Source of the DNA: Paramacrobiotus metropolitanus
Taxonomy: Eukaryota; Tardigrada; Eutardigrada; Parachela; Macrobiotidae
Direction of reading: 5' to 3'
Assembly (NCBI RefSeq): GCF_019649055.1
Contig: NW_026570228.1
Span: 992,001-1,056,000 of the forward strand
DNA: 64,000 nucleotides
The notes under the pieces were generated by a model. It saw only the letters and a list, made by a program, of their open reading frames with translations. It searched no databases and was not told where the DNA came from. Positions 1-64,000 of this stretch are shown in pieces (within the stretch, counting starts at the first letter, position 1; every line of letters starts with the position of its first letter). Both the position numbers and the translations under genes were made by a program.

Positions 1-545
1 CCGCCCCAGTAGTCAGCGGGCAACGGCAGGCCGCACGCAACGAACATGTAGGGCTCGATGACGCATGCCTTCTCGGAGGGGATGGGGTGCACAAGGCGCC
101 AGCGCACGGAATGCGCCCGTATCATCTGCCGCACCACGCGCCCCTCGCCCAAGCGGATTTCCACAAAAAGGTAGCGCTGCCAGAATAATCGCGGGTAGAT
201 CAATTCGACGGGGTACCACGTCCAGGGGTGGTTGGCATCTACACGGGCCAACACCTGCAGTTCCACATTCTGTGGGTCGGCTTCTTGGTAGCGCTCAACG
301 GCAATATAGTGCTGCAGTGCGCAGGCGTTGTCATCGGTGAGGGTGATGTACACGTTGCGAAGACAACGGAATGCGGTACTGTACTCCACCAGATCGGCCC
401 GTCGTCCGGGGCAGGCGAAATCTACGATTAGGCCGTTACTCACCACGTTGATGATTCTGCCGTGATGCATTACACCACTGCTGTCGCGCACGTCCACCGC
501 GTTCCACGCGTAGATCTCCTCAGGACGGTTGTAGATGGTGCACAT
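1..545 (-). CDS. F-box-family protein, N-terminal domain (copy D, runs off window start)
   Basis: Reading the minus strand from an ATG at 545-543 gives about 181 codons with no stop up to the window edge. The protein is a clear but divergent relative of the first exon of the three genes at 45.97, 52.72 and 59.85 kb. Shared blocks are AWNAVDV near residue 14, HGRI (HGHI in the others), LIVDFACPG (LIIDFGC), and WTWYP near residue 113 (WKWYP or WTWYP). In the downstream copies this domain is followed by an F-box exon and an acidic tail, so those are expected beyond base 1. No frame break is visible, unlike the other copies. The function of the domain is unknown to me; a small beta-barrel is only a guess. 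The opposite orientation shows that the family is dispersed as well as tandem. Confidence 0.75.
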   Translation of the reverse strand, partial: MCTIYNRPEEIYAWNAVDVRDSSGVMHHGRIINVVSNGLIVDFACPGRRADLVEYSTAFRCLRNVYITLTDDNACALQHYIAVERYQEADPQNVELQVLARVDANHPWTWYPVELIYPRLFWQRYLFVEIRLGEGRVVRQMIRAHSVRWRLVHPIPSEKACVIEPYMFVACGLPLPADYWG

Positions 546-780
546 ACTGGCCAACTATGGAGCAGCGCTTCTGTTCACAAAATTTTCAAATTTGAACAGA
601 GTGCTCAAGGAGGCGTAGTCAGAGAAACTGCAAAAAATCGTAACTATTCTAGTTTTTACTTTTTAGGATCAGCTCATCTAGCTTGACAGTACACGCACGG
701 TTAGTCAGTGCTGTAGCCACCCGGGCGGCGGTGGTGGCTAATAAAATTTTTTGAAAAGTGATTACCTACTAAGTACTAAC
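546..780. other. Upstream region of copy D, no gene seen
   Basis: This is the 5' flank of the minus-strand F-box-family gene. I see no convincing TATA box or exon. It ends at the target-site duplication of the transposon that follows. Confidence 0.4.
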
Positions 781-2008
781 AGAGCTATGTAAGGATGGTA
801 ATATCCAAGGGAAAGCCTCTGGATATGGGATATATCCAAAATTGATATGGATATATCCACAAATATCTTGGATATATCATTTCCTATCCAGATATATCCA
901 TTTAAACGTTTATTTCTGAAAAGTCTTGAAAAGTCTGAATATTTTATCAAAAAACTTCATAAAGCACATTAACCATCAACACCTAATTCCGAAAGTTAGG
1001 AAATAAGTTGAGCTGTGATAAAATAGTGCGTGATTAACAGATAACAAAATTAATCAAAATAATTCAAAATGCAAGATTTATAAAACAAGTCAGCCAAAGT
1101 CACAAAGTCTCCCAGGTCATCCAGAAGCTCCTCCTCTGTTGCGTTCTCAACATAACTTTGTTCAAACAGGAATTCCGCAAGTTCATCCTCGTTTTCCACT
1201 TCGTTGTCGGCTACTTCGATGGCAGTGGTTGAACTGACCACAACGATATCGGGATCATCAATTTCGGATAATGTATGCGCTTGTTTTGCAGTCGTCGCGC
1301 GCGGTCAGCTTAATTTTCACGGTCTTCTTTCTGAAACTGCATGCGCATTGACGTCAACGCAGAAGCTGTGCGCAAACCCATGCGTGAGCGGCCTTTTGTA
1401 TGCACGTATCCCATCTGGCTCCAGCCTCTCTCAATGGCAGCCGCATGCACCACGCATGAAAACAAATGGACTGCTAGTGCTAGCCGTGCTAATTCCTCAT
1501 GTTGATACTTCACTAGCTTCCAGTACCGAACTGTTGTGCTAACTTGTGAAAGAGTTACTTTTTATAGGCGCGAAGATTTAAAAATATTTCAACGATGATC
1601 GTTGAACGATCCTCAGTAATCAAGCATAACTGGTTTAGGCTCGATTAAAAACAACTACAGCGTCTTCACTTCTAAAACTCACAAGAAATGACAAGAGATT
1701 GTACAAACAACATAGACTTGTGCACGGTTGCCTTGCCGGTAGTGCATCCGGTTGAAGTTCGTGCTGTGCCATTGTAAATTTTGTTATTCAGTTCCTCTCC
1801 AGCCTGTTGCATGCGTTTTCTCTGTTGTTTCTACAAGTAATTTATTTGCAAACGTCCATATCCTGTTGTATCCTTGTATATCCACCAGTATCCGTCAACA
1901 TCCAAAATATCCGTATCTTTCGGACAGCTCGGGATATGGATATGATATTGGATATTTGAGCTCTGATTACACTTTTGATATTGGATATTACCATCCTTAG
2001 AGCTATGT
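781..2008. mobile_element. Degenerate DNA transposon with TIRs and 10-bp target duplication
   Basis: An exact 17-bp inverted repeat (AAGGATGGTAATATCCA) occurs at 791-807 and, reversed, at 1982-1998. It is flanked on the outside by the same 10-bp direct repeat, AGAGCTATGT, at 781-790 and 1999-2008. Both ends carry many degenerate GGATAT/ATATCC words. Inside, the minus strand near 1510-1330 encodes a remnant reading roughly ERGWSQMGYVHTKGRSRMG, which resembles the C-terminal dimerisation region of hAT transposases. A second minus-strand frame (1050-1241) gives an acidic tail. No complete transposase remains. The TIR and duplication are seen directly; the hAT assignment is an inference, and a 10-bp duplication is longer than the usual 8 bp. 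Confidence 0.75.
1310..1513 (-). pseudogene. hAT-like transposase C-terminal remnant
   Basis: A 67-codon minus-strand frame inside the transposon. It starts LARLALAV, then has ERGWSQMGYVHTKGRSRMG, then TASALTSMRM. The order hydrophobic helix, ER-[FW]-S, K-x-R-x-R and a hydrophobic helix matches the hAT C-terminal dimerisation domain. It is short, has no upstream catalytic domain and is certainly inactive. A spurious frame is possible but unlikely given the flanking TIRs. Confidence 0.5.
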
Positions 2009-3277
2009 ATCTGTAATCCTCTTCATAAGAAAAACTTGACAATAAAAAAATTAATAGCTTCGGAAACAGTCGCTCATTCACAAGTTACTAAATAAAACTT
2101 AGTACCTACCCGGTACGACTCAAAAGTCAGTTTTAATAATTTTGCTATACGAGTAGTTTATGCGAACCTACGACTCACGAGTATAAAAAATGCAACACTG
2201 TTGCATTCTTCGAAAACTAAAGAAAGGCCTTTCTATTTAAACTGGAAAAGTGCTGTTGCTGCAGCAGTACCTTTTCAATTTAAAAAGACTTATTGATCAT
2301 TTAACCGACAAAACTCAGTGTAATTTATTCTAAGGCTCTAGATGACTGACAAATTTTAGTTCGGAGTCTAGGAAAAACTTTTTCACAGCCCGTAACTCAT
2401 AAGTATTTTAGTATTCCTTTGCCGCTGTCGTATAATGAAAAGTAGGTACGGTTTCCTCGTAATTGTTGTGATACCGTTGTGAAACATCACTGAGGCCTGG
2501 GGGAGTGCAGAAACGATTGTCTGACATGGGCCAATACGCGCAGAACCTTCGCCGCGAGTATTCCAGCAAAAACTGTTGTATTAGAATACTGCATTCAGGA
2601 AAACTACAGCTTCGAAAAATCTTCTGCCGGGTAATTCGGAGTTAGGCAAATCGTCTGAGCGGAAATCCGGATACACCTCATAATACTAAAAAATGCAAGA
2701 AACCTGCCGCAGAATCTTACGGCGGACCTATTTTTAAGCAGAGGGCGGTTTTTCTGATCACATATAGAAGTATGCGTATAATGCGTATACTGTATTTCGT
2801 AACACCTGTTTTCCAATTTCATTACCTTTTTGTAGAAAGACAATAATAATCGCATTATAGAATTAGCCAACAACCTACGCTAACTGCGCAATCCTGCTAC
2901 GTTTCGGTCATAATACATATGTGATAATACAATACATAAGTTCACACATTGTGATAATACATATGTGTGAACCTTTGCCAAATTAAATGCTAATGTGAAT
3001 TGTTGATATTTGTTTAAAATTTAAGTGATCGCGTATTATATCGCTGCCTTTTCAGGATCCGCAAGTGCTAGACAAGGTTGTGGTTACTGAAAAATGGATA
3101 TGATGAGTAGGCGATTACAATGGAAAGGTGGTTTTGTAGGTGGTAGTGCGTCAATCAGCAAGAACGATATCGTGCTTTGCAGTCGCATGTTGTCCTAACG
3201 CCGTCGTACTTTTTCCGGTTGTGTTCCAAATAGTCGTCTTATTTTAAATTTCTGCTTACCGCATAACCACTCAACTC
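2009..3277. other. AT-rich intergenic region, no gene seen
   Basis: No conserved reading frame is visible. A short direct repeat (GTGATAATAC followed by ATATGTG or ACATAAG) lies at about 2920-2970. The last 200 bp are the 5' flank of the receptor gene at 3278, without a clear TATA box. Confidence 0.3.
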
Positions 3278-4581
3278 ATGGCGTTTAATAACACTTCCAC
3301 TATAAGAATGGATCCATTTACAATGGACACCAGAAATCACATCATTATGGTGCACATTGCAGCGATTATAGCTCCTTTCCATCTGCTGTACACATTGTTC
3401 GTTGTATCGGTGTTTTTATCCGTGAAAACACTAATCACCCCTTTCAACATCTGTATTATCAACATTCTGCTGCTATACGTCATCAATGCAGGTCTTCATT
3501 GCGCAACACACTGGCACATGATCATAATTGGACAGTACGTTGATTCATATATAACGTGGTGCGCTATTAGCGATCTCTCCAGATGGATCGTTGCACCCGC
3601 TGCCGGCGCCGGGCACATTCTGCTGGCGATTAACCGCATCTGGGCGGTGACCTTTCCACAGTCCTACCGCCTCAAATATAACCGGATCCTGGCCATGCTG
3701 TCGTGTGTGCTGATGCACATCATCGTGGATGGTACGCGATTACCGAATTTTATCGTCAGTGTGATAAAGCCATCTCAACACGGCACCGCTTGCCGATTAT
3801 TAGAAGACATCTTTCCTGTTCTGCTCCTTACAGTGCGCTACCTGTCCACGGCCATCTTGGCGGTTATATTCGGATCGCTGCCATATGTCATGATAATGCG
3901 CCGGATCCAAGTCCGTCGTATCGTCTCCGTAACATCGCGTACGTACAAATTAGAAAAATAATACAATTATAAAAAGTATGTAAATGCTCGTTTTAGCGTG
4001 TATTGCGCGGAAAAATGCATGTAAGCGAACTGAATATGCTCCTGTTGTACACTGCCTGTTGATTTTATTATAAATTTTTAAACCGCAACCGACCGACATG
4101 CTGATGTCCGATTCTGAAAATGCTTTGATAGGTAACAGCCATAAAAAAACAAGTGCGAGCGCGGGCAGTCTATTGTTCAATAGTTACTCGTGGTTAGCAT
4201 ATTTTAATAAATTCCAGGAACGAAATGGTAACCGCAGTAGAGTAAGTAACAAGACCGATTGCAAAATAAAACTTATTTGACTTCTAGATTCCTCATCTAC
4301 GTCCAGACAACTGGCCAAAGGGACCCACCGGATTTACATTGCATCCACCGTTGCGTTGTTCCTTGGATGGTCGCCGGCAGCGATCGATACAGTGTTGTAT
4401 CCAACTTGGACTGTTGCCCAGGAGGCCACTACATACACAAATTAGCAACCTGTCCAACTTTATTGACGCAACAATTTTTCTTCTGTTCGCCACTAACACG
4501 AGAAGCGTTATGTGTTTAACTGCGAAAATGCGTTCCGTCTTTTTAAGACCGAAGACCATTAATCCTGTGCGATCAATTTAA
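3278..4581 (+). CDS. Rhodopsin-like (class A) GPCR, one intron, frameshifted in the last exon
   Basis: Exon 1 (3278-3938) encodes about 220 residues with five hydrophobic segments. TM3 ends in NRIWAVTFP, at the DRY position. A donor at 3939 (GTACGT) and an acceptor at 4286-4287 (TTCTAG) are both phase 1 and define a 349-bp intron. Exon 2 (from 4288) then reads TM6, with VALFLGWSPAAIDTVLYP carrying the usual W-x-P. Translation stops at TAG 4443-4445. TM7 (NFIDATIFLLFATN) and a basic tail ending at 4581 lie in a frame displaced by one base, so an indel lies between about 4425 and 4443. Without the splice, exon 1 reads to a stop at 3961 and looks like a five-TM protein. It belongs to the same broad orphan class as the receptor at 38.7 kb. 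It is either a recent pseudogene or an assembly error. Confidence 0.75.
3939..4287 (+). other. Intron of the 3.3-kb GPCR
   Basis: GTACGT donor and TTGACTTCTAG acceptor, phase 1 on both sides. It joins TM5 to TM6, a typical place for the third intracellular loop. Confidence 0.65.
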
Positions 4582-7500
4582 AACACAAAATAATACAATT
4601 CGGTCTCTGTGGCTGAACGTTTTTTATAGCTGCCGTAAAATTGTAATCCGCGGAACACTAGCGGTGCTTCGAAATAACGGTTGTTTTACGGTCTAATGGA
4701 AAATAACGTTTTATTTGCAAAATGAAAAATCGTGCAGATCTGTTGTTTAAGGTTGTAAGGGAAGTTGTAAGGTGCGAGTTGTATTACTTCGTTGCTGCAG
4801 AGTCCGATTTTAATTTTTCACCACCGCTATAACGATGTCGATACGTTTTCCACCTGTCCGATACGATTCCCATACCACTGCGATTATGTTTAAATTTCCG
4901 ATACGTTAATCCGATGCTCCGATAAAAAGCAGAAAATTTTGTGTGGATTTTTGTGCGGTCTTTCTTTAGTGCGAGCATTCCCGGAAATTGAACTAGAATT
5001 TCAAAGCGAGCGGATGTCGGATCGGGAGAGCGAGCGGCCGGGTAGATTTCAAAACAGGTGTCGAAAGCAAAAAAGTTAACAGCCAGCGTTCATCGCTTTT
5101 TTTGTTATGTACTCTGTATTTACATAAGTGCAAAAATGCAGAACTGCAAAACTACGTCGTATAAAGAAAAGTTCAATGGCTGCTAGCCTGCTACCGCGCG
5201 TCCACGTGCGCCTCTACCTGAGCAACGGAGCTCAATGGTAACCACGTCTACCGGCGCTGCCTCGATTACTCGACCATCATAAACTCGCTGGTAATTCGTA
5301 ATTAAGAAGATATAAATTTAAAAGAAACGGAACGGCAGCTGATGGCAATGAATGCAAACGCAAACCTCTCCAAATAAATTAACGCACTCAAAACAACCCG
5401 TTCCTTTTAGCATCTCGCGACATTACAAATACAACAAAACTGCATCAGTAAATCTTAAGCTGTTAACGATATACCGTTAAATGGTATGTATCCGCCCGAA
5501 TACATAAAGCAGTATCATTCTTGTTATTGTCACAGCATGCACGAATACGATGGACAACTCGTATAAATTGCCGGCTGAGTTTGCGATGCTTTGTATTATA
5601 ATTGTACAGAGTCATCTTCGGCTTCGCCTCAGATGCTCTTGTGGTCTACAGAAAATTCTTTGAAAAATAATTCTTGTTCATTTATTTTTGAAGCCTGGTT
5701 TGTGTGTATGTTTTTACGTTGTATGATTAAGCGCTGTTCATAGCTTCAGTTAGCTTGCTCTAATCAGGAAACAGCATTATTTAGCTTAATAGCTGATCGG
5801 TTCATTTTATGTGAAACAAAATAGTTAATAGCACGACTGATAATCGGAGAGCGGTCAGCGGTGCTAGGTTGCCAATAATTCGGCTTCGCTACTTTTTAAT
5901 AACTGGTACGTGGAAACCAATTTTGATCGAGGACAATAATATCCTTTGTTCAGTAATCAGTAGGCTTAGTCAGTAGATGCAGTAGTGTGATTTTTTGATT
6001 TTTTGATAATTTTTTTATTTTTGATTCAGTCGGGAGCGGGTGTAGTGATAACGAGCAACAGAGATCACGTTGTCCTAGTCACCGAACGTTAGTAACAGCA
6101 ATAACGGGTCCTGTAATTTGCGTTTACAGCAGCCCTGATTAGTGATACCTAAACACTGGTATGACCTGCGGGTTGGCTCTTTCTGAATTTCGATTGTTTC
6201 CGGATAACTGTGTGCAAAAAATTTTTTGACAGAGATTTCAAGCATCTAATGGTGTTTGCATTTACAAGGGATGTCGTTCTACCCGGTGTTAGGTAGTTAA
6301 CATTTTTTGTTTATTGGCTATAGCCACCAACAAAATAAAAACTAGCCCTCGCGGTCACACTGTTTGTGGTAAGGGGTGGTAAGGCCGGTGGTAAATTGGG
6401 GATTTCGGACCATGGCGACCGTTCCCTTTATTTAGTACGGGATTGGTCGGTGGATAGACATGCCAGCTTTTGCGCAGTTCCGTTCGTTTGACAGCTGGAG
6501 CATTAGCGTTGTGCTGGACAATGATAACGGTTCTGCTGTTATCTGGTCTAAGCCACTAACACTAAAATAATATCCCTTCCCTAAAACTTGAGCTTCCGTT
6601 CACTCTACAGGCCTGATCGACGGTCAGTACAGGTCTGTATGTTTCCTGTAACTCGGTACGTCTGGTTAGTGGATAGTGTAGCCTTTGTGCGGTTCTGTTC
6701 ATTCGGCAGCTCAAGAACTTTGTTAGCATCGAACAGTGGGTACTGGGCAAGGGTTCCGTTGGGCTCCGTTCTCATATGCCGGTCTGGTTAGTGAGCTTTT
6801 CATTGCATAGGAAAACTCACGGTCAGTAAACTTTCGCTTGCAAACTATGGTTAGACACTGCCTGTTTTCTCACTACCACCGAGTGGACGAAGGGCGATTT
6901 CGCCTTCTACCTAATATGTAAAGGAACTACCTCTGTATGCAGGTAAATAGGAATACGTTCGCAAACGTTCGCTTTCGCACCCTCAAACACTTTTTTCGTT
7001 TCATAGCTTTCATAATGATCACCCTATGGCCAAATGATTTTTTCTTTATACATCTGTGTGAAAATTGTTTACGAGATATAAGGAGAATAAAATTTTAAAA
7101 TGTTTATTCATGTAGCAAACGCATTCACGTGGCATTCAAAAGCCTCATTATGAATCCCAAAGCCTCATTATGAATCCCATTATTCTTATCCCAAATTTGC
7201 TTGTAAACGCGCGAGTCTAGCGTAGTATGAGTATTAAGATCGTTCTACACCGAACCAGACAACGTCTTTGGTATTTAAGTTATTTTTAAAATTTCTGTTT
7301 ATTGTAGATCTAAGTTTTTTGTAATGTATAAGAACAATGTTTAAGAACGCGGAAAAGCTAAAACGTTCTAGTGCAAACGCGCTTTCCGGTTCCGAAAACC
7401 AAAAGAAAATTTCTTCGCTTTAGAGCGTTTTGTTGAAACGTGACAAAGCTGAAAATTTTTTCAAAGTTTATTTGAAAAAATTACAGTTTTTTTAATTACA

Positions 7501-8162
7501 CTACATACTCTGCATTTGAATATTAGCTGCTCCACGCAACAGTGTTTTATGCAAAAGGTTTTTCAAGGTCACCTTGAACTGATACCTGTACCGGTACCGG
7601 CGTCCGAGCGATGGTCCAGGGCAGATATTTTCGAAAACAAAATGCATGTGGGACCCTTTTGGGACATGCTGAGTTTAATGGTGAAATCGGTTTTTTAATT
7701 TACTTAGCGGTTTTTTCTAGCCAAGTTCCACGGGGCGGCCGATCATAATATAGATCTATTTCCTTGATACGTATCGTAAGTGCAACCCGCTTTAGTAAGT
7801 ACGAGTACTTACTAGCGCAATTACTCTGTAAGTGCTAATCGAATAATTATAATGTTAAGAAATATGCCGAAACCGGTTACTGCGGCAATGCCAGCAGAGG
7901 TCCTCCAGCTAAAAAATTATACCCAGTTCATCGACAAAGGCAGTTAATAGAGATAACAAGGAACTGCCGAATCTACCAAGAAATATCACATCCGGTTCTT
8001 CAGCACAATTTTGAGGTGCGCATTAGGATTCCGTTGTTTCCTATAAAAACGGTCAGCAGGCAAACCAGTACGGTGCACCGGCAATCCATCTTTCTGCATT
8101 TTCCATAGCATTTAAGTTCTAACGTTGGTGAAAATTCAAAGATCAAGTTACCGGTTAATCGC
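4582..8162. other. 3.6-kb stretch without a recognisable gene
   Basis: Several short frames occur but none shows a domain or signal. A 20-bp unit (AAAGCCTCATTATGAATCCC) is repeated head to tail at about 7138-7178. Segments near 6450-6530 and 6660-6760 are loosely similar to each other (GTGGATAG, then TTTG-GC-GTTC), suggesting an old duplication. I see no RNA gene. Confidence 0.3.
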
Positions 8163-8177
8163 GTGACTGCAGCAGCA

Positions 8178-9915
8178 ATGTACCCATCCGAAATTCGAAA
8201 GTCAGCTTTCCTACTTGTTTCGATTGTTGCTGTCATCAGCTGTATAACGGCATCCACCGTGGATGTCGCCTTGGTACAGTTTCATCTCTGGGGCGATAAG
8301 ACACCGACGAGTGTACAGTTTGTTGGACCCGTGAGGGCGAAGGCCGTGGAAGACTTGGCACCGTACAAGGATGTTTTGAATATCACCACCGTCTTCGTCT
8401 ACGAACGCAACGTGACGACGTGCGACGCGATGGATGAACGAGTAACATACTGGTTTGCGAGCTATTATTATCGGTTCAGGATGGGAAATCCTATTATGGG
8501 AGTGTTTGGTCCTGGTAATACATATATTGTGGAACTTAATTCGATTGTTTTTAGTGACACCAAAAACTTCTTGTGGTAATCATAAACTGTTAATTTTTCC
8601 TAGGGTGCCCAACAGCAGCAGCATCTGTGGCTCAACTGGCCGGAAGTAAGACATAATGAATGCGGCAGTAACCCAAGTGCTGAAGGATCCAAGCCTTATA
8701 TCTATATAGTATATACCGTATACATACATCATCTAGATTCCCTGAAAGTAGAAGTTGCTTTGTTTTTTCTAAAGCTGAGTTGGCTCCACCTTTGTCAGCA
8801 GTATCTGCTCAGTTACATTGTATATATGCGCACGCTGAGCCAAATTAATACCGTTCTTAATGCACGACATGTGCGTGTTTTCTAGGATGGAATTATCAGA
8901 TGCTAGCTACGTAAGTACTGTACTACCATATGTATTCGTAGCAGCCAAAGGGTACTGGCTGTCAGCTAGCTGGTAAAGTGCCTTAAAGGAGTTTTGACAG
9001 GAACCAGATCTATCTGGAATTATTTTTTAAGTTTGCAGTTACTATCAGCTTCCTTATGCTTTTTTAGTTCATGGGGAGATCGAGAGAATGATCTTTCCAA
9101 CAAAAGGCGCTATCCCACGTTAACCTCGTTGTCTCCCTTCAACCATTACGATCTGAGTATGATGGTGCACAAAATATTAGCTGAGTTCCGCTACAACAAT
9201 GTGGCAATGCTGTGTGACGATGCCAGCGACAGTTTGGGACTGTATGCTTCGGTGTGTTCATTCGTATTCGACATTATTCTTCTGAAGTATAATGTCAGGA
9301 TCAGCCGGTATTACGTAAATGCCACAGACGAGAACAATGTGAAACGTTATCTGGACGAGATGAAAACGATAGCTCGGGGTCAGTAAAGGGAATGTGTGTT
9401 AACAGCTTAATTGAAGCTTTCTATATTTGTTGACTGAATAATTTTTACACGCTTGATTTGTTCAGCGAGCACCACCCAGTAAAACCAATCATCTCATTTG
9501 TGTTCACTGAGTGGTGCTCGCTGATTTGCATAATGTAAATAAAGTATTGTACTACTATCTTACACGTATATATGTCATAGTTTCAGAATCACACTTCTAT
9601 TGATTTTGTCCACTTTTACATCTAGCAAGCAAACATTGCCGTTTTTCAAGAGCGAATTTTAATTCCGCTGATTTTAGTATTTTAGATATGAAATTTTTAT
9701 TGCTGCCGTAACGGCTAAGTTATAAGGTAGTTATAACGGTTTTTCAGTTGCCATCATCATTGCCCACGGTGATCGGATTCGTCCAATTATGGTAAAAGCT
9801 TGCCGGAATCGTTTGTAGCAGCCTGACTACTAGTCATATCATCATAAAGACTTTGTTTTTGTGTTTTTACACGTAGCTGGCAGCGTCTGACAAGAAGATG
9901 ACGGAAGGGGATTAT
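8178..9915 (+). CDS. ANF-type ligand-binding receptor ectodomain, 3' truncated
   Basis: Five exons join in phase: 8178-8514, 8604-8645, 9049-9378, 9748-9791 and 9877-9915. The start at 8178 is preferred over 8163 because it leads straight into a signal peptide (FLLVSIVAVISC). Family signatures of the ANF receptor / periplasmic-binding fold are visible in order: VDVALVQFHLW; GPVRAKAVED; GVFGPG spliced to GCPTAAASVAQLAG; LSNKRRYPTLTSLSP; NVAMLCDD; AIIIAHGDRIRPIM; and MTEGDY at the end. Receptor guanylate cyclases and natriuretic-peptide receptors carry this domain. After the last donor (GTGAGT at 9916) no further exon, membrane segment, kinase-like or cyclase domain is found, and the GC-rich block begins. 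The gene is therefore truncated or rearranged. Ligand and signalling output cannot be told. Confidence 0.75.
9464..9522. repeat. Hairpin-forming inverted repeat in receptor intron
   Basis: AGCGAGCACCACCCAGT at 9464-9480 pairs with ACTGAGTGGTGCTCGCT at 9506-9522 with two mismatches across a 25-bp loop. It lies in the intron between exons 3 and 4 of the ANF-type receptor. Its role is unknown. Confidence 0.6.
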
Positions 9916-9944
9916 GTGAGTATGCCTATCTGTATTATGAAAGC

Positions 9945-11510
9945 TGTCAGAGACCGCTCACTCGAGGCGGTAGACACCTCTTGTGGCTTTGCTCTGTCGC
10001 CCGCCCGCACATGGCTACTCCATTCGTGCCGCGCTATTACGCTGCTTACTCAGCGTATACTTTGTCTACGCTGACCAATCAGCGCATTTCTCTGCACTCT
10101 TGGGGGTGGAGCCCTGCGCCTACGGGCGATTCCATGCTTTGCCGCATCAGCTGTTGCATACCCGCAGCACGCGGAATCATTAATCACGATTCCTCACCAG
10201 CGCACTGCAGGCACTTTTTCCAGCTTTTCCCACATTGGGTTTTCTGTTGGTTTTGTGTGTTGTTGCTTTATTGTTATCACAATAAAGGCTGTATTTGCCC
10301 CATTTCTTCCTGCTTCTGTGTCAGATCTGACATGGTAGCAGATCACGGAGACGTTCGTGTGTTGCACAGCGGGCTTGCCCCGCTCACGGGCCACCTCTGA
10401 GTTGTGGACCAGATCGCGTGATCGCGCCCTGTGCCACCCCCGGGTACGGAGCTCACCCGCTCCTCCGGATTTCCCGTCAGTCGCCGGAGCTGTGCCGTCA
10501 CTCCCGCAGAACGCGGAGGAAACTGCCTCTCCCAGAAGGGGATGGAGATGTCGCCAAGCCAGAAGTGCAGCGATGGACGGACAAACCCACAGCCACACCG
10601 TACCGATGACGGATGCCGACGGTGGACGCAACCCGGACCAGCAGGAGACCTGCGGACCCTTCACCACCACCAACAGCCATGCCAACCCCGATCCCCACGG
10701 CCGGATCGACCACCATCACCACGCCGAGAAATTTCCCCCCAACAAAACCCTGCCCGTCCTACCTGGGACAACCTTTCCCGCGGCGGAGCAGCTGATTTTC
10801 CCTACCCGGAGCAGCGTATTTTTGTGTTTGCAGGGTCATGGCCGTACCTGTGCCCCAAACCCCTGCGCGATTTTCCCCAGACCGTGACCTTTTTCCAGAC
10901 GGATAAAATGCGGAATCTACCGATTTCCGCATCCGACCCTGGATTCTGGCGCGACAGTGCGTTGACCCAAGCACTGGACCGCCCGTGGCCGAACCCGAGC
11001 CAAACCGACCCAGAACCATTCCTAAACCGAACCAGATCCGAGCCGACCAAACCGGGACCGAGCCGGACCAAACCTGACCGAACTGGATCCCATACCGGAC
11101 CACGTGAGCCGACCGAACTGGAACCGAGCCACCCGGTAGTACAGTCTATTAGACATAGTACAGGGACCGTACCGGTCCCTGTATCCACTGTTCTTTACGG
11201 CGCATCACGCCATTTACCTGCACTTCGCAGGAGCTCAGTGTTAGACCGTACAGGGATGTCAGGGCGGGCTTATGATTCAGCCCTTCTGTCATTGGTTGGT
11301 TTTGGGTTTTTCCTGTCTGGGCATTTGCATGCTTTCTCACGGCCTGCAGCACAGCTGTGCTGGCTGCAGGATCCGTTATCTTGGCAGTTGGTTTTTTGGC
11401 TCGCGCGCAAAGCGCGGTGTGTGTTAGATTTCGGCATTAAAGCCTTCATCCGGGTTTGCTTTGTTCCGCCGTCGATGGTCGGTGCGCGCCTAGCCAGCGC
11501 CACTTGACAA
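9945..11510. other. GC-rich low-complexity block between two truncated genes
   Basis: About 1.5 kb with much higher GC than its AT-rich flanks. Long frames are open on both strands (for example plus 10431-11507, minus 10194-10685), which is what base composition alone would give. Their products are rich in Pro, Arg, Ser and Thr and show no domain. At 10995-11130 there is a degenerate minisatellite built from words such as CCGAGCC, GACCAAAC and CCGAACTGG. I do not call a gene here. It could be a repeat-derived insertion, since the ANF receptor stops before it and UPF1 begins after it without its 5' exons. Confidence 0.5.
10995..11130. repeat. Degenerate GC-rich minisatellite
   Basis: Imperfect tandem copies of roughly 10-12 bp (variants of AACCGAGCC, CGGACCAAAC, CCGAACTGGA) run through this interval. 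They account for the Pro/Arg/Thr-rich open frames on both strands. Confidence 0.55.
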
Positions 11511-11957
11511 TTAATATTTTCTTCGGAATTGTTTGATTTATTCATAATTATCGTTTATTTATTTTTAATAAATATTTAATTTTTTTGATTTTTTATTAGT
11601 AATACTTACTAGGATTATTTATAACGTGTTTAATTTTATTCACATTTTATTCATTAAATATTTTCTTCGCTAATATTTTCATTTATTTAATATTTTTGTT
11701 TTCATTTTTCTTTTTATTTTTTTTATGAAGTACAGTATAACTACATTGCTCCTTTTGCTTTATTCATTTTTTTATTTGGTAAAATACGCGTATATATGAC
11801 CCGTTTGGAATTTTTATGTGTTGAAGCATACTGTCACTTGGGTTTGTTAACGCTGATCGTATGGAGGAGGTTGCATGTAGTAATCTGATCGCACTATAAG
11901 CGAAGTACATAATACATATTATGATACTGGAATACAGTGGCTTCCGGTTGCTTTCAG

Positions 11958-14900
11958 GGCGGACCAGGCACCGGTAAGACCGTCACCGCGGCAACCCTGG
12001 TGTACCATCTGGTAAAAGCCACCCGTGCCAAGTTGCTAGTCTGCGCGCCCAGTAATATCGCGTTGGACCAGCTGACGGAGGAGATCTGGAAGACCGGCCT
12101 GAAAGTGGTGCGCGTCTACGCCCAGAGCCGCGAGGGGGTGGAATCGCCCATGCACTTGCTGTCGCTGCATCGGCAGATGCTGACCAATCCCCAACTGAAG
12201 ACGCTACAGTTGATCAAGGACACCGGGGTGTTGTCGGATAAGGATGAGCGTCGGTATCGCTCGTTGCGTATGCGGGTCGAGCAGGAGCTGCTCAGCGGAG
12301 CGGATGTAGTATGTACGACGTGCGTGGTAAGTAGACATTGATGTATAATTGTTTATATTATTATTATTAATTATAAATAACTGTACTATACTTAAGCATA
12401 CGTGTTATCGTATGAATAATAATTTAATTAATGATAATAACTTACTCGTAAATAATAAAAGTACTCAATAAATAACCATTTTGATTCATAATTAATTTAT
12501 ATTATTATTGTTTACAATTTGAATTCCATTGAATCTGCTTTATGTTGTTCTGTATATTTCTGTAGAGTGCTGGAGATTCGCGCCTTCACCGGATGACGTT
12601 CAAAGTGGTGCTTATCGATGGGAGCACACAGGCGATTGAGCCGGAATGCTTGATTCCCATTGCCATGGGCTGTAAACAGGTACGCATCTGCGCTTTACAA
12701 GAATACGTTCGGCGTTTTTATGATTTTTAATTCTAATTTGATTTGGGTTAAATTTTTATTATGATTATGCGATTATTAAGTTTTATAATCAATAAATTAT
12801 TACTATAAACGATGCGTTCTAACAAGATTGACCATAAAACGGAAAGAAAACTTTGACTGTTAATTTTCGACTTTAAATTTTGATTTTGACTGTTAATTTT
12901 CGACTTTTGATTCGTGGAGATTTAAATTTAAATTTAAATTTTGACTGTTAATTTTCGACTTTTGATTCGTGGAGATTTAACCAAAAGTTCTCTTGTCGCG
13001 AAAACGGTTTTATGGTTTTCAACTTTTTTATTGTTGCATATACAATTTCCAGTTGATATTTTTTGTTGTGCTTGTCAGCTGGTACTGGTGGGCGATCCTT
13101 GCCAGCTGGGTCCGGTAGTGATGTCGAAGCAGGCCGCCGCCGTCGGCTTGAGTTCTTCCGTGTTCGAGCGGTTGATCGCGTTGGGTCTGCGACCGCACCG
13201 TCTGCAGGTGCAATACCGGATGAACCCCATCCTTTCGGACTTCCCCTCCAACGTTTTCTACGAAGGCTCCCTGGTGAACGGTGTGTCCACGCCTCCACGG
13301 TGGACCGACTGATATCCGACATGAACTTTCCTTGGCCAAGTGTGGAAAAACCCATGTTCTTCCTCAACATCTGCGGCGCGGAGGAGTTGGTCGGTGTGGG
13401 GATGTCGTTTTTCAATCGAGCGGAAGCCACCATGGTGGAGAAGATCACCACCCAGAATCCTTTGCGAATCGGGATTGTAACCCCGTATGAGGGACAGCGG
13501 GCGTTTGTGGTGCAGCATATGCCGTCGTCGAATGCCGGTTTGCCCATTAAATTGTACCAGGTACGGGCATCAGATCATCAACGATGCAGTAATTACAGAT
13601 ATTACAGTAATTTGTATTTTATCAATTTATTTGTATTTTATCAATGTTATTTCCTTTTTTGTTGAATTTGAACTGAAGTAATATCTCAGTGTGGCTCAGT
13701 GCGTGATCCTGACGGGCAGCCAAATGTACTGTGTACATTTATAACTGTTTGGTTCTGGTTCCCTTAATCTTTCGTTTTCACACTGATATAATTTTCTGGA
13801 AAGCAAAGTTGGTAGAAAGGAACTATCGAACACACCAGATTTATTTTAATTTCAAGGCTTTGGATGGCGAAACTACCCGTGTTTGCGTTCATTTTCTTAG
13901 AAATAAAATCTAAATTTGTTGTTGCGCATGTGTAGACAGCTGAAGTGGCCAGCGTGGACGCCTTCCAGGGCCGTGAGAAAGACCTGATTATCTTGTCATG
14001 CGTGCGTTCCAACGCCCACCAGGGCATCGGTTTCCTGAAAGATCCGCGGCGTCTGAACGTAGCCCTCACTCGCGCCAGATACGGCCTCATCATCGTCGGC
14101 AACGCCGGGATCCTGTCCAAGCAACCCTTGTGGAATCGTCTCCTGCACCATTTTGCCGCGTCCGGTCTGCTGGTGGACGGACCGCTCAGTCGCCTGCATC
14201 CCTCCACCGTCGAGCTGCCCCCACTTACGCTTTTGCGAAGCCCCACCCCCGTTTCCGGTCGCGATCTGGAATCCACGCTGCTGGAAGTGCGTTCCGCTCG
14301 GATGCCGGGCGTGGAGAACCGCCCGCATCTGCCGCCGAAGTATGCCCGCCGCAAGGACCCCATGGCGCTGCAGGACCCGGTGCACGCCGTCAGTCCGCAG
14401 GCCGTCCGACGTGCAGCGGCCAGTGCCAACGTGCAGATGCCTACATGTCTGTTGGTCCCCGATATGTTGAGGCAGGAGCAGTATCTGCCCTGGATGATGG
14501 TACCAGAGGCACAACGGCCGAACCGCGACTATTCGCAAGCCATGACCATGTCGCAGGGGATGTCGCCGGGCATGATCCAGGGATCCAGCTATAACCTGAG
14601 CCAGAATTCCGGGTTCATGGGCAATCTGTCGCAGAGTACTTATTCCAACACCCAGTTGAACCAAGGTAAGCGGCGGTTTTCGGGTTGAAATTAAGCGATG
14701 AATTGAAATAATGGTTAGCCTTTTTCGGGTATTAGACTGGCATTGCATTATGTTGGTTACATTAAATTTTCGATTGTTTAATTATTTGTTTTTAACTTGT
14801 GTGCAGTTGTTCGTCTTTTATCGCATTTTACGTCTTTTTAATTTTTTGCGTCTATTTAATTTTTTTGCATTATGTGCAATTTTAATTTCGCTTTCAATGG

Positions 14901-14962
14901 CTGTCTTAGTCTTTATTTTTTTTCTCACTAATTTTCGATTAGGTGCAGGTGACTACGTTTAA
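11958..14962 (+). CDS. UPF1: UPF1-like RNA helicase core, 5'-truncated, Walker B altered, frameshifted
   Basis: Exons 11958-12326, 12566-12679, 13079-13560, 13936-14665 and 14943-14962 join in matching phases. The product follows the UPF1 helicase: Walker A GGPGTGKT (GPPGTGKT is usual), [60 protein letters not shown] and [16 protein letters not shown]. It ends in a short tail with several SQ motifs (MSQGM, LSQNS, LSQST), the type phosphorylated by SMG1-like kinases. Three things are odd. The CH and 1B domains that precede Walker A in UPF1 are absent upstream. Motif II reads LIDGSTQA where DEST is expected, so the catalytic Glu is Gly. After LVNGVS the frame shifts by one base near 13284-13307, where the original frame meets TGA 13310-13312. 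UPF1 drives nonsense-mediated decay; this copy looks ATPase-dead and is probably a decaying duplicate. Confidence 0.85.
12850..12981. repeat. Tandem repeat in UPF1 intron
   Basis: A unit of about 42 bp beginning TTTTGACTGTTAATTTTCGA and ending TCGTGGAGATTTAA occurs at about 12884-12925 and 12939-12980, with a shorter third copy just before. It lies in the intron between exons 2 and 3. Confidence 0.75.
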
Positions 14963-14992
14963 GCAGCCTGGACAAGCCGTGGCTGTGCGGTG

Positions 14993-15035
14993 CGCGGCTA
15001 TTCGGAGGCCATGATCATGTCGCAAGGGAATGTCG
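14993..15035 (+). repeat. Duplicated fragment of the UPF1 SQ-tail coding sequence
   Basis: The stretch starting GCGCGGCTATTCGGAGGCC and containing ATCATGTCGCAAGGG mirrors 14523-14570 inside the last long exon (GCGACTATTCGCAAGCC, ACCATGTCGCAGGGG). It lies just after the stop codon at 14960-14962. A short internal duplication has been left in the 3' UTR, or the tail once continued. Confidence 0.55.
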
Positions 15036-15464
15036 CAAAACGTATCGTGGTGAGCCAAGCCAACCGGTGATTACGTATAACTTAATACAATTTTACATGT
15101 GTTTTTTCTCCTAATTTGTTGTGATCTGTTTTATTTATCTACGGGTTTTTTGCGTTAAGTTAATTTAATTTTGTTTTTAATAGGACTTCTTTTGCCTACT
15201 AAATAATCTTCTCATTTTAGATTTAATAATTTTCCGATCGTTGCGCAGTTGGTTTGTTGAAAGCGCATCATTTTGTCTTAAAAACTTACTGAAGAGCGTA
15301 ATGCAATTTTGTAATAAAATTATGCGTCCTTAAAATGGAAAACGATTTGGTAACAAACTGAATGATCTGCATCAGCCGAAAAAAAATGGAAACTCAAGAA
15401 GAAATCGCTCCGTAAAATACGAAGAATAGCAAAAACAAATTGGTATTCCGACACCGGTTGTTTG
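15036..15464. other. Intergenic spacer, no gene seen
   Basis: AT-rich sequence between the convergent ends of the UPF1-like gene and the minus-strand gustatory-receptor-like gene. It contains AATAAAA at about 15314. Nothing else is recognisable. Confidence 0.3.
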
Positions 15465-17278
15465 TCAACCGCACACACACTGCACAATTTGGCTCATATT
15501 TAAAACGTTATTAAAGCGATCGCTTCCCGCAGACAGCTCCGTTGAAACGAAAGTGATAGTGACAATGAGAGCAAAGACCTGCAAGAAGAACGGATGTCTT
15601 TTTTTATTGATGCTCAACTTAAACGCCGAAAGGAACGCCACAACCAAAACACTTAATTGATTTTCCACGATTCATACCTTCAAGATGTGCATGTGGTTCA
15701 GATCCATCACGCCACCGGCTTGAATGCTCATCTTCAGGTGCTTCTCATTAAGCAGCAACGCGTCAAAATAAACCGAAATTTCATTACCCTGTAATGCAAA
15801 CGTTTCCTATCTGATATCTTCAGAATGATATTTGCAACAAGACCACTGAAACGAACAGAAGCTAAAGCAGTTCTTTAGCATACCTCTTTCCTTTTCGAGC
15901 ACGAGAGTACTTCATTGAGAAGCGTCGTAATTATCTCGCTAATTCGTTGGTTCTGCACATTCACAAGCATTTCACTTTTATTCAGTGAATGTTTTGAATA
16001 TCCGGTAATTCACTGCCACCGACCTTTTCTTCGATTCCAAGCACCGGGACGCAAAATATCACCAAGAAGCAACCGTATATCAGATTCAGCACCCCACCTA
16101 AATTATAATATACTGGTTCGTGCGGCAGGATGTTGGAGGCGGCCATATATCCCAGCATCGTCCCGGTATCAGCGACAAAAGCGAATAGAAAAATCCATTG
16201 AAAGGCAGAACTCATTTGCTGAGCGAAAGTGTGCAGGCCTCGGCGTAATGGCAAAAGCTCTTTGATGTTTCTAACATTATGTGGCTGAAGCATATCGGTC
16301 GGTGTCATGGCACTAAGCTCTGCAAGTTCATACTCGTAAAGGTCAATGCTGATTTCCAAGATATATCCATATCCTAGAAAGAGAATTTGCGGCAGCATGG
16401 AAATACTTATGGGAATGATTCCACAAGTCAGCCATATCAAGTAGAATTTCCAGCGCACTATAACCAGACCGAAATTGACCAAGGTTTTGCTGGACTCCAG
16501 CAACTGGTTGACCGTGAAGTTGTCTAGTGCGTAGTTCCGCGTCCAGTTTTTCAGATCCCATGCAACGTAAACAATCACGGTGCCGAATAAACAGCCCAGC
16601 AACAAGCGAATCTTTTTGATGGTTGTCGTTGGCTGGAAATGCCGGTGATGGCTTATCTTGTAGATGAGATCTTTCGCCAATGGCCGCAAGAGTTTTATGG
16701 CCTCCTTCTGTTTGCCAAATGCTAAAAGGACCAGTACCGCTCTGGCTGGCCGCACAACGTCCAAAAAGCGGATGAGAAGGTCTGACAGCTGTTCTTGGCA
16801 TTTTTGTTCTCAGCTGACCGGCATTTTTGGCTGCCTCGAGCAGCAATCGCAAGATATAGATGGCTGTCATGATAAAAGCTGCCAGTGTGAGCACAATATG
16901 CAATGTGCGGTGGAGTATCCCCGCGCATGTTAAAGGTTGTGCTTTTCTGAATGGTGAAGGGATGACAAGCAGGACATGAAAATACTCGATTAACATTAGA
17001 ATGTACTGGGCAACGTGGTTCTTTGCTACAAAATTTCGTGAAGCCATGATGCAAATAACCCGGATCGACGCACTTATATGATGGTAAGGAATTGTGCGGA
17101 AGCTGCTTCCGCATCCAAGTTTGCCAAAGAATAAATAGCAAAGAAAAGCCATTACTTTTTTCTCCAGGGTCAGGCGGTGCATATACACTGCAAGTGGTAA
17201 ACTTACTACTGTAAACAAAGGATGAAGAATCTCTATGGTATTACGGCAACCCATACTCCCAGTATTTTTTGTAAACAT
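15465..17278 (-). CDS. Gustatory-receptor-like 7TM protein (one frameshift)
   Basis: The main part runs from ATG 17278 down to a donor after 16024. A last exon, 15578-15465, encodes the final helix (VTITFVSTEL) and the end MSQIVQCVCG. Splicing is phase 0 and is supported by the paralogue at 20.2-22.8 kb, which has the same exon boundary and a similar ending (NMSQIIHCAC). About seven or more hydrophobic segments are present, including HIVLTLAAFIMTAIYILRL, LIWLTCGIIPISISMLPQIL and GCLFGTVIVYVAW. There is no cleavable signal and the last helix is close to the C-terminus, as in insect gustatory-type receptors and their relatives. The frame breaks once, in a run of five T (plus strand 16801-16805): with four, LRTKCQEQLSDLL continues into FLDVVRPARAVLVLLAFG. 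A homopolymer error is as likely as a mutation. The family call is by topology and the paralogue, not by a strong motif. Confidence 0.65.
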
Positions 17279-17336
17279 GTAAACGGTATGTAACCGATCG
17301 GAAAAGGATCGCCCGGAAGCTTTATTTACTCTGGTC

Positions 17337-17342
17337 TATATA
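17337..17342 (-). promoter_or_regulatory. Possible TATA box of the gustatory-receptor-like gene
   Basis: TATATA about 60 bp upstream of the ATG at 17278 on the minus strand. Position alone supports it. Confidence 0.3.
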
Positions 17343-17937
17343 ACAACGTTTTCCACAAACCCATCCGGAAACAAGAACTACAGTGCAAACTCAGAAATTT
17401 TTACGAGGCGCCCACGTACGTGCAGGCACATGTAGCCGAGTTGTGCATAGTCACATAGTGCACCTGCGTATTTTCCCTCTATACACTTTCGCTCTTGTTT
17501 CTGGACGGCCTGTATTTTCTAATAGCATTAGGCTCTTGCGAACTGCACAGCAAAAGTTCTTTCTTTTAGAGATCCTCTTCGAGGGGTTTAACTTGACAGT
17601 TACCTTTGCGCCATTATAATACTAGTAAATTTGTGCAGTTAACGGTTCATACCGGCTTTGCAGCATGCCAAATAGGTGGCAACTTTGGAATTTTTTTGGG
17701 TGCTTTATTTAGTACGTTCTCAAATTGGATGGTTCATCAAAAAGCTTGTGAATCGCTTTTTAATGGTATAATTTAAAAACTCTGGTTTTTAGTGGGAAAC
17801 GCAATAAAAATTGTTATGCTGTGGTAGCCCTAGAAAAAATTCTTACAGGTAACCGAATGCTTGATATGTTTTGCGATGTGTTGCTACTCGTAGAGTACAT
17901 ACAATGATACATGCAGTGGGTTCACTATACCGACGGC
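17343..17937. other. Intergenic, no gene seen
   Basis: Mixed sequence between the receptor gene's 5' end and the hypothetical minus-strand frame. No motif is recognised. Confidence 0.3.
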
Positions 17938-18598
17938 TTACCTTGCAAGTTGCAGGCAAGATATAATTGTCATCCCCTTCGAAATTAACAAATGAGGCAG
18001 TGCTATGTATTCTTCAGATTTCTGTGTGTACGGATGTTTCGGCAACCGGAAACGTAGGAATTTGAGAGAAACTCCAAAACGAAATTTGGCAGAAGCTACA
18101 GGCGATCTTTTTAACGGCGTATAACGCCACGCGGCAGATTTTCGGCTTCCGTCGCAACTCACAGTTTGTTCTTGGGGTTTTAGTCAGTTCTTTGGTCTGA
18201 TTTATGGCTTTGTTTACTAGTTCGATCCAAGTCGAGATATCCGCGTACAGTAGCGGCAAATGGAGGTACTGCAATACTGTAATAAATGTGATAAAGTTTA
18301 AGATAATGACATAGCAGGACTCAATCTCTACTTCTGTCCAGAAAACAAAAAAAATACACCGTTGGGGACCACAATGCAACCCGATTTTTGGACAGGTCCC
18401 TTTTTCAGACGCTTTTGCGTTAATGAGCTGATGGCGGCAGCCACTTCCACTAAAAAACGGTATTTGTTCGGAATTACTTTTGACCCAAGGAAAAATTTCT
18501 GTTTCCGTTAAGTACAGAGTTTCTTGGTAATTGTGCCGTCTTCGTGCACAGTTATCAAGAAACCCTGTACCTGCCTTTGTACTGGAGCTATTGGCCAA
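17938..18598 (-). CDS. Hypothetical protein with one membrane segment
   Basis: The longest minus-strand frame here is 194 codons (18598-18014); a further frame overlaps its end. It has one strongly hydrophobic stretch (YVIILNFITFITVLQYLHL) followed by a segment, DISTWIELVNKAINQTKEL, that faintly recalls the loop after a membrane helix in gustatory-type receptors. It lies between two such receptors and may be a fragment of a third. The N-terminal part is rich in Cys, Ser and Lys and looks unlike a conserved protein. A chance frame cannot be excluded. Confidence 0.25.
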
Positions 18599-20203
18599 CA
18601 GCTTTAAGAAAGCAAATAAATTTAGATTATTAAGGCAGGATCAGCAAAAATGTCCAACATCAGTTTCTCGGATAAACTGATACTGGAGATTCGAACTGAT
18701 GTTCAACTTCAACTTTATCCACATACCGGCATACGTGAAAACAGAAAACTTGTACGGAGATAATGAAGAACCATGACCTTAAAACGTTGACACGGCGGCT
18801 TGGATAACCTGCCATCAAGTAAGACAAACCAGTTAAACTTAAGAAAATGTTATAGAAAATGTTATAGACATAGGACTTGGACGCGTATTACTGCAGCTGA
18901 AATTGTAAATACACATTTTTATTTGGTACTGTTCGTTACTATCCTAGATAGAAATGACTACCACTGGACTGGCCAACAGGCTTAGATGAGGGAACGAACC
19001 ACGAAAGAACAGAGAGATAAAACCATTAATGTTGGCAAGAACGCGCGATGCATTTAATCCATGAGATCACATTCTTGTACATTTACTCTTGATTGTTTAA
19101 TGCAGTCAGCAAGAAAGGGTACGAGAGAAAGCTTGCGCTCTCTCGCATCGTGTTTGCACATGTCAAAATTTCAGTTACTATTGATTCAACATGGGATTTC
19201 GTCACGATGTGCCGACGACATGCAGTGACTGTGTCACTGTGTGAACGGATCAGCGTTTTCGGCTGATTGCACCGTTGCTCTCTGTCGGCATTGTTCAACG
19301 GAAAGATGGTGAAGTGTAACAATTACCCACCAAAAATCAAAGGAGTGTGTTTATCGAAGACCGCGTATTCCGCGTTGTCTGAAGTTCTGTTCGTGGTTGG
19401 TTGGGGATCACGGCTGTAGCGATTCTGCCAGCATGATGAGACATTTATGTGCTGGGGTTTAGTTGCACTGATGCAGCATGTATCAGCCAAATACAGTACA
19501 TGCTTACAATTACCCCACACTGGCCCGGGGCCGACAGTGTATGTATTCAGGGTTTATGAGTCCCCAGTACGTAAACAACAACCCGATTATCCATATTTAC
19601 TTTGATTAATTTGCCGAAGTAACTTAAGTACGTAAGGTACACCATGAGGTGGCAAGTTTGAAAAAGCGATGCGACCTCAAGGATCAGTCCTGAATAAGCA
19701 AAAAATTAAAATTCTTTATTAAGATATCTTAGTTTTCTGCAGGTAACGCTATCTGTACAGCCGTTGTTTGTTAATTAGTCCATGTGGGGGCACCATGAAG
19801 GCTACGGGACGGCCGCACTCACAGCCGGCAGGGCGGCCGATCCCTCCCCAAATTATTTAACCGCAAATCTCTAACTGAGAAAAAGATCACGCCATTTGGC
19901 GGCCATGCAACACCGCCCTGCAAGGGAGTGAGCAAATTTTGCCAGTCGATCGAAGGTCATGACAGATTACTTATAGCACACAAAACAAAAAATATTTCGA
20001 CCACTGGACGGGATATTGAAGTAATCTCTGTTTTATGTGCCTCAAACACAAACGCATTTTCATTATTACCCCCTGGCGTTCGAAGCCAAACCCCAAAGGA
20101 GACCTGGACTGCTTTATTGTAAATTGTGGGATGATCGATCATGGCCAGAAAAAAATTCGCCGGCAAATGTGTTTAATGGGTTCATCAGCATTCTGTAGGA
20201 CCT
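18599..20203. other. Intergenic, no gene seen
   Basis: No conserved frame. A small tandem repeat (AGAAAATGTTATAGA) lies at about 18841-18867. A GC-rich patch at 19790-19930 contains CGGCCGC and GGCGGCC words but has no clear feature. Confidence 0.3.
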
Positions 20204-22759
20204 TTGTGTATAAGGCAACAAGAATACAATGATGAAGAGCTTAGGCTGTGCGGAATTGCTCTGAAATTATACTCACGCTACCATAGAGATCATTTTGCTA
20301 CAATGATCTACACAGACACATTGTCTACTTTAGCGGTAATCAATTGTCTTCAATCTGTATTAGGAGTCCAGCTAGCAACTGCTACCAGCAAACGTTGTTC
20401 CTGTCGGCAGCGTCTTCACCAAGCTCTTCACATCAGCTTTATCTTAGGTGGCTTCGCTATCAGCAGCATTTACTTGTTACGATTAGTCCTTTCCACGGAT
20501 TCGGACGCGGACCGCAAGCGCATGTTGTTATCCGATTTTTTTAACTACATTCAGGACATCATGAAACCGGCACGCGGTGCTTTGGTCTTTTTGGCATTTC
20601 GCCTGCGGCAGCAGGAGTTAGCGGCACTGCAACCGCTGGCCAGAGATTTACTAAATTTAGTCTCCGCCCATAGGTTTACCACCTGGGTTACATACCAACG
20701 CATTAAGTTTCTCCTGTTTAGCATCGTTATATTGATGATCCTGTATATCGGATGAGACTTTATCACGTGGTTGGTTAACCACTACTACCTATCTTTTGCG
20801 CTGGACCGTTTCACAGAAGACAGTCACACCCTAGCCCAGCTCGGTGCAGTATGGAAACGCTGGAAATTTTATCTGTTGTGGCTCGTGTTTGGAATCATAC
20901 CGATCGCGTTCTCCATGTTGCCGCAGATGCTCTTTCTTGTACACGGTTGCGTGCTGAAACTGGGAATAGATTTGTACGAAGACCGGCTGCAACAAATGCT
21001 GATAACCTCGCCTTGTAAATTGGTGCAGCCAGGAAAGGGCCAAGAACTTAAGGGAAGTGGCCCGGTACATGGTACCAAATTCGTGTACCTGCACCGAAAC
21101 TTTCACTTTCGCGCACTCAGAAACCATTTTTTCTCTTGTTTGATGACATTCTGTTGCCAAATGATTTGTATACACTGCCCTGAAAACCGTTTGCGCGCGC
21201 AACATCCGGTTCGGGAACTATAGCTGTTCGAAGATTCCGAAAAGTTTAAATGCATTCAGGTGTACCAAAAGTCTCATTATGGACCGATCTCCTTCAAATT
21301 TTGCACGTAAATGCGCATGGCCACGAAGAACGTTTTTACACCGATCCACTGTTCCAGCATGATTTTAAAAATTTAAAATGATTTTCAAAAATTTTAAAAT
21401 TCATTTTAAAATTTGAAAAAAATCATGGAAGTATGGATCGGTGTAAAAACGATCTTCATGGCTATGTGCATTTATGTGCAAAGTTTGAAGGAGATCGGTC
21501 CATAATGAGACTTTTGGTACACCTGAATGCATTTAAACTTTTTGGAATTTTCGAACAGCCATAACTCCCGAACCGGATGTTGCGCGCGCAAACGGTTTTC
21601 GGGGCAGTGTATACAATTCCTCTGGCTACAGAATCCCATAAACCGAAACAAAAATGTGTTTGGGAGTGCGCGAAAGTGAAAGTTTCGGTGCAGGTACACG
21701 AATTTGGTACCATGTACCGGGCCACTTCCCTTAAAGAGCTTATTCAGCTGCGGCGAAGTCTGCACAAGTTTGCGATGCAGATAAGTGTGGCGTTTCAGTG
21801 GGTATCGGCACTGGCATTCGGCGTGGATGCCCTGACGATGCTTGGTTTCATGGCGGCTGCCAAGATTTTATCGCACGAGCCGGATTATTCCAGTCTGGGC
21901 GGGGTGCTTCTATGTGGATGTTTCCTGATTATATTCTGTGTACCGGTACTGGGCATTGACGAGCAGGTATCATGCTAAATCAGGGGACTGGAAAGGAAAA
22001 CATATGTTATAAAGAGAAATAAAAAATTAGGCGCGTTTTCCGAGAAATATTTACCGTGCTATTCCGGCGCGGAAATACAGTTATATTTAAACATCTTATT
22101 AAACTGGCGAAAATCAAAGAAAATCAGTACATGTGAAAAAGTTAATTTTAAAATACATACTACAGATATACAGCTGTGTGGGGTGCCGTATCGCGCAATA
22201 TGTTGAAGTGTTTTAATTGTTTGCCGTTATGAATGATCCGGTTTTTTGAAGCTTTTGACATTGGCAAAACTGCAAGGAGAACTGTTTACAGGGCCGTCGA
22301 ATCAGTGGGATTGTAACCAGCATTCTCAACGATGTCGTTTACCACTTATCAGCAGAGCAGGTACTTATGCCGATGTGCGCAGCTTTTTATGCCACGAAAA
22401 CATGTGTGCCTCGTTGTTACTACGAAGATGGAAAAAGGTTGTTTTTACATAGCGAGAAGAAGTCATGATTTATCTGAAAAGCCTCTTGCTGAGCGAAGAA
22501 AACCTGAAGCTGGAGATAAAAGCCGGTGGAACAACGTATCTGAACCGCGCTTTAATTCTTAAGGTGAACAGTTAACTCTGGACTCGTTGACACGACGAGG
22601 TTAGCGCTTGTAATGAATATAATAAATGTTCTGCTTGTTTTACAGATAACTGCATTTATCGCCACTATTACCTTGATCACAACGGAACTGTACTCGAACG
22701 ATGAGCAGTTTCTTCGCTCACTCAACAACATGAGCCAAATTATTCACTGCGCTTGTTGA
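20204..22759 (+). pseudogene. Gustatory-receptor-like paralogue, broken by TGA and by a TTAA element
   Basis: The coding matches the minus-strand receptor at 15.5-17.3 kb segment by segment: LLSDFFNYIQDIMKPARGALVF, KFYLLWLVFGIIPIAFSMLP, LRRSLHKFAMQ, LGGVLL, CVPVLGIDEQ, and a last exon at 22646-22759 ending NMSQIIHCAC. Three defects are visible. TGA at 20753-20755 sits where the paralogue has Trp (YVAWDL). A 679-bp foldback element at 21052-21730 splits the coding sequence at GQEL/KELIQL. The first membrane segments are not recognisable upstream of 20204. The donor after 21966 and the acceptor before 22646 are intact and phase 0. The gene is dead as it stands, but the exon structure is still readable, so loss is probably recent. 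Confidence 0.75.
21048..21734. mobile_element. TTAA-flanked foldback MITE, 679 bp
   Basis: Two TTAA copies (21048-21051 and 21731-21734) bound an element whose arms are long inverted repeats. The outer ends read GGGAAGTGGCCCGGTACATGG and its reverse complement, and pairing continues through GCGCGC and CTTTCACTTTCGCGCACTC to an AT-rich centre near 21370-21430. Taking out the element plus one TTAA joins the receptor reading frame exactly (GAACTTAAAGAG). TTAA duplication is the mark of piggyBac-type transposases, but no transposase is encoded. A second copy lies at 34844-35155 and relics lie at about 47.0, 53.5, 60.8 and 62.3 kb. Confidence 0.9.
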
Positions 22760-23399
22760 CGTACTGACTCAGTATTCTTGTGCCAACGTATCTACCCTTG
22801 CATAAAAACCAAATTTGTGTTCCGGAAGTTGTCACTTTTCTTGTAAAGTAAGCGTACTACCGTAATTTCCATGTGGCCGCTTGAGCCGTGAAGTCAATCT
22901 TATACTAATTGTTATCGTTACGGTTACACTATAATTTTCTTATACAGGTAGCAATCGAAGGCATACGATATCAGCTACTTCATAAGATGTCTTTAGATAG
23001 TGCAAACTGCAAAGTACATATTAATTTTCTTTGAGGCGACAAAATAAAAAAACGGTTCGAAAAGGAAAAACAAATTGCATTACTGCACAAAACATGTGTA
23101 GTGTAAACTTGTAACACATCGCACATGCATAATTTTAAGGTTTAACGGCAACTGAATTTTTCAGCTAAATAGAAACCTCCGTGAACGATCGGAACCCTGA
23201 GTACTGCATAACCGCAGCGGTGCTGAATCGGTTACCCAACGTGGTTACTTAGGCAGTACTGAAGAAGCACTTATGTAACTAACGGAATGGCTTCCCACTC
23301 ATGACAAATTTGCTTTTTGAAGATCTGACAATTATTGTCTCTAAATTTATGCGCTTTAATAAAGCAGCAATTATTGTGAAGAAAAATTACCGTTGTTTG
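22760..23399. other. Intergenic, no gene seen
   Basis: No conserved frame or repeat seen. The last part leads into the promoter of the first cysteine-rich gene. Confidence 0.3.
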
Positions 23400-23500
23400 A
23401 CTGGGTTTCGACGAAGTGTTTATTGGAAAACCTAGAATGTGGTGCCAGTTTACCAACCACTGCAAATATTCGGTTCCGGGTTTGTCCATTATTAGGCAGT

Positions 23501-23584
23501 ATAATTCCATTAAGGCGTGAATTATCTCGGCCGTTTTGCGCTGCCAGGCAAAATTCCTTCGCCCAACATGAGGTGCTATAAAAA
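23501..23584 (+). promoter_or_regulatory. Promoter of cysteine-rich gene 1
   Basis: ATAATTCCATTAAGGCGTGA (23501-23520) and GCTGCCAGGCAAAATTCC (23540-23557) are both repeated exactly upstream of the second gene. A TATA box, TATAAAAA, lies at 23577-23584, 99 bp before the ATG. The shared words point to a duplicated promoter and probably to shared expression. Confidence 0.7.
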
Positions 23585-23675
23585 CCAAGTGAGCTTACGA
23601 CTGCAAAAATAACAAAAGTCGCCCAATCGCTTTCCAGTACTTTGTAGTACCACGGTCTCCCTAAAAACCTTTACA

Positions 23676-24002
23676 ATGCATAAGTTAACTGTTGTCTTGA
23701 TCGTCGCCGGTTTACTGGCCGGCGCATCCGCCAATGCCGGTTTGGGTGAATGCTATAAGTTCATGCATAAAGTACAAAAATTCCGCGGCGAATCTTGCAA
23801 CGCCTTCTACATGATGTGCGATGGATCTTTCTCCCGCAAAGACTGCTCCTTCGGCCTGTGCTCCACGGATTTCGAGGTGACCTGTCCACTGCCGGGCCGG
23901 GCCGATGTGCGAATCAATTCCCAAATGTCCTGCGAGGAAGTGAACGGCAATGCCACTGCGTTGCAAGAGCAGCTAAACCCATGCTCCAACCGATTTTCAT
24001 GA
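23676..24002 (+). CDS. Small secreted cysteine-rich protein 1
   Basis: Single-exon gene of 108 residues. Residues 1-20 form a signal peptide (VVLIVAGLLAGASA), with likely cleavage before NAGLGECYKF. The mature part has eight cysteines in the order GEC, ESC, MMC, KDC, GLC, VTC, MSC, NPC, enough for four disulphides. It shares long identical blocks (AGLGECYKFMHKVQKFRGES, CNAFYMMCDGSFSRKDCSFG) with the genes at 26374 and 33453. I do not recognise the family and propose no function. AATAAA at about 24208 may be the polyadenylation signal. The C-terminal end (LNPCSNRFS) differs from the other two, which end TPDCS, and its last cysteine is displaced accordingly. Confidence 0.85.
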   Translation: MHKLTVVLIVAGLLAGASANAGLGECYKFMHKVQKFRGESCNAFYMMCDGSFSRKDCSFGLCSTDFEVTCPLPGRADVRINSQMSCEEVNGNATALQEQLNPCSNRFS

Positions 24003-24451
24003 TTGTTTTAAAATGAAAGATCATTTTTTGACCAGTACTATTACTAACGTTTCAAGTCGCCGGCATACTACTAAGCTGAAATCTGCTAAAATGCTCTTTA
24101 CGGTTCTGTGGGTCTACAGATTTATGTTTGACTTTGATGAGACCAAGTATACCCATTTAAGATTAGCATCCCGCAATTCCGCTAAATCTTGGGTGTGATT
24201 TGTTCAAAATAAAGATATCTGAATTCTGAAGTTTCCATTTTTTTGCTATGAGAAACTGGGATCCGAAGAGCATGTAATATATATTACAGTATTCGCTTCA
24301 GGCTCGAGTAAATCTTGTGGCAAGCAAACCTGACTACTACACTGCTACGATGCAAAGATCACCGCGTAGCGATGCGTGCAATATACTCGCCTACTGCATG
24401 CACCTGACGTGAGTGCTGCCTGTGTGTTTGCTGCATACTTGTAGTTCTATC
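24003..24451. other. 3' flank, no gene seen
   Basis: Contains the likely polyadenylation signal at about 24208 and no other recognised feature. Confidence 0.3.
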
Positions 24452-24712
24452 TACCGTATTTATCGAATTAGAAGCCCAGGGTTACAAATATTACAAATGA
24501 CCCACGGGGTGGGCTCCAATTACGGGCATGGGCTTGTATTTAGGGGGGGGGGCTTCAATTTTTCAAACCAGCTTTTTGGCATTTTTTAACATGGGCTTTA
24601 CGCTATTTAATTAAGCCCATGGGCCTCTATTTCGGGGTGGGCTTATAACTTTCAAACGACCTTAGGGGTGGGCTCTAATTACGGGGGGGCTTCAAATTCG
24701 ATAATTATGGTA
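24452..24712. mobile_element. MITE with G-rich subterminal repeats
   Basis: Ends TACCGTATTTATCGAATTAG at 24452 and, reversed, ATACCATAATTATCGAATTT at 24712 form an imperfect TIR starting and ending in TA. The inside is made of variants of GGGGTGGGCTCTAATTACGGG and GGGCTTCAA, including a run of ten G at about 24543-24552. No coding capacity. Superfamily unknown. Confidence 0.65.
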
Positions 24713-26192
24713 TATGTGATGTATAGGGTAAAAAAGTAGATGCGTTTCGCACGTTATTATTTTGTAAGTTTTGCGCAGAAATGTTCCTGTTGCACATTAC
24801 TTGTTGATTTAAATAATTTTATTTAATAAGTTTTCCAACCCTAACCGGCTTGGCCGATTCCAACCTTTCTAGTCTCACACTGTAAATATACGTAATGGTG
24901 GCCGGTGGGTTTTTCAGTTTTCTGTGCTTGGGACTAATACATTTCGCTGTACCTATATCGTACCGAAATGATAAGTACCAGTGAAAAACGTTTTCTTAAA
25001 ATTACGTACAGTGCATATACAGTGATATGTTTTGTCTCATTTTCGCAAAACGGAAACACCCAGTTTCGCATAAACAACTGTCATTGTTGGGAACAGGCAT
25101 TCAAGTGTACTGTGCACCTGCTGTACAATGGTCTGCAATTCAAGGAAGTATGGATCATCCGTCACGCAACATTTTAGACGCGTATTCCATAAAGCTAACA
25201 ATATATACCTCGATCAAAAATTTATATGGCATCGTGCAAGCGACGTCCTGCACAATAATGTGTGCGTGCATATTTCCCAAATACTGTCCTGCACAATAAT
25301 GTGTGCGTGCATATTTCTTGGTTTTTCGCCTATTCTCGGCAGCGTGAACCAAACGTTTTGCTTGCCGGTACACATAGAAATAATACGTATTCGTGTGAAC
25401 ACACCTGACTTCAAATAAAAAGTCTAAAATCAAAGATCACACAGAGAGAATTATTTATACACGGCAAAAAAAAATCCTGTTCCGCTAGAAACATGCAAAT
25501 TGAAGAGTGCCGTAGATGAAACAATGCAGCAGTGGTGATGTACAGATAGATTCGAGCAGCAGCAGCTTTTTAACACTTTCGAAATTGTTTCTGCACGAAT
25601 GGTAATTATATTTTTACTGAAATTAACAAAATGCAAAGATTAATTTCTACTAGCTCCAGATACAAAACAATTAGGTGGTATCTGTTGACTAGAGTATGTT
25701 GATGCTGTTATTTTTCTGCAGGAAATTGTTTAAAGAGATTATAAACACCATTTATCTGATATTAATCGTGGCGTAAACTACCTATTCACCGGCGCAGATG
25801 CATTAATTATCACGTAGGTTTGTTCAACGTGTACTTATGTACGTGTACCTTATGTTGCAGTCAATTTTGAATGTCTGCAGGTTGACGCTGTACCATACTT
25901 TATAGTACTAGCAGTCTGTATTGTTCCAACAGCGAAGTTGAATCTAATGGGTGGGTAGTTATGTAACCGAAATGAATTTTCTCGTTCACTGAAATATTGC
26001 TTTCTAACGACCTGACATGTGCTGGCGCCAGATTAATGGGTTTATCAGATACTTCGTTGTTGTAAACAGTAGCAGTTTGGTTGCATTTAACGAAGACATT
26101 AATTTCGAAATCTGGGTGCGGTGCCAGCTTAGCAAGCCTTTTAACTTTTAAGTATTCAGTTCCGGCTTCGTCCAGCAGTCATCAGTACTTCT
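24713..26192. other. Intergenic, no gene seen
   Basis: No gene recognised. A direct repeat with a 41-bp period (TCCTGCACAATAATGTGTGC followed by GTGCATATTTC) lies at 25246-25276 and 25287-25317. Homology to the 5' flank of cysteine-rich gene 1 begins at about 26110. Confidence 0.4.
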
Positions 26193-26286
26193 ATAATTCC
26201 ATTAAGGCGTGAACGATCTCGGCCTTGTTGTGCTGCCAGGCAAAATTCCAGCGCATACCTATCTACATGCACTCGTACTATAAATA
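26193..26286 (+). promoter_or_regulatory. Promoter of cysteine-rich gene 2
   Basis: ATAATTCCATTAAGGCGTGA (26193-26212), GCTGCCAGGCAAAATTCC (26232-26249) and TATAAATA (26279-26286, 95 bp before the ATG) repeat the arrangement at 23501-23584. Confidence 0.7.
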
Positions 26287-26373
26287 AATTGCTTTTGCTT
26301 TCGCCGTTGCAGAATGTTCAGTCGCTTACCAGTTGGACCGTTTTCTAATTACCGGTGTGCCGCCACTTGAACA

Positions 26374-26697
26374 ATGCACCAGTTAACTGTTGTTTTTGTC
26401 GTTGCCAGTTTACTGGCTGGCGTATCAGCTAATGCCGGCTTGGGTGAATGCTACAAGTTCATGCACAAGGTGCAGAAATTCCGCGGTGAATCCTGCAACG
26501 CCTTCTACATGATGTGCGACGGATCCTTCTCTCGCAAGGACTGCTCCTTCGGCCAGTGCTCCACCGACTTCTCGAGGACATGTAACCTGCCGGGCAAGAC
26601 CGACGTGCGCATCAACTCTGAGATGAGCTGCGATGAAGTCAATCGCAAAGCTGCCACGCTGCGAGCACAGTACGACGCCACACCCGACTGCAGTTAG
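26374..26697 (+). CDS. Small secreted cysteine-rich protein 2
   Basis: Single-exon gene of 107 residues, paralogue of 23676 and 33453. The signal peptide (VVFVVASLLAGVSA) is followed by NAGLGECYKF. All eight cysteines are present: GEC, ESC, MMC, KDC, GQC, RTC, MSC, PDC. The middle reads STDFSRTCNLPGKTD where the others have STDFEVTCPLPG, so variation concentrates in one loop. The end, LRAQYDATPDCS, is identical to copy 3. The frame is intact and the upstream elements are conserved, so it is probably expressed. Function unknown. Confidence 0.85.
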   Translation: MHQLTVVFVVASLLAGVSANAGLGECYKFMHKVQKFRGESCNAFYMMCDGSFSRKDCSFGQCSTDFSRTCNLPGKTDVRINSEMSCDEVNRKAATLRAQYDATPDCS

Positions 26698-26763
26698 GAC
26701 GTAGCGTTCCTTGTAATTTTTAGTGTGCATTAAACTTTCAGTGGACGTTTTCTTTCTCAACAC

Positions 26764-27510
26764 TTTGTCGACTGGTTTAGAGCGCTTTGAATTTATTCTT
26801 CGCGATGCTGCGGCTATTATCTGTAGCCAAGTTTCTTTTTAGCAGTTCTATGACCAATTTCACAGCGAATGGTTTTTTGGGGAACCACATGTGACCCCTA
26901 GGTGCGATAATATGGTTATTAAAGAACATGGTGACCTGTCACAACAAATGAATTCTACTATAAAAACCGCAATCAGTTATTCAATTTTCGTAAAAATTTT
27001 ATTCCATGTCACTGACAAGATGTCAGCAGAATACAGTCGTCGAACGTTTAACAGATCTGTGGTAACCGATGCTGAGCCGCTGGCTGCAAACATTGCTGCA
27101 AAATTCTGCTGCTGAGAAAAAACTTTATAAGCTGATAAAGGAAGATGCTTGTCAGCCGAACGAAAGATCAAAATTACTTATGCCATCTATTTTTTTAAAG
27201 TCAACGTTTCCTGTCTACAGGAAGTAAGCACTTTTCGCTATTTTCGAATACCACAAAAATGAGGAATAATTTTCTGAATAATTATTGCAGAAAGAAGCTC
27301 GGCATTTTTCGTTATTATCTTAAATACACCAAAGCCACAGACTTGCTTAAAGTTCAACACGGTTCTTTTAGTGTTCTGTTATAAAGTCAGTGTTGAATTC
27401 ATACAACACCAGCAGAACGAGTGTTTTATTATTTCGTTCACTATAAATGCTGCAGACATGTTGAACAGCGTACGCCTAGTTAACCATTATTGTGATGCAT
27501 AATCCGTCTC
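26764..27510. other. Intergenic, no gene seen
   Basis: AT-rich spacer. I looked here for the membrane domain expected for the receptor on the minus strand (27.5-29.8 kb) and did not find it. Confidence 0.4.
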
Positions 27511-29809
27511 CTAGGAGGCAGCGCATACCCATAAGCAGGTATTCTCCCCGAAGACCTGCTTCTGACCTTTGGCACAGGGCTCGCTGGCTCGCGATTTCGG
27601 GATGCCTGCATGACCCCGCGGCCACTGGATCTTGTCTACATGGATATCCAGCTTAGACGGACTCCAGTCGCCTACTTTCACATTAGCGTAACTTCCACGG
27701 GCTTTCTCCAGACGCTCGTAATATAACCGCACATCATCCTCACCTGCAACAACAATGATTTATCATCTCATGGAATATGTTAAAAGAATGCAAGCAACGA
27801 ACCGGCATTCTTGGGCAAAATTGGCTGCTCGCCGCCACTGGCCACCTTGTGATAACTATAGATTTCGTATTCCCCTAAAGACAAAGATAATGGGGACGCT
27901 TTATGTTGTGTAGTTTGGGTTGCACATTTACCTTGACTAATCGGCGTTTTTAAAAGAGAATTGTATAAAAGCGCTCCATCAATCTGAGTGGGAACTTGCA
28001 ATCGTGCATCCTTCGCCGCGCTACCGTGCCCAAGATAGCTCTTTAACGCTTTTGCGTACACTTGAACCGCTTCGTAAAGTCTCGCTGCTTTTGAGTCGGT
28101 AGTGAAATTAGCCTTCTTCAAACTCAAATTCGGGTCGCAAGATTTCCAGTCGGACTGTCGCCATGTAGGGTCAACCGGCGAGGTCCCAGCGATCTTGCAG
28201 CTGAACTTGGTCTCCCAAAAGCGTTGGAAATACGGATTTCGGTGAGCATCTTGTCCGGGCTTCAAGCCAATTAAGTGTTGCTCAAACGCGGCCTGTGTTG
28301 GAGGTTTGAGTTTTAGCGTCAGAGAACCTTGAATTTCGTCCTCCAAAAACGCTCCCTGGAATCCCGCTAACTCGGCGGGGTCCTGAACCAAACCTACATA
28401 CAGCAATCCGTTTTCTGGACGGTTCTTCGCTTGCTTGAAAAAGTCAACCATCCAGGCGATCGTCATAATATTTGGCGGAGCAAACACGATCAGAACCGGC
28501 GCTGTCGAGCTGTCTCGCGCTATTCGCTGCAGTGTGTCGGAATCGCCGTCGTAACCTTCGTCGCCACCAGTTCGCGCACGAATTGTCAGGTTGCTTTTGA
28601 TGCAGATATGGTGTCTCTGGACTTCCGCTAAAAATCGCTGCAGGCGCGCGCTGGTTTCAGGGTCCTCGAACGCCGCAGAGTTAATGTACGTCCAGTTGAA
28701 AAAGGCCAAGATATCTGCCAGTGCTTTGCCTTGATCCTTGCCGGTCAAAGCTGAACAATATGGAGACAGATTACTTTGTACGAAACTCTTAAACGAGAGA
28801 GCCCAATCGGGAGCAGCACATACTAAATTAATTAACAAATTCAAGGTATAGTATAGATCGTGCTGTAAATTAACCCGTTAAACACAGTTTGGTTCCTTTA
28901 CCCATTTTTAGGCATTTCGTTTAACATTGCGCCTAATAAATCAGTATAGCGGGGTCACCTACTGGTCATGTTGAAGAGGCCGAACTGCTGTTTGAACCTT
29001 GAGGTGTCATCTGGGTACGGTTTCATCGTCAGGCCCCGGTGGACAGCGACTAAGTTTAGCACTGGATCGACGTTTATGACAGTGGAACTGTCGCTTTGAT
29101 TAGGACCTACTTCAAAACGTGGCTGGCTGGATACCCGGGTTACCGGTTGATAGACATCGACAGTATCGATAAAGCAGTGATCCGATATATTAGCTCCTGC
29201 AAATTACAATAAAAGAGCAACTTGGCTTAAAATTTTTCCAGCAAACTCATTTCGGCGATCAGCAACAGGAATAAAAGAAAACATGCTGCAGTGAATTTAC
29301 TAGTAGTTTTAGATGTACCATGTATATTTCCCGTTAAAAACGTTTTTAGTTCATAAAATATTTTTAAGAACCCAAAGGCTACCATTCAGTATTTCCTGTT
29401 TGAGAATATTAATCTGTAATAGTTTTTTTTTTATTTTCGCTAATAATTACAAATCAGTTTTGCGGTTGGGTGGCTAAAATAAATTAACAACCGTAAAATT
29501 AATAGTCCATATAAAGGGGATGATATCGCTGTTGAATACTTTACCTAGTTTAACGCCGGGAAGAAGGGTTTTGTCGCTGTTGATGGTGTCCAGCGCAGAC
29601 AGCACCGCTTCCACACGCTGCATACACTGGTTGTATTTTTCCGCTGCTGGTCGCATTTCAGCTGATGGACTTTCATCGTATCCCATGGAGCTCGTCTCCA
29701 GCACAATATCACCGGGAATCACGGTATTGGCCACGGATTCCCGAGAGCCGAATTGCGGTGCCACCGGCTGGCATAGGATCGCCAGCGTAGCAATCAATGC
29801 GACCAACAT
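27511..29809 (-). CDS. Metabotropic-glutamate-type (class C) receptor ectodomain without 7TM
   Basis: Five minus-strand exons join in phase 1: 29809-29545, 29196-28963, 28822-27932, 27874-27803 and 27743-27511. A signal peptide (LVALIATLAILC) leads into the Venus-flytrap domain: GDIVLETS, then CMQRVEAVLSALDTINSD, LLPGVKLG spliced to ANISDHC (LGA-I-D-C of the family), FVQSNLSPYC, DILAFFNWTYINS, HHICIKSN, NPYFQRFWETKFSCKI, CDPNLSLKKANFT, GEYEIYSYHKV, and KLDIHVDKIQWP. The last exon begins the cysteine-rich linker (SEPCAKGQKQ, TCLWVCAAS) and stops. In mGluRs the linker continues into seven helices; none is found downstream. It could be a soluble binding protein, a decoy or a 3'-truncated copy. 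The sequence is long, intact and correctly spliced, including a 57-bp intron (27931-27875). The family's CCW is CLW here. Confidence 0.85.
27875..27931 (-). other. 57-bp intron
   Basis: GTAAAT donor and TCTTTAG acceptor on the minus strand. It is a multiple of three with no stop, so it can be misread as coding. The family alignment (TPISQ then GEYEIYSYH) supports removing it. The other short introns fall in the 57-90 bp range. Confidence 0.7.
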
Positions 29810-30676
29810 CTTGAAAAATGTATTAACTTGTACTTGAAGGCCCGAATTTGAAAAAAATGTAAGCCGTTTGTACGCTTACAAAGCGCACTGTGGAAGTGGT
29901 GTACACACCGTTCCCACAAACAGCAGCAAATGCAATTTCTGTACCCAAGCGTGAAAAAGTTTATGTACCGGCGCGATATAGATCGTTACTGTTGATTACA
30001 AGTACCGCTATAATGTCAACTGGTTAAGCAAGTTGCGGTTTTGAAGATCACTTTAGAAGATTAGAAAGGTTTTCTCTGAAAATTTGGTAGAATTTCTTTG
30101 TAATCTATAACACGCTGGGTCATTATGCCAGTGTGTTATGTGTGCATAATTACGTACAAACCTCTTAGAATATTGTCAGAAACCATGTTCTGAGTGCGCT
30201 CTCGTAGTAACCTTGAAAGATACTGTAGGTGATACTTGTTATAATATACTGTCAGCTACTATACAGCCTGCGGTTTCAAAAAGAGACAGATGTGTGAAAA
30301 TATACTGATAATGAATCAAAATAAACAGTCGTCTGCTCAAAATTTTAGGGTGGGGCTACGATCTGCGGCAATTAACGGACATGATTATAATGTTGCTAGC
30401 AATGTGCGGCTGTAACCGTCCGGACAGTCCGGACTTGCGACACTCGTTGTGCTAATATGGATGAACCCACCAGAAAAATAAAATAAAAAAGAAAAATATT
30501 CTTTTAAATATAAAAAATGTATTATTTAAACAGTTATAAAACAAACTCTGCAAAGTCGAGCAAACAGCTTATTACCCTTGGTTTTCCGCTTCGCTTCGGT
30601 CTTTTAGTGCAATCCAATAGCGGTGCACTTTCCTAGTTATTTTCTTATGATGTGATTTAATTTAAGTACTGTACTT
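29810..30676. other. Intergenic, no gene seen
   Basis: 5' flank of the class C receptor gene followed by AT-rich sequence. No TATA box at a convincing distance. Confidence 0.3.
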
Positions 30677-30891
30677 CTACCCTGCACTTGTCCATTTATT
30701 TTGCAGTGCAGACGCACGTACGTTGTATGAGCCCATTCAGCTCGCTGTTCACGATTCACATACACGGCCTGCAACTGCGTGCAGAGATCAGGCAGCTGAC
30801 TGAACGTGAGCGGCTTTAGCTCTCTCTCGCCAGTCTCGCCTACAGTGCAGTAGGCTCAAACCGTACAAAAGTCTGGACAAGTGCAGGGTAG
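30677..30891. mobile_element. 215-bp MITE with 18-bp TIR
   Basis: CTACCCTGCACTTGTCCA at 30677-30694 is matched exactly by its reverse complement at 30874-30891. The inside is GC-richer than the flanks and non-coding. No clear target duplication is visible. Confidence 0.75.
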
Positions 30892-31035
30892 CACTGCGGC
30901 GATAACACTGAGGTGCGATCTAGTCTGATCCCTTTGGAGCCTTTCCTGGGAAGACTCACAACTTCTCTGAATATAATTATATAAATATAGACTGGCACAG
31001 CCAACTCAGACGAAGAATCTCTACGAGCAGAGATC

Positions 31036-31465
31036 TCGTGGTCAAACTGCCGGCGGATAAGCTGATTGGTATTCGAGCACGTACGTATGTTCTTTTATCA
31101 TTGTGTTTTTTGTTTGCTTGTGCTTTTTTTAATTTTTCAACTTTTTTAAAGTTGTAGTTCTCGTTTGTTATTGTTGACTGTTTATTTGCCGAACGATGAA
31201 TCATGTTTTGAAACTAGCAGTAGCAGAAGTTTGTTTGACAAGAATACATAGATACATAATACATAGAATGTCCAGCTTGTATTCGCTGAATGAATTAGTT
31301 TACCAATAACTTGGTTTTGTATCAATTTGTGATTTTCGTAAAAAAATGCATGTTCAGGACATTCCGCCGGCAGTTTGACCACGAAAATTTCCGCCGGCGT
31401 TTTGACCACACAAAATTTCCGCCGGCAAAAACTTCCGCCGTCGTTTTGACATTGGCCCTTTCCTT
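31036..31465. repeat. Inverted repeat and tandem CCGCCGGC units
   Basis: TCGTGGTCAAACTGCCGGCG starts a 22-bp word at 31036-31057 whose exact reverse complement is at 31363-31384. From 31363 to about 31455 a 22-26-bp unit (TTCCGCCGGC followed by GTTTTGACCAC) recurs four times with decay. It looks like one end of a foldback element whose termini carry short tandem repeats, similar in design to 47.19-48.33 kb. Confidence 0.6.
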
Positions 31466-31726
31466 AACATCTGGTTGGCGAGATAACGGTGTAATAATAG
31501 TCTTTATGCCCATTTATGGGCCAAACACCCAAAAAAGAAAGCGAACATGGCCGTATAATTGTGTGCTTTCGAAGCGAAAATTTATTTGCTGTATACGTGC
31601 ACCACTCTAATGCTTCCTGGGAGCACATTTCCTGTTAAAACCGCCTTAATTTAGCCTGGAAAAACAATCCAGTTCCCGGTGACCAGTGGACACAGCTAGG
31701 CCACGTGCAGCAGGTAGCACATAAGT
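31466..31726. other. Intergenic, no gene seen
   Basis: Nothing recognised. Confidence 0.3.
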
Positions 31727-31906
31727 ATGCTGTATGCCTTTAAGGTGGCAGTGAATTTGCTGTTCTTGTTGATTTTTTATGGAAACATCCCAGCAGGTGC
31801 CGACTGCCGATACATCGCGAAAACCGGAATTGGAGCTGTACCGTCTGCCACGCAGTTAATGGTTTTTCATAATATCATTATTTCTATAGCTGTACGATAC
31901 TCCTAG
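31727..31906 (+). CDS. Possible small secreted peptide or receptor first exon (59 codons)
   Basis: ATG at 31727 opens a 59-residue frame. It starts with a good signal-type helix (VAVNLLFLLIFYGNIPAGA) followed by DCRYIAKTGIGAVPSATQ and a second hydrophobic stretch. In its layout it resembles the first exons of the receptor-type genes at 8.18 and 41.86 kb. No downstream exon is identified. It may be a stranded first exon, a small peptide or chance. Confidence 0.25.
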   Translation: MLYAFKVAVNLLFLLIFYGNIPAGADCRYIAKTGIGAVPSATQLMVFHNIIISIAVRYS

Positions 31907-33240
31907 ACGCTTTAACACTACTGTGTATAAAATTTTGCTAAAACTACTCTGTTACTTTAAGTCTTTCCGTATAGTAGTATACCCGTCCAATTAAGTGGTC
32001 GTATTTGCACTTAAACCGTTAAACTGCCGCCAGCAGCTCACAAGCGGCAAAAACAACAAATTTTTCACTTTTTCTCGGTAACGAACACAGCGGCACGCCT
32101 TAAGACCGATTGAATAATCTACGAAGCTAGGCGGAGTAATTTATTAATTTAAAGAGTTAACACGATAAAAAGGATAAAATAAATTAAGCGCGATGTAACG
32201 GAAGCCAATAGCTTGCACCCAGGACAATTTTCATTGCACGAGTTTGGAAGAGTCTTATCAACTACCGTACTTTATGATAAAAATAATACAGAATGCAAAA
32301 CTATGAAGGCGGTACAAAAAATTTCACCATTTTGCCGAAATTGCAATAGCCAAATCAGAGCCGGAAAATACAGAATTTAAATGAGTATATCTAACTTCTG
32401 GGAACGGAATTCATGACCAACGGTTTTGTATTCTGGCTCCCGGCATGCATAAGTAAATTTATCTACAGTATATGCACGTATAAATCAGAACAATACTACA
32501 TGAAAATGCCAGGTCTCGCGCGAAGATAACAAATTATTTTTCCGCAAAAGTCGCTACAAATTTCCATAAAAATTTAAATGTAGCGGTATCGTTCTGATTT
32601 AATTGAATAAAATGTAACTGCCACACGCGCTGCGGTTGTCTAGTTAAATACTCTGTTCATAATACAACACAGCGACAATGCGTGAGTATTTGTTCCACAT
32701 TATCACAAATTTTCAGGCCCTGAGCCAAACAACTGAAAGAAACAATGTTTGGAATCTGTAAGGCGCTTTGCGGTGACCACTTAATTAGCTACTACTGTCT
32801 CGCTTACTGCAGAAAATTTCACATAATAACAATATGTACGAACGAACATTTTATCGTTGGCAGAGGAACAATTTCTATGTCTTGATCAACCTAAAGCAAG
32901 AAATTTTCCGGCGCCGATTGATGAAAAAACATTGTTTACCGATTTATAGCAGATTGTGGTAAAACAAAATTAGTGTAAGGTACAGTAGCTACAGTTTTTG
33001 CAGTTGACATGCACATCGATGGGTGCCGTTTACTGCTGCAATCAAATTATAGTGAAAGTGATTTATGATCACTTCTTTCGAACAAATTCTACGTCTTTGC
33101 CAACACAGCAATGTGAATTACCTTATTCATGGACAGTGTTTTGCTTATGTAACACGGTAAAAAGATGATTAATGGTTTTTTAGCAATGTGAAAGCATTAG
33201 TCTTTACATTTTCCAGGGACGTAGGTGCAGCAAAAGAAAG
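31907..33240. other. Intergenic, no gene seen
   Basis: AT-rich; no gene or repeat recognised. Confidence 0.3.
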
Positions 33241-33369
33241 GCTGCCTGGCAAAAACAAGAGTGCATTATACTCCTGTAATTAAGGATGGGCCCCTTTAAC
33301 CGCTTATTTATTAGCGCTCGAAGCAAGCAAATTCTCAGCTGTCAGGACAGTCAGTCTGCCATATAAAAA
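33241..33369 (+). promoter_or_regulatory. Promoter of cysteine-rich gene 3
   Basis: GCTGCCTGGCAAAAACA (33241-33257) is a diverged form of the GCTGCCAGGCAAAATTCC element of genes 1 and 2. It lies further upstream, with TATAAAAA at 33362-33369, 91 bp before the ATG. The ATAATTCCATTAAGG element is not seen, so this promoter has diverged more than the other two. Confidence 0.5.
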
Positions 33370-33452
33370 GGAGATATTTTAAAGTTTGCGAGGTGGACAA
33401 GTTACTAGTCATTCAAATTTCTTCCTTCCTCGAACGGTCTTCATCCGGAAAC

Positions 33453-33776
33453 ATGCAGCAGTACGCCGTTGTTTTAATTGTCGCGTGTTTGCTGGTCGGC
33501 GCCTCGGCCAATGCCGGTTTGGGCGAATGCTACAAGTTTATGCACACTGTACAGAAACTCCGTGGCCCGTCGTGCAACGCCTTCTACATGATGTGCGACG
33601 GATCCTTCTCCCGCAAGGATTGCTCATTCGGCCAATGCTCCACGGACTTCGAGGTCACCTGTCCACTGCCCGGCAAATCCGATGTGCGCATCAACTCCAA
33701 GATGAGCTGTGCCGAAGTCAATCGCAAAGCCGCCTCACTGCGAGCACAGTACGACGCCACACCCGATTGTTCATGA
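33453..33776 (+). CDS. Small secreted cysteine-rich protein 3
   Basis: Single-exon gene of 107 residues. ATG 33453 is chosen over an in-frame ATG at 33393 because it aligns with the starts of genes 1 and 2 and gives the signal peptide directly (VVLIVACLLVGASA). Eight cysteines lie at the same spacing. KLRGPSCNAFYMMCDGSFSR differs from FRGES in the other two. The end is as in gene 2. The frame is intact. An extra cysteine lies inside the signal peptide. Function unknown. The three copies are strung over 10 kb with an unrelated receptor gene between copies 2 and 3. Confidence 0.85.
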   Translation: MQQYAVVLIVACLLVGASANAGLGECYKFMHTVQKLRGPSCNAFYMMCDGSFSRKDCSFGQCSTDFEVTCPLPGKSDVRINSKMSCAEVNRKAASLRAQYDATPDCS

Positions 33777-34173
33777 GTATAGAATCGTTTTCTTAGCTTA
33801 ATTCTTTATGTGGCCTGGGGTGTGTTTTGGAAAAATACACAAGCACAAGATTAACACAAAAATAATTCCATGAAAAATTAAAGCGTAGATACTGTATTTG
33901 CGTCTGATTTGCGTTGCGTGGGTGCCGCGTCTGGGAGCAACAAATTAAAAAGCTACTGGTTAATTCAGCTTGTTAGCACTTGCACAGCTGGGAGTAGTAT
34001 AAGTGCTATCTTCCTAATACAACCATTTACAGCAAAAATTATTTCATATGTACTCAGTATAGGATAATAACTCCATGTACTGTGTCGTGTTCGTAAGTAA
34101 TGTAAGATTTTAATATCTTCACAGCAGCGCTACCAACAACAACAAAATATAAAAGTAATGAGACTGACAAATA

Positions 34174-34272
34174 GCGATCATATTGCTATGCAGAGTACCT
34201 GAGCATATATATGCTCAGGTACTCTGCATAGCAATGTGATCGCTGAGTGCAGGTCATATATGACCTGCACTC
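34174..34272. repeat. Two adjacent palindromes (70 bp and 28 bp)
   Basis: 34174-34243 is a nearly perfect palindrome with no spacer, centred in GAGCATATATATGCTC. One base pair mismatches (CATATTGC against GCAATGTG). One base later, 34245-34272 is a perfect 28-bp palindrome centred in GGTCATATATGACC. GACTGAC at about 34162 and GTCAGTC at about 34281 add an outer inverted pair. Both centres read CATATATG. No coding frame. Confidence 0.9.
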
Positions 34273-34295
34273 GGACAAGGTCAGTCATAATCGCG

Positions 34296-34839
34296 TGAAT
34301 ACGTATCCGTAAAGTTAGTAATAGGAGGACATCACATACTGCATCTGATCTGGTGCATTTTTGGTGCTCATACTATGTGGCAGATTGGTGAATTTACCGG
34401 TACATCTGTATAGGGTATCACTGCTGCTTTATTTGCGGTGTGTACAGTACTAATGCGAGTAAAGACAATTTACACGGAACCACAGGCGGAAAATAAATAT
34501 TGTTTACCGTCAGCTGTGAAATTTACCGGTTCGTTAGCCGGTAATCGTGATACATGTGCAGTGGAAAGGCGCAACAATTTTCACGCATGTAAATATCTCC
34601 TATTACCTATTTAAGCATAGTACTTCCACTGTACTCTGTAGCTTACAGTTACTGAAATTACTCGCATAAAAGTAACTATGCATACTGTACACGACACCAG
34701 TGTGAACCAGCGTGGTTCAATCAGATAATGCAGTCTGTACATGTCCTGTTGTTAGTTTATGTTCTGTTGTTTTATTAGGACAACGTAATGGCGCTCATGT
34801 GCAGTGAAGGTTTGTAGCCATGCGCATTAAAGACAGCTG
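34296..34839. other. Intergenic, no gene seen
   Basis: Nothing recognised between the palindromes and the TTAA element. Confidence 0.3.
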
Positions 34840-35159
34840 TTAAGGAAATGGCCCGGTACATGGTGTCAAAAATGGGATACATACACTAAAACTTTCGCTT
34901 TCGCGCACTCCGAATCGCTTTTTTGTAATACTTTATGTCCTTCTAAAGCTAAATGATTTGTATTCATGTTCTGAAAACCGTTTGCGCGCGCAACATCCGG
35001 TTGCCGAGAAATGGCGTACTAAAATGGGCGAAAAGTTTAAATGCAAGCTTTAGAAGGACATAAAGTATTACAAAAAAAAGCGATTCGGAGTGCGCGAAAG
35101 CGAAAGTTTTAATGTAAGTATCCCATTTTTGAAGCTATGTACCGGGCCATTATCCTTAA
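34840..35159. mobile_element. TTAA-flanked MITE, 312 bp (second copy)
   Basis: TTAA at 34840-34843 and 35156-35159 flank an element with TIR GGAAATGGCCCGGTACATGG and its near-reverse complement. Both arms share TTTCGCTTTCGCGCACTC and GCGCGCAACATCCGGTT with the 679-bp copy at 21.05 kb. It is shorter and non-coding and belongs to the same family. Confidence 0.85.
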
Positions 35160-35779
35160 GTGTTAACTGCTGGATACCAATTAACACATATATATCTATA
35201 GTATAATAAGAAGATGCATAACATAGTATTTACGATAAATGATTATCACAGCAGTACATGCAGTAGATAATATAGTAATAACAATTAATGTTACTGTGCC
35301 AGTGTTAAACCGGTCGACCTTGTAGTTATATGAATGTAAATTAATATTCAGTATTATTACTGTAATTTCAACACAATCAATTTATATTCGAAATAAAAAA
35401 ATTTATGTTCCCACGCTCCTGTTGATGGTTGCACATGGTAGACCATATTTTGTTTTTCGAAATGAGCAATAAACATACACATGCCGTATTGTTTTCATAG
35501 AACGAATAAATCGGCGCTTCAAAGGGGCGAGAAAAAAACAAACGTACACATATAATCCAGCCTTATGTATGTAAATGGTTCCAAATAACCAATGAAGTAA
35601 GCCGCGTTCCAGGACCAACGTACCATAATTATTAAACACAATATGTACGAGTACAGATGAAACCTTATGCAAGGTTTACATGCCAGTTGATGCAACCCAT
35701 TGAATTACTGACATTTGCAAATGCCTGTTAATTAAATGCAAAAGTTGCGCATACAGTCGATATTACTATTAAAAAACAA
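35160..35779. other. Intergenic, no gene seen
   Basis: AT-rich; no feature recognised. Confidence 0.3.
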
Positions 35780-36545
35780 TTAGGACGGTTTCCTTTGTTC
35801 TTTCATGCTCTTCGTCCAGGAATCACGCCGGTCTGTTTTGTGCGAAACCATATCGTTCACAACATCCATGATGAGCTCATGATCCCGACTGGTGAGAATG
35901 CGCCAAGTCGCAGTCGACAAAATTAATCGTGTCGCGAATACTTTCCACACATCATGCAGTTTGTTATCCACGTCTTCTTCAAAATAGTCACCATTATTCT
36001 CATAGCCTTTCTCCACTATGCTGATCTCCACTTTCTCACTTTTGCTTTCTGTAAAACTTTTTCGATGGCATCCGTACGACCCTGTTTGTGCAGAATTTTC
36101 ACGATTTCGCCAGCGTACTTCCATGCCTCCTCATTGCCCGGATTCGTCACCAACCGTTTGCGCAACGGTTTGCACTCTTCGTCAAGCACCTCTTCCGGCA
36201 TCTCTGGATGGAGCCGTTGTAAGACATCGGCACGGTCCTCCCATGCTAAGTATGAAGTGTCATCACGCAGGATTTCTTCCGTGGTGTCTTTCATGAAATC
36301 TTCCGCCAGTGCTCTGTCTCCATAGACGGCCACGTACGCACGGTGCCAACGTGCAAACTTCTTCTGTTCATTGTCCCTTTAAAAGAGGACACACGCTGTT
36401 ATGCTTCCAATTTAGATCTAAGTTTAAACTGGTCAAACCACTGCGAAGTTGCGAACGACAGCTCCTTGAGTACAGTTTTGAGCAGTTCCATACTCGAAGG
36501 CTTCATTAGTTCTTCTTTCCGAAATTTTACTTTTTCTGTAGCCAT
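35780..36545 (-). CDS. Unrecognised helical protein, frame broken
   Basis: Three minus-strand pieces read like one protein. ATG 36545 opens 48 codons (KPSSMELLKTVLKELSFATS, then WFDQFKLRSKLEA) to a TAA at 36401-36399. A second piece from about 36370 reads EQKKFARWHRAYVAVYGDRA, then TSYLAWEDRADVLQRL and NEEAWKYAGEIVKILHKQG. A third, in another frame from about 36050, reads EKVEISIVEKGYENNGDYFE, then DVWKVFATRLILSTATWRIL and DVVNDMVSHKTDRRDSW. The W-containing helices faintly recall prenyltransferase alpha or TPR-like repeats, but not enough to name it. There is no convincing donor between pieces one and two, and a frameshift near 36040-36060 separates two and three. It is either a pseudogene or carries sequence errors. 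Confidence 0.45.
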
Positions 36546-38748
36546 TTGTTAATTAAAAATTTATGGTTTCTTTTCAGACTATGGAACAGTACGTGGTCCT
36601 GGTTCCAGAACTCTCCCCCAGTCCAACAGCAAAGTTGCCAAAACGCTTTTTAGCTGCCCAGACTGTGGTGGGGTGGTCAGTTTTGCAGTGATGGATTCTC
36701 AACTTTTCCCATTGGCGTTCTATGTTAATGTTTTTTGAAGTTTTCATTCAAATCTTCGTTTTTCTCTAAAAACTGACTTGTGATGGCAAATCTACATCTA
36801 ATCATACTTTCGGTAACCGTCTTTAAAAAATTTTTTTTGGAATCTTTTTTTTACCCATACGGCCATACCAGATGTTGCGCGCAAAACGGAGCGCAACGTC
36901 TACTCGAGTAGAGTACAAAATCATTCGTACAACTCACTGGTCAGCAGTACAGGACAAGACAATTTCAGTCTTCAGATTCCTTCAGGGATACACGGCGTGT
37001 GCCATATTTAATATATGAAACGCAAGCTTGCTTCGCTCGCTTGCTTAACTATATGATTAACGTAAGAAGAATCAATGATGAAAAATATCGCATAACGAAA
37101 CATATCACAATAAGACAAACAATGAATTTTAAAACGAACAGTTTCCGTCAAAACTCAAAGGTGATGGGAAAAAATTAAAGAATTCAAGATCTGCGTATCT
37201 GACTACCGTAAATTATGTATGTATAATAAATTTACTTTAATTTAGTACAATGTCATTACAATTTCATACTTCGCGGTGACAGGAGCAACATCTCACCGCT
37301 GATTACTTTGCGGCTATCTTTCAGAATATGTTTAAAAAAATTGCTGGAGCAAAAAAACAGCGTTTTCTCTTCTTCGTCGGCGTATCATTTCTCCATAATA
37401 GGTTCAGAGTTTCCATTAGTCCGCCATGCTTTTGTTGTTGTAGTGTCATCCATGTAATCCAGCGAAAAAAAAATTTTAGTTGAGGCATCTCATCGGGGGA
37501 TGCGCATCTCAATGCTACAGATGCCCCTGAAGCAAGGTTCATCTCCCATAGAAGTAAGCTACTTTGTTATAAGGTTCCCACTGAAGAATGCGGTGGTTGT
37601 CTGGTGTAAGGTCCAGGTGACCTCGAAATATAATTTCTCATGGTTTAAACATGAACTATATTAGATAATTTTAATGCGCCCAGGGATGTCTACAATCTGT
37701 CCATAGGCGGGGAATGAAATAATGCCGAGAAGGAAAGGCCGGCGAAACGAAGAAAACTAAAGTAGCGGCAGCAAAACAGTTAAAGTTGCTTTTGAAATTG
37801 TTGAAGCGAAACCTGCAGGACTTCTTCAGCGAAGGAAAGAGCTAGAATTTTCGTTCGGTGCTTATGAGCGAAATTCTATCGAATTGCTATCTCAGATGTT
37901 TCGCCGCTGTTCGGCAAGCACACAAAGGTCATCCTCCTCTTCGTCAGTGCTGGTATTACTATAATAAAGGTTACTTTCCACAGCAAGGTTGGTTGACCTT
38001 CACCCTCGCGGAATCATCGCTGGATTACAGCATTAACGAGATGTATCAAATTAGTGTTAATAAGGATGCTACGGTGGGTAGATCAACACGGATTTTTAAG
38101 TAGATCTGCTCTAATTTCGACCTGATTGTATTTCGAAACACACTTTCCGCATAGAAACCCTGAGATGCTGGACAGTGGACGCATGTAAACACTAGGTAAA
38201 AATTATATGATTATTTATTTGTTGGTGACTGACTTATGGTAAATTTTGTAAAAAGCTGCTTTAATTTGTATTAACACTTCGTGTACTGTATTCGGTTCAG
38301 AGGGCGATTCGTGAACAATGGTGCGCAATGGCTTTTAAAATGATAATGGCGCATTGTATTTTCCGCTATTCACTTTACGCGAGTGACCGGTCGATTTGCA
38401 AACCGGTGGAACATGGGCGATTCGCAAACCTTTCCCGTACAAAATTATTATTTTATGTGTTTGTTTCACTTATTACTGTAATCAACTGTCGCCGCTAAAG
38501 TTAGCTAACGTGTATACAAACAATAATATTAATTTGGCAGTTGAACACTATTCAGCTTCGAAATCGACAACGTCTGCGCTTATTATGAGGTATTCTCTAC
38601 GCTATATGCGTCGTGGCACAGTGGTACAAAACAACAAATCGAATGAGAAATCTGCGAAAGATACAGTGAAACTTGGATCGGTAACACAGAGACAGACCAA
38701 AACAAAATCTTTTCAGCCACAAACAAACGGACGGTGATATGACTGATG
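36546..38748. other. 2.2-kb stretch without a recognised gene
   Basis: About 36850-36930 contains CCAGATGTTGCGCGCAAAACGG, probably a fragment of the inner arm of the TTAA MITE family. A hairpin built on AAGCTTGCTTCGCTCGCTTGC lies at about 37024-37045. A frame at 37858-38103 (81 codons) shows no domain. Confidence 0.35.
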
Positions 38749-39825
38749 TCAACGTGGACGATTTTTTCTCGCCTTGCGGAAGCTGACAATCCACATGATA
38801 GGATCAAACAGCAGCTGAATCATGTACATCATGTGACAGTACTGGAACACTGTGAAAATGGTCAGCGACGGCTTCCCGATCAGAAACCACTGATAGAACA
38901 GGATAACATCCAACGGCAGCCAGCAGATAATCACACTAATGGTCGTCAACGTCAGAATCAGAAACGGCCGGACGACGCTACGTTCAACAGTCTGCGGCTG
39001 TCTCCCGGCTCCGTTGATTCGCGACATATTTCCGGCGTCCAGGTTATCAAGTTTCTGGGCCAACTCAACACTTTCCGATGCGTCCGTGACTTTTCCCAGT
39101 TTTCTACTGAACCGTTTAATAACCAGATACGCATAGACACCGGCGATTATAAAAAGCGGGGCAAACCGATTTAAAATACTATCCACCCGGGTGAAATAAA
39201 AATATCCTTGTGGTACCGGTATGGAGCAAATCTGCGACGTTTCCAGCCGAACTTGATATGCATTCGGTTTGAAAATAAACAGGGATGGCAGTTTAAATAA
39301 ATGCACATACAGCACAGTGAACACGCAGATCAAGCATGCCATTTTCGTGGTATGATAGTTCCGGTAACCGAGAGGATACTTCAGCGCCCATAAACGGTTT
39401 AATGCAATCAGCATGTGGCACATCACCGGCACGAGACTGACCACCCAGTGAAAATACGAAAAGGTCAAGCAGGTAGTTAATCCGTGGAAAGGAAATTCAA
39501 CATTGTAGACTTCGCTCAAGAAGATGAACGGGAACGCTCCGGCTAAGTACACGGTGTTGGCGATGTAGAGAAATAGGAGGTACACGGTGAAATGGTTGAT
39601 ATATGCCGGGCGCATAATATGGACAATCAGGAGGCCGAAGTTTAGAATGAAGGACGTGACAGCGATGACGGTTTTTACGGCGAACTGTGGAGTAAGCGTG
39701 GCGCCGGTTGGCGTTGTGGAATTCCCGAATCCGCGCGCAGTCAAGTTTGCAATTGAACCGTTTATGATTTCCATAGTAGAAATATTCCGCGTTAGAGTGA
39801 TCGAATTCGCCGATTCTTGCAACAT
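38749..39825 (-). CDS. Rhodopsin-like (class A) orphan GPCR, intact
   Basis: Intronless 358-residue protein with seven clear membrane segments. The N-terminus has several N-glycosylation sites (RNIS, NGS, NLT, NST). TM1 VIAVTSFILNFGLLIVHIM is near residue 52. TM3 runs to HMLIALNRLWALKYP, where NRLWA replaces DRY. The TM3 cysteine (TTCLTF) and an ECL2 cysteine (SQICSIP) can pair. TM6 has the classic ICWLPLD. TM7 reads LLFDPIMWIVSF with DPxxW for NPxxY, and a basic tail KARKNRPR follows. The NR[IL]WA motif is shared with the receptor at 3.28 kb, pointing to one orphan family. The short tail and lack of DRY leave the coupling open. The ligand cannot be predicted. It is the best-preserved GPCR here. 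Confidence 0.9.
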   Translation of the reverse strand: MLQESANSITLTRNISTMEIINGSIANLTARGFGNSTTPTGATLTPQFAVKTVIAVTSFILNFGLLIVHIMRPAYINHFTVYLLFLYIANTVYLAGAFPFIFLSEVYNVEFPFHGLTTCLTFSYFHWVVSLVPVMCHMLIALNRLWALKYPLGYRNYHTTKMACLICVFTVLYVHLFKLPSLFIFKPNAYQVRLETSQICSIPVPQGYFYFTRVDSILNRFAPLFIIAGVYAYLVIKRFSRKLGKVTDASESVELAQKLDNLDAGNMSRINGAGRQPQTVERSVVRPFLILTLTTISVIICWLPLDVILFYQWFLIGKPSLTIFTVFQYCHMMYMIQLLFDPIMWIVSFRKARKNRPR

Positions 39826-40668
39826 ATTACTAACTGGTAAGTCTGTTCTGCAGTAGGTACTGCCGCTGCTGCACTGGTTATCAATACAAAAGGAGTTTAA
39901 GATTTTATTATGTAACTGTAGATGTGTAAGAGAAACGGGCGCAGTTATACGAAAATCGTGGAATAATTACTGCGTGAATTTCCGCCGCGGTTGAATGACG
40001 CGTTAATCACGTACGAAAGCGTGCTAGAGGAAAATGTCTACGACTGTGAAGAATTCCGGATGTACATACACGCATCGGATTTTAACATTTACTACGTAAT
40101 CAAAATTTCTCTTCCCGACAAGACGTTGAGCTCGTGAATGGGAGCGGATGTAATTATCAGGTGGTTCCGCTATAAGCGGAACATAATACACTTCAATGGC
40201 ATTCAAGGACTCGTGCGGCAATTTACACAAAATGCCAGCAGATGGAGTAAACACCACCTGGAATTGAAATGAGCGAAAAAACTTGAGTAGTGCCGTAACA
40301 CCGCTGTGGGATGATAATCTTATAGTCTTTCTTCACCGGGAATCCGGAAGCTGGTTTGGCTTACAATTTAAATTACCTTCTCGGGGTGAATGGAACCGCT
40401 CGGCATGAGGTGTATTATTCCCCCCAAAATTATTTTTCTGCGGATGGTGTTAATAATGGTCGCAACGTTCTCGAAGGGGATTTTCATATGCATAACAACA
40501 ATCGCTAGGAATGCACATTACGCACTGTAGGATGTACCGTAAATACCTAACTTTCAGTCTGATTGATTTGTTGATAAGGTGTCCAACGATATTTTACAGA
40601 ACTGTTATAGTAATTTATCGATGCGAATAAGAATATTTATTTATTAGCACGAACTATAGCTTTTACTG
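39826..40668. other. 5' flank of the GPCR gene and intergenic, no gene seen
   Basis: Nothing recognised beyond short chance frames. A small palindrome, TTCCGCTATAAGCGGAA, lies at about 40166-40182. Confidence 0.3.
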
Positions 40669-40857
40669 ATGCTGTTCCAGTGTAAAATATTTCTCTATAC
40701 TCTGCTTGTTCTTGGTTCAGCAGCTTTAATGTGCTACATTGATACGCTGTACATTGTATTACTGGATAAGAAGAGCTCAATGCACTACATGGACGAAAAT
40801 GCACATCGCATCCCGTTATTAGAAACCAGGCACCGCTATCCCCCAAACAAAAATTGA
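40669..40857 (+). CDS. Hypothetical 62-residue protein with N-terminal membrane anchor
   Basis: A short frame with a strong hydrophobic N-terminal stretch (IFLYTLLVLGSAALMCYIDT) followed by a polar stem, as in the first exon of a type II membrane protein. No downstream exon or family match is visible. It may be chance. Confidence 0.2.
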   Translation: MLFQCKIFLYTLLVLGSAALMCYIDTLYIVLLDKKSSMHYMDENAHRIPLLETRHRYPPNKN

Positions 40858-41857
40858 GCACATTATTGGATTGCAAATTTACAACATTTTGTTTATTGTT
40901 AAAATGCCATTTAGGTTTAAAATGCCATTTTTGGTTAAAATGTCACCCGGCACGCTAAATCCAAAAGCAATAAATAAAGCGTATTACGTGCCATGTTTAC
41001 GGGTCAAAAGCATGTTTTACTAGATTGTGCTCCCATGAACAATTACACTTAATATCGCGATAGCGGCTTTGTATCGTACAAAAAAACACACCGTGCATCA
41101 GGCGACAAAGAATGAGTGCTTTGATTTACCAACCACAGTTTGCTCTATTGTAACTGAAGAAATTCCGATTCAAATAGAATGCCGTGTGGATCGATTTATA
41201 TGTTTAATTACTGTACTTATTCCCCAACTGGAGGCTGCATATTTCAAACTTTTCTATCACTGCAACAGTAGTTAATGCCCTCAAGGCGGTGTACTAGATT
41301 TGTTTCTAACTTGTATTGAGTCAGCAACGTATTTCTAGTTCACTACTCCTAAGCGGGCTCCAAATTTCACTTTGATCGTCCTTACAGTGCGAGCCTGGAC
41401 AGTGCGAGACAAAGTGCGAGCCTGGATAGTATCTATTGTACAAGTACATAAAACATGGATTTCAGTATTCCCTACCGGCGTAGCACGTTTATAACAGCTG
41501 GTTTGCAATCCATAGCATGTCTCGTTTTCAGTGAATGGTGGCTCTTCTCAGAAAGTAAACCGGTAAACGTTTGCGGTGCCAACGTCGTAATCACTTTGGG
41601 AAATCAGCCGTAGTGCTACATGCCAATTTGTCATCAGTTGGAACTCGGAACTACAGTACTGTTTTAAAACCAGTTAATAAAGACTCTGGAGCAGTGGAAG
41701 TCACTTATTTAATTCTTTTAGTGGTGCGACAACCGGCAGAATCGCTGCTAGCCACAAAAGATTAAAGTATACAGACATTTGGTAAACGGATGATACAGTA
41801 CCTAGACTCCATTAGGTTGTGTTCACGGGCAACATTTCCATCGAAGCTGATTTGAAA
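40858..41857. other. Intergenic, no gene seen
   Basis: A short direct repeat, AGTGCGAGCCTGGAYAGT, lies at about 41387-41430. No gene is recognised. Confidence 0.35.
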
Positions 41858-44800
41858 ATGTTGCACCATTTTTTAACTTTATTGATCATCTACGAACTGC
41901 ATGCCGCACGTGCACAGGATGAAGTGTACGCTCGTCCGTGGAAGATCCTCGGAAGCCGCGACCAGACGTTGCCGGTATTCAATGGTAATACCACCAATTT
42001 ATTCATAATTTACTGGCTTTATTACTAGTAATCAAATATTGCAGGAACCAAAAGGTCTCCAAATGACGAATCACTGAGTGGCAATTCTTCTAACGGAACA
42101 TATATAACAGAACTGTGTAGCTCTGATCGGCCGGTAATACCGACAGCAGATCAAGTTAGCCACCAACCAATTTTCATGCTAAAGGACGCCCGTTTTCGCG
42201 AATGGGCGACCATCATAAGGAAATTTGGGCTTCTGCATGTGATCGGCTATTACGGAATTCACCAGATGGCCATTTCCGGCGGTGATCTGGCACCAGAAAA
42301 AATCGAGCAGGCGTTAACTACCGCCTGGAAAGTGCCGATTGGTAGGTTTTAGGCATCAAGTTTTATTAAAATTTAACTATTTCGAGGATGTAGTAAAGCA
42401 TTCTATCTTTTGATCACAGAAGCCGCTGAAGCTGCTCTCCGATCCCAAGAGTACTTTCTCCGTGGTGCCGAATTCAAGATACAAGCGTCAATATTAGAGT
42501 TGGACAAACACCGATGGTTCTCGCAAAACGGGTACTTATGCAGTTTATTGCTTGCCGTTTGGGTCTTTTGGCATAATTTTGGAATAGTAATAATTGATAA
42601 TACTTGCAGAGATCATGTCGCTCGCGTTACATATACCATAGTTCTGATAAGCACGGAAGCAGACGTTCCCAGAACGCTGCAGCGAATTCCTCTGATTAGC
42701 GTCGATCACTTAGCGGAAGAACTACGACACGAGAATATTACACTACATGTCGGGCCTATCTTTCGCGCCTGGTTGGCGGATATGACCAATGCTTCCAGTG
42801 TCACGGATAAGCTTAAGGAACTGCAGTCGGTTTTACCCAACACGGCCAGCATGTGCTTTTATTCTATAATAAACGCTGGGGCTGCGCTGCGAGATGTCAG
42901 AACCGTGCAAATTATACCCGGACAACCGTTTAACGTAACATACTATTCCAGTGTTTCACGGCCGACGGAGGATGCGGTCCCGCACTCCGGCTTCTTATCC
43001 GGAAAACGAATGTGAGCATTCCTTTTGCTTATCAATAAATTGTGGTTGTGCACACTACGAAATGACGAATACGGAATACACCCTGCCATTTTTGCAGATT
43101 CAGACGAACGATTCTGCCGTTTCTCATCAAGATCAACGGCAGTGTTCTTCCTACTTCGTATGACCCAAATCTGCGAACCCATGCCGCACTGCAGACTCTT
43201 AGTGAAGGAAGCTATGATCTGGAAAAGAGCGAAACTCCGATGCAGTATAAACTCAACAATCCCATCCATTTCCAGGACCTTCCCGGCATAGCGGACGGAA
43301 TAGCCAAGGCCGTGCAATCGCGGTTAGAGGGTTCATCAAAATTTGTTCTGCGAAGTACGTATACTACTCTAAACACTTCGATGTTTCTCGCGTTCGGGAC
43401 ATTGTTTTTATACACCCAAAACACATTCGTGCAGTGATTTTGAACCAATATGTAAGCAATTTCTCCAAATCTCAATCGCTTATTCAGGTGTCACCACAAA
43501 GCGGTTGTATGTAAGTAATATCTAACGCAAAATCCTTTGTAGCACGCCATAGGGTATTGATGCGAATATTCTTAAAATTCTTATAATAGATATAATACTT
43601 AATTCAGTCGAATATTCTTAAAATTCTTCTATTCTTGCGAAGTAAAAATAATAGGAATTATGTAGTAATGACCGAAATCATGAATAGTGTTCCGAATGCG
43701 CGAAACACCGAAGTCGCGCTACCGAATAAGAGTATTACTCTTAGAGTAATGCGGACTGCTCCAAGCTATAAAAATTGGTTTAGTTATACCGTAAAAAACA
43801 TTGTTTCGTTCGCCACTCAGTTATCAGTGTTGCTTTTAGAGGAGCTGAACAACCCCGACCTACTGGGAGATAGATTGTTTCTCGGATGCACTACAGCCGG
43901 TCTGAGCGTGGACGGGATGACGGTGTCGGCACAGTTGTATGCCGGTAGAATGAAGCCCGGCGATGCTTTGTTCATATTGACGATGCCGGTTGATCCCACT
44001 TTACCGCTTTACAAACCGTTGTATAACGCCGTGTACGGAAAGGCGATCCAAAGCAGTCCTTACCCGGTTCGAGTAGTCGATCCAGATGAGGCAGAGGATG
44101 ATGGCGGTTTGCCACCGATGATGGCACTGCCACCAATTTCGAACCATTATCCGCTCGCATTAATCATCGACGAAGTTGGCGAAGACCCTGAAATCTTGAG
44201 TTCTACGGTATGGTTTCACCTGCACGCTTACTAGTGGAATTTTGAGCTTCAGTGTGCGTCGCTTTCAGCTTTCGCCTTTCTGCAGGTTCTCGATAAAGTA
44301 TTAGGATTAGTCGTGGCGGCTTTCAACGAGGCAAATCCACTGCAGTTAAACGATAACCGCTTGAATATCACTCTGACACGGTATGAAGGCGGAAAGACCA
44401 TGAACCAAGATATGTAAGGCGCGCAATATCATATTCGGCCTGCCTAACCATGACCTTTTGATAGTATTATGTTTTGAGCAGGAAAATGTTTTTACCTTTC
44501 AATTTGCCATCGTAAAGTCCGGAACGGAGAGCACATGGAATCTGTGGCAGCAACCGACCTTAAGCATTTTGCGGAGTATTATTATAAAGTTTAGGCATCC
44601 ATGGCGTTTGGCATCCTTTAGCGGTGCCGATGATGGATACAGCCGTGCTCGTCTGAATACAATTTCCTAACAGCTGGCAATTTGTAAAACCGGCGAGATA
44701 GTACCGACGTTCTTAATTAAATTACCGGACTTGCAGTTGTGGTTGCATCCCGGCATTCACGGGAAAATGTTTTCCGCTGATATTTATTTTACTGTTTGCT

Positions 44801-44864
44801 CACTTCTGAAAGAGCATCTGCGTAGCCTCAAGAAAAGCAGTAAAATAGTTTGAGTTTGGAATTC
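41858..44864 (+). CDS. Multi-exon secreted or ectodomain protein of unknown family
   Basis: Seven exons join without a frame error: 41858-41984, 42045-42341, 42420-42531, 42610-43011, 43098-43354, 43840-44207 and 44286-44413. A signal peptide (FLTLLIIYELHAARAQ) follows ATG 41858. The rest is globular with N-glycosylation sites (NGT, NSS, NLT-type) and blocks such as FREWATIIRKFGLLHVIGYY, LISVDHLAEELRHENITLHV, ILPFLIKINGSVL, LFLGCTTAGLSVDGM and NRLNITLTRYEGGKT. I do not recognise a family; GCTTAG is reminiscent of FIST domains but that is not enough. The 3' end is unresolved. Coding-like sequence (ENVFTFQFAIVKSGTES, then WNLWQQPTLSIL) from 44483 is out of phase by one base with the last donor, and a TAA at about 44668 precedes LAICKTGEIVPTFLIKLPD, which stops at about 44862-44864. 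A decayed second copy of exons 4-5 lies at 50.83-51.35 kb. Confidence 0.6.
43365..43735. mobile_element. Probable MITE in the intron between exons 5 and 6
   Basis: GTTTCTCGCGTTCGGGACATT near 43382 is mirrored imperfectly by GTGTTCCGAATGCGCGAAAC near 43687, with flanking ACTTCGATG / CACCGAAGT also mirrored. Between them GAATATTCTTAAAATTCTT occurs twice (about 43566 and 43612). It accounts for the unusually long 485-bp intron. Confidence 0.5.
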
Positions 44865-45968
44865 GAAGATTTGTGCAAAGCATTTAATTTCTGACGTCAA
44901 AAAACCATAGACTTCATATGGCCGACCTTGAAACTTCTCGAGATTAGAATGCTACAGACTACAGTGCTCGTATGGATAAATGTCCTGGATTTCACCGTGT
45001 CTGTGACTTTTGGTTCATATGGCCGCAAGAAAGTTTACGGTGCTTATCGCAACTCCGTTTCCGACTAGACAGCGCTAAATTTTTCGCGGTACTTTTCTTG
45101 TGGGCGGCGCCGGCGAGCCGGTTGTTGTTGTTCTATAGGGCCACGTCGGGTAAATAATCCGAGCGGACAAACAGACAAAGCGAGACGATCACGAAACAAC
45201 AATTTACTTAACCGGTAATGAATGAAATCATAGTATTGTTTTTGGGCTTCACAATAGTATTAATTTTAAATTTCTTTTCCGCCATGCAGCATTGTACACT
45301 ATGTATATCACACATCAAAATTTAACAAGAATACGTAAGACGTAAAGACCATAAGATGCGTCTTATTACAAAACTATTATCATATTTTAATTTTTCTTTT
45401 TGTTTAACAGTTCAACATTCTCGGAGTTTGCTCGCTGTTCGACTCTCCACAGCCAGGATTCCGCGGCTGCATACGAGCCGGCAAACTGATGGTGAGAGAT
45501 GACAGCTCATAGCGACTGCCACAGGCACGCTCTCAATAATTTTGTGCCGTCTGGCCCGTCTGAGCGTCTCACATTCCCTATCATGAAACATAAACGCATG
45601 CCTGTTATGGCACAGGCCTGCATACTTGTGCGCAGAAAATAATAAGTCAGTGTTATGGTTTAGCCTGAGACACTGAAGTATTCCACACTGTCGTCCAGGT
45701 CTTCTCTTTTGGCTAATTGGCTTGAGTCCTTTAGTATTAACCGGGCTTTGTATTTTCTGAGCTAGCAAATAGCTTACATGTTTTAAAATTCGATTGAACC
45801 ATTTTTAACGGGACAGGTCGCTAAATTTCGTGACAGCTGAGTTTTACTGGTCCAGATTTACGGAATTGCAGCTGTCTTCAACAAGTAAGTACTTGGTTAT
45901 CATTCATCAAGCATTTTAGATGATTTTGATGAAGATTATGACCTACGTTATATCCACAGAAGTCCACC
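44865..45968. other. Spacer upstream of F-box copy A, shared with copy B
   Basis: TGTGGGCGGCGCCGGCGAGC at about 45099 recurs at about 51416. The run CAGCATTGTACACTATGTA at about 45287 recurs diverged near 52109. These matches define the duplicated unit. No additional exon is recognised. Confidence 0.5.
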
Positions 45969-48900
45969 ATGTACCTGTACGAAGATGGTACCCGGTCTGT
46001 GCAGGCATGGAATGCTGTGGATGTTGAAATCGATGGTCTGTTCCAGCATGGCCATATCGTTGGCCTGGAAGAGTCTGTCAGTATTCCACCACGCCTAATC
46101 ATCGATTTCGGATGCTCGACACAGCAGTCGGTGCCGGTTGATAACGTGAAGGTATTTACCTTCTCCACCTTTCCCTCCTTCCAACCGCGTCAGGAAGCTG
46201 TGGAAGTGCTGTTGTTCGATCATCCTGGTCGTCCATGGAAATGGTATCCCGGCAAAGTCCTCATCAATTCTTTCGCGAACTTGCGGAACCATGCGCTGGT
46301 GGAAGTAACAGTAGGTGGGCAACATCTTCGCGAACTGCTTCCCAACGAACAGATCCGTCCGGTGTCTTCGGAGAAACGACTGCAACGCAAGCGCGTTCAG
46401 CCGGGGATTTTGTAATGCGGACATGCAGAGTGCCAAACGGCTACTGGGTTCTGACAGAGTGCTTCGCCTCGAAGCTGCTCCGCCATATTCAGCGAAGGTT
46501 TCGTGTGCGATTCACCTACGTTTTCGGCCAGGAGATGCATTACATCCAACAGCACACTAAAAGCCCTTTAGAAGATGCCACAATCGTAAGTTATCGCCTG
46601 CATTCAGATTTTTAATGGGCAGTTGGGCACTACTTTCTGGACGAGTCGGAGGGTTTCTGAAGGCGTTAGGGGGCAGGTATCTCGTACCAAAGAGGGGTGT
46701 ATTATTATACTGCTTCGAATTTTCGGAGACCTCCGCCGAAAAAAGTTTTCGGAATGTGCCCTCCCTCTTGTGAATTTCGTTTTGAGAAAATAGTCTGGAA
46801 ATATTTTATCTCTCCCAGTTTTTTCGCGGCCCGTTGAAAACAGCGTTCTTCTGGCCTCCCGTACTGCTGGGGAGTATAGCTAACACGTGTTTCCGGTAAG
46901 CTGCCGATCTAGAGCCCAGTGTACCCCAACGAAGGTTGGGCGCATTAACGGTTTTCGCCCGAATGTATAGAAATAATTTGGCCGCATACTATCTTAAAAC
47001 TGTGCCGAAGAGCGTGTGGTCGCGCGCGAGTTCCCGTTTGCGTACTGATGGGTCGATATATTGCACTGGAACATTGTCCCTAAAGCCTGTCTGCCATGCT
47101 CTTTTCTCGTCGTATCATTTAGATGCACAAAGCGCATTCAACCGAAAAACCGGGGTAGCTGAGATGCAGAATACAAATTCACGTTTGTAACTGTCCCGTG
47201 ACCGACCAAGTCGTCGCATAAAATCTCGTCGCGGGACACTTCGTCGGCCACATTTGGTCGCGAAGACATTTAGTTTCTGGAAAAGTCGTTGCTTGTCAAT
47301 TTGGTCGGGAGACATTTGGTCGCGAGACATCCGGTAACACGGACACATCGGGGCCAGACATTTCGTCGGCGGGACAATTGGATACCCAATTATTTTAAAA
47401 GAAAAACTTTATTTCAGTTAAAAACTCCGTCGTTTGACTTCGAATTAATTTTACTGAGACCGGCATGTAAGATTACACATTTCCATATATTTTTAAATTT
47501 TTGAAACCGTAGTCTTACATTTTAAATGAATTATACACAAATTTAAGTTGCTGATTTGTACATAGTGCCTTTCTTGGAAAACACTGACGACCTAATAATT
47601 ATGATACACTATAGTGACTATACTAATGATAACTAATCTATTTGCTACTCATTACGTGGTATTAAAATAACAAATATTACACTAGGAAGTTCACAGAGCT
47701 GGCAATAAACCAAGCGAGCGAGAACCATTAGTTCCAGTTATTTATCCCAGTTCATCTCCGGCTTCTAACAGACTCTCTATTTGGAGCTCATTCACAGAGA
47801 AATCACAGCACGGACACTCACCCTCACTTTCCTTTACCCGAACAATGATATAGTTCCAGTTCCCATCACACACTTTGATTGTGTGATATAGGGCTGGACC
47901 GAACTAGTCTCCGATTCCACACATTGACACATACAGTCTGTATAAGATACAAAAGCATTAGGATCAAGTCGTTTACTGCTGAACAGCAATAAAATTTAAC
48001 AATGGTTTTTCTTTCGACTTGCAGTTGCTCTTTCTCTCTTACGATTGTAAAGCCAGGCAAGTCTGGTTTAATGTCTTTAAAGTCGACGCTAAATCGCGCC
48101 AAGATCACACTTCAAAAAACTTACGACAACGGTGCTTCCAAGATAATTACACTATTTTGCTAGTTTTTTAACTAAGGCGGTATGTCAAGTATGTTAGTAT
48201 GTCAAGGCGGCTGACCGCCTTGCGAACGTCGTTTTCGACTGCCTAACACCAGTTGTCCTCGACCAAACGTCCTTTAGACGAAGTGTCCCGCGACGACTTG
48301 TCACGTAGCCAACTGTCCACCATTTGCGCGGCTAAAGCCGAAAACTTTGCGTTGGGTCAGAGACTTAAGTCGCTCTTAGTACTGTACTTGTCATGGGCCC
48401 ACGGATAAGCCAACTCTGGCTTCTGAAGTTTCTTTTCTTCACCACAGGCGAAAGTTTTCGAAAGAAAAACTGGAATTCATCCGTAATGGCAAATTCCTGG
48501 TGGAGGACTCTCGCCGCCTGGAAGGACCCGACCAGGAAAAACGGTCCGATACGAAATGGCGCGGTTGGGCACTGCCAACCGAACTCTTTGAAGAGGTGTT
48601 TCAGTCGCTGGACACCATCGACCGACAACGCTGCCGACGCAGCTGTCAACTGTGGGATGCCATTCTCACTTCGACGGAGATGTGCAAAGTTGTTCGCGTA
48701 TCGCTCAAGCATCCACCTTTCTCCCAGCGGCTCGCCAAAAAATGGAATGATTGTTATGCCGCGTACGGTTGCTTCTTCAAGCACATAACTTCTGCAGCAC
48801 GAACCATCTGCATTCGAGACACGGAATGGGACTGCGACGATCAGGACGATTTGAAACTCGCCGATGGAGCGACAACGTTGATGCAAAAACTCTTGCACGA

Positions 48901-50147
48901 AGCCGGCATTCGCATCGAGCGTTTGATCGTGCACCACCGATCACTGACCATCGACCAGGGTGAACCCGGTCCATTGAAGTTGCAGGTGGTTTTTGCCGCG
49001 ATAGCCGCGCTAAATTCCAAGCTGGCGACCTGCTGCGACCGCTTGATTTGGAGAAGGCATTCCTTGAAATGCGAAAACAGCACCGGTGCGATAGTGCTGG
49101 AATTCCGTGTTCCGATAACGATGTTCAACCTGGGGGGTGTGGGAGCACCACAGATTTGGGATACATTTGAGCAGCACCTGCGCTGCACGGGACCGGCGTT
49201 AGATATGGACCGCATCGCCCAGTGGATGGCGAGATGCACCCACAGGAATGCGAGAACTAAGAGATTTGAAAAGGTATTGTTTTTCATGGTATTATATGCT
49301 GTACGTGGGAATCGTCAAAAGTTTTCTACGTTAAGTCGCCTCAGATGAGCTGCGCATTTTGGTATCTCGTATATTTTTGCAGAAACTGGCTTTAAATTAA
49401 ATGTTTTAGAGGAGTAGCGTTAATGATTAGGGTATCATTTTTGTGTGAAATTAACTTCAACTATCGCGCTTATGCAGTCCTAAACACTTTTTGCGTTATT
49501 TTACATCATTTTATAGTCCAAACGGTTTCTCGTTGCCCTGAAATCGCTTGATCGTGAACCATACGGGAGATATGAAGCCACTACGTCAGCTCGCAATTGC
49601 ATACAATAATTTCAGATTTGGTCAATATTGGTCATTATTTGTGCAAATTCGGATGAATTCAATATTACACAAATGTTTGGAAGGATATTTTCCCACTATT
49701 GAGCCTACTTCTATGCCGTAAAACGGCGGCGGTCTGTTTGATAGCTTTGTGTCTTGTCTTCCTAATGTCATTGATTTTTGACATGCAGATTCTGAACGAT
49801 TTTCAATCGTGCGACCCGCGCCCCTCTGCAAATTTTCGGGAGATCCTTGGACAGTGGGCGCTATGACCAACCTGGACGTCCACAAGCTGAACACGTTGTG
49901 TCTACATGTCTTGTGGCACTTCGTGCAGAAATGGAATCGAACGTCTTCGGATGACGCTACGGACTCCAGTGGCAGTTCTGAATCCGATCCCGAAGACAGC
50001 TCCGATTCCGAAGAGAGCTCCGAGTCGGATTCGCACGGCAGCGACGATACCGAATCTACTAATGATGGCTCTGATTCCAATGGAAGCTCCGAGTCTGATA
50101 GCAGTTCTGAAGCCGAGTCTAATGACACCACCGACTCCGATTTCTAG
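45969..50147 (+). CDS. F-box-family protein, tandem copy A (three small frameshifts)
   Basis: Three exons: 45969-46585, 48448-49273 and 49789-50147. Exon 1 holds the family's own domain (AWNAVDVEIDGLFQHGHIVG, LIIDFGC, WKWYPGK, LRELLPNEQIR, then FRVRFTYVFGQEMHYIQ). Exon 2 holds an F-box, WALPTELFEEVFQSLDTIDR then QRCRRSCQLWDAI, with the LP, F and final W of that motif, followed by about 200 residues of unknown fold ending DMDRIAQWMARCTHRNA. Exon 3 gives CDPRPSA, LNTLCLHVLWHFVQKW and a Ser/Asp/Glu-rich tail ending TDSDF. F-boxes recruit substrates to SCF ubiquitin ligases through SKP1; the acidic tail and N-domain may bind the substrate, which is inference. Indels: four G instead of five at 46403-46406, two bases lost near 48465, one base lost near 49840. 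Each is inferred from copies B and C. Confidence 0.75.
46960..47085. mobile_element. TTAA-MITE relic in intron 1 of copy A
   Basis: GCCGAAGAGCGTGTGGTCGC then GAGTTCCCGTTTGCG corresponds to GCCGAAGTACG and GAAAGTTCCCGTTCGTC at 53.54-53.6 kb in copy B. The following GTCTGCCATGCTCTTTTC matches GTCTGCCGTGCTTCCTTTTC. It is heavily decayed and recognisable only by comparison. Confidence 0.45.
47188..48330. mobile_element. Foldback element with subterminal tandem repeats, inside intron 1 of copy A
   Basis: The left end (47190-47385) is made of decayed repeats of a 20-24-bp unit such as GACATTTGGTCGCGA and GACACTTCGTCGGC. The right end (about 48230-48325) is their reverse complement. An exact 18-bp pair is CGTCGCGGGACACTTCGT at 47227-47244 and ACGAAGTGTCCCGCGACG at 48278-48295. 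The 800 bp between are AT-rich and non-coding. Copies B and C lack it, so it arrived after the duplication. The design, tandem repeats in inverted termini, is that of FB/Galileo-type foldback elements. Confidence 0.7.
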
Positions 50148-50830
50148 GACAGCCTCGGTTCCACAGCGGATCAAACATAGTCCAACTTCGATATGTATGT
50201 AGTCGGAGAACTGTCGACCATCTTCTTTAACTAAAAAACGATGTCATAGCGCTTGATTTAGTATGTTTGTAAGCAGAGTACGAAGATACAATGGACGAAC
50301 AGAAATAGTTAAGGTCCAATTAAAACGCGTTTCGATGTCCTTAATATGTTGTTCACTTTTGTGTTTCATGTACATTGTACACTAGTACATTTACGTGTTC
50401 TCACGACGCTGGACGTCTCCAGACGTCAGCCATCCTCACGATTCTGTTCATTTCTGTTCTACCAAAATAATAAGAATTACGCAAAAAAGTTCCCTGTTAA
50501 TGCCAAATCCAACAAACTTGCTACACGGTGTTCTGTTTGCTTAGGGGCAAAAATGGGGATTTAGGTGCAGACTCAACGGAACAGAAAGCCAACAAGCACG
50601 CACACATCGAGTGAGCAACCGGAGTGCCTTCGTAGAATGAAACCGGAAAACGTTCCGTTCCGAATGCGGAGTCATGATAATACTACGCAGAGTTAAAAAA
50701 AACACCGAAACACCCGGTTTTCTATGCATCTCTTATGCGAAGCCGATCGGCCATCGGTCACAGGAGAATTTTATCCCGACAAATTGAAATACGACTTTTT
50801 ATGCAAAATGCTGCAGTGATTTCCTCTAAC
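50148..50830. other. Spacer between copy A and unit B, no gene seen
   Basis: ACAGAAATAGTTAAG at about 50300 recurs after copy B (about 55889), so the 3' flank is also part of the duplicated unit. Confidence 0.4.
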
Positions 50831-51354
50831 AGGAGTGGATCAGTTGGCGAAAGAATTACCGCACGAAAAATCACACTACATGTCCGGCCTGTCTTTCGTG
50901 CCTGGTAGGGAGATATGACCAATGCTTCCAAAGTCACGGAGAAACCGGAGGAACTGCCTTCAGTTTTACCGATCGAAAACCATGTGTTATCGTTCTATAA
51001 TAAACGCCGGGTCTGTGCTGCGGGATGCCACAACCGTGTAGGTTATACCCGGAAAGACGTTTAACGTACCATACTATTCCAAGGTGTCGCGGGCGACTAA
51101 GGATGCAGTGCCGCATTTCGGCTACTTATCTGGAAAACGAAAACGAGCTATCGTAGGTTGTTGGATGTACCGATACGCACTACGCAGTACGAATACTCCG
51201 CCATTATACTCGCTGCCATTTTATAGCAGATCGACACGACAGATTCTGCCGCTTTTTATCAAGATTAACAGCAGTGATCTTGCTGCTTCCTACAAATCGA
51301 GTCTCCGATATCACATGCTGGTGCAGCGTCTCAGTGAAGGAAGCTATGATTAGG
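50831..51354 (+). pseudogene. Decayed fragment of the unknown secreted-protein gene
   Basis: Matches exons 4-5 of the gene at 41.86 kb. The 5' part aligns with the VDHLAEELRHENITLHVGPI region (TGGCGAAAGAATTACCGCAC and onwards). The middle aligns with GFLSGKR (GGCTACTTATCTGGAAAACG), then ILPLFIKINSSDL, and it ends LSEGSYD followed by a TAG at 51350-51352. Several frame breaks and stops are present. It shows that the secreted-protein gene and the F-box gene were duplicated as one unit. Confidence 0.75.
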
Positions 51355-51453
51355 AAACGAGCGCAACTGCGCTTTCGACTACACTGGACTGTCTGGACAT
51401 AATTGTTCGCGTATTGTGGGCGGCGCCGGCGAGCCGGTTACTGTTGTGCTATA

Positions 51454-51965
51454 CAGTGGACTGCGAAAACCTGTTATATTCGGTCACACAAGAAGTTGAA
51501 CACTTGCACGTTGCGCATTTCCCAACGAAAACTATCAACCGATATCTCAAACGAAGAGCAAAAAATTTCAAGAATTTTGGTACCAAACAGGTGATCCTTT
51601 ATGAGACGTAAAAGAAAATTTTTTAAAGAGCCATTTTAGTTTGTCGTAGACAAAGCATACGATTTCTGTGTGAAAACTGAATCCAAACAGGACCAAACCG
51701 TGGATTCAAATCCTATGCTATGTCTACGAGAAACTTTAGGTGCGTCGATTCTCCCTTAGATCCCATAAAAAACAAATTGCTTGGTATTAAAATTCTTGAA
51801 ATTTGTTTCTCTTTCGTTTGAGATATCGGTCGATGGCTTTCGTTGGGAAATGCGCAAGGTGCAAGTGTTAATACCAGCAGGCAGATGGCCAATCATGAAT
51901 TTGGCTGTTTCAGTACAGAAAAGTGCCTCGTTGCGCGCGTTGTAACACCTTTTCGCAGTCTACTG
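51454..51965. mobile_element. Foldback Tc1/mariner-type MITE, 512 bp
   Basis: The left end CAGTGGACTGCGAAAACCTG and the right end, reading inward CAGTAGACTGCGAAAAGGTG, are inverted. The arms continue to pair for nearly 200 bp (GCGCATTTCCCAACGAAA; ATCTCAAACGAAGAGCAAA). The centre (GTCGTAGACAAAGCAT / ATGCTATGTCTACGAG) pairs too. The preceding TA and the CAGT start fit Tc1/mariner ends; the right flank reads TT instead of TA. The transposase gene at 62.83 kb is preceded by TACAGTGGACACC, sharing the first eight bases. Confidence 0.75.
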
Positions 51966-52716
51966 TTGGACCACGTTGGCAGACGTTGCATGAATAATCG
52001 ATAGTGGACAATCGACAAAGGGACGATTACAAAACACTAAATTTGACCGGCACAAAAGGATCTCATATTTGTTTTTGGACTTTACAGTAGTATTAATTTC
52101 TGATCCACTATGCAACATTGTTCACTAGAAGTATGTATTTCACACTTTTCTTTAACACAAATACGTAAGGTGGGTTTTAGTCTTATCGTATATTTTTTGC
52201 TTGTTTAGCACTTCAATATGCGCTACTCGACCGGCTACAGACACGATTCGACGGCTGCATACGAGCCGGTAAATTCCAGCCGCTCTCGTTCAATATTAAA
52301 ATTGTGATGCAAAATATCAGCGTATGCCTGCTATTGCAGAGCACACTAGTGCGGAGAAAATAATAGCACTATCGATTTTTCTGAAGTATTCCGCACAGTC
52401 GCACAGGTCTTCTCTTTTGGCATAAGTCACTATTTACCTGGCTCAGTATTTTCAGTTGGACGCTTTTTGGAGCTACCAAATAGCTCATGCGGAGCAAATA
52501 GCAAATAAATTTTCAGTTGGAGTCAATTATTCTGTAACGGGTCAGCTGGTTAAACTTCTTAACAACAACTACAATTACTTCTTAACAAGTTTTCCTTTTA
52601 CGGATTATGCTTCATTAAGTATTACAGTTGTTGATTCAGCGTATGTACTTGATTGTCAAGCAGTTCGATGATTCTGCTAAAGATTGTGGCCTGCTTCGTA
52701 GCCAAAGAAGTCCACT
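51966..52716. other. Spacer upstream of F-box copy B
   Basis: Homologous in patches to 45.2-45.97 kb. No separate gene is recognised. Confidence 0.4.
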
Positions 52717-55700
52717 ATGTATCTCTACGAAGACGGTACGCGGTCTGTACAGGCATGGAATGCGGTGGATGTTGAAATCGACGGTCTGTTCCAGCATGGC
52801 CATATCGTTGGCCTGGAAGAGTCTGCTAATATTTCGCCACGCCTGATCATCGATTTCGGATGCCCGTCACAGCGGTCGGTGCTGGTTGACTATGCGAAGG
52901 TATTTACCTTCTCCACCTCTTCATCCTTCCAACCGCATCAGGAAGCTGTGGAGGTGCTGCTGTTCGATCACCCGGGTCGTCCATGGACCTGGTATCCCGG
53001 CAACATCCTCATCCATTCTTTCGCCAACTTATACGACCAAGCACTGGTGGAGATACTGCTATGCGGGCAACTTCTTCGCGAACTGCTTCCCGACGAACAG
53101 ATTCGCCGGTGGCCCTCGGACAAAATAATGCAGCGTAAGCGCCTTCAAGCAGGGGATTTCGTGAAGCGGACGTGCAGAGTGCCAAACTAGATTCTGAAGG
53201 AGCGCTTCACGTCGGAGCTGCTCCGCCGAGTTGAGCGGAAGTTTCGTGTGCGATTTACCGGCGTACTCGGCCGAGAGATGCACTATATACAGCAGCACGC
53301 CAAAGTCCTTTGGACGATGCCACGATCGTAAGTTTTGTCACGACACTCAGTTTTGAATGGGAATTGCCTTATGGGGTGGCTGGTTTTCTGACAGGGAAGA
53401 GGGGCAGAAATTTCGTGTCTAAAGAGAAGTAGTATTGCGGAAAACTTTTGCGACCTGCACCGAAAACAAATTTGCAATGAATCTTGTAAAGCGTCACAAA
53501 TGCGAAGTGCCGTAAGAGTGACCCGTTGTTAACAAATGCCGAAGTACGAAAAAGGTGCGTGAATGCGAGGAAGCGAAAGTTCCCGTTCGTCACTGACGTA
53601 CAATTCGGTACTTTGTATCGGGACATCTTCCTTAAGTCCCGTCTGCCGTGCTTCCTTTTCTTGTCCGATTATTTAGATGCTCAGGCACAATATGATCCAA
53701 AAAATGAGAAAATGGATTTGACATGTGTAAACACCCAATTTTTTATGGTCAAAGCCGGTGGTTTGGAATAGGCAAAAACAATTGAGCGTTATTTGTGATT
53801 GGGAGCGGATAAAATAACTCAGGTTTCCTATGTTTACGTTTCCTCACCACAGGCGAACGTTTTGGAAAGGAAAAGGCGAGAATTCGTACGCAGTGGCAAA
53901 TGCTTGTCGGCTGATTCTCGTTGCCTTGGAGGGCCGGACAGGAAAATGCAGTTCGGTACTGACTGGCGCGGTTGGGCATTGCCCACGGAACTCTTCAAAG
54001 AGGTATTCCAGTCACTGGACACCATCGATCAACAGCGCTGTCGACGCAGCTGTCAACTGTGGGACGCCATTCAAATTTCGGCGGAGGTGTGCAAAGTTGT
54101 ACGTGTATCGCACAAGCGTCCACCTTCCTCACCGCGGCTCGCGAAGAAATGGAACGGTTGTTATGCCGCATACGGTTGCATTTTTAAGCACATTTCACCA
54201 GCAACGCGAACCATCTGCCTTCAAGATGCTAAAAAAGACTGCGACGATCAGAATTTGAGAGACGCCGATGAAGCGATGGCGTGCATTCAGAAAGTTTTGA
54301 ACGAAGCCGGCTTTCGCATCGAGCGTTTGATCACCACCACCGATCACTGACCATCGACCAGGGTGAACCCAGTCCACTGAAGTTGAGCATGGTTTTGCCG
54401 CCATAGCTGCGTTACATTCCAAGCTAGCGACCTTCTGTGACCGCTTGATTTGGAAAAAATATTCCCTGAAATGCGAAAACAGCAGCGGTGCGAAAGTGCT
54501 GGAATTCCGCGTTCCGGTTTCAGTGTTCGTTCTAGAAAATGTGGGAGAAGCACAGATTTGGGATATATTTGAGCAACACCTGCGCTGCGGGGACCCGGCG
54601 TTAGATATGGACCGCATCGCCCAGTGGACAGCCAGGTGCACCGACAGGAGTGCGAAAACCAGGAGAATCCAAAAGGTACTGTATTTACAAGGTTTTATGT
54701 GCTGCACATGGCAATTCGCCAAAAGTTTTTCTTATGTTTAATCTTCATATCTGAGCTTCGCATTTTGGTATCTCATAGATTTTTGCAAAAACTGGTTTTA
54801 AAATAAAATATATTTCAAGAGAAGTAGCTGTGGCCTCATAGGGTATCATTTTCGCGCGAGTCCACTTCAACTGTCGCGTTCGTGAACCCCAACCCTTTTT
54901 TGTTTTTAATTACTACGTCCTTTTATCGTTATTGGTACTTTATATTGGTATATTTTGTTTTTAATAGTATTTATTATTATTTTCAGTTTTTATTAGTACG
55001 TCATTTTAGAGCCTAAACAATATTTACATGGTCCTGAAATTGCTTGAACGTGAACGATACGGGAGATATGAAGCACACAACAACAATTTGCTCCCGATGA
55101 CATATTTTCAAATTCGGTCCAAAATGGTCTATATTTGTACAAATTTTGATGAATTTATCACTACATGCACCAAAGCTCGGAAGACGGAAGGGGCAGTGAG
55201 GCACTAATAAAATGATGTTTTTCCACTGTTGATCCGACTTCTATATCGTAAAACGGCTGCGGTCTGTTCGGACAGCTTTGTGTCTTCTCTTCCTAATGTT
55301 ATTGACTTTTTGACATCAGATTCTGAACGATCTTCAATCGTGCGATCCGCGTCCCTCTGCAAATTTACGGGAAGATCCGTGGACAGTGGGCGCTGTTGCC
55401 AGCGTGGACGTCCGCAAGCTGAACACGTTGTGCTTACATGTCTTGTTGCACTATGTGCAGAAATGGGATCGAGCACCTTTATATGACGCTACGGACTCCA
55501 GCGAGGGTCCCGATTCCGAAGACAGCTCCGGTTCCGAATCTAACCATGGCTCCGAATCTAACGGCAGTTCCGCTTCCGAAGACAACGGGCAGTCCGATTC
55601 CGACGGCAGCTTCCTCTCTAACTCTGATTCTACCGAAAGCCCCGATTCCGAAGACAGCCAGATTAATTCCAACGAAAGCTCCCGCTCCGAGTCTGATGAC

Positions 55701-55721
55701 AGCACCGACTCCGATTTCTAG
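52717..55721 (+). CDS. F-box-family protein, tandem copy B (premature stop and frameshifts)
   Basis: Exons 52717-53327, 53853-54675 and 55320-55721 mirror copy A. Exon 1 is open to VPN, then TAG at 53188-53190 replaces the codons for GYW (a six-base loss plus a base change relative to copies A and C). The sequence after it stays homologous (FTSELLRRVERKFRVRF). One base is missing near 53308. Exon 2 is open from ANVLERKRREF through the F-box (WALPTELFKEVFQSLDTIDQ then QRCRRSCQLWDAI) to IERLI, where one base is lost near 54330. The downstream part resumes in another frame (KKYSLKCENSSGAKVLEFRV, then IWDIFEQHLRCGDPALDMDR). Exon 3 is fully intact, CDPRPSANLREDPW through LNTLCLHVLLHYVQKWDRAP to the acidic tail ending TDSDF, and serves as reference for the other copies. 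Probably non-functional, or carries assembly errors. Confidence 0.7.
53480..53635. mobile_element. TTAA-MITE relic in intron 1 of copy B
   Basis: AATGCGAGGAAGCGAAAGTT then GGTACTTTGTATCGGGACAT and TTCC-TTAA at 53632-53635 match the right arm and end of the TTAA family (GCGAAAGCGAAAGTTTTAAT; TATGTACCGGGCCAT; TCCTTAA). The left half is decayed. Confidence 0.65.
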
Positions 55722-56762
55722 GATAGCTTGGATTTCAAAGTGGATCAGTAGACAACCGAACGATGTGAACTGTCGACACACGTACTCGAGTAACTGCATC
55801 AACTTATTATTCTTGCACTGTCTTGTTGCCATACCGCTTGAGCTTATGAAGTAAGCTTACTATATAAGTACAGCTAGTGTGCAGTGGGCAAACAGAAATA
55901 GTTAATGACTTAATGTCAACTTAAACCGGGTTTTCGCTGTTATTAATCTGTTGCTCATTTCACTGTTTCATATATGTACCCCTACGTGGTCCCATGACCT
56001 TTGACGTTTTTAGAGTTCAGTAGTGGCGAGTTTTGTAGCACGTTTGTTTTATTTTTTAAAGACAGCGCGCGCTCGTCTGGTCAATCTGTCAATATTGACA
56101 TATTGACGAAGATTAAATGGGAGCTCGCCTATCACCTCGACTCTATTCCCTTTTTGCGCCGGTCGATATGTCAATATTGACGTATTGACAGAAAATAACA
56201 GCAGTTGTTTCCATAAACGTTTACCATGTAACGATTAACGACGGTCAGTTTGTTATTATTGACGAATGGACTACTTATAGACTGACGTCAGCATGCCTTG
56301 ATGGACAATTTGACCGAGTAACACGAGAAATTCAAGCAAATCAACAAATTGAAATACCGACTTGAGAAATAGTAAACATGCATTACCCGATTACCGAACG
56401 AACTACAATTAGCACATTAAAGCGAGGAAAACGTTAACACACAAGATGTTAAAGCCCTTCCAAAAGTAACTAAAGTTTCAAGCCGGCTTCGATTAAACTG
56501 TAGCGTTAACTTCGTCGACACAAGATCCGTCATCCCAGGCATAACTTCCGGTGGTCAAGGACTGATTTCGTCGATAAATCAGTCTGTTGACGTAGAACAA
56601 CTGACGATTTCTTGGAATGTGATTTAGAACAGCCTCGAACCGACGAAACCAAGAAAGCCCTTGCTCGGCGGCCCTGGTGTTACATTTTTGCAAAGTTGGA
56701 AGTTTCTCTTTGATTCGCCGTGGGTGAGAGAGATGGCACGAGTTAGGGCTTCTCAACTTATC
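55722..56762. other. 3' flank of copy B and spacer, with repeated GTCAATATTGAC words
   Basis: TGTCAATATTGACATATTGACG at about 56087 and TGTCAATATTGACGTATTGACA at about 56168 are near-identical 22-bp words, each itself palindromic at GTCAATATTGAC. A weaker third lies near 56250. No gene is seen. Confidence 0.5.
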
Positions 56763-57370
56763 CGTACCGACACTGTATCCTCTGTACCAACACTGTATCC
56801 TATTCGTACCCACTGTACCGACACTGTACCCAATCTCTATCCACTGTATCTGCCTTGTTCCCGGTGTACCGACACTGTACAATCTGTGTCTGCACTGTAT
56901 CCGCTGTACCGACACTGTACAAGCTTGTCCGGTAATTTCTGACGAATCAATACAGCGATCTACACAAATTTGCGTGTTACGCCAAACTTCACACTACGGC
57001 GCGCCACGCCACACTGTTTAAACACGTAACTTGCATTTGACTGGCTGGTGGCTTGGTACACGCCATACAATTGTATGAGGATAATAGTAACTGCCTGGCG
57101 GAAGGTGGCTAGAAAATGGTCGGTGCAGTAAGCGACAATCTGCCTACGGAGCGCATTTAGGAAATTTGATAAACGTAGTGCAGTGGCCCTCGTTATAAGC
57201 GCAAATTTCGCGCTAGCTGTACCTTTACGTAGGAAATTACCGGACAAGCTTGTACCCAATCTGTATCCACTGTGTACGCCTCTAACCCGTGTAACGACAT
57301 TGTGTCCTATTCGTACCTACTGTACCGACGCTGTATCCTAAACCATCCACTGTACCGTCCTCGTACCCTT
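56763..57370. repeat. Degenerate tandem array of CTGTACCGACA units, split by a MITE
   Basis: Units of roughly 12-18 bp (CACTGTACCGACACTGTATC and variants such as CACTGTATCCGCTGTACCG) run 56763-56916. They resume at 57254 as ACCCAATCTGTATCCACTGT and continue to about 57370. The interruption is the MITE described separately. Confidence 0.7.
56917..57255. mobile_element. 339-bp MITE inserted in the tandem array
   Basis: GTACAAGCTTGTCCGGTAAT plus TTC (56917-56939) is matched exactly, 23 bp, by its reverse complement at 57233-57255. The array continues on either side, so insertion followed array formation. A minus-strand frame inside (57259-56960) reads through both TIRs and has no recognised domain. 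Confidence 0.8.
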
Positions 57371-57468
57371 CTTGTTCCACCATTATTCTGCTTTATAGCC
57401 AGTGCCAGTGTCACTGCACGGACGCTGGCTGTTAATGTACTGCTTGTATCCCTTGTGTCTTAAAATAA

Positions 57469-58012
57469 TCAAGTTGTCGTCTTCGAGTCGCTAAAGGTGC
57501 ATTCGTATCCAAAAATAAAACGGCATCCTCTGCACGTTTTCTGTATCACAACGACATTTCGTGAGGTGCCATCTGATTCAAACACCGTGGCCTTTGTGGG
57601 CGGTTTATGAGTTGGCAACAAAAGTCGAGGAGCTCCTCGGGAACCGTTTCGATATTTGCACTTCAAAGGGCAATATTTCATGGCAGGCGGGAGGAGACCA
57701 AGTGATTCACGCTCGTCATACTCAGTGTCGCACAAGGGAAAATATTCCTCGAGATGACGTTCTGTGTCTGTAGCCGGCTGATCGGAGGAAAGCATATCAA
57801 TAGCCTGGAAAAGAATGAAAATGTTTTGGCGAACTAAAACTGAATAATCTGCTTCAGTAAATTATTTCCATTACTTATTAGTTTTTTACCTGGATCAGTT
57901 CAGTGCGACAGGAAGGTCGCTCTACAAACGGGAATTTCTTGTAACAGTCGCGGACAAATAAAAAAGCATCAATGCCAAATTTCGTTTCAAAGGTCAATCG
58001 ATTGTCTTCCAT
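57469..58012 (-). CDS. Small Cys-motif protein, two exons
   Basis: Exon 1, 58012-57890, encodes MEDNRLTFETKFGIDAFLFV and onwards to ELIQ. Exon 2, 57804-57469, starts AIDMLSSDQP; splicing is phase 0 with a clean GTAAAA donor and CCAG acceptor. The 152-residue product has a C-x3-C (YCPLKC) and later a C-x2-C (KTCRGCRFIFGYEC), spaced like a zinc-binding ribbon with TKATVFESDGTSRNVVVI between them. This recalls cysteine clusters found next to KDZ-type transposases, but I cannot show that. It may be the N-terminal part of a transposon-derived gene or a small nuclear protein. The frame is intact. Confidence 0.6.
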
Positions 58013-58605
58013 GTTTTTTTTTTCCGGAAATTAGTTAAACGAAGAATTTTTTAATAAATAGCTGTTTTGGCGCGTTTGTAAGACAGCCAAATCAAAGTGA
58101 TAAGCCAAGCGTGATATGACAAAACTGCACACACCTCACGTAGCGAATACACTTCCTATACCCGGCATTTTGCTAACATGGCATCAAAACGTGACCGCTA
58201 GCAAATTGCGTAAGTAATTCCTTGTGTTATTTCTGAATCCGTCTTGTGGTAAGAATTGTGAACAAACATCGATCGCAATGATAAATTATAGCACTGATTA
58301 AGTTTAAAACAGCATTCTAATAATTTGCCATTACACGTTTTGTCATCATGTTCTTAAGCACAAACGCGCCTCATAATAACGCAACGATGCAAATAAAACA
58401 GTGGTAAGCGGCGTCTTGGCTAAGTCGATTTATTTTGGTCTTGAAGCTAACAACTAAAAAGGAATAAGCAAAACCAACTGACGGATTCCAGTGCGGCAAA
58501 CAATTGCTTCATCCAGTAGTGCTGGAACCGCTCTTCTTTGTCTGCTGTGAAATGTGAATATGCAAAACTGATATTGTGTTAGTCACGATAAAAACCCAAA
58601 CCTTA

Positions 58606-59054
58606 CCGGTGATCATTCGTCGGAATCAACATCCACTAAATCGAACGAACGCTCAACAGAACCTAAAAATAAAATATAAAATTAAGTAACAAATATCGCA
58701 CTAGTTTCCATATAATTTTTGTACCTTTCTTTCGTTAATCAGTCTGGCTTTTCCACAAACTTGGCTCGATGCTTCGAATCCACTCCTCTGGACAACTGAA
58801 GGGCTGCTGGAATTTTGCTTTACCAAGCGCATCATACCACGTTTCGAATGCCGCTGCATTAGTGAGCAGCCAACGCTTTTCAGCCAAGGTTTGAAGTTTT
58901 TTTGCATGAAAAAAAGGAAACGCCTTAGCTTTCTACCTGCAACACTGTAATAATGCCAGTCATGCCACTTACTTTACTGAAATTTGTCGAATAACTGCAG
59001 TTTTTCAATTAAAAATGGACATAGTGATTCAGAATTTTGTTTTCCGGAAACCAT
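58606..59054 (-). CDS. Uncertain minus-strand gene, pieces only
   Basis: ATG 59054 reads MVSGKQNSESLCPFLIEKLQ then LFDKFQ to a stop beside a GTAAGT donor. A second piece (about 58900-58735) reads KKLQTLAEKRWLLTNAAAFE, then TWYDALGKAKFQQPFSCPEE and WIRSIEPSLWKSQTD. A third, after an acceptor near 58663, reads SVERSFDLVDVDSDE and stops. The pieces look protein-like (many W, E, L) but I could not join them without a break. The position and direction suggest a neighbour or an old duplicate of the 57.5-58.0 kb gene. Confidence 0.3.
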
Positions 59055-59845
59055 CTTGTCTCATAACTTTTTTAAAAAATAATTTTAATAAAATGTCACA
59101 CTTTTGTACGATATTGTTTAAATTTCCCTTTTTCTGTTATAAGTATTGATCATTCGGATGAAACTGACATGATACCAAGTGAGCCTGGGACTGACCCGGC
59201 GTGCTTTAATAACCAAACCGAAACTTTGTTCAACCAGGCGGTAAGTAATTAATAAGAATACGCAAGATGTGTTTTATCATTAATTTTAGTTTCTACCGGC
59301 ACAACACGCTCGCTGCTGTGTACCAGTGTACTCACACTCTCACAGCAGACACGACTCAACCACAGCGACGTAGTAGTATTATTGCGTACGACTGTTATGC
59401 TGAGAGGTGACTCATCGGAAGTCGATCTCGAAAGCGCATGCATGTTGCGGGCCTTGCGGCATACTGCCATAGTGCCATAGCGTGGCATAGGCATAGCAGT
59501 AGATACGTACTATAGTAGATAGCACACTTGTGCGCAGAAAAGAATTCTGAAAAACGTATTTCGTCCACGTCCTCTCTCTGTTTACTATATTGCCAACTGC
59601 CACTAATTTCTCGAGTAAATAGTAGTGAAAATGATTCTGTTAATCTATTCAACCTCTTTAACGGGACATTTCGTTAAATTTCTTTACAACTGAGTTTTAC
59701 AGGTAAAGTACTAGTGCCAGACACTGCAAATGTCTTAATCTAGACTAACTGTTACGTATAACGTATGTGCTTGCAAGTTGCAGTTTAACACTTTTGCAGT
59801 TTTGCTGAAACCTTTATCCTGCGTTGCAGCCAGAGAAAGTCTCTC
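59055..59845. other. Spacer upstream of F-box copy C
   Basis: AATAAGAATACGCAAGATGT (about 59251) matches the AAGAATACGTAAGACG region ahead of copy A (about 45328), placing the start of unit C here. No gene is seen. Confidence 0.4.
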
Positions 59846-60779
59846 ATGTATATCTACGAAGACGGTACGCGGTCTGTGTATGCATGGGATGCTGTGGATG
59901 TTGAAGTCGACGGTCTGTTGCAGCATGGCCATATCGTTGGCCTGGAAGAATCCGCAAGCATTCCCCGCGTTTGATCATCGACTTTGATGCCCCGCACAGC
60001 AGTCAGTGGCAGTTGACTACGGGAAGGTAATTAGTTGCTCCACACCTCCCCTGGGGACGGCGCCGAGGAGCTACTGTGGAGGTGCTATTATTCGATCATC
60101 CGGGTGGCACATGGAAATGGTATCTCGGCAGAATTCTCGTCAATCCTTTCGAGAACTTATGGGACCATACGCTGGTGGAGGTATTAATGAATGGACAGCG
60201 GTTTCGCGAATTGCTTCCCGATAAACAGATTCGCCGGACGCTTTCGGAAAAACGACTGCCGCATAAGCGTTTTCTGCCGGGTGATTTCGTCATGGGGACA
60301 TGTAGTGTGCCGGACGGATACTGGATTCTGCAACACTGCTTAGCCGTGGAATTACTCCGCCAAATTGAGCGAAAGTTTCGTGTGCGATTTACGTACGTTC
60401 GCAGCCAGAAGATGCACTACATGCAGCCTGGGTGCCGGAAATCCTTTAGGGGATGCTACGATTGTAAGTCGTTGTCGTAACTTGAGTTTTCACTTTAGGC
60501 GGATTTTAGGGGTGAGCGAAAAACATCAATGTGCGAGTATTGCATCTGCGGCCGTGGAAGGTTTTCAGTGGCACTCTTGCACATTTTCGCGTTATCTCCC
60601 TGGCCTCTCCAGCCCCCTTCTTCCAATGTCATCAAGGTGGTTCCGTCGTAAATGGAGTTGTTATATTCCTACTGGGGTAAGCCACCGACCTGGAGTGCAG
60701 GCTGTTCGCCCAGAACTTCGCAACTCATTTCGGTAGCGCAACCGGTTTTCGTGCCAGTGTGTAATTATTGGGGGTACAT

Positions 60780-60860
60780 TAGTACAAACTCATAATACAA
60801 TCCTGAAAGAGTTCGGGAGCGCGGGCAAGCGAAAATTTCCGTGAATTCACACGCGTCTAT
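60780..60860. mobile_element. TTAA-MITE relic in intron 1 of copy C
   Basis: GAGTTCGGGAGCGCGGGCAA then GCGAAAATTTCCGTGAATTC aligns with the arm of the TTAA family (GAGTGCGCGAAAGCGAAAGTT) at the equivalent place to the relics in copies A and B. Confidence 0.45.
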
Positions 60861-60999
60861 ATATTTTTGTTGGTGGACACTTTCCCTGCATTGTTGAACC
60901 CGTCATGGCTGTGCTCCTTTCCTCCTCTTGCCTTCAGCTTCACAAGCCGACAGGGGCTATTCGAGACCCCTTCGACCATCTACTATTTTTTTTAAGCCA

Positions 61000-61530
61000 A
61001 ATCTGACCACGTTTTAATAATCAGCAAATTTTTCTGATCTAGAAAACATTTTTTTAAATTTTTTCGGAATAACAAAATTCTGACTGCCAGCCCTTGGCCC
61101 CACAATACCCTGGCGGTAGCAATAGCAATGAGATCAGGGCAAAATTTGATTTTCGTCTTTTCTACACAGTTTTTAGTTAAATTAATAACGCTGAATTCGA
61201 ATTTAATGTTAAAAATATGGTATGAGCTGAGTATAAAAAAATTAACGTAAAACAACCAGGTACTTACACAATTGATGTGTAAGAACGATTACTGACATCC
61301 TTCTCAGCAAAAGGTTGCTCCACACTGCTCATATCAGTTTTTTTACATCAAATTCAATTCAGCGTTATTACATATTTATTAAGTTACCTAGAAACTGTGT
61401 AAAAAATAAAATTTTGCTTGATTCCATTGCTACCGCCCACGGTACTGTGGGGCCTAGGGTTGGTCAGTCAGAATTTTTTGTTCGAAAAAAATTTTGAAAA
61501 AGTTTTTCTGCATTCAGAAAAAGATTTACT
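61000..61530. mobile_element. Foldback element, about 0.5 kb, in intron 1 of copy C
   Basis: The left arm contains TGACTGCCAGCCCTTGGCCC then CACAATACCCTGGCGGTAGC (61081-61120). The right arm mirrors it as ATTGCTACCGCCCACGGTAC and GTGGGGCCTAGGGTTGGTCA (about 61426-61466). Mirroring extends outward through TTTTTTCGGAATAACAAAAT and inward through CTACACAGTTTTTAG. Ends are AT-rich and not exactly placed. Copies A and B lack it. Confidence 0.7.
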
Positions 61531-62297
61531 GCGTGAATTTTTCAAAGAAAAGATGTAAACTCGTGGCAAATTCTTCATGGATGACTGTTGCCGCCTCCGA
61601 AAAGTAGCGAGTGAATCACATTGAATGCGCATGGTACGGCCCTGCCCATAGAACTCTTAAAGGCTTTCGTAACCAGAACATGGAACGGTAATTATGCCAC
61701 GTACAGTTGCATCTTTTGCATTACTCCCGCAGCGCGAATCATTTGCATTCGAGCTGCTGAATGGGAATGCGACAATCGTGACGATGTGAAAACGCCGATG
61801 AAGCTGTGAAGTTGATTAAGAAGGTCTTGAATGAGGCGGCATTCGCATCGACTGTTTGATCGTGCACAACCGATCCCTGCTCATCGATCAGGGGAGCCCG
61901 GGCCGTTGAGGTTGAAGGTGGTTTTGCCACGATAGCTGCGTTTTACTCCAAATTGGCGACCTGTTGTGGCCGGTTGATTTGGAAAAACTATTCCTTGAGA
62001 TGCGAAAGAAATAACGGTGCGGTTTTATTGAAATTCTATTTTCCGCTTGCGGTTTTCATTCTGGGAAATGTGGAAGGAGCACACTTTTGGGATATATTTG
62101 AGCAGCACCTGTGCTGCGGGGGACTGCCGTTAGATATGAATCGCATTGCCCAGTGGATAACCAGTTGTACAGACAAGAATGCAAAAGCCAGGAAAATCCA
62201 AAAGGTATTTGCGGGTCCTTATTACGGTACAGGCATATGTCACCGAGAGTGCGTCGTCTAAGGAATTCAGTGAGTTATAATTACAATTCCACACCGG

Positions 62298-62345
62298 CTT
62301 AAGAGACATGACCCGGCACATGGTGCCAAAGTTGTGATTAATGGG
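62298..62345. mobile_element. TTAA-MITE end fragment
   Basis: TTAA then GAGACATGACCCGGCACATG, followed by GTGCCAAAG, matches the left end of the TTAA family. Only one end is visible. It lies in intron 2 of copy C and is a separate insertion from the intron-1 relic. Confidence 0.6.
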
Positions 62346-62828
62346 GTGTTAATACGAATTATGCACATGACTGCAGTGTTTTCTAATGGTTTTGTTTCAT
62401 TGTATCTATTTTCCTAACGTGATGATTTTTTTAATAAGCAGGTACTGAAAGATCATCAATCGTGCGATCCACGTCCCTCTGCACACTACCGTGGCAACAC
62501 CTGGACACAGGACGCTTTAGCCAGTATGGACGTTCGCAGGCTGAACACACTGTGTTTTCATGCCTTGTGGCGCTACGTGCAGAAATGGAGTCGAACACCT
62601 TTGGATGCCGCTAGGGAGTATTCCGACGGCAGCTCCGATTCGAAGACAGTTCCGACTCCGATGGCAGCACCGAATCAATTCCGACGATAGCCAGGAGTCC
62701 GATTCCAGCAGCTCCTCCGACTTGGATCATGATTACCGTTCCGACGCTGAGCCAAATGACAGCACCGACTCCGACTGCCAATGAGGATCAGATTGACTGC
62801 CGGTTGATGTGAACCACTAACGCGTAGT

Positions 62829-64000
62829 ACAGTGGACACCATAAATGTGGTTACACTCAATTAGCGCGCAACCGAGCGCTTGTCTGTTCAGGCACAGCCA
62901 CTTCCGGCTGGCCATCGGCCGCCGGCTAAAAAATAAGAATTCTTGTCGGCCTTCTGCTGTTCGTGTTTCAGCTCCTTTATTTCGTTTTGTAATCTTTAAT
63001 TTTTCATTTCTTCCGGTTTTGGATATTGTTTATTCAGAATGCCGTGAAATGGCACCTGGAAAGTATATTGACGCAGATTTGGTGAAAGCGGTTTTCAGAT
63101 TGTATGCAAAAGAAAAGAGCGTGAGAAAAGTCGCATCAGTGTTTGACAAGTCGCACCAGTGGGTAGCCAAGATTCTGCGCAACTACGACCAACTAACTGG
63201 CGAGATCAAGCAAAAGAATTCAAGAGGACGACCGAAGAAAACGACGAAAGAGCAAGATGAAATTGTTGTCCAGTTTCTTAAAGAAAATCGCACCATGAGC
63301 GGCGTAAAAGCAGCAGCCCTTATGCAGTTGTCCTACAGCACTCTGCTCCGAAGACTGCACGAAGCTGGCGCGCGACGAAGTAAAGCCGTGGCAGACGAGC
63401 TGACGCCGAAGCATAAGATTAAGGACGAGTCTGGACGACAGAGTGTACTGGTGTCTCTGGAAGAGAGCAGCTGCTGAGTGATCCGCGTTTTCAACTCTGT
63501 CATCTTCTCAGATGAATGCACCTTTAAACTGTCAGGAGGCCGAGTTGAGGTACGTATGCACAATACGGAATTCAGAAAAATCCAAATAATTTAACTTTTT
63601 TAAACGCGTCAATTTTTAACGGAAAACAATTGCAAACAAAACAAAATTCTGCAATTTATCAACTTAAAAATTTTAATTTTGCTCACAGATCTGGTTATTT
63701 CGCGGAGAAGACAGATTTGCAAATAATCTTCAAGTGAAAAAGTCGCTGCAAAATAAAGGGGGAATCGCTGTCTGGGGCGCTATCTGCGCAGCTGGTCCCG
63801 TGTCGTTGGTCCGCTTTCAAGGCACGATGAACTCTCAAAAATATGAAGACGTACTCTTCGACGAGCTCCTGCCTTCCCTGGACGAGAATGGCCGCGACAT
63901 GATCTATCAGCAGGACAACGCGCCCTGTCACAAATCAAACGTCATGAACAAATTCTTCGGCACTGAAGGAGTGAATGTGATGCCGTGGCCTGCAAGATCT
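62829..64000 (+). mobile_element. Tc1-like transposon, 5' part (runs off window end)
   Basis: The left boundary is probably TACAGTGGACACC at about 62829, a TA plus a CAGT-type end. It contains the transposase described separately. The right end lies beyond the window. Confidence 0.6.
63050..64000 (+). pseudogene. Tc1/mariner-type transposase with an intron, partial
   Basis: The frame from about 63050 (MAPGKYIDADLVKAVFRLYA) gives two helix-turn-helix units typical of Tc1-like enzymes: SVRKVASVFDKSHQWVAKIL, a GRPKKT hinge, and MSGVKAAALMQLSYSTLLRR. A TGA at 63475-63477 interrupts it after LEESSC. The catalytic part follows in the same frame: VIFSDECTFKLSGGRVE with the first Asp. A GTACGT donor at 63550 and a CACAG acceptor ending at 63688 remove 139 bp. 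The next exon reads IWLFRGED, then GGIAVWGAI and MIYQQDNAPCHKS with the second Asp, to the window edge at MPWPARS. The third acidic residue is off-window. An intron in the catalytic domain is unusual for this class. The TGA suggests an inactive copy. Confidence 0.85.

Follow-up and report, generated by a model that had tools for sequence, protein, structure and literature searches.

Tandem F-box genes with a predicted FMRP-like N-terminal module, probably inactivated, in the tardigrade Paramacrobiotus metropolitanus

Three related multi-exon units lie in tandem on the forward strand of a 64,000-nucleotide stretch of the Paramacrobiotus metropolitanus genome (the window), raising the questions of what kind of protein they specify, where the domain encoded by their first exon belongs, and whether these copies still make protein. 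The units, termed A, B and C, have start codons at 45969, 52717 and 59846, spaced 6.7 and 7.1 kb apart. An earlier note on this DNA had described a tandem array of copies about 7 kb apart sharing one architecture, and the array stands, with exons homologous far above chance.

A tandem array of three F-box units and a fourth relative

Exon identity across A, B and C is about 72-82% overall at the DNA level. In alignments of the three exon-bearing blocks, identity was 79.6, 81.7 and 75.8% between A and B, 76.0, 75.6 and 71.7% between A and C, and 73.9, 76.1 and 74.7% between B and C. An upstream block at 45098-45137 is 92.5% identical to 51414-51453 and holds 24 bases that are the same in both copies, a string with 2 matches in the window and 0 expected in shuffles. 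The stretch at 42670-43239 is also duplicated, with a second copy at 50804-51371 (74.3% identity); this stretch is unassigned, and its presence in both places hints at a duplication unit that extends beyond the F-box gene.

Each unit divides into three exons. Exon 1 of copy A (45969-46585) encodes a predicted tandem pair of Tudor/Agenet-like domains followed by a KH0-like segment; exon 2 (48448-49273), entered through the acceptor CACCACAG, encodes an F-box and then a post-F-box domain; and exon 3 (49789-50147) encodes a helical segment and a Ser/Asp/Glu tail ending in TDSDF. Copy B repeats this arrangement in exons at 52717-53327, 53853-54675 and 55320-55721, with the same predicted module in front and the same TDSDF ending behind. 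Copy C is a set of relics: an exon 1 with several frame breaks (59846-60463), an exon 2 that keeps the post-F-box domain but has lost the F-box core (61600-62204), and an exon 3 whose acidic tail ends in TDSDCQ (62444-62783). Intron 1 begins with a GTAAGT donor in each copy, but its acceptor could be recognised only in A and B; the borders of intron 2 are GT and AG throughout.

A Pfam profile search confirmed the F-box in A (E 1.7e-5, 24.9 bits) and in B (E 2e-5, 24.8 bits), both above the cut-off of 20.5 bits. In copy C, tblastn with exon 2 of A matched nothing before query residue 95, so the F-box core is absent. The order of first-exon domain, F-box, further domain and acidic tail is therefore real but complete only in A and B, and the ending TDSDF, claimed for all copies, likewise holds for A and B and not for the homologous frame of C. 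The AWNAVDV and LIIDFGC motifs listed for the first-exon domain were found as described, and the third motif, given before as WKWYP, reads W-x-WYP. After the F-box, Pfam gave no match to FTH, FBA or FBA2 at E up to 10, and the structure model of the post-F-box domain, at pLDDT 36, was too low in confidence to use. Matches of exon 2 to chains of ERI1, FANCF and SLF1 in a phmmer search were rejected (E 0.43 to 1.5).

A fourth, divergent relative of exon 1 lies on the reverse strand at 3-545, open for 181 codons and cut by the window edge. It is truly related to the array (tblastn E 9e-12 with B as query and 5e-8 with A). The remainder of the architecture that had been claimed for it is out of view, as the window ends after exon 1, before any F-box, post-F-box domain or tail.

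The fold of the first exon

An FMRP-like N-terminal module was expected from the sequence already before any fold search was run. We modeled exon 1 of copy B with its in-frame TAG read as Gln, and obtained a weak model (mean pLDDT 57, pTM 0.37) containing strands, a five-stranded second domain and then the elements E148-154, H162-176, E178-184 and E187-193. When this model was compared with 350,542 PDB chains using Foldseek, the list up to E 10 held 842 matches. Of these, six had E <=0.001, and all six were chains of the FMRP N-terminal domain (4qw2, 4qvz, 4ova), with E values of 5.7e-6 to 5.9e-5 over 184-192 alignment columns. An alignment of that length must pass both Tudor domains into KH0. 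Global TM-scores for these matches were low (0.24-0.27), and only about 13% of residues in the fold alignment are identical. In a viral structure library nothing matched at E <=0.001, the best value being 1.2e-3.

The sole Pfam signal in exon 1 was Agenet, which matched one of five family members: in copy A it covers residues 77-132 and profile positions 3-59 of 61, at the place of the second Tudor domain, with an E of 0.024, a match that falls short of the family's cut-off. Human FMRP likewise matches Agenet at its second Tudor domain, and it also matches Tudor_FRX1 and KH_9, two models that found no match in the window proteins. Other comparisons by sequence were negative as well. A profile search of the PDB gave no match at E up to 10, hhalign against FMRP/FXR1 gave a non-significant P of 0.11, and none of 12 shuffle tests against FMRP was significant: at best 39 of 2000 shuffles scored as well, and in the other 11 tests 177 to 1432 of 2000 did, with one of the printed alignments out of register. 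Using phmmer against PDB chains, exon 1 of A gave CD69 at E 0.62, which was not accepted as a relative, and the fourth copy gave nothing. A mapping of the FMRP pocket residues F32 and Y96 (PMC5430443, in the part available) was dropped: in a visual alignment F32 falls on the Phe of LIIDFGC and Y96 lacks an aromatic counterpart, whereas hhalign places F32 elsewhere.

Since these sequence tests were not significant, the FMRP link is a fold-level assignment. The first exon had been called a lineage-specific N-terminal domain, and the fold match to FMRP together with the weak Agenet signal weakens that description, leaning towards what the earlier note had itself set against its claim, namely membership of a known, conserved family, although none of the matches from sequence alone was significant. 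From the model, exon 1 likely adopts a tandem Tudor fold, and the FMRP kind is the best supported version of that fold, short of proof.

The strongest alternative, to which we give a real but minor share of belief, is that exon 1 is a tandem Tudor module of the 'Royal family' with another origin, for instance a chromatin reader of the SETDB1 or UHRF1 kind, and that the segment after it is not KH0; what the F-box protein reads would in that case be methylated chromatin proteins. The Foldseek matches next in rank are the FMRP Tudor pair and, at E 1.6e-3 or worse, the tandem Tudors of SETDB1, UHRF1 and FXR1 and the SAWADEE domain of SHH1. Those to SETDB1, UHRF1 and SHH1 fit this alternative, and so do the breadth of the Agenet family, the silence of the FMRP-specific Pfam models and the non-significant FMRP sequence tests. 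However, the E values of the FMRP chains are better than those of SETDB1, SHH1 and UHRF1 by over two orders of magnitude, and the alignment to FMRP is full-length.

Past constraint and recent decay

With codons containing gaps or stops excluded, dN/dS between A and B was 0.32 (bootstrap 95% 0.24-0.41, 522 codons), which indicates constraint and no positive selection. Shifting the reading frame of this alignment by one or two bases gave 0.93 and 1.12, and the contrast between 0.32 and values of about 1 in the wrong frames indicates that the family was once a constrained protein. Totals for the other pairs were 0.36 (A-C) and 0.41 (B-C). By part, the A-B ratio was 0.31 for the Tudor pair, 0.20 for the KH0-like segment, 0.33 for the linker preceding the F-box (interval 0.00-0.92), 0.10 for the F-box, a looser 0.41 and 0.39 for two post-F-box parts, and 0.50 for the exon 3 helix (interval 0.23-1.37).

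All three copies are nevertheless broken. Relative to B and C, exon 1 of copy A has a 1-nt gap near 46399, with a TAA at 46413-46415; relative to B, a 2-nt gap puts the start of its exon 2 in a different frame from exon 1, and a 1-nt gap lies near 49840 in exon 3. One run of T is a base longer in A, or a base shorter in B and C. Copy B carries a TAG at 53188-53190 adjoining a 6-nt gap and a 1-nt gap near 53303 in exon 1, and 1-nt gaps relative to A near 54335 and 54393 in exon 2. Copy C has more lesions than either, besides the lost F-box core. With splicing at these exon borders, the reading frame closes after 148 residues in A, 157 in B and 42 in C, ahead of the F-box in 3/3 copies, so they are most likely pseudogenes. 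Constraint beyond the stops is as strong as ahead of them, which places the breaks as young relative to the A-B split, and the three duplicates most likely lost their function recently.

Recent pseudogene formation explains this most simply. Its main rival, which we consider improbable, is that the lesions arose in sequencing or assembly and that the animal itself carries three intact genes. Many of the lesions are 1-nt gaps, constraint spans them (as in the F-box), and by our own reading a helicase-like neighbour gene also has an apparent 1-nt frame break near 13290. Yet the lesions include a nonsense codon next to a 6-nt gap and the loss of an F-box core, and nearby open frames of 405, 365 and 181 codons are free of lesions, though these were chosen for being open.

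By analogy with nematodes, the array might instead be an F-box family with a novel N-terminal domain, deployed against parasites or selfish elements in a genetic conflict. Tandem duplication and decay are both seen here, and in Caenorhabditis the available portion of PMC12680543 describes the KSS/KSL F-box antidotes of selfish elements, which act through SKP1 and are, like the window family, lineage-specific, clustered F-box proteins, though of different domain make-up. While a conflict role would be a fair analogy to these antidotes, the reading as a whole is rather improbable, because the modeled fold of exon 1 matches FMRP and the overall dN/dS shows no positive selection, looser as the post-F-box parts are. 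The weakest proposal, that selection retains A and B as short proteins of Tudor domains only, competing with intact family members, is very improbable: both do stop soon after the second domain of a constrained Tudor pair, losing KH0, F-box and tail, but the segments after the stops are equally or more constrained, marking the stops as young, and C stops after 42 residues.

A putative SCF receptor and its nearest known parallels

Taking pseudogenes as the preferred reading of the copies, we regard the array as a real, once-functional F-box family whose head is probably FMRP-like and whose copies in the window are probably dead. F-box proteins are substrate receptors of SCF ligases. Our favoured explanation, held by a modest lean, is that the family's proteins served SCF as substrate receptors and carried an FMRP-like module at the N terminus, the copies here being most likely recently inactivated duplicates; it includes, as its best reading of the array, a lineage-specific F-box family in birth-and-death turnover. 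Exon 1 would most likely fold, as modeled, into Tudor/Agenet 1, Tudor/Agenet 2 and a KH0-like beta-alpha-beta-beta unit, exon 2 would supply the F-box and a further domain, and exon 3 a helix and acidic tail. The ancestral protein was most likely a substrate receptor of a SKP1-CUL1-F-box ubiquitin ligase, in which the F-box would bind SKP1 and the FMRP-like module, the post-F-box domain or both would select the substrate.

By analogy with FMRP, the substrate may have been a ribonucleoprotein (RNP) protein with methylated motifs, recruited to SCF and degraded. The FMRP tandem Agenet domain is reported to recognise methyl-lysine as well as proteins whose RGG motifs are methylated (PMC5430443, available part), and KH0 is described as being without the GxxG motif of RNA-binding KH domains (PMC9603430, available part). 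More tentatively, an FMRP-type tandem Tudor-KH0 reader may have been fused to an F-box and expanded, giving a receptor that removes methylated RNP proteins or FMRP/FXR proteins themselves, the latter recognised through the module by which they pair.

The N-terminal module of FMRP/FXR (4QVZ, 4QW2, 4OVA) resembles the modeled exon 1 in its Tudor-Tudor-KH0-like order, its place at the top of the fold matches and the shared Agenet signal, and differs in the low identity and in the KH_9 and Tudor_FRX1 models missing from the window proteins. In FMRP, KH1-KH2 follow this module, where the window family has its F-box. Exon 2 has no KH family match in Pfam, and with an F-box in place of KH1, KH2 and RGG we do not file the window family within the FMRP family.

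An F-box behind an FMRP-like front end looks like an unusual pairing. The nearest parallel in kind is the Caenorhabditis A2 family (fbxa), in which, according to the available part of PMC12062965, a captured Tc1/mariner HTH was added before the F-box and FTH: there too an F-box protein of an expanding family gained an N-terminal domain and has its own C-terminal domain, but the added domain here is predicted to be Tudor/KH0-like rather than HTH and no FTH or FBA match follows the F-box. In mammals, FBXO4 and FXR1 link an SCF ligase with FXR-family proteins, but the FXR protein is the substrate there (PMC5688124, available part), whereas here the FMRP-like module lies inside the F-box protein. 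A soybean F-box protein with Agenet has both domains in one protein; the available part of that source (PMC5412402) lists Agenet among plant F-box C-terminal domains and does not describe a tandem Tudor-KH0.

In the library searched, no paper brought FMRP and KH0 together with F-box, and none treated FMR1 together with F-box, Tudor and domain architecture; among the titles listed for tardigrade and F-box, none concerned tardigrade F-box genes. Searches for relatives gave no match for P0003 in viral contigs and, for P0001, 304 pattern matches in genome contigs and 207 in viral contigs, with 0 confirmed in either; as these collections hold prokaryotes and viruses, the absence of relatives there says little.

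Modules of the FMRP type occur in RNA-binding proteins with a role in translational control. An intact fusion, should one exist, would couple methyl-reading and RNP binding directly to protein degradation within a single polypeptide. As a simple natural tool, it could help to find the binding partners of the N-terminal module of FMRP, which is poorly understood. It would be a further case as well, beside the Caenorhabditis HTH-F-box family, of an F-box family renewing its targets via a new N-terminal domain.

Other genes and open frames in the window

A helicase-like gene, which we take to be a UPF1 paralogue, occupies 11925-14688, with a match to the Pfam family AAA_12 at 13939-14688 (E 1.4e-26). 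The gene appears to contain a 1-nt frame break near 13290, and to carry Gly at the position of the Glu in the DEST motif of UPF1. A receptor-like frame at 20177-21978, which is interrupted by an internal stop at 20753-20755 and resembled by an open frame at 15982-16809, is likely another decayed family member. Three related small open frames (23613-24002, 26371-26697 and 33315-33776) each encode a cysteine-containing, secreted-looking protein, with DNA identity of 81-82% for two pairs and 74% for the third; a Pfam scan of one of the three found no family.

Repeated and transposase-like DNA

A repeat of ~200 bases is present in three places (21048-21254, 21528-21734 and 34840-35045), with one pair inverted. 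Adjoining copy C of the tandem F-box genes, transposase-like frames at 62845-64000, presumably Tc1/mariner, gave Pfam matches to HTH_32 and HTH_23, both below cut-off.

Duplicated DNA upstream of copies A and B

Upstream of F-box gene copies A and B, a G+C-rich 24-mer is identical in both places (45100-45123 and 51416-51439, respectively) within DNA that has otherwise diverged between the two copies, and could possibly be a regulatory or mobile-element piece. A longer stretch, 42670-43239 upstream of A, is duplicated at 50804-51371 upstream of B with 74.3% identity, which suggests that the unit duplicated with A and B extends beyond the F-box gene.
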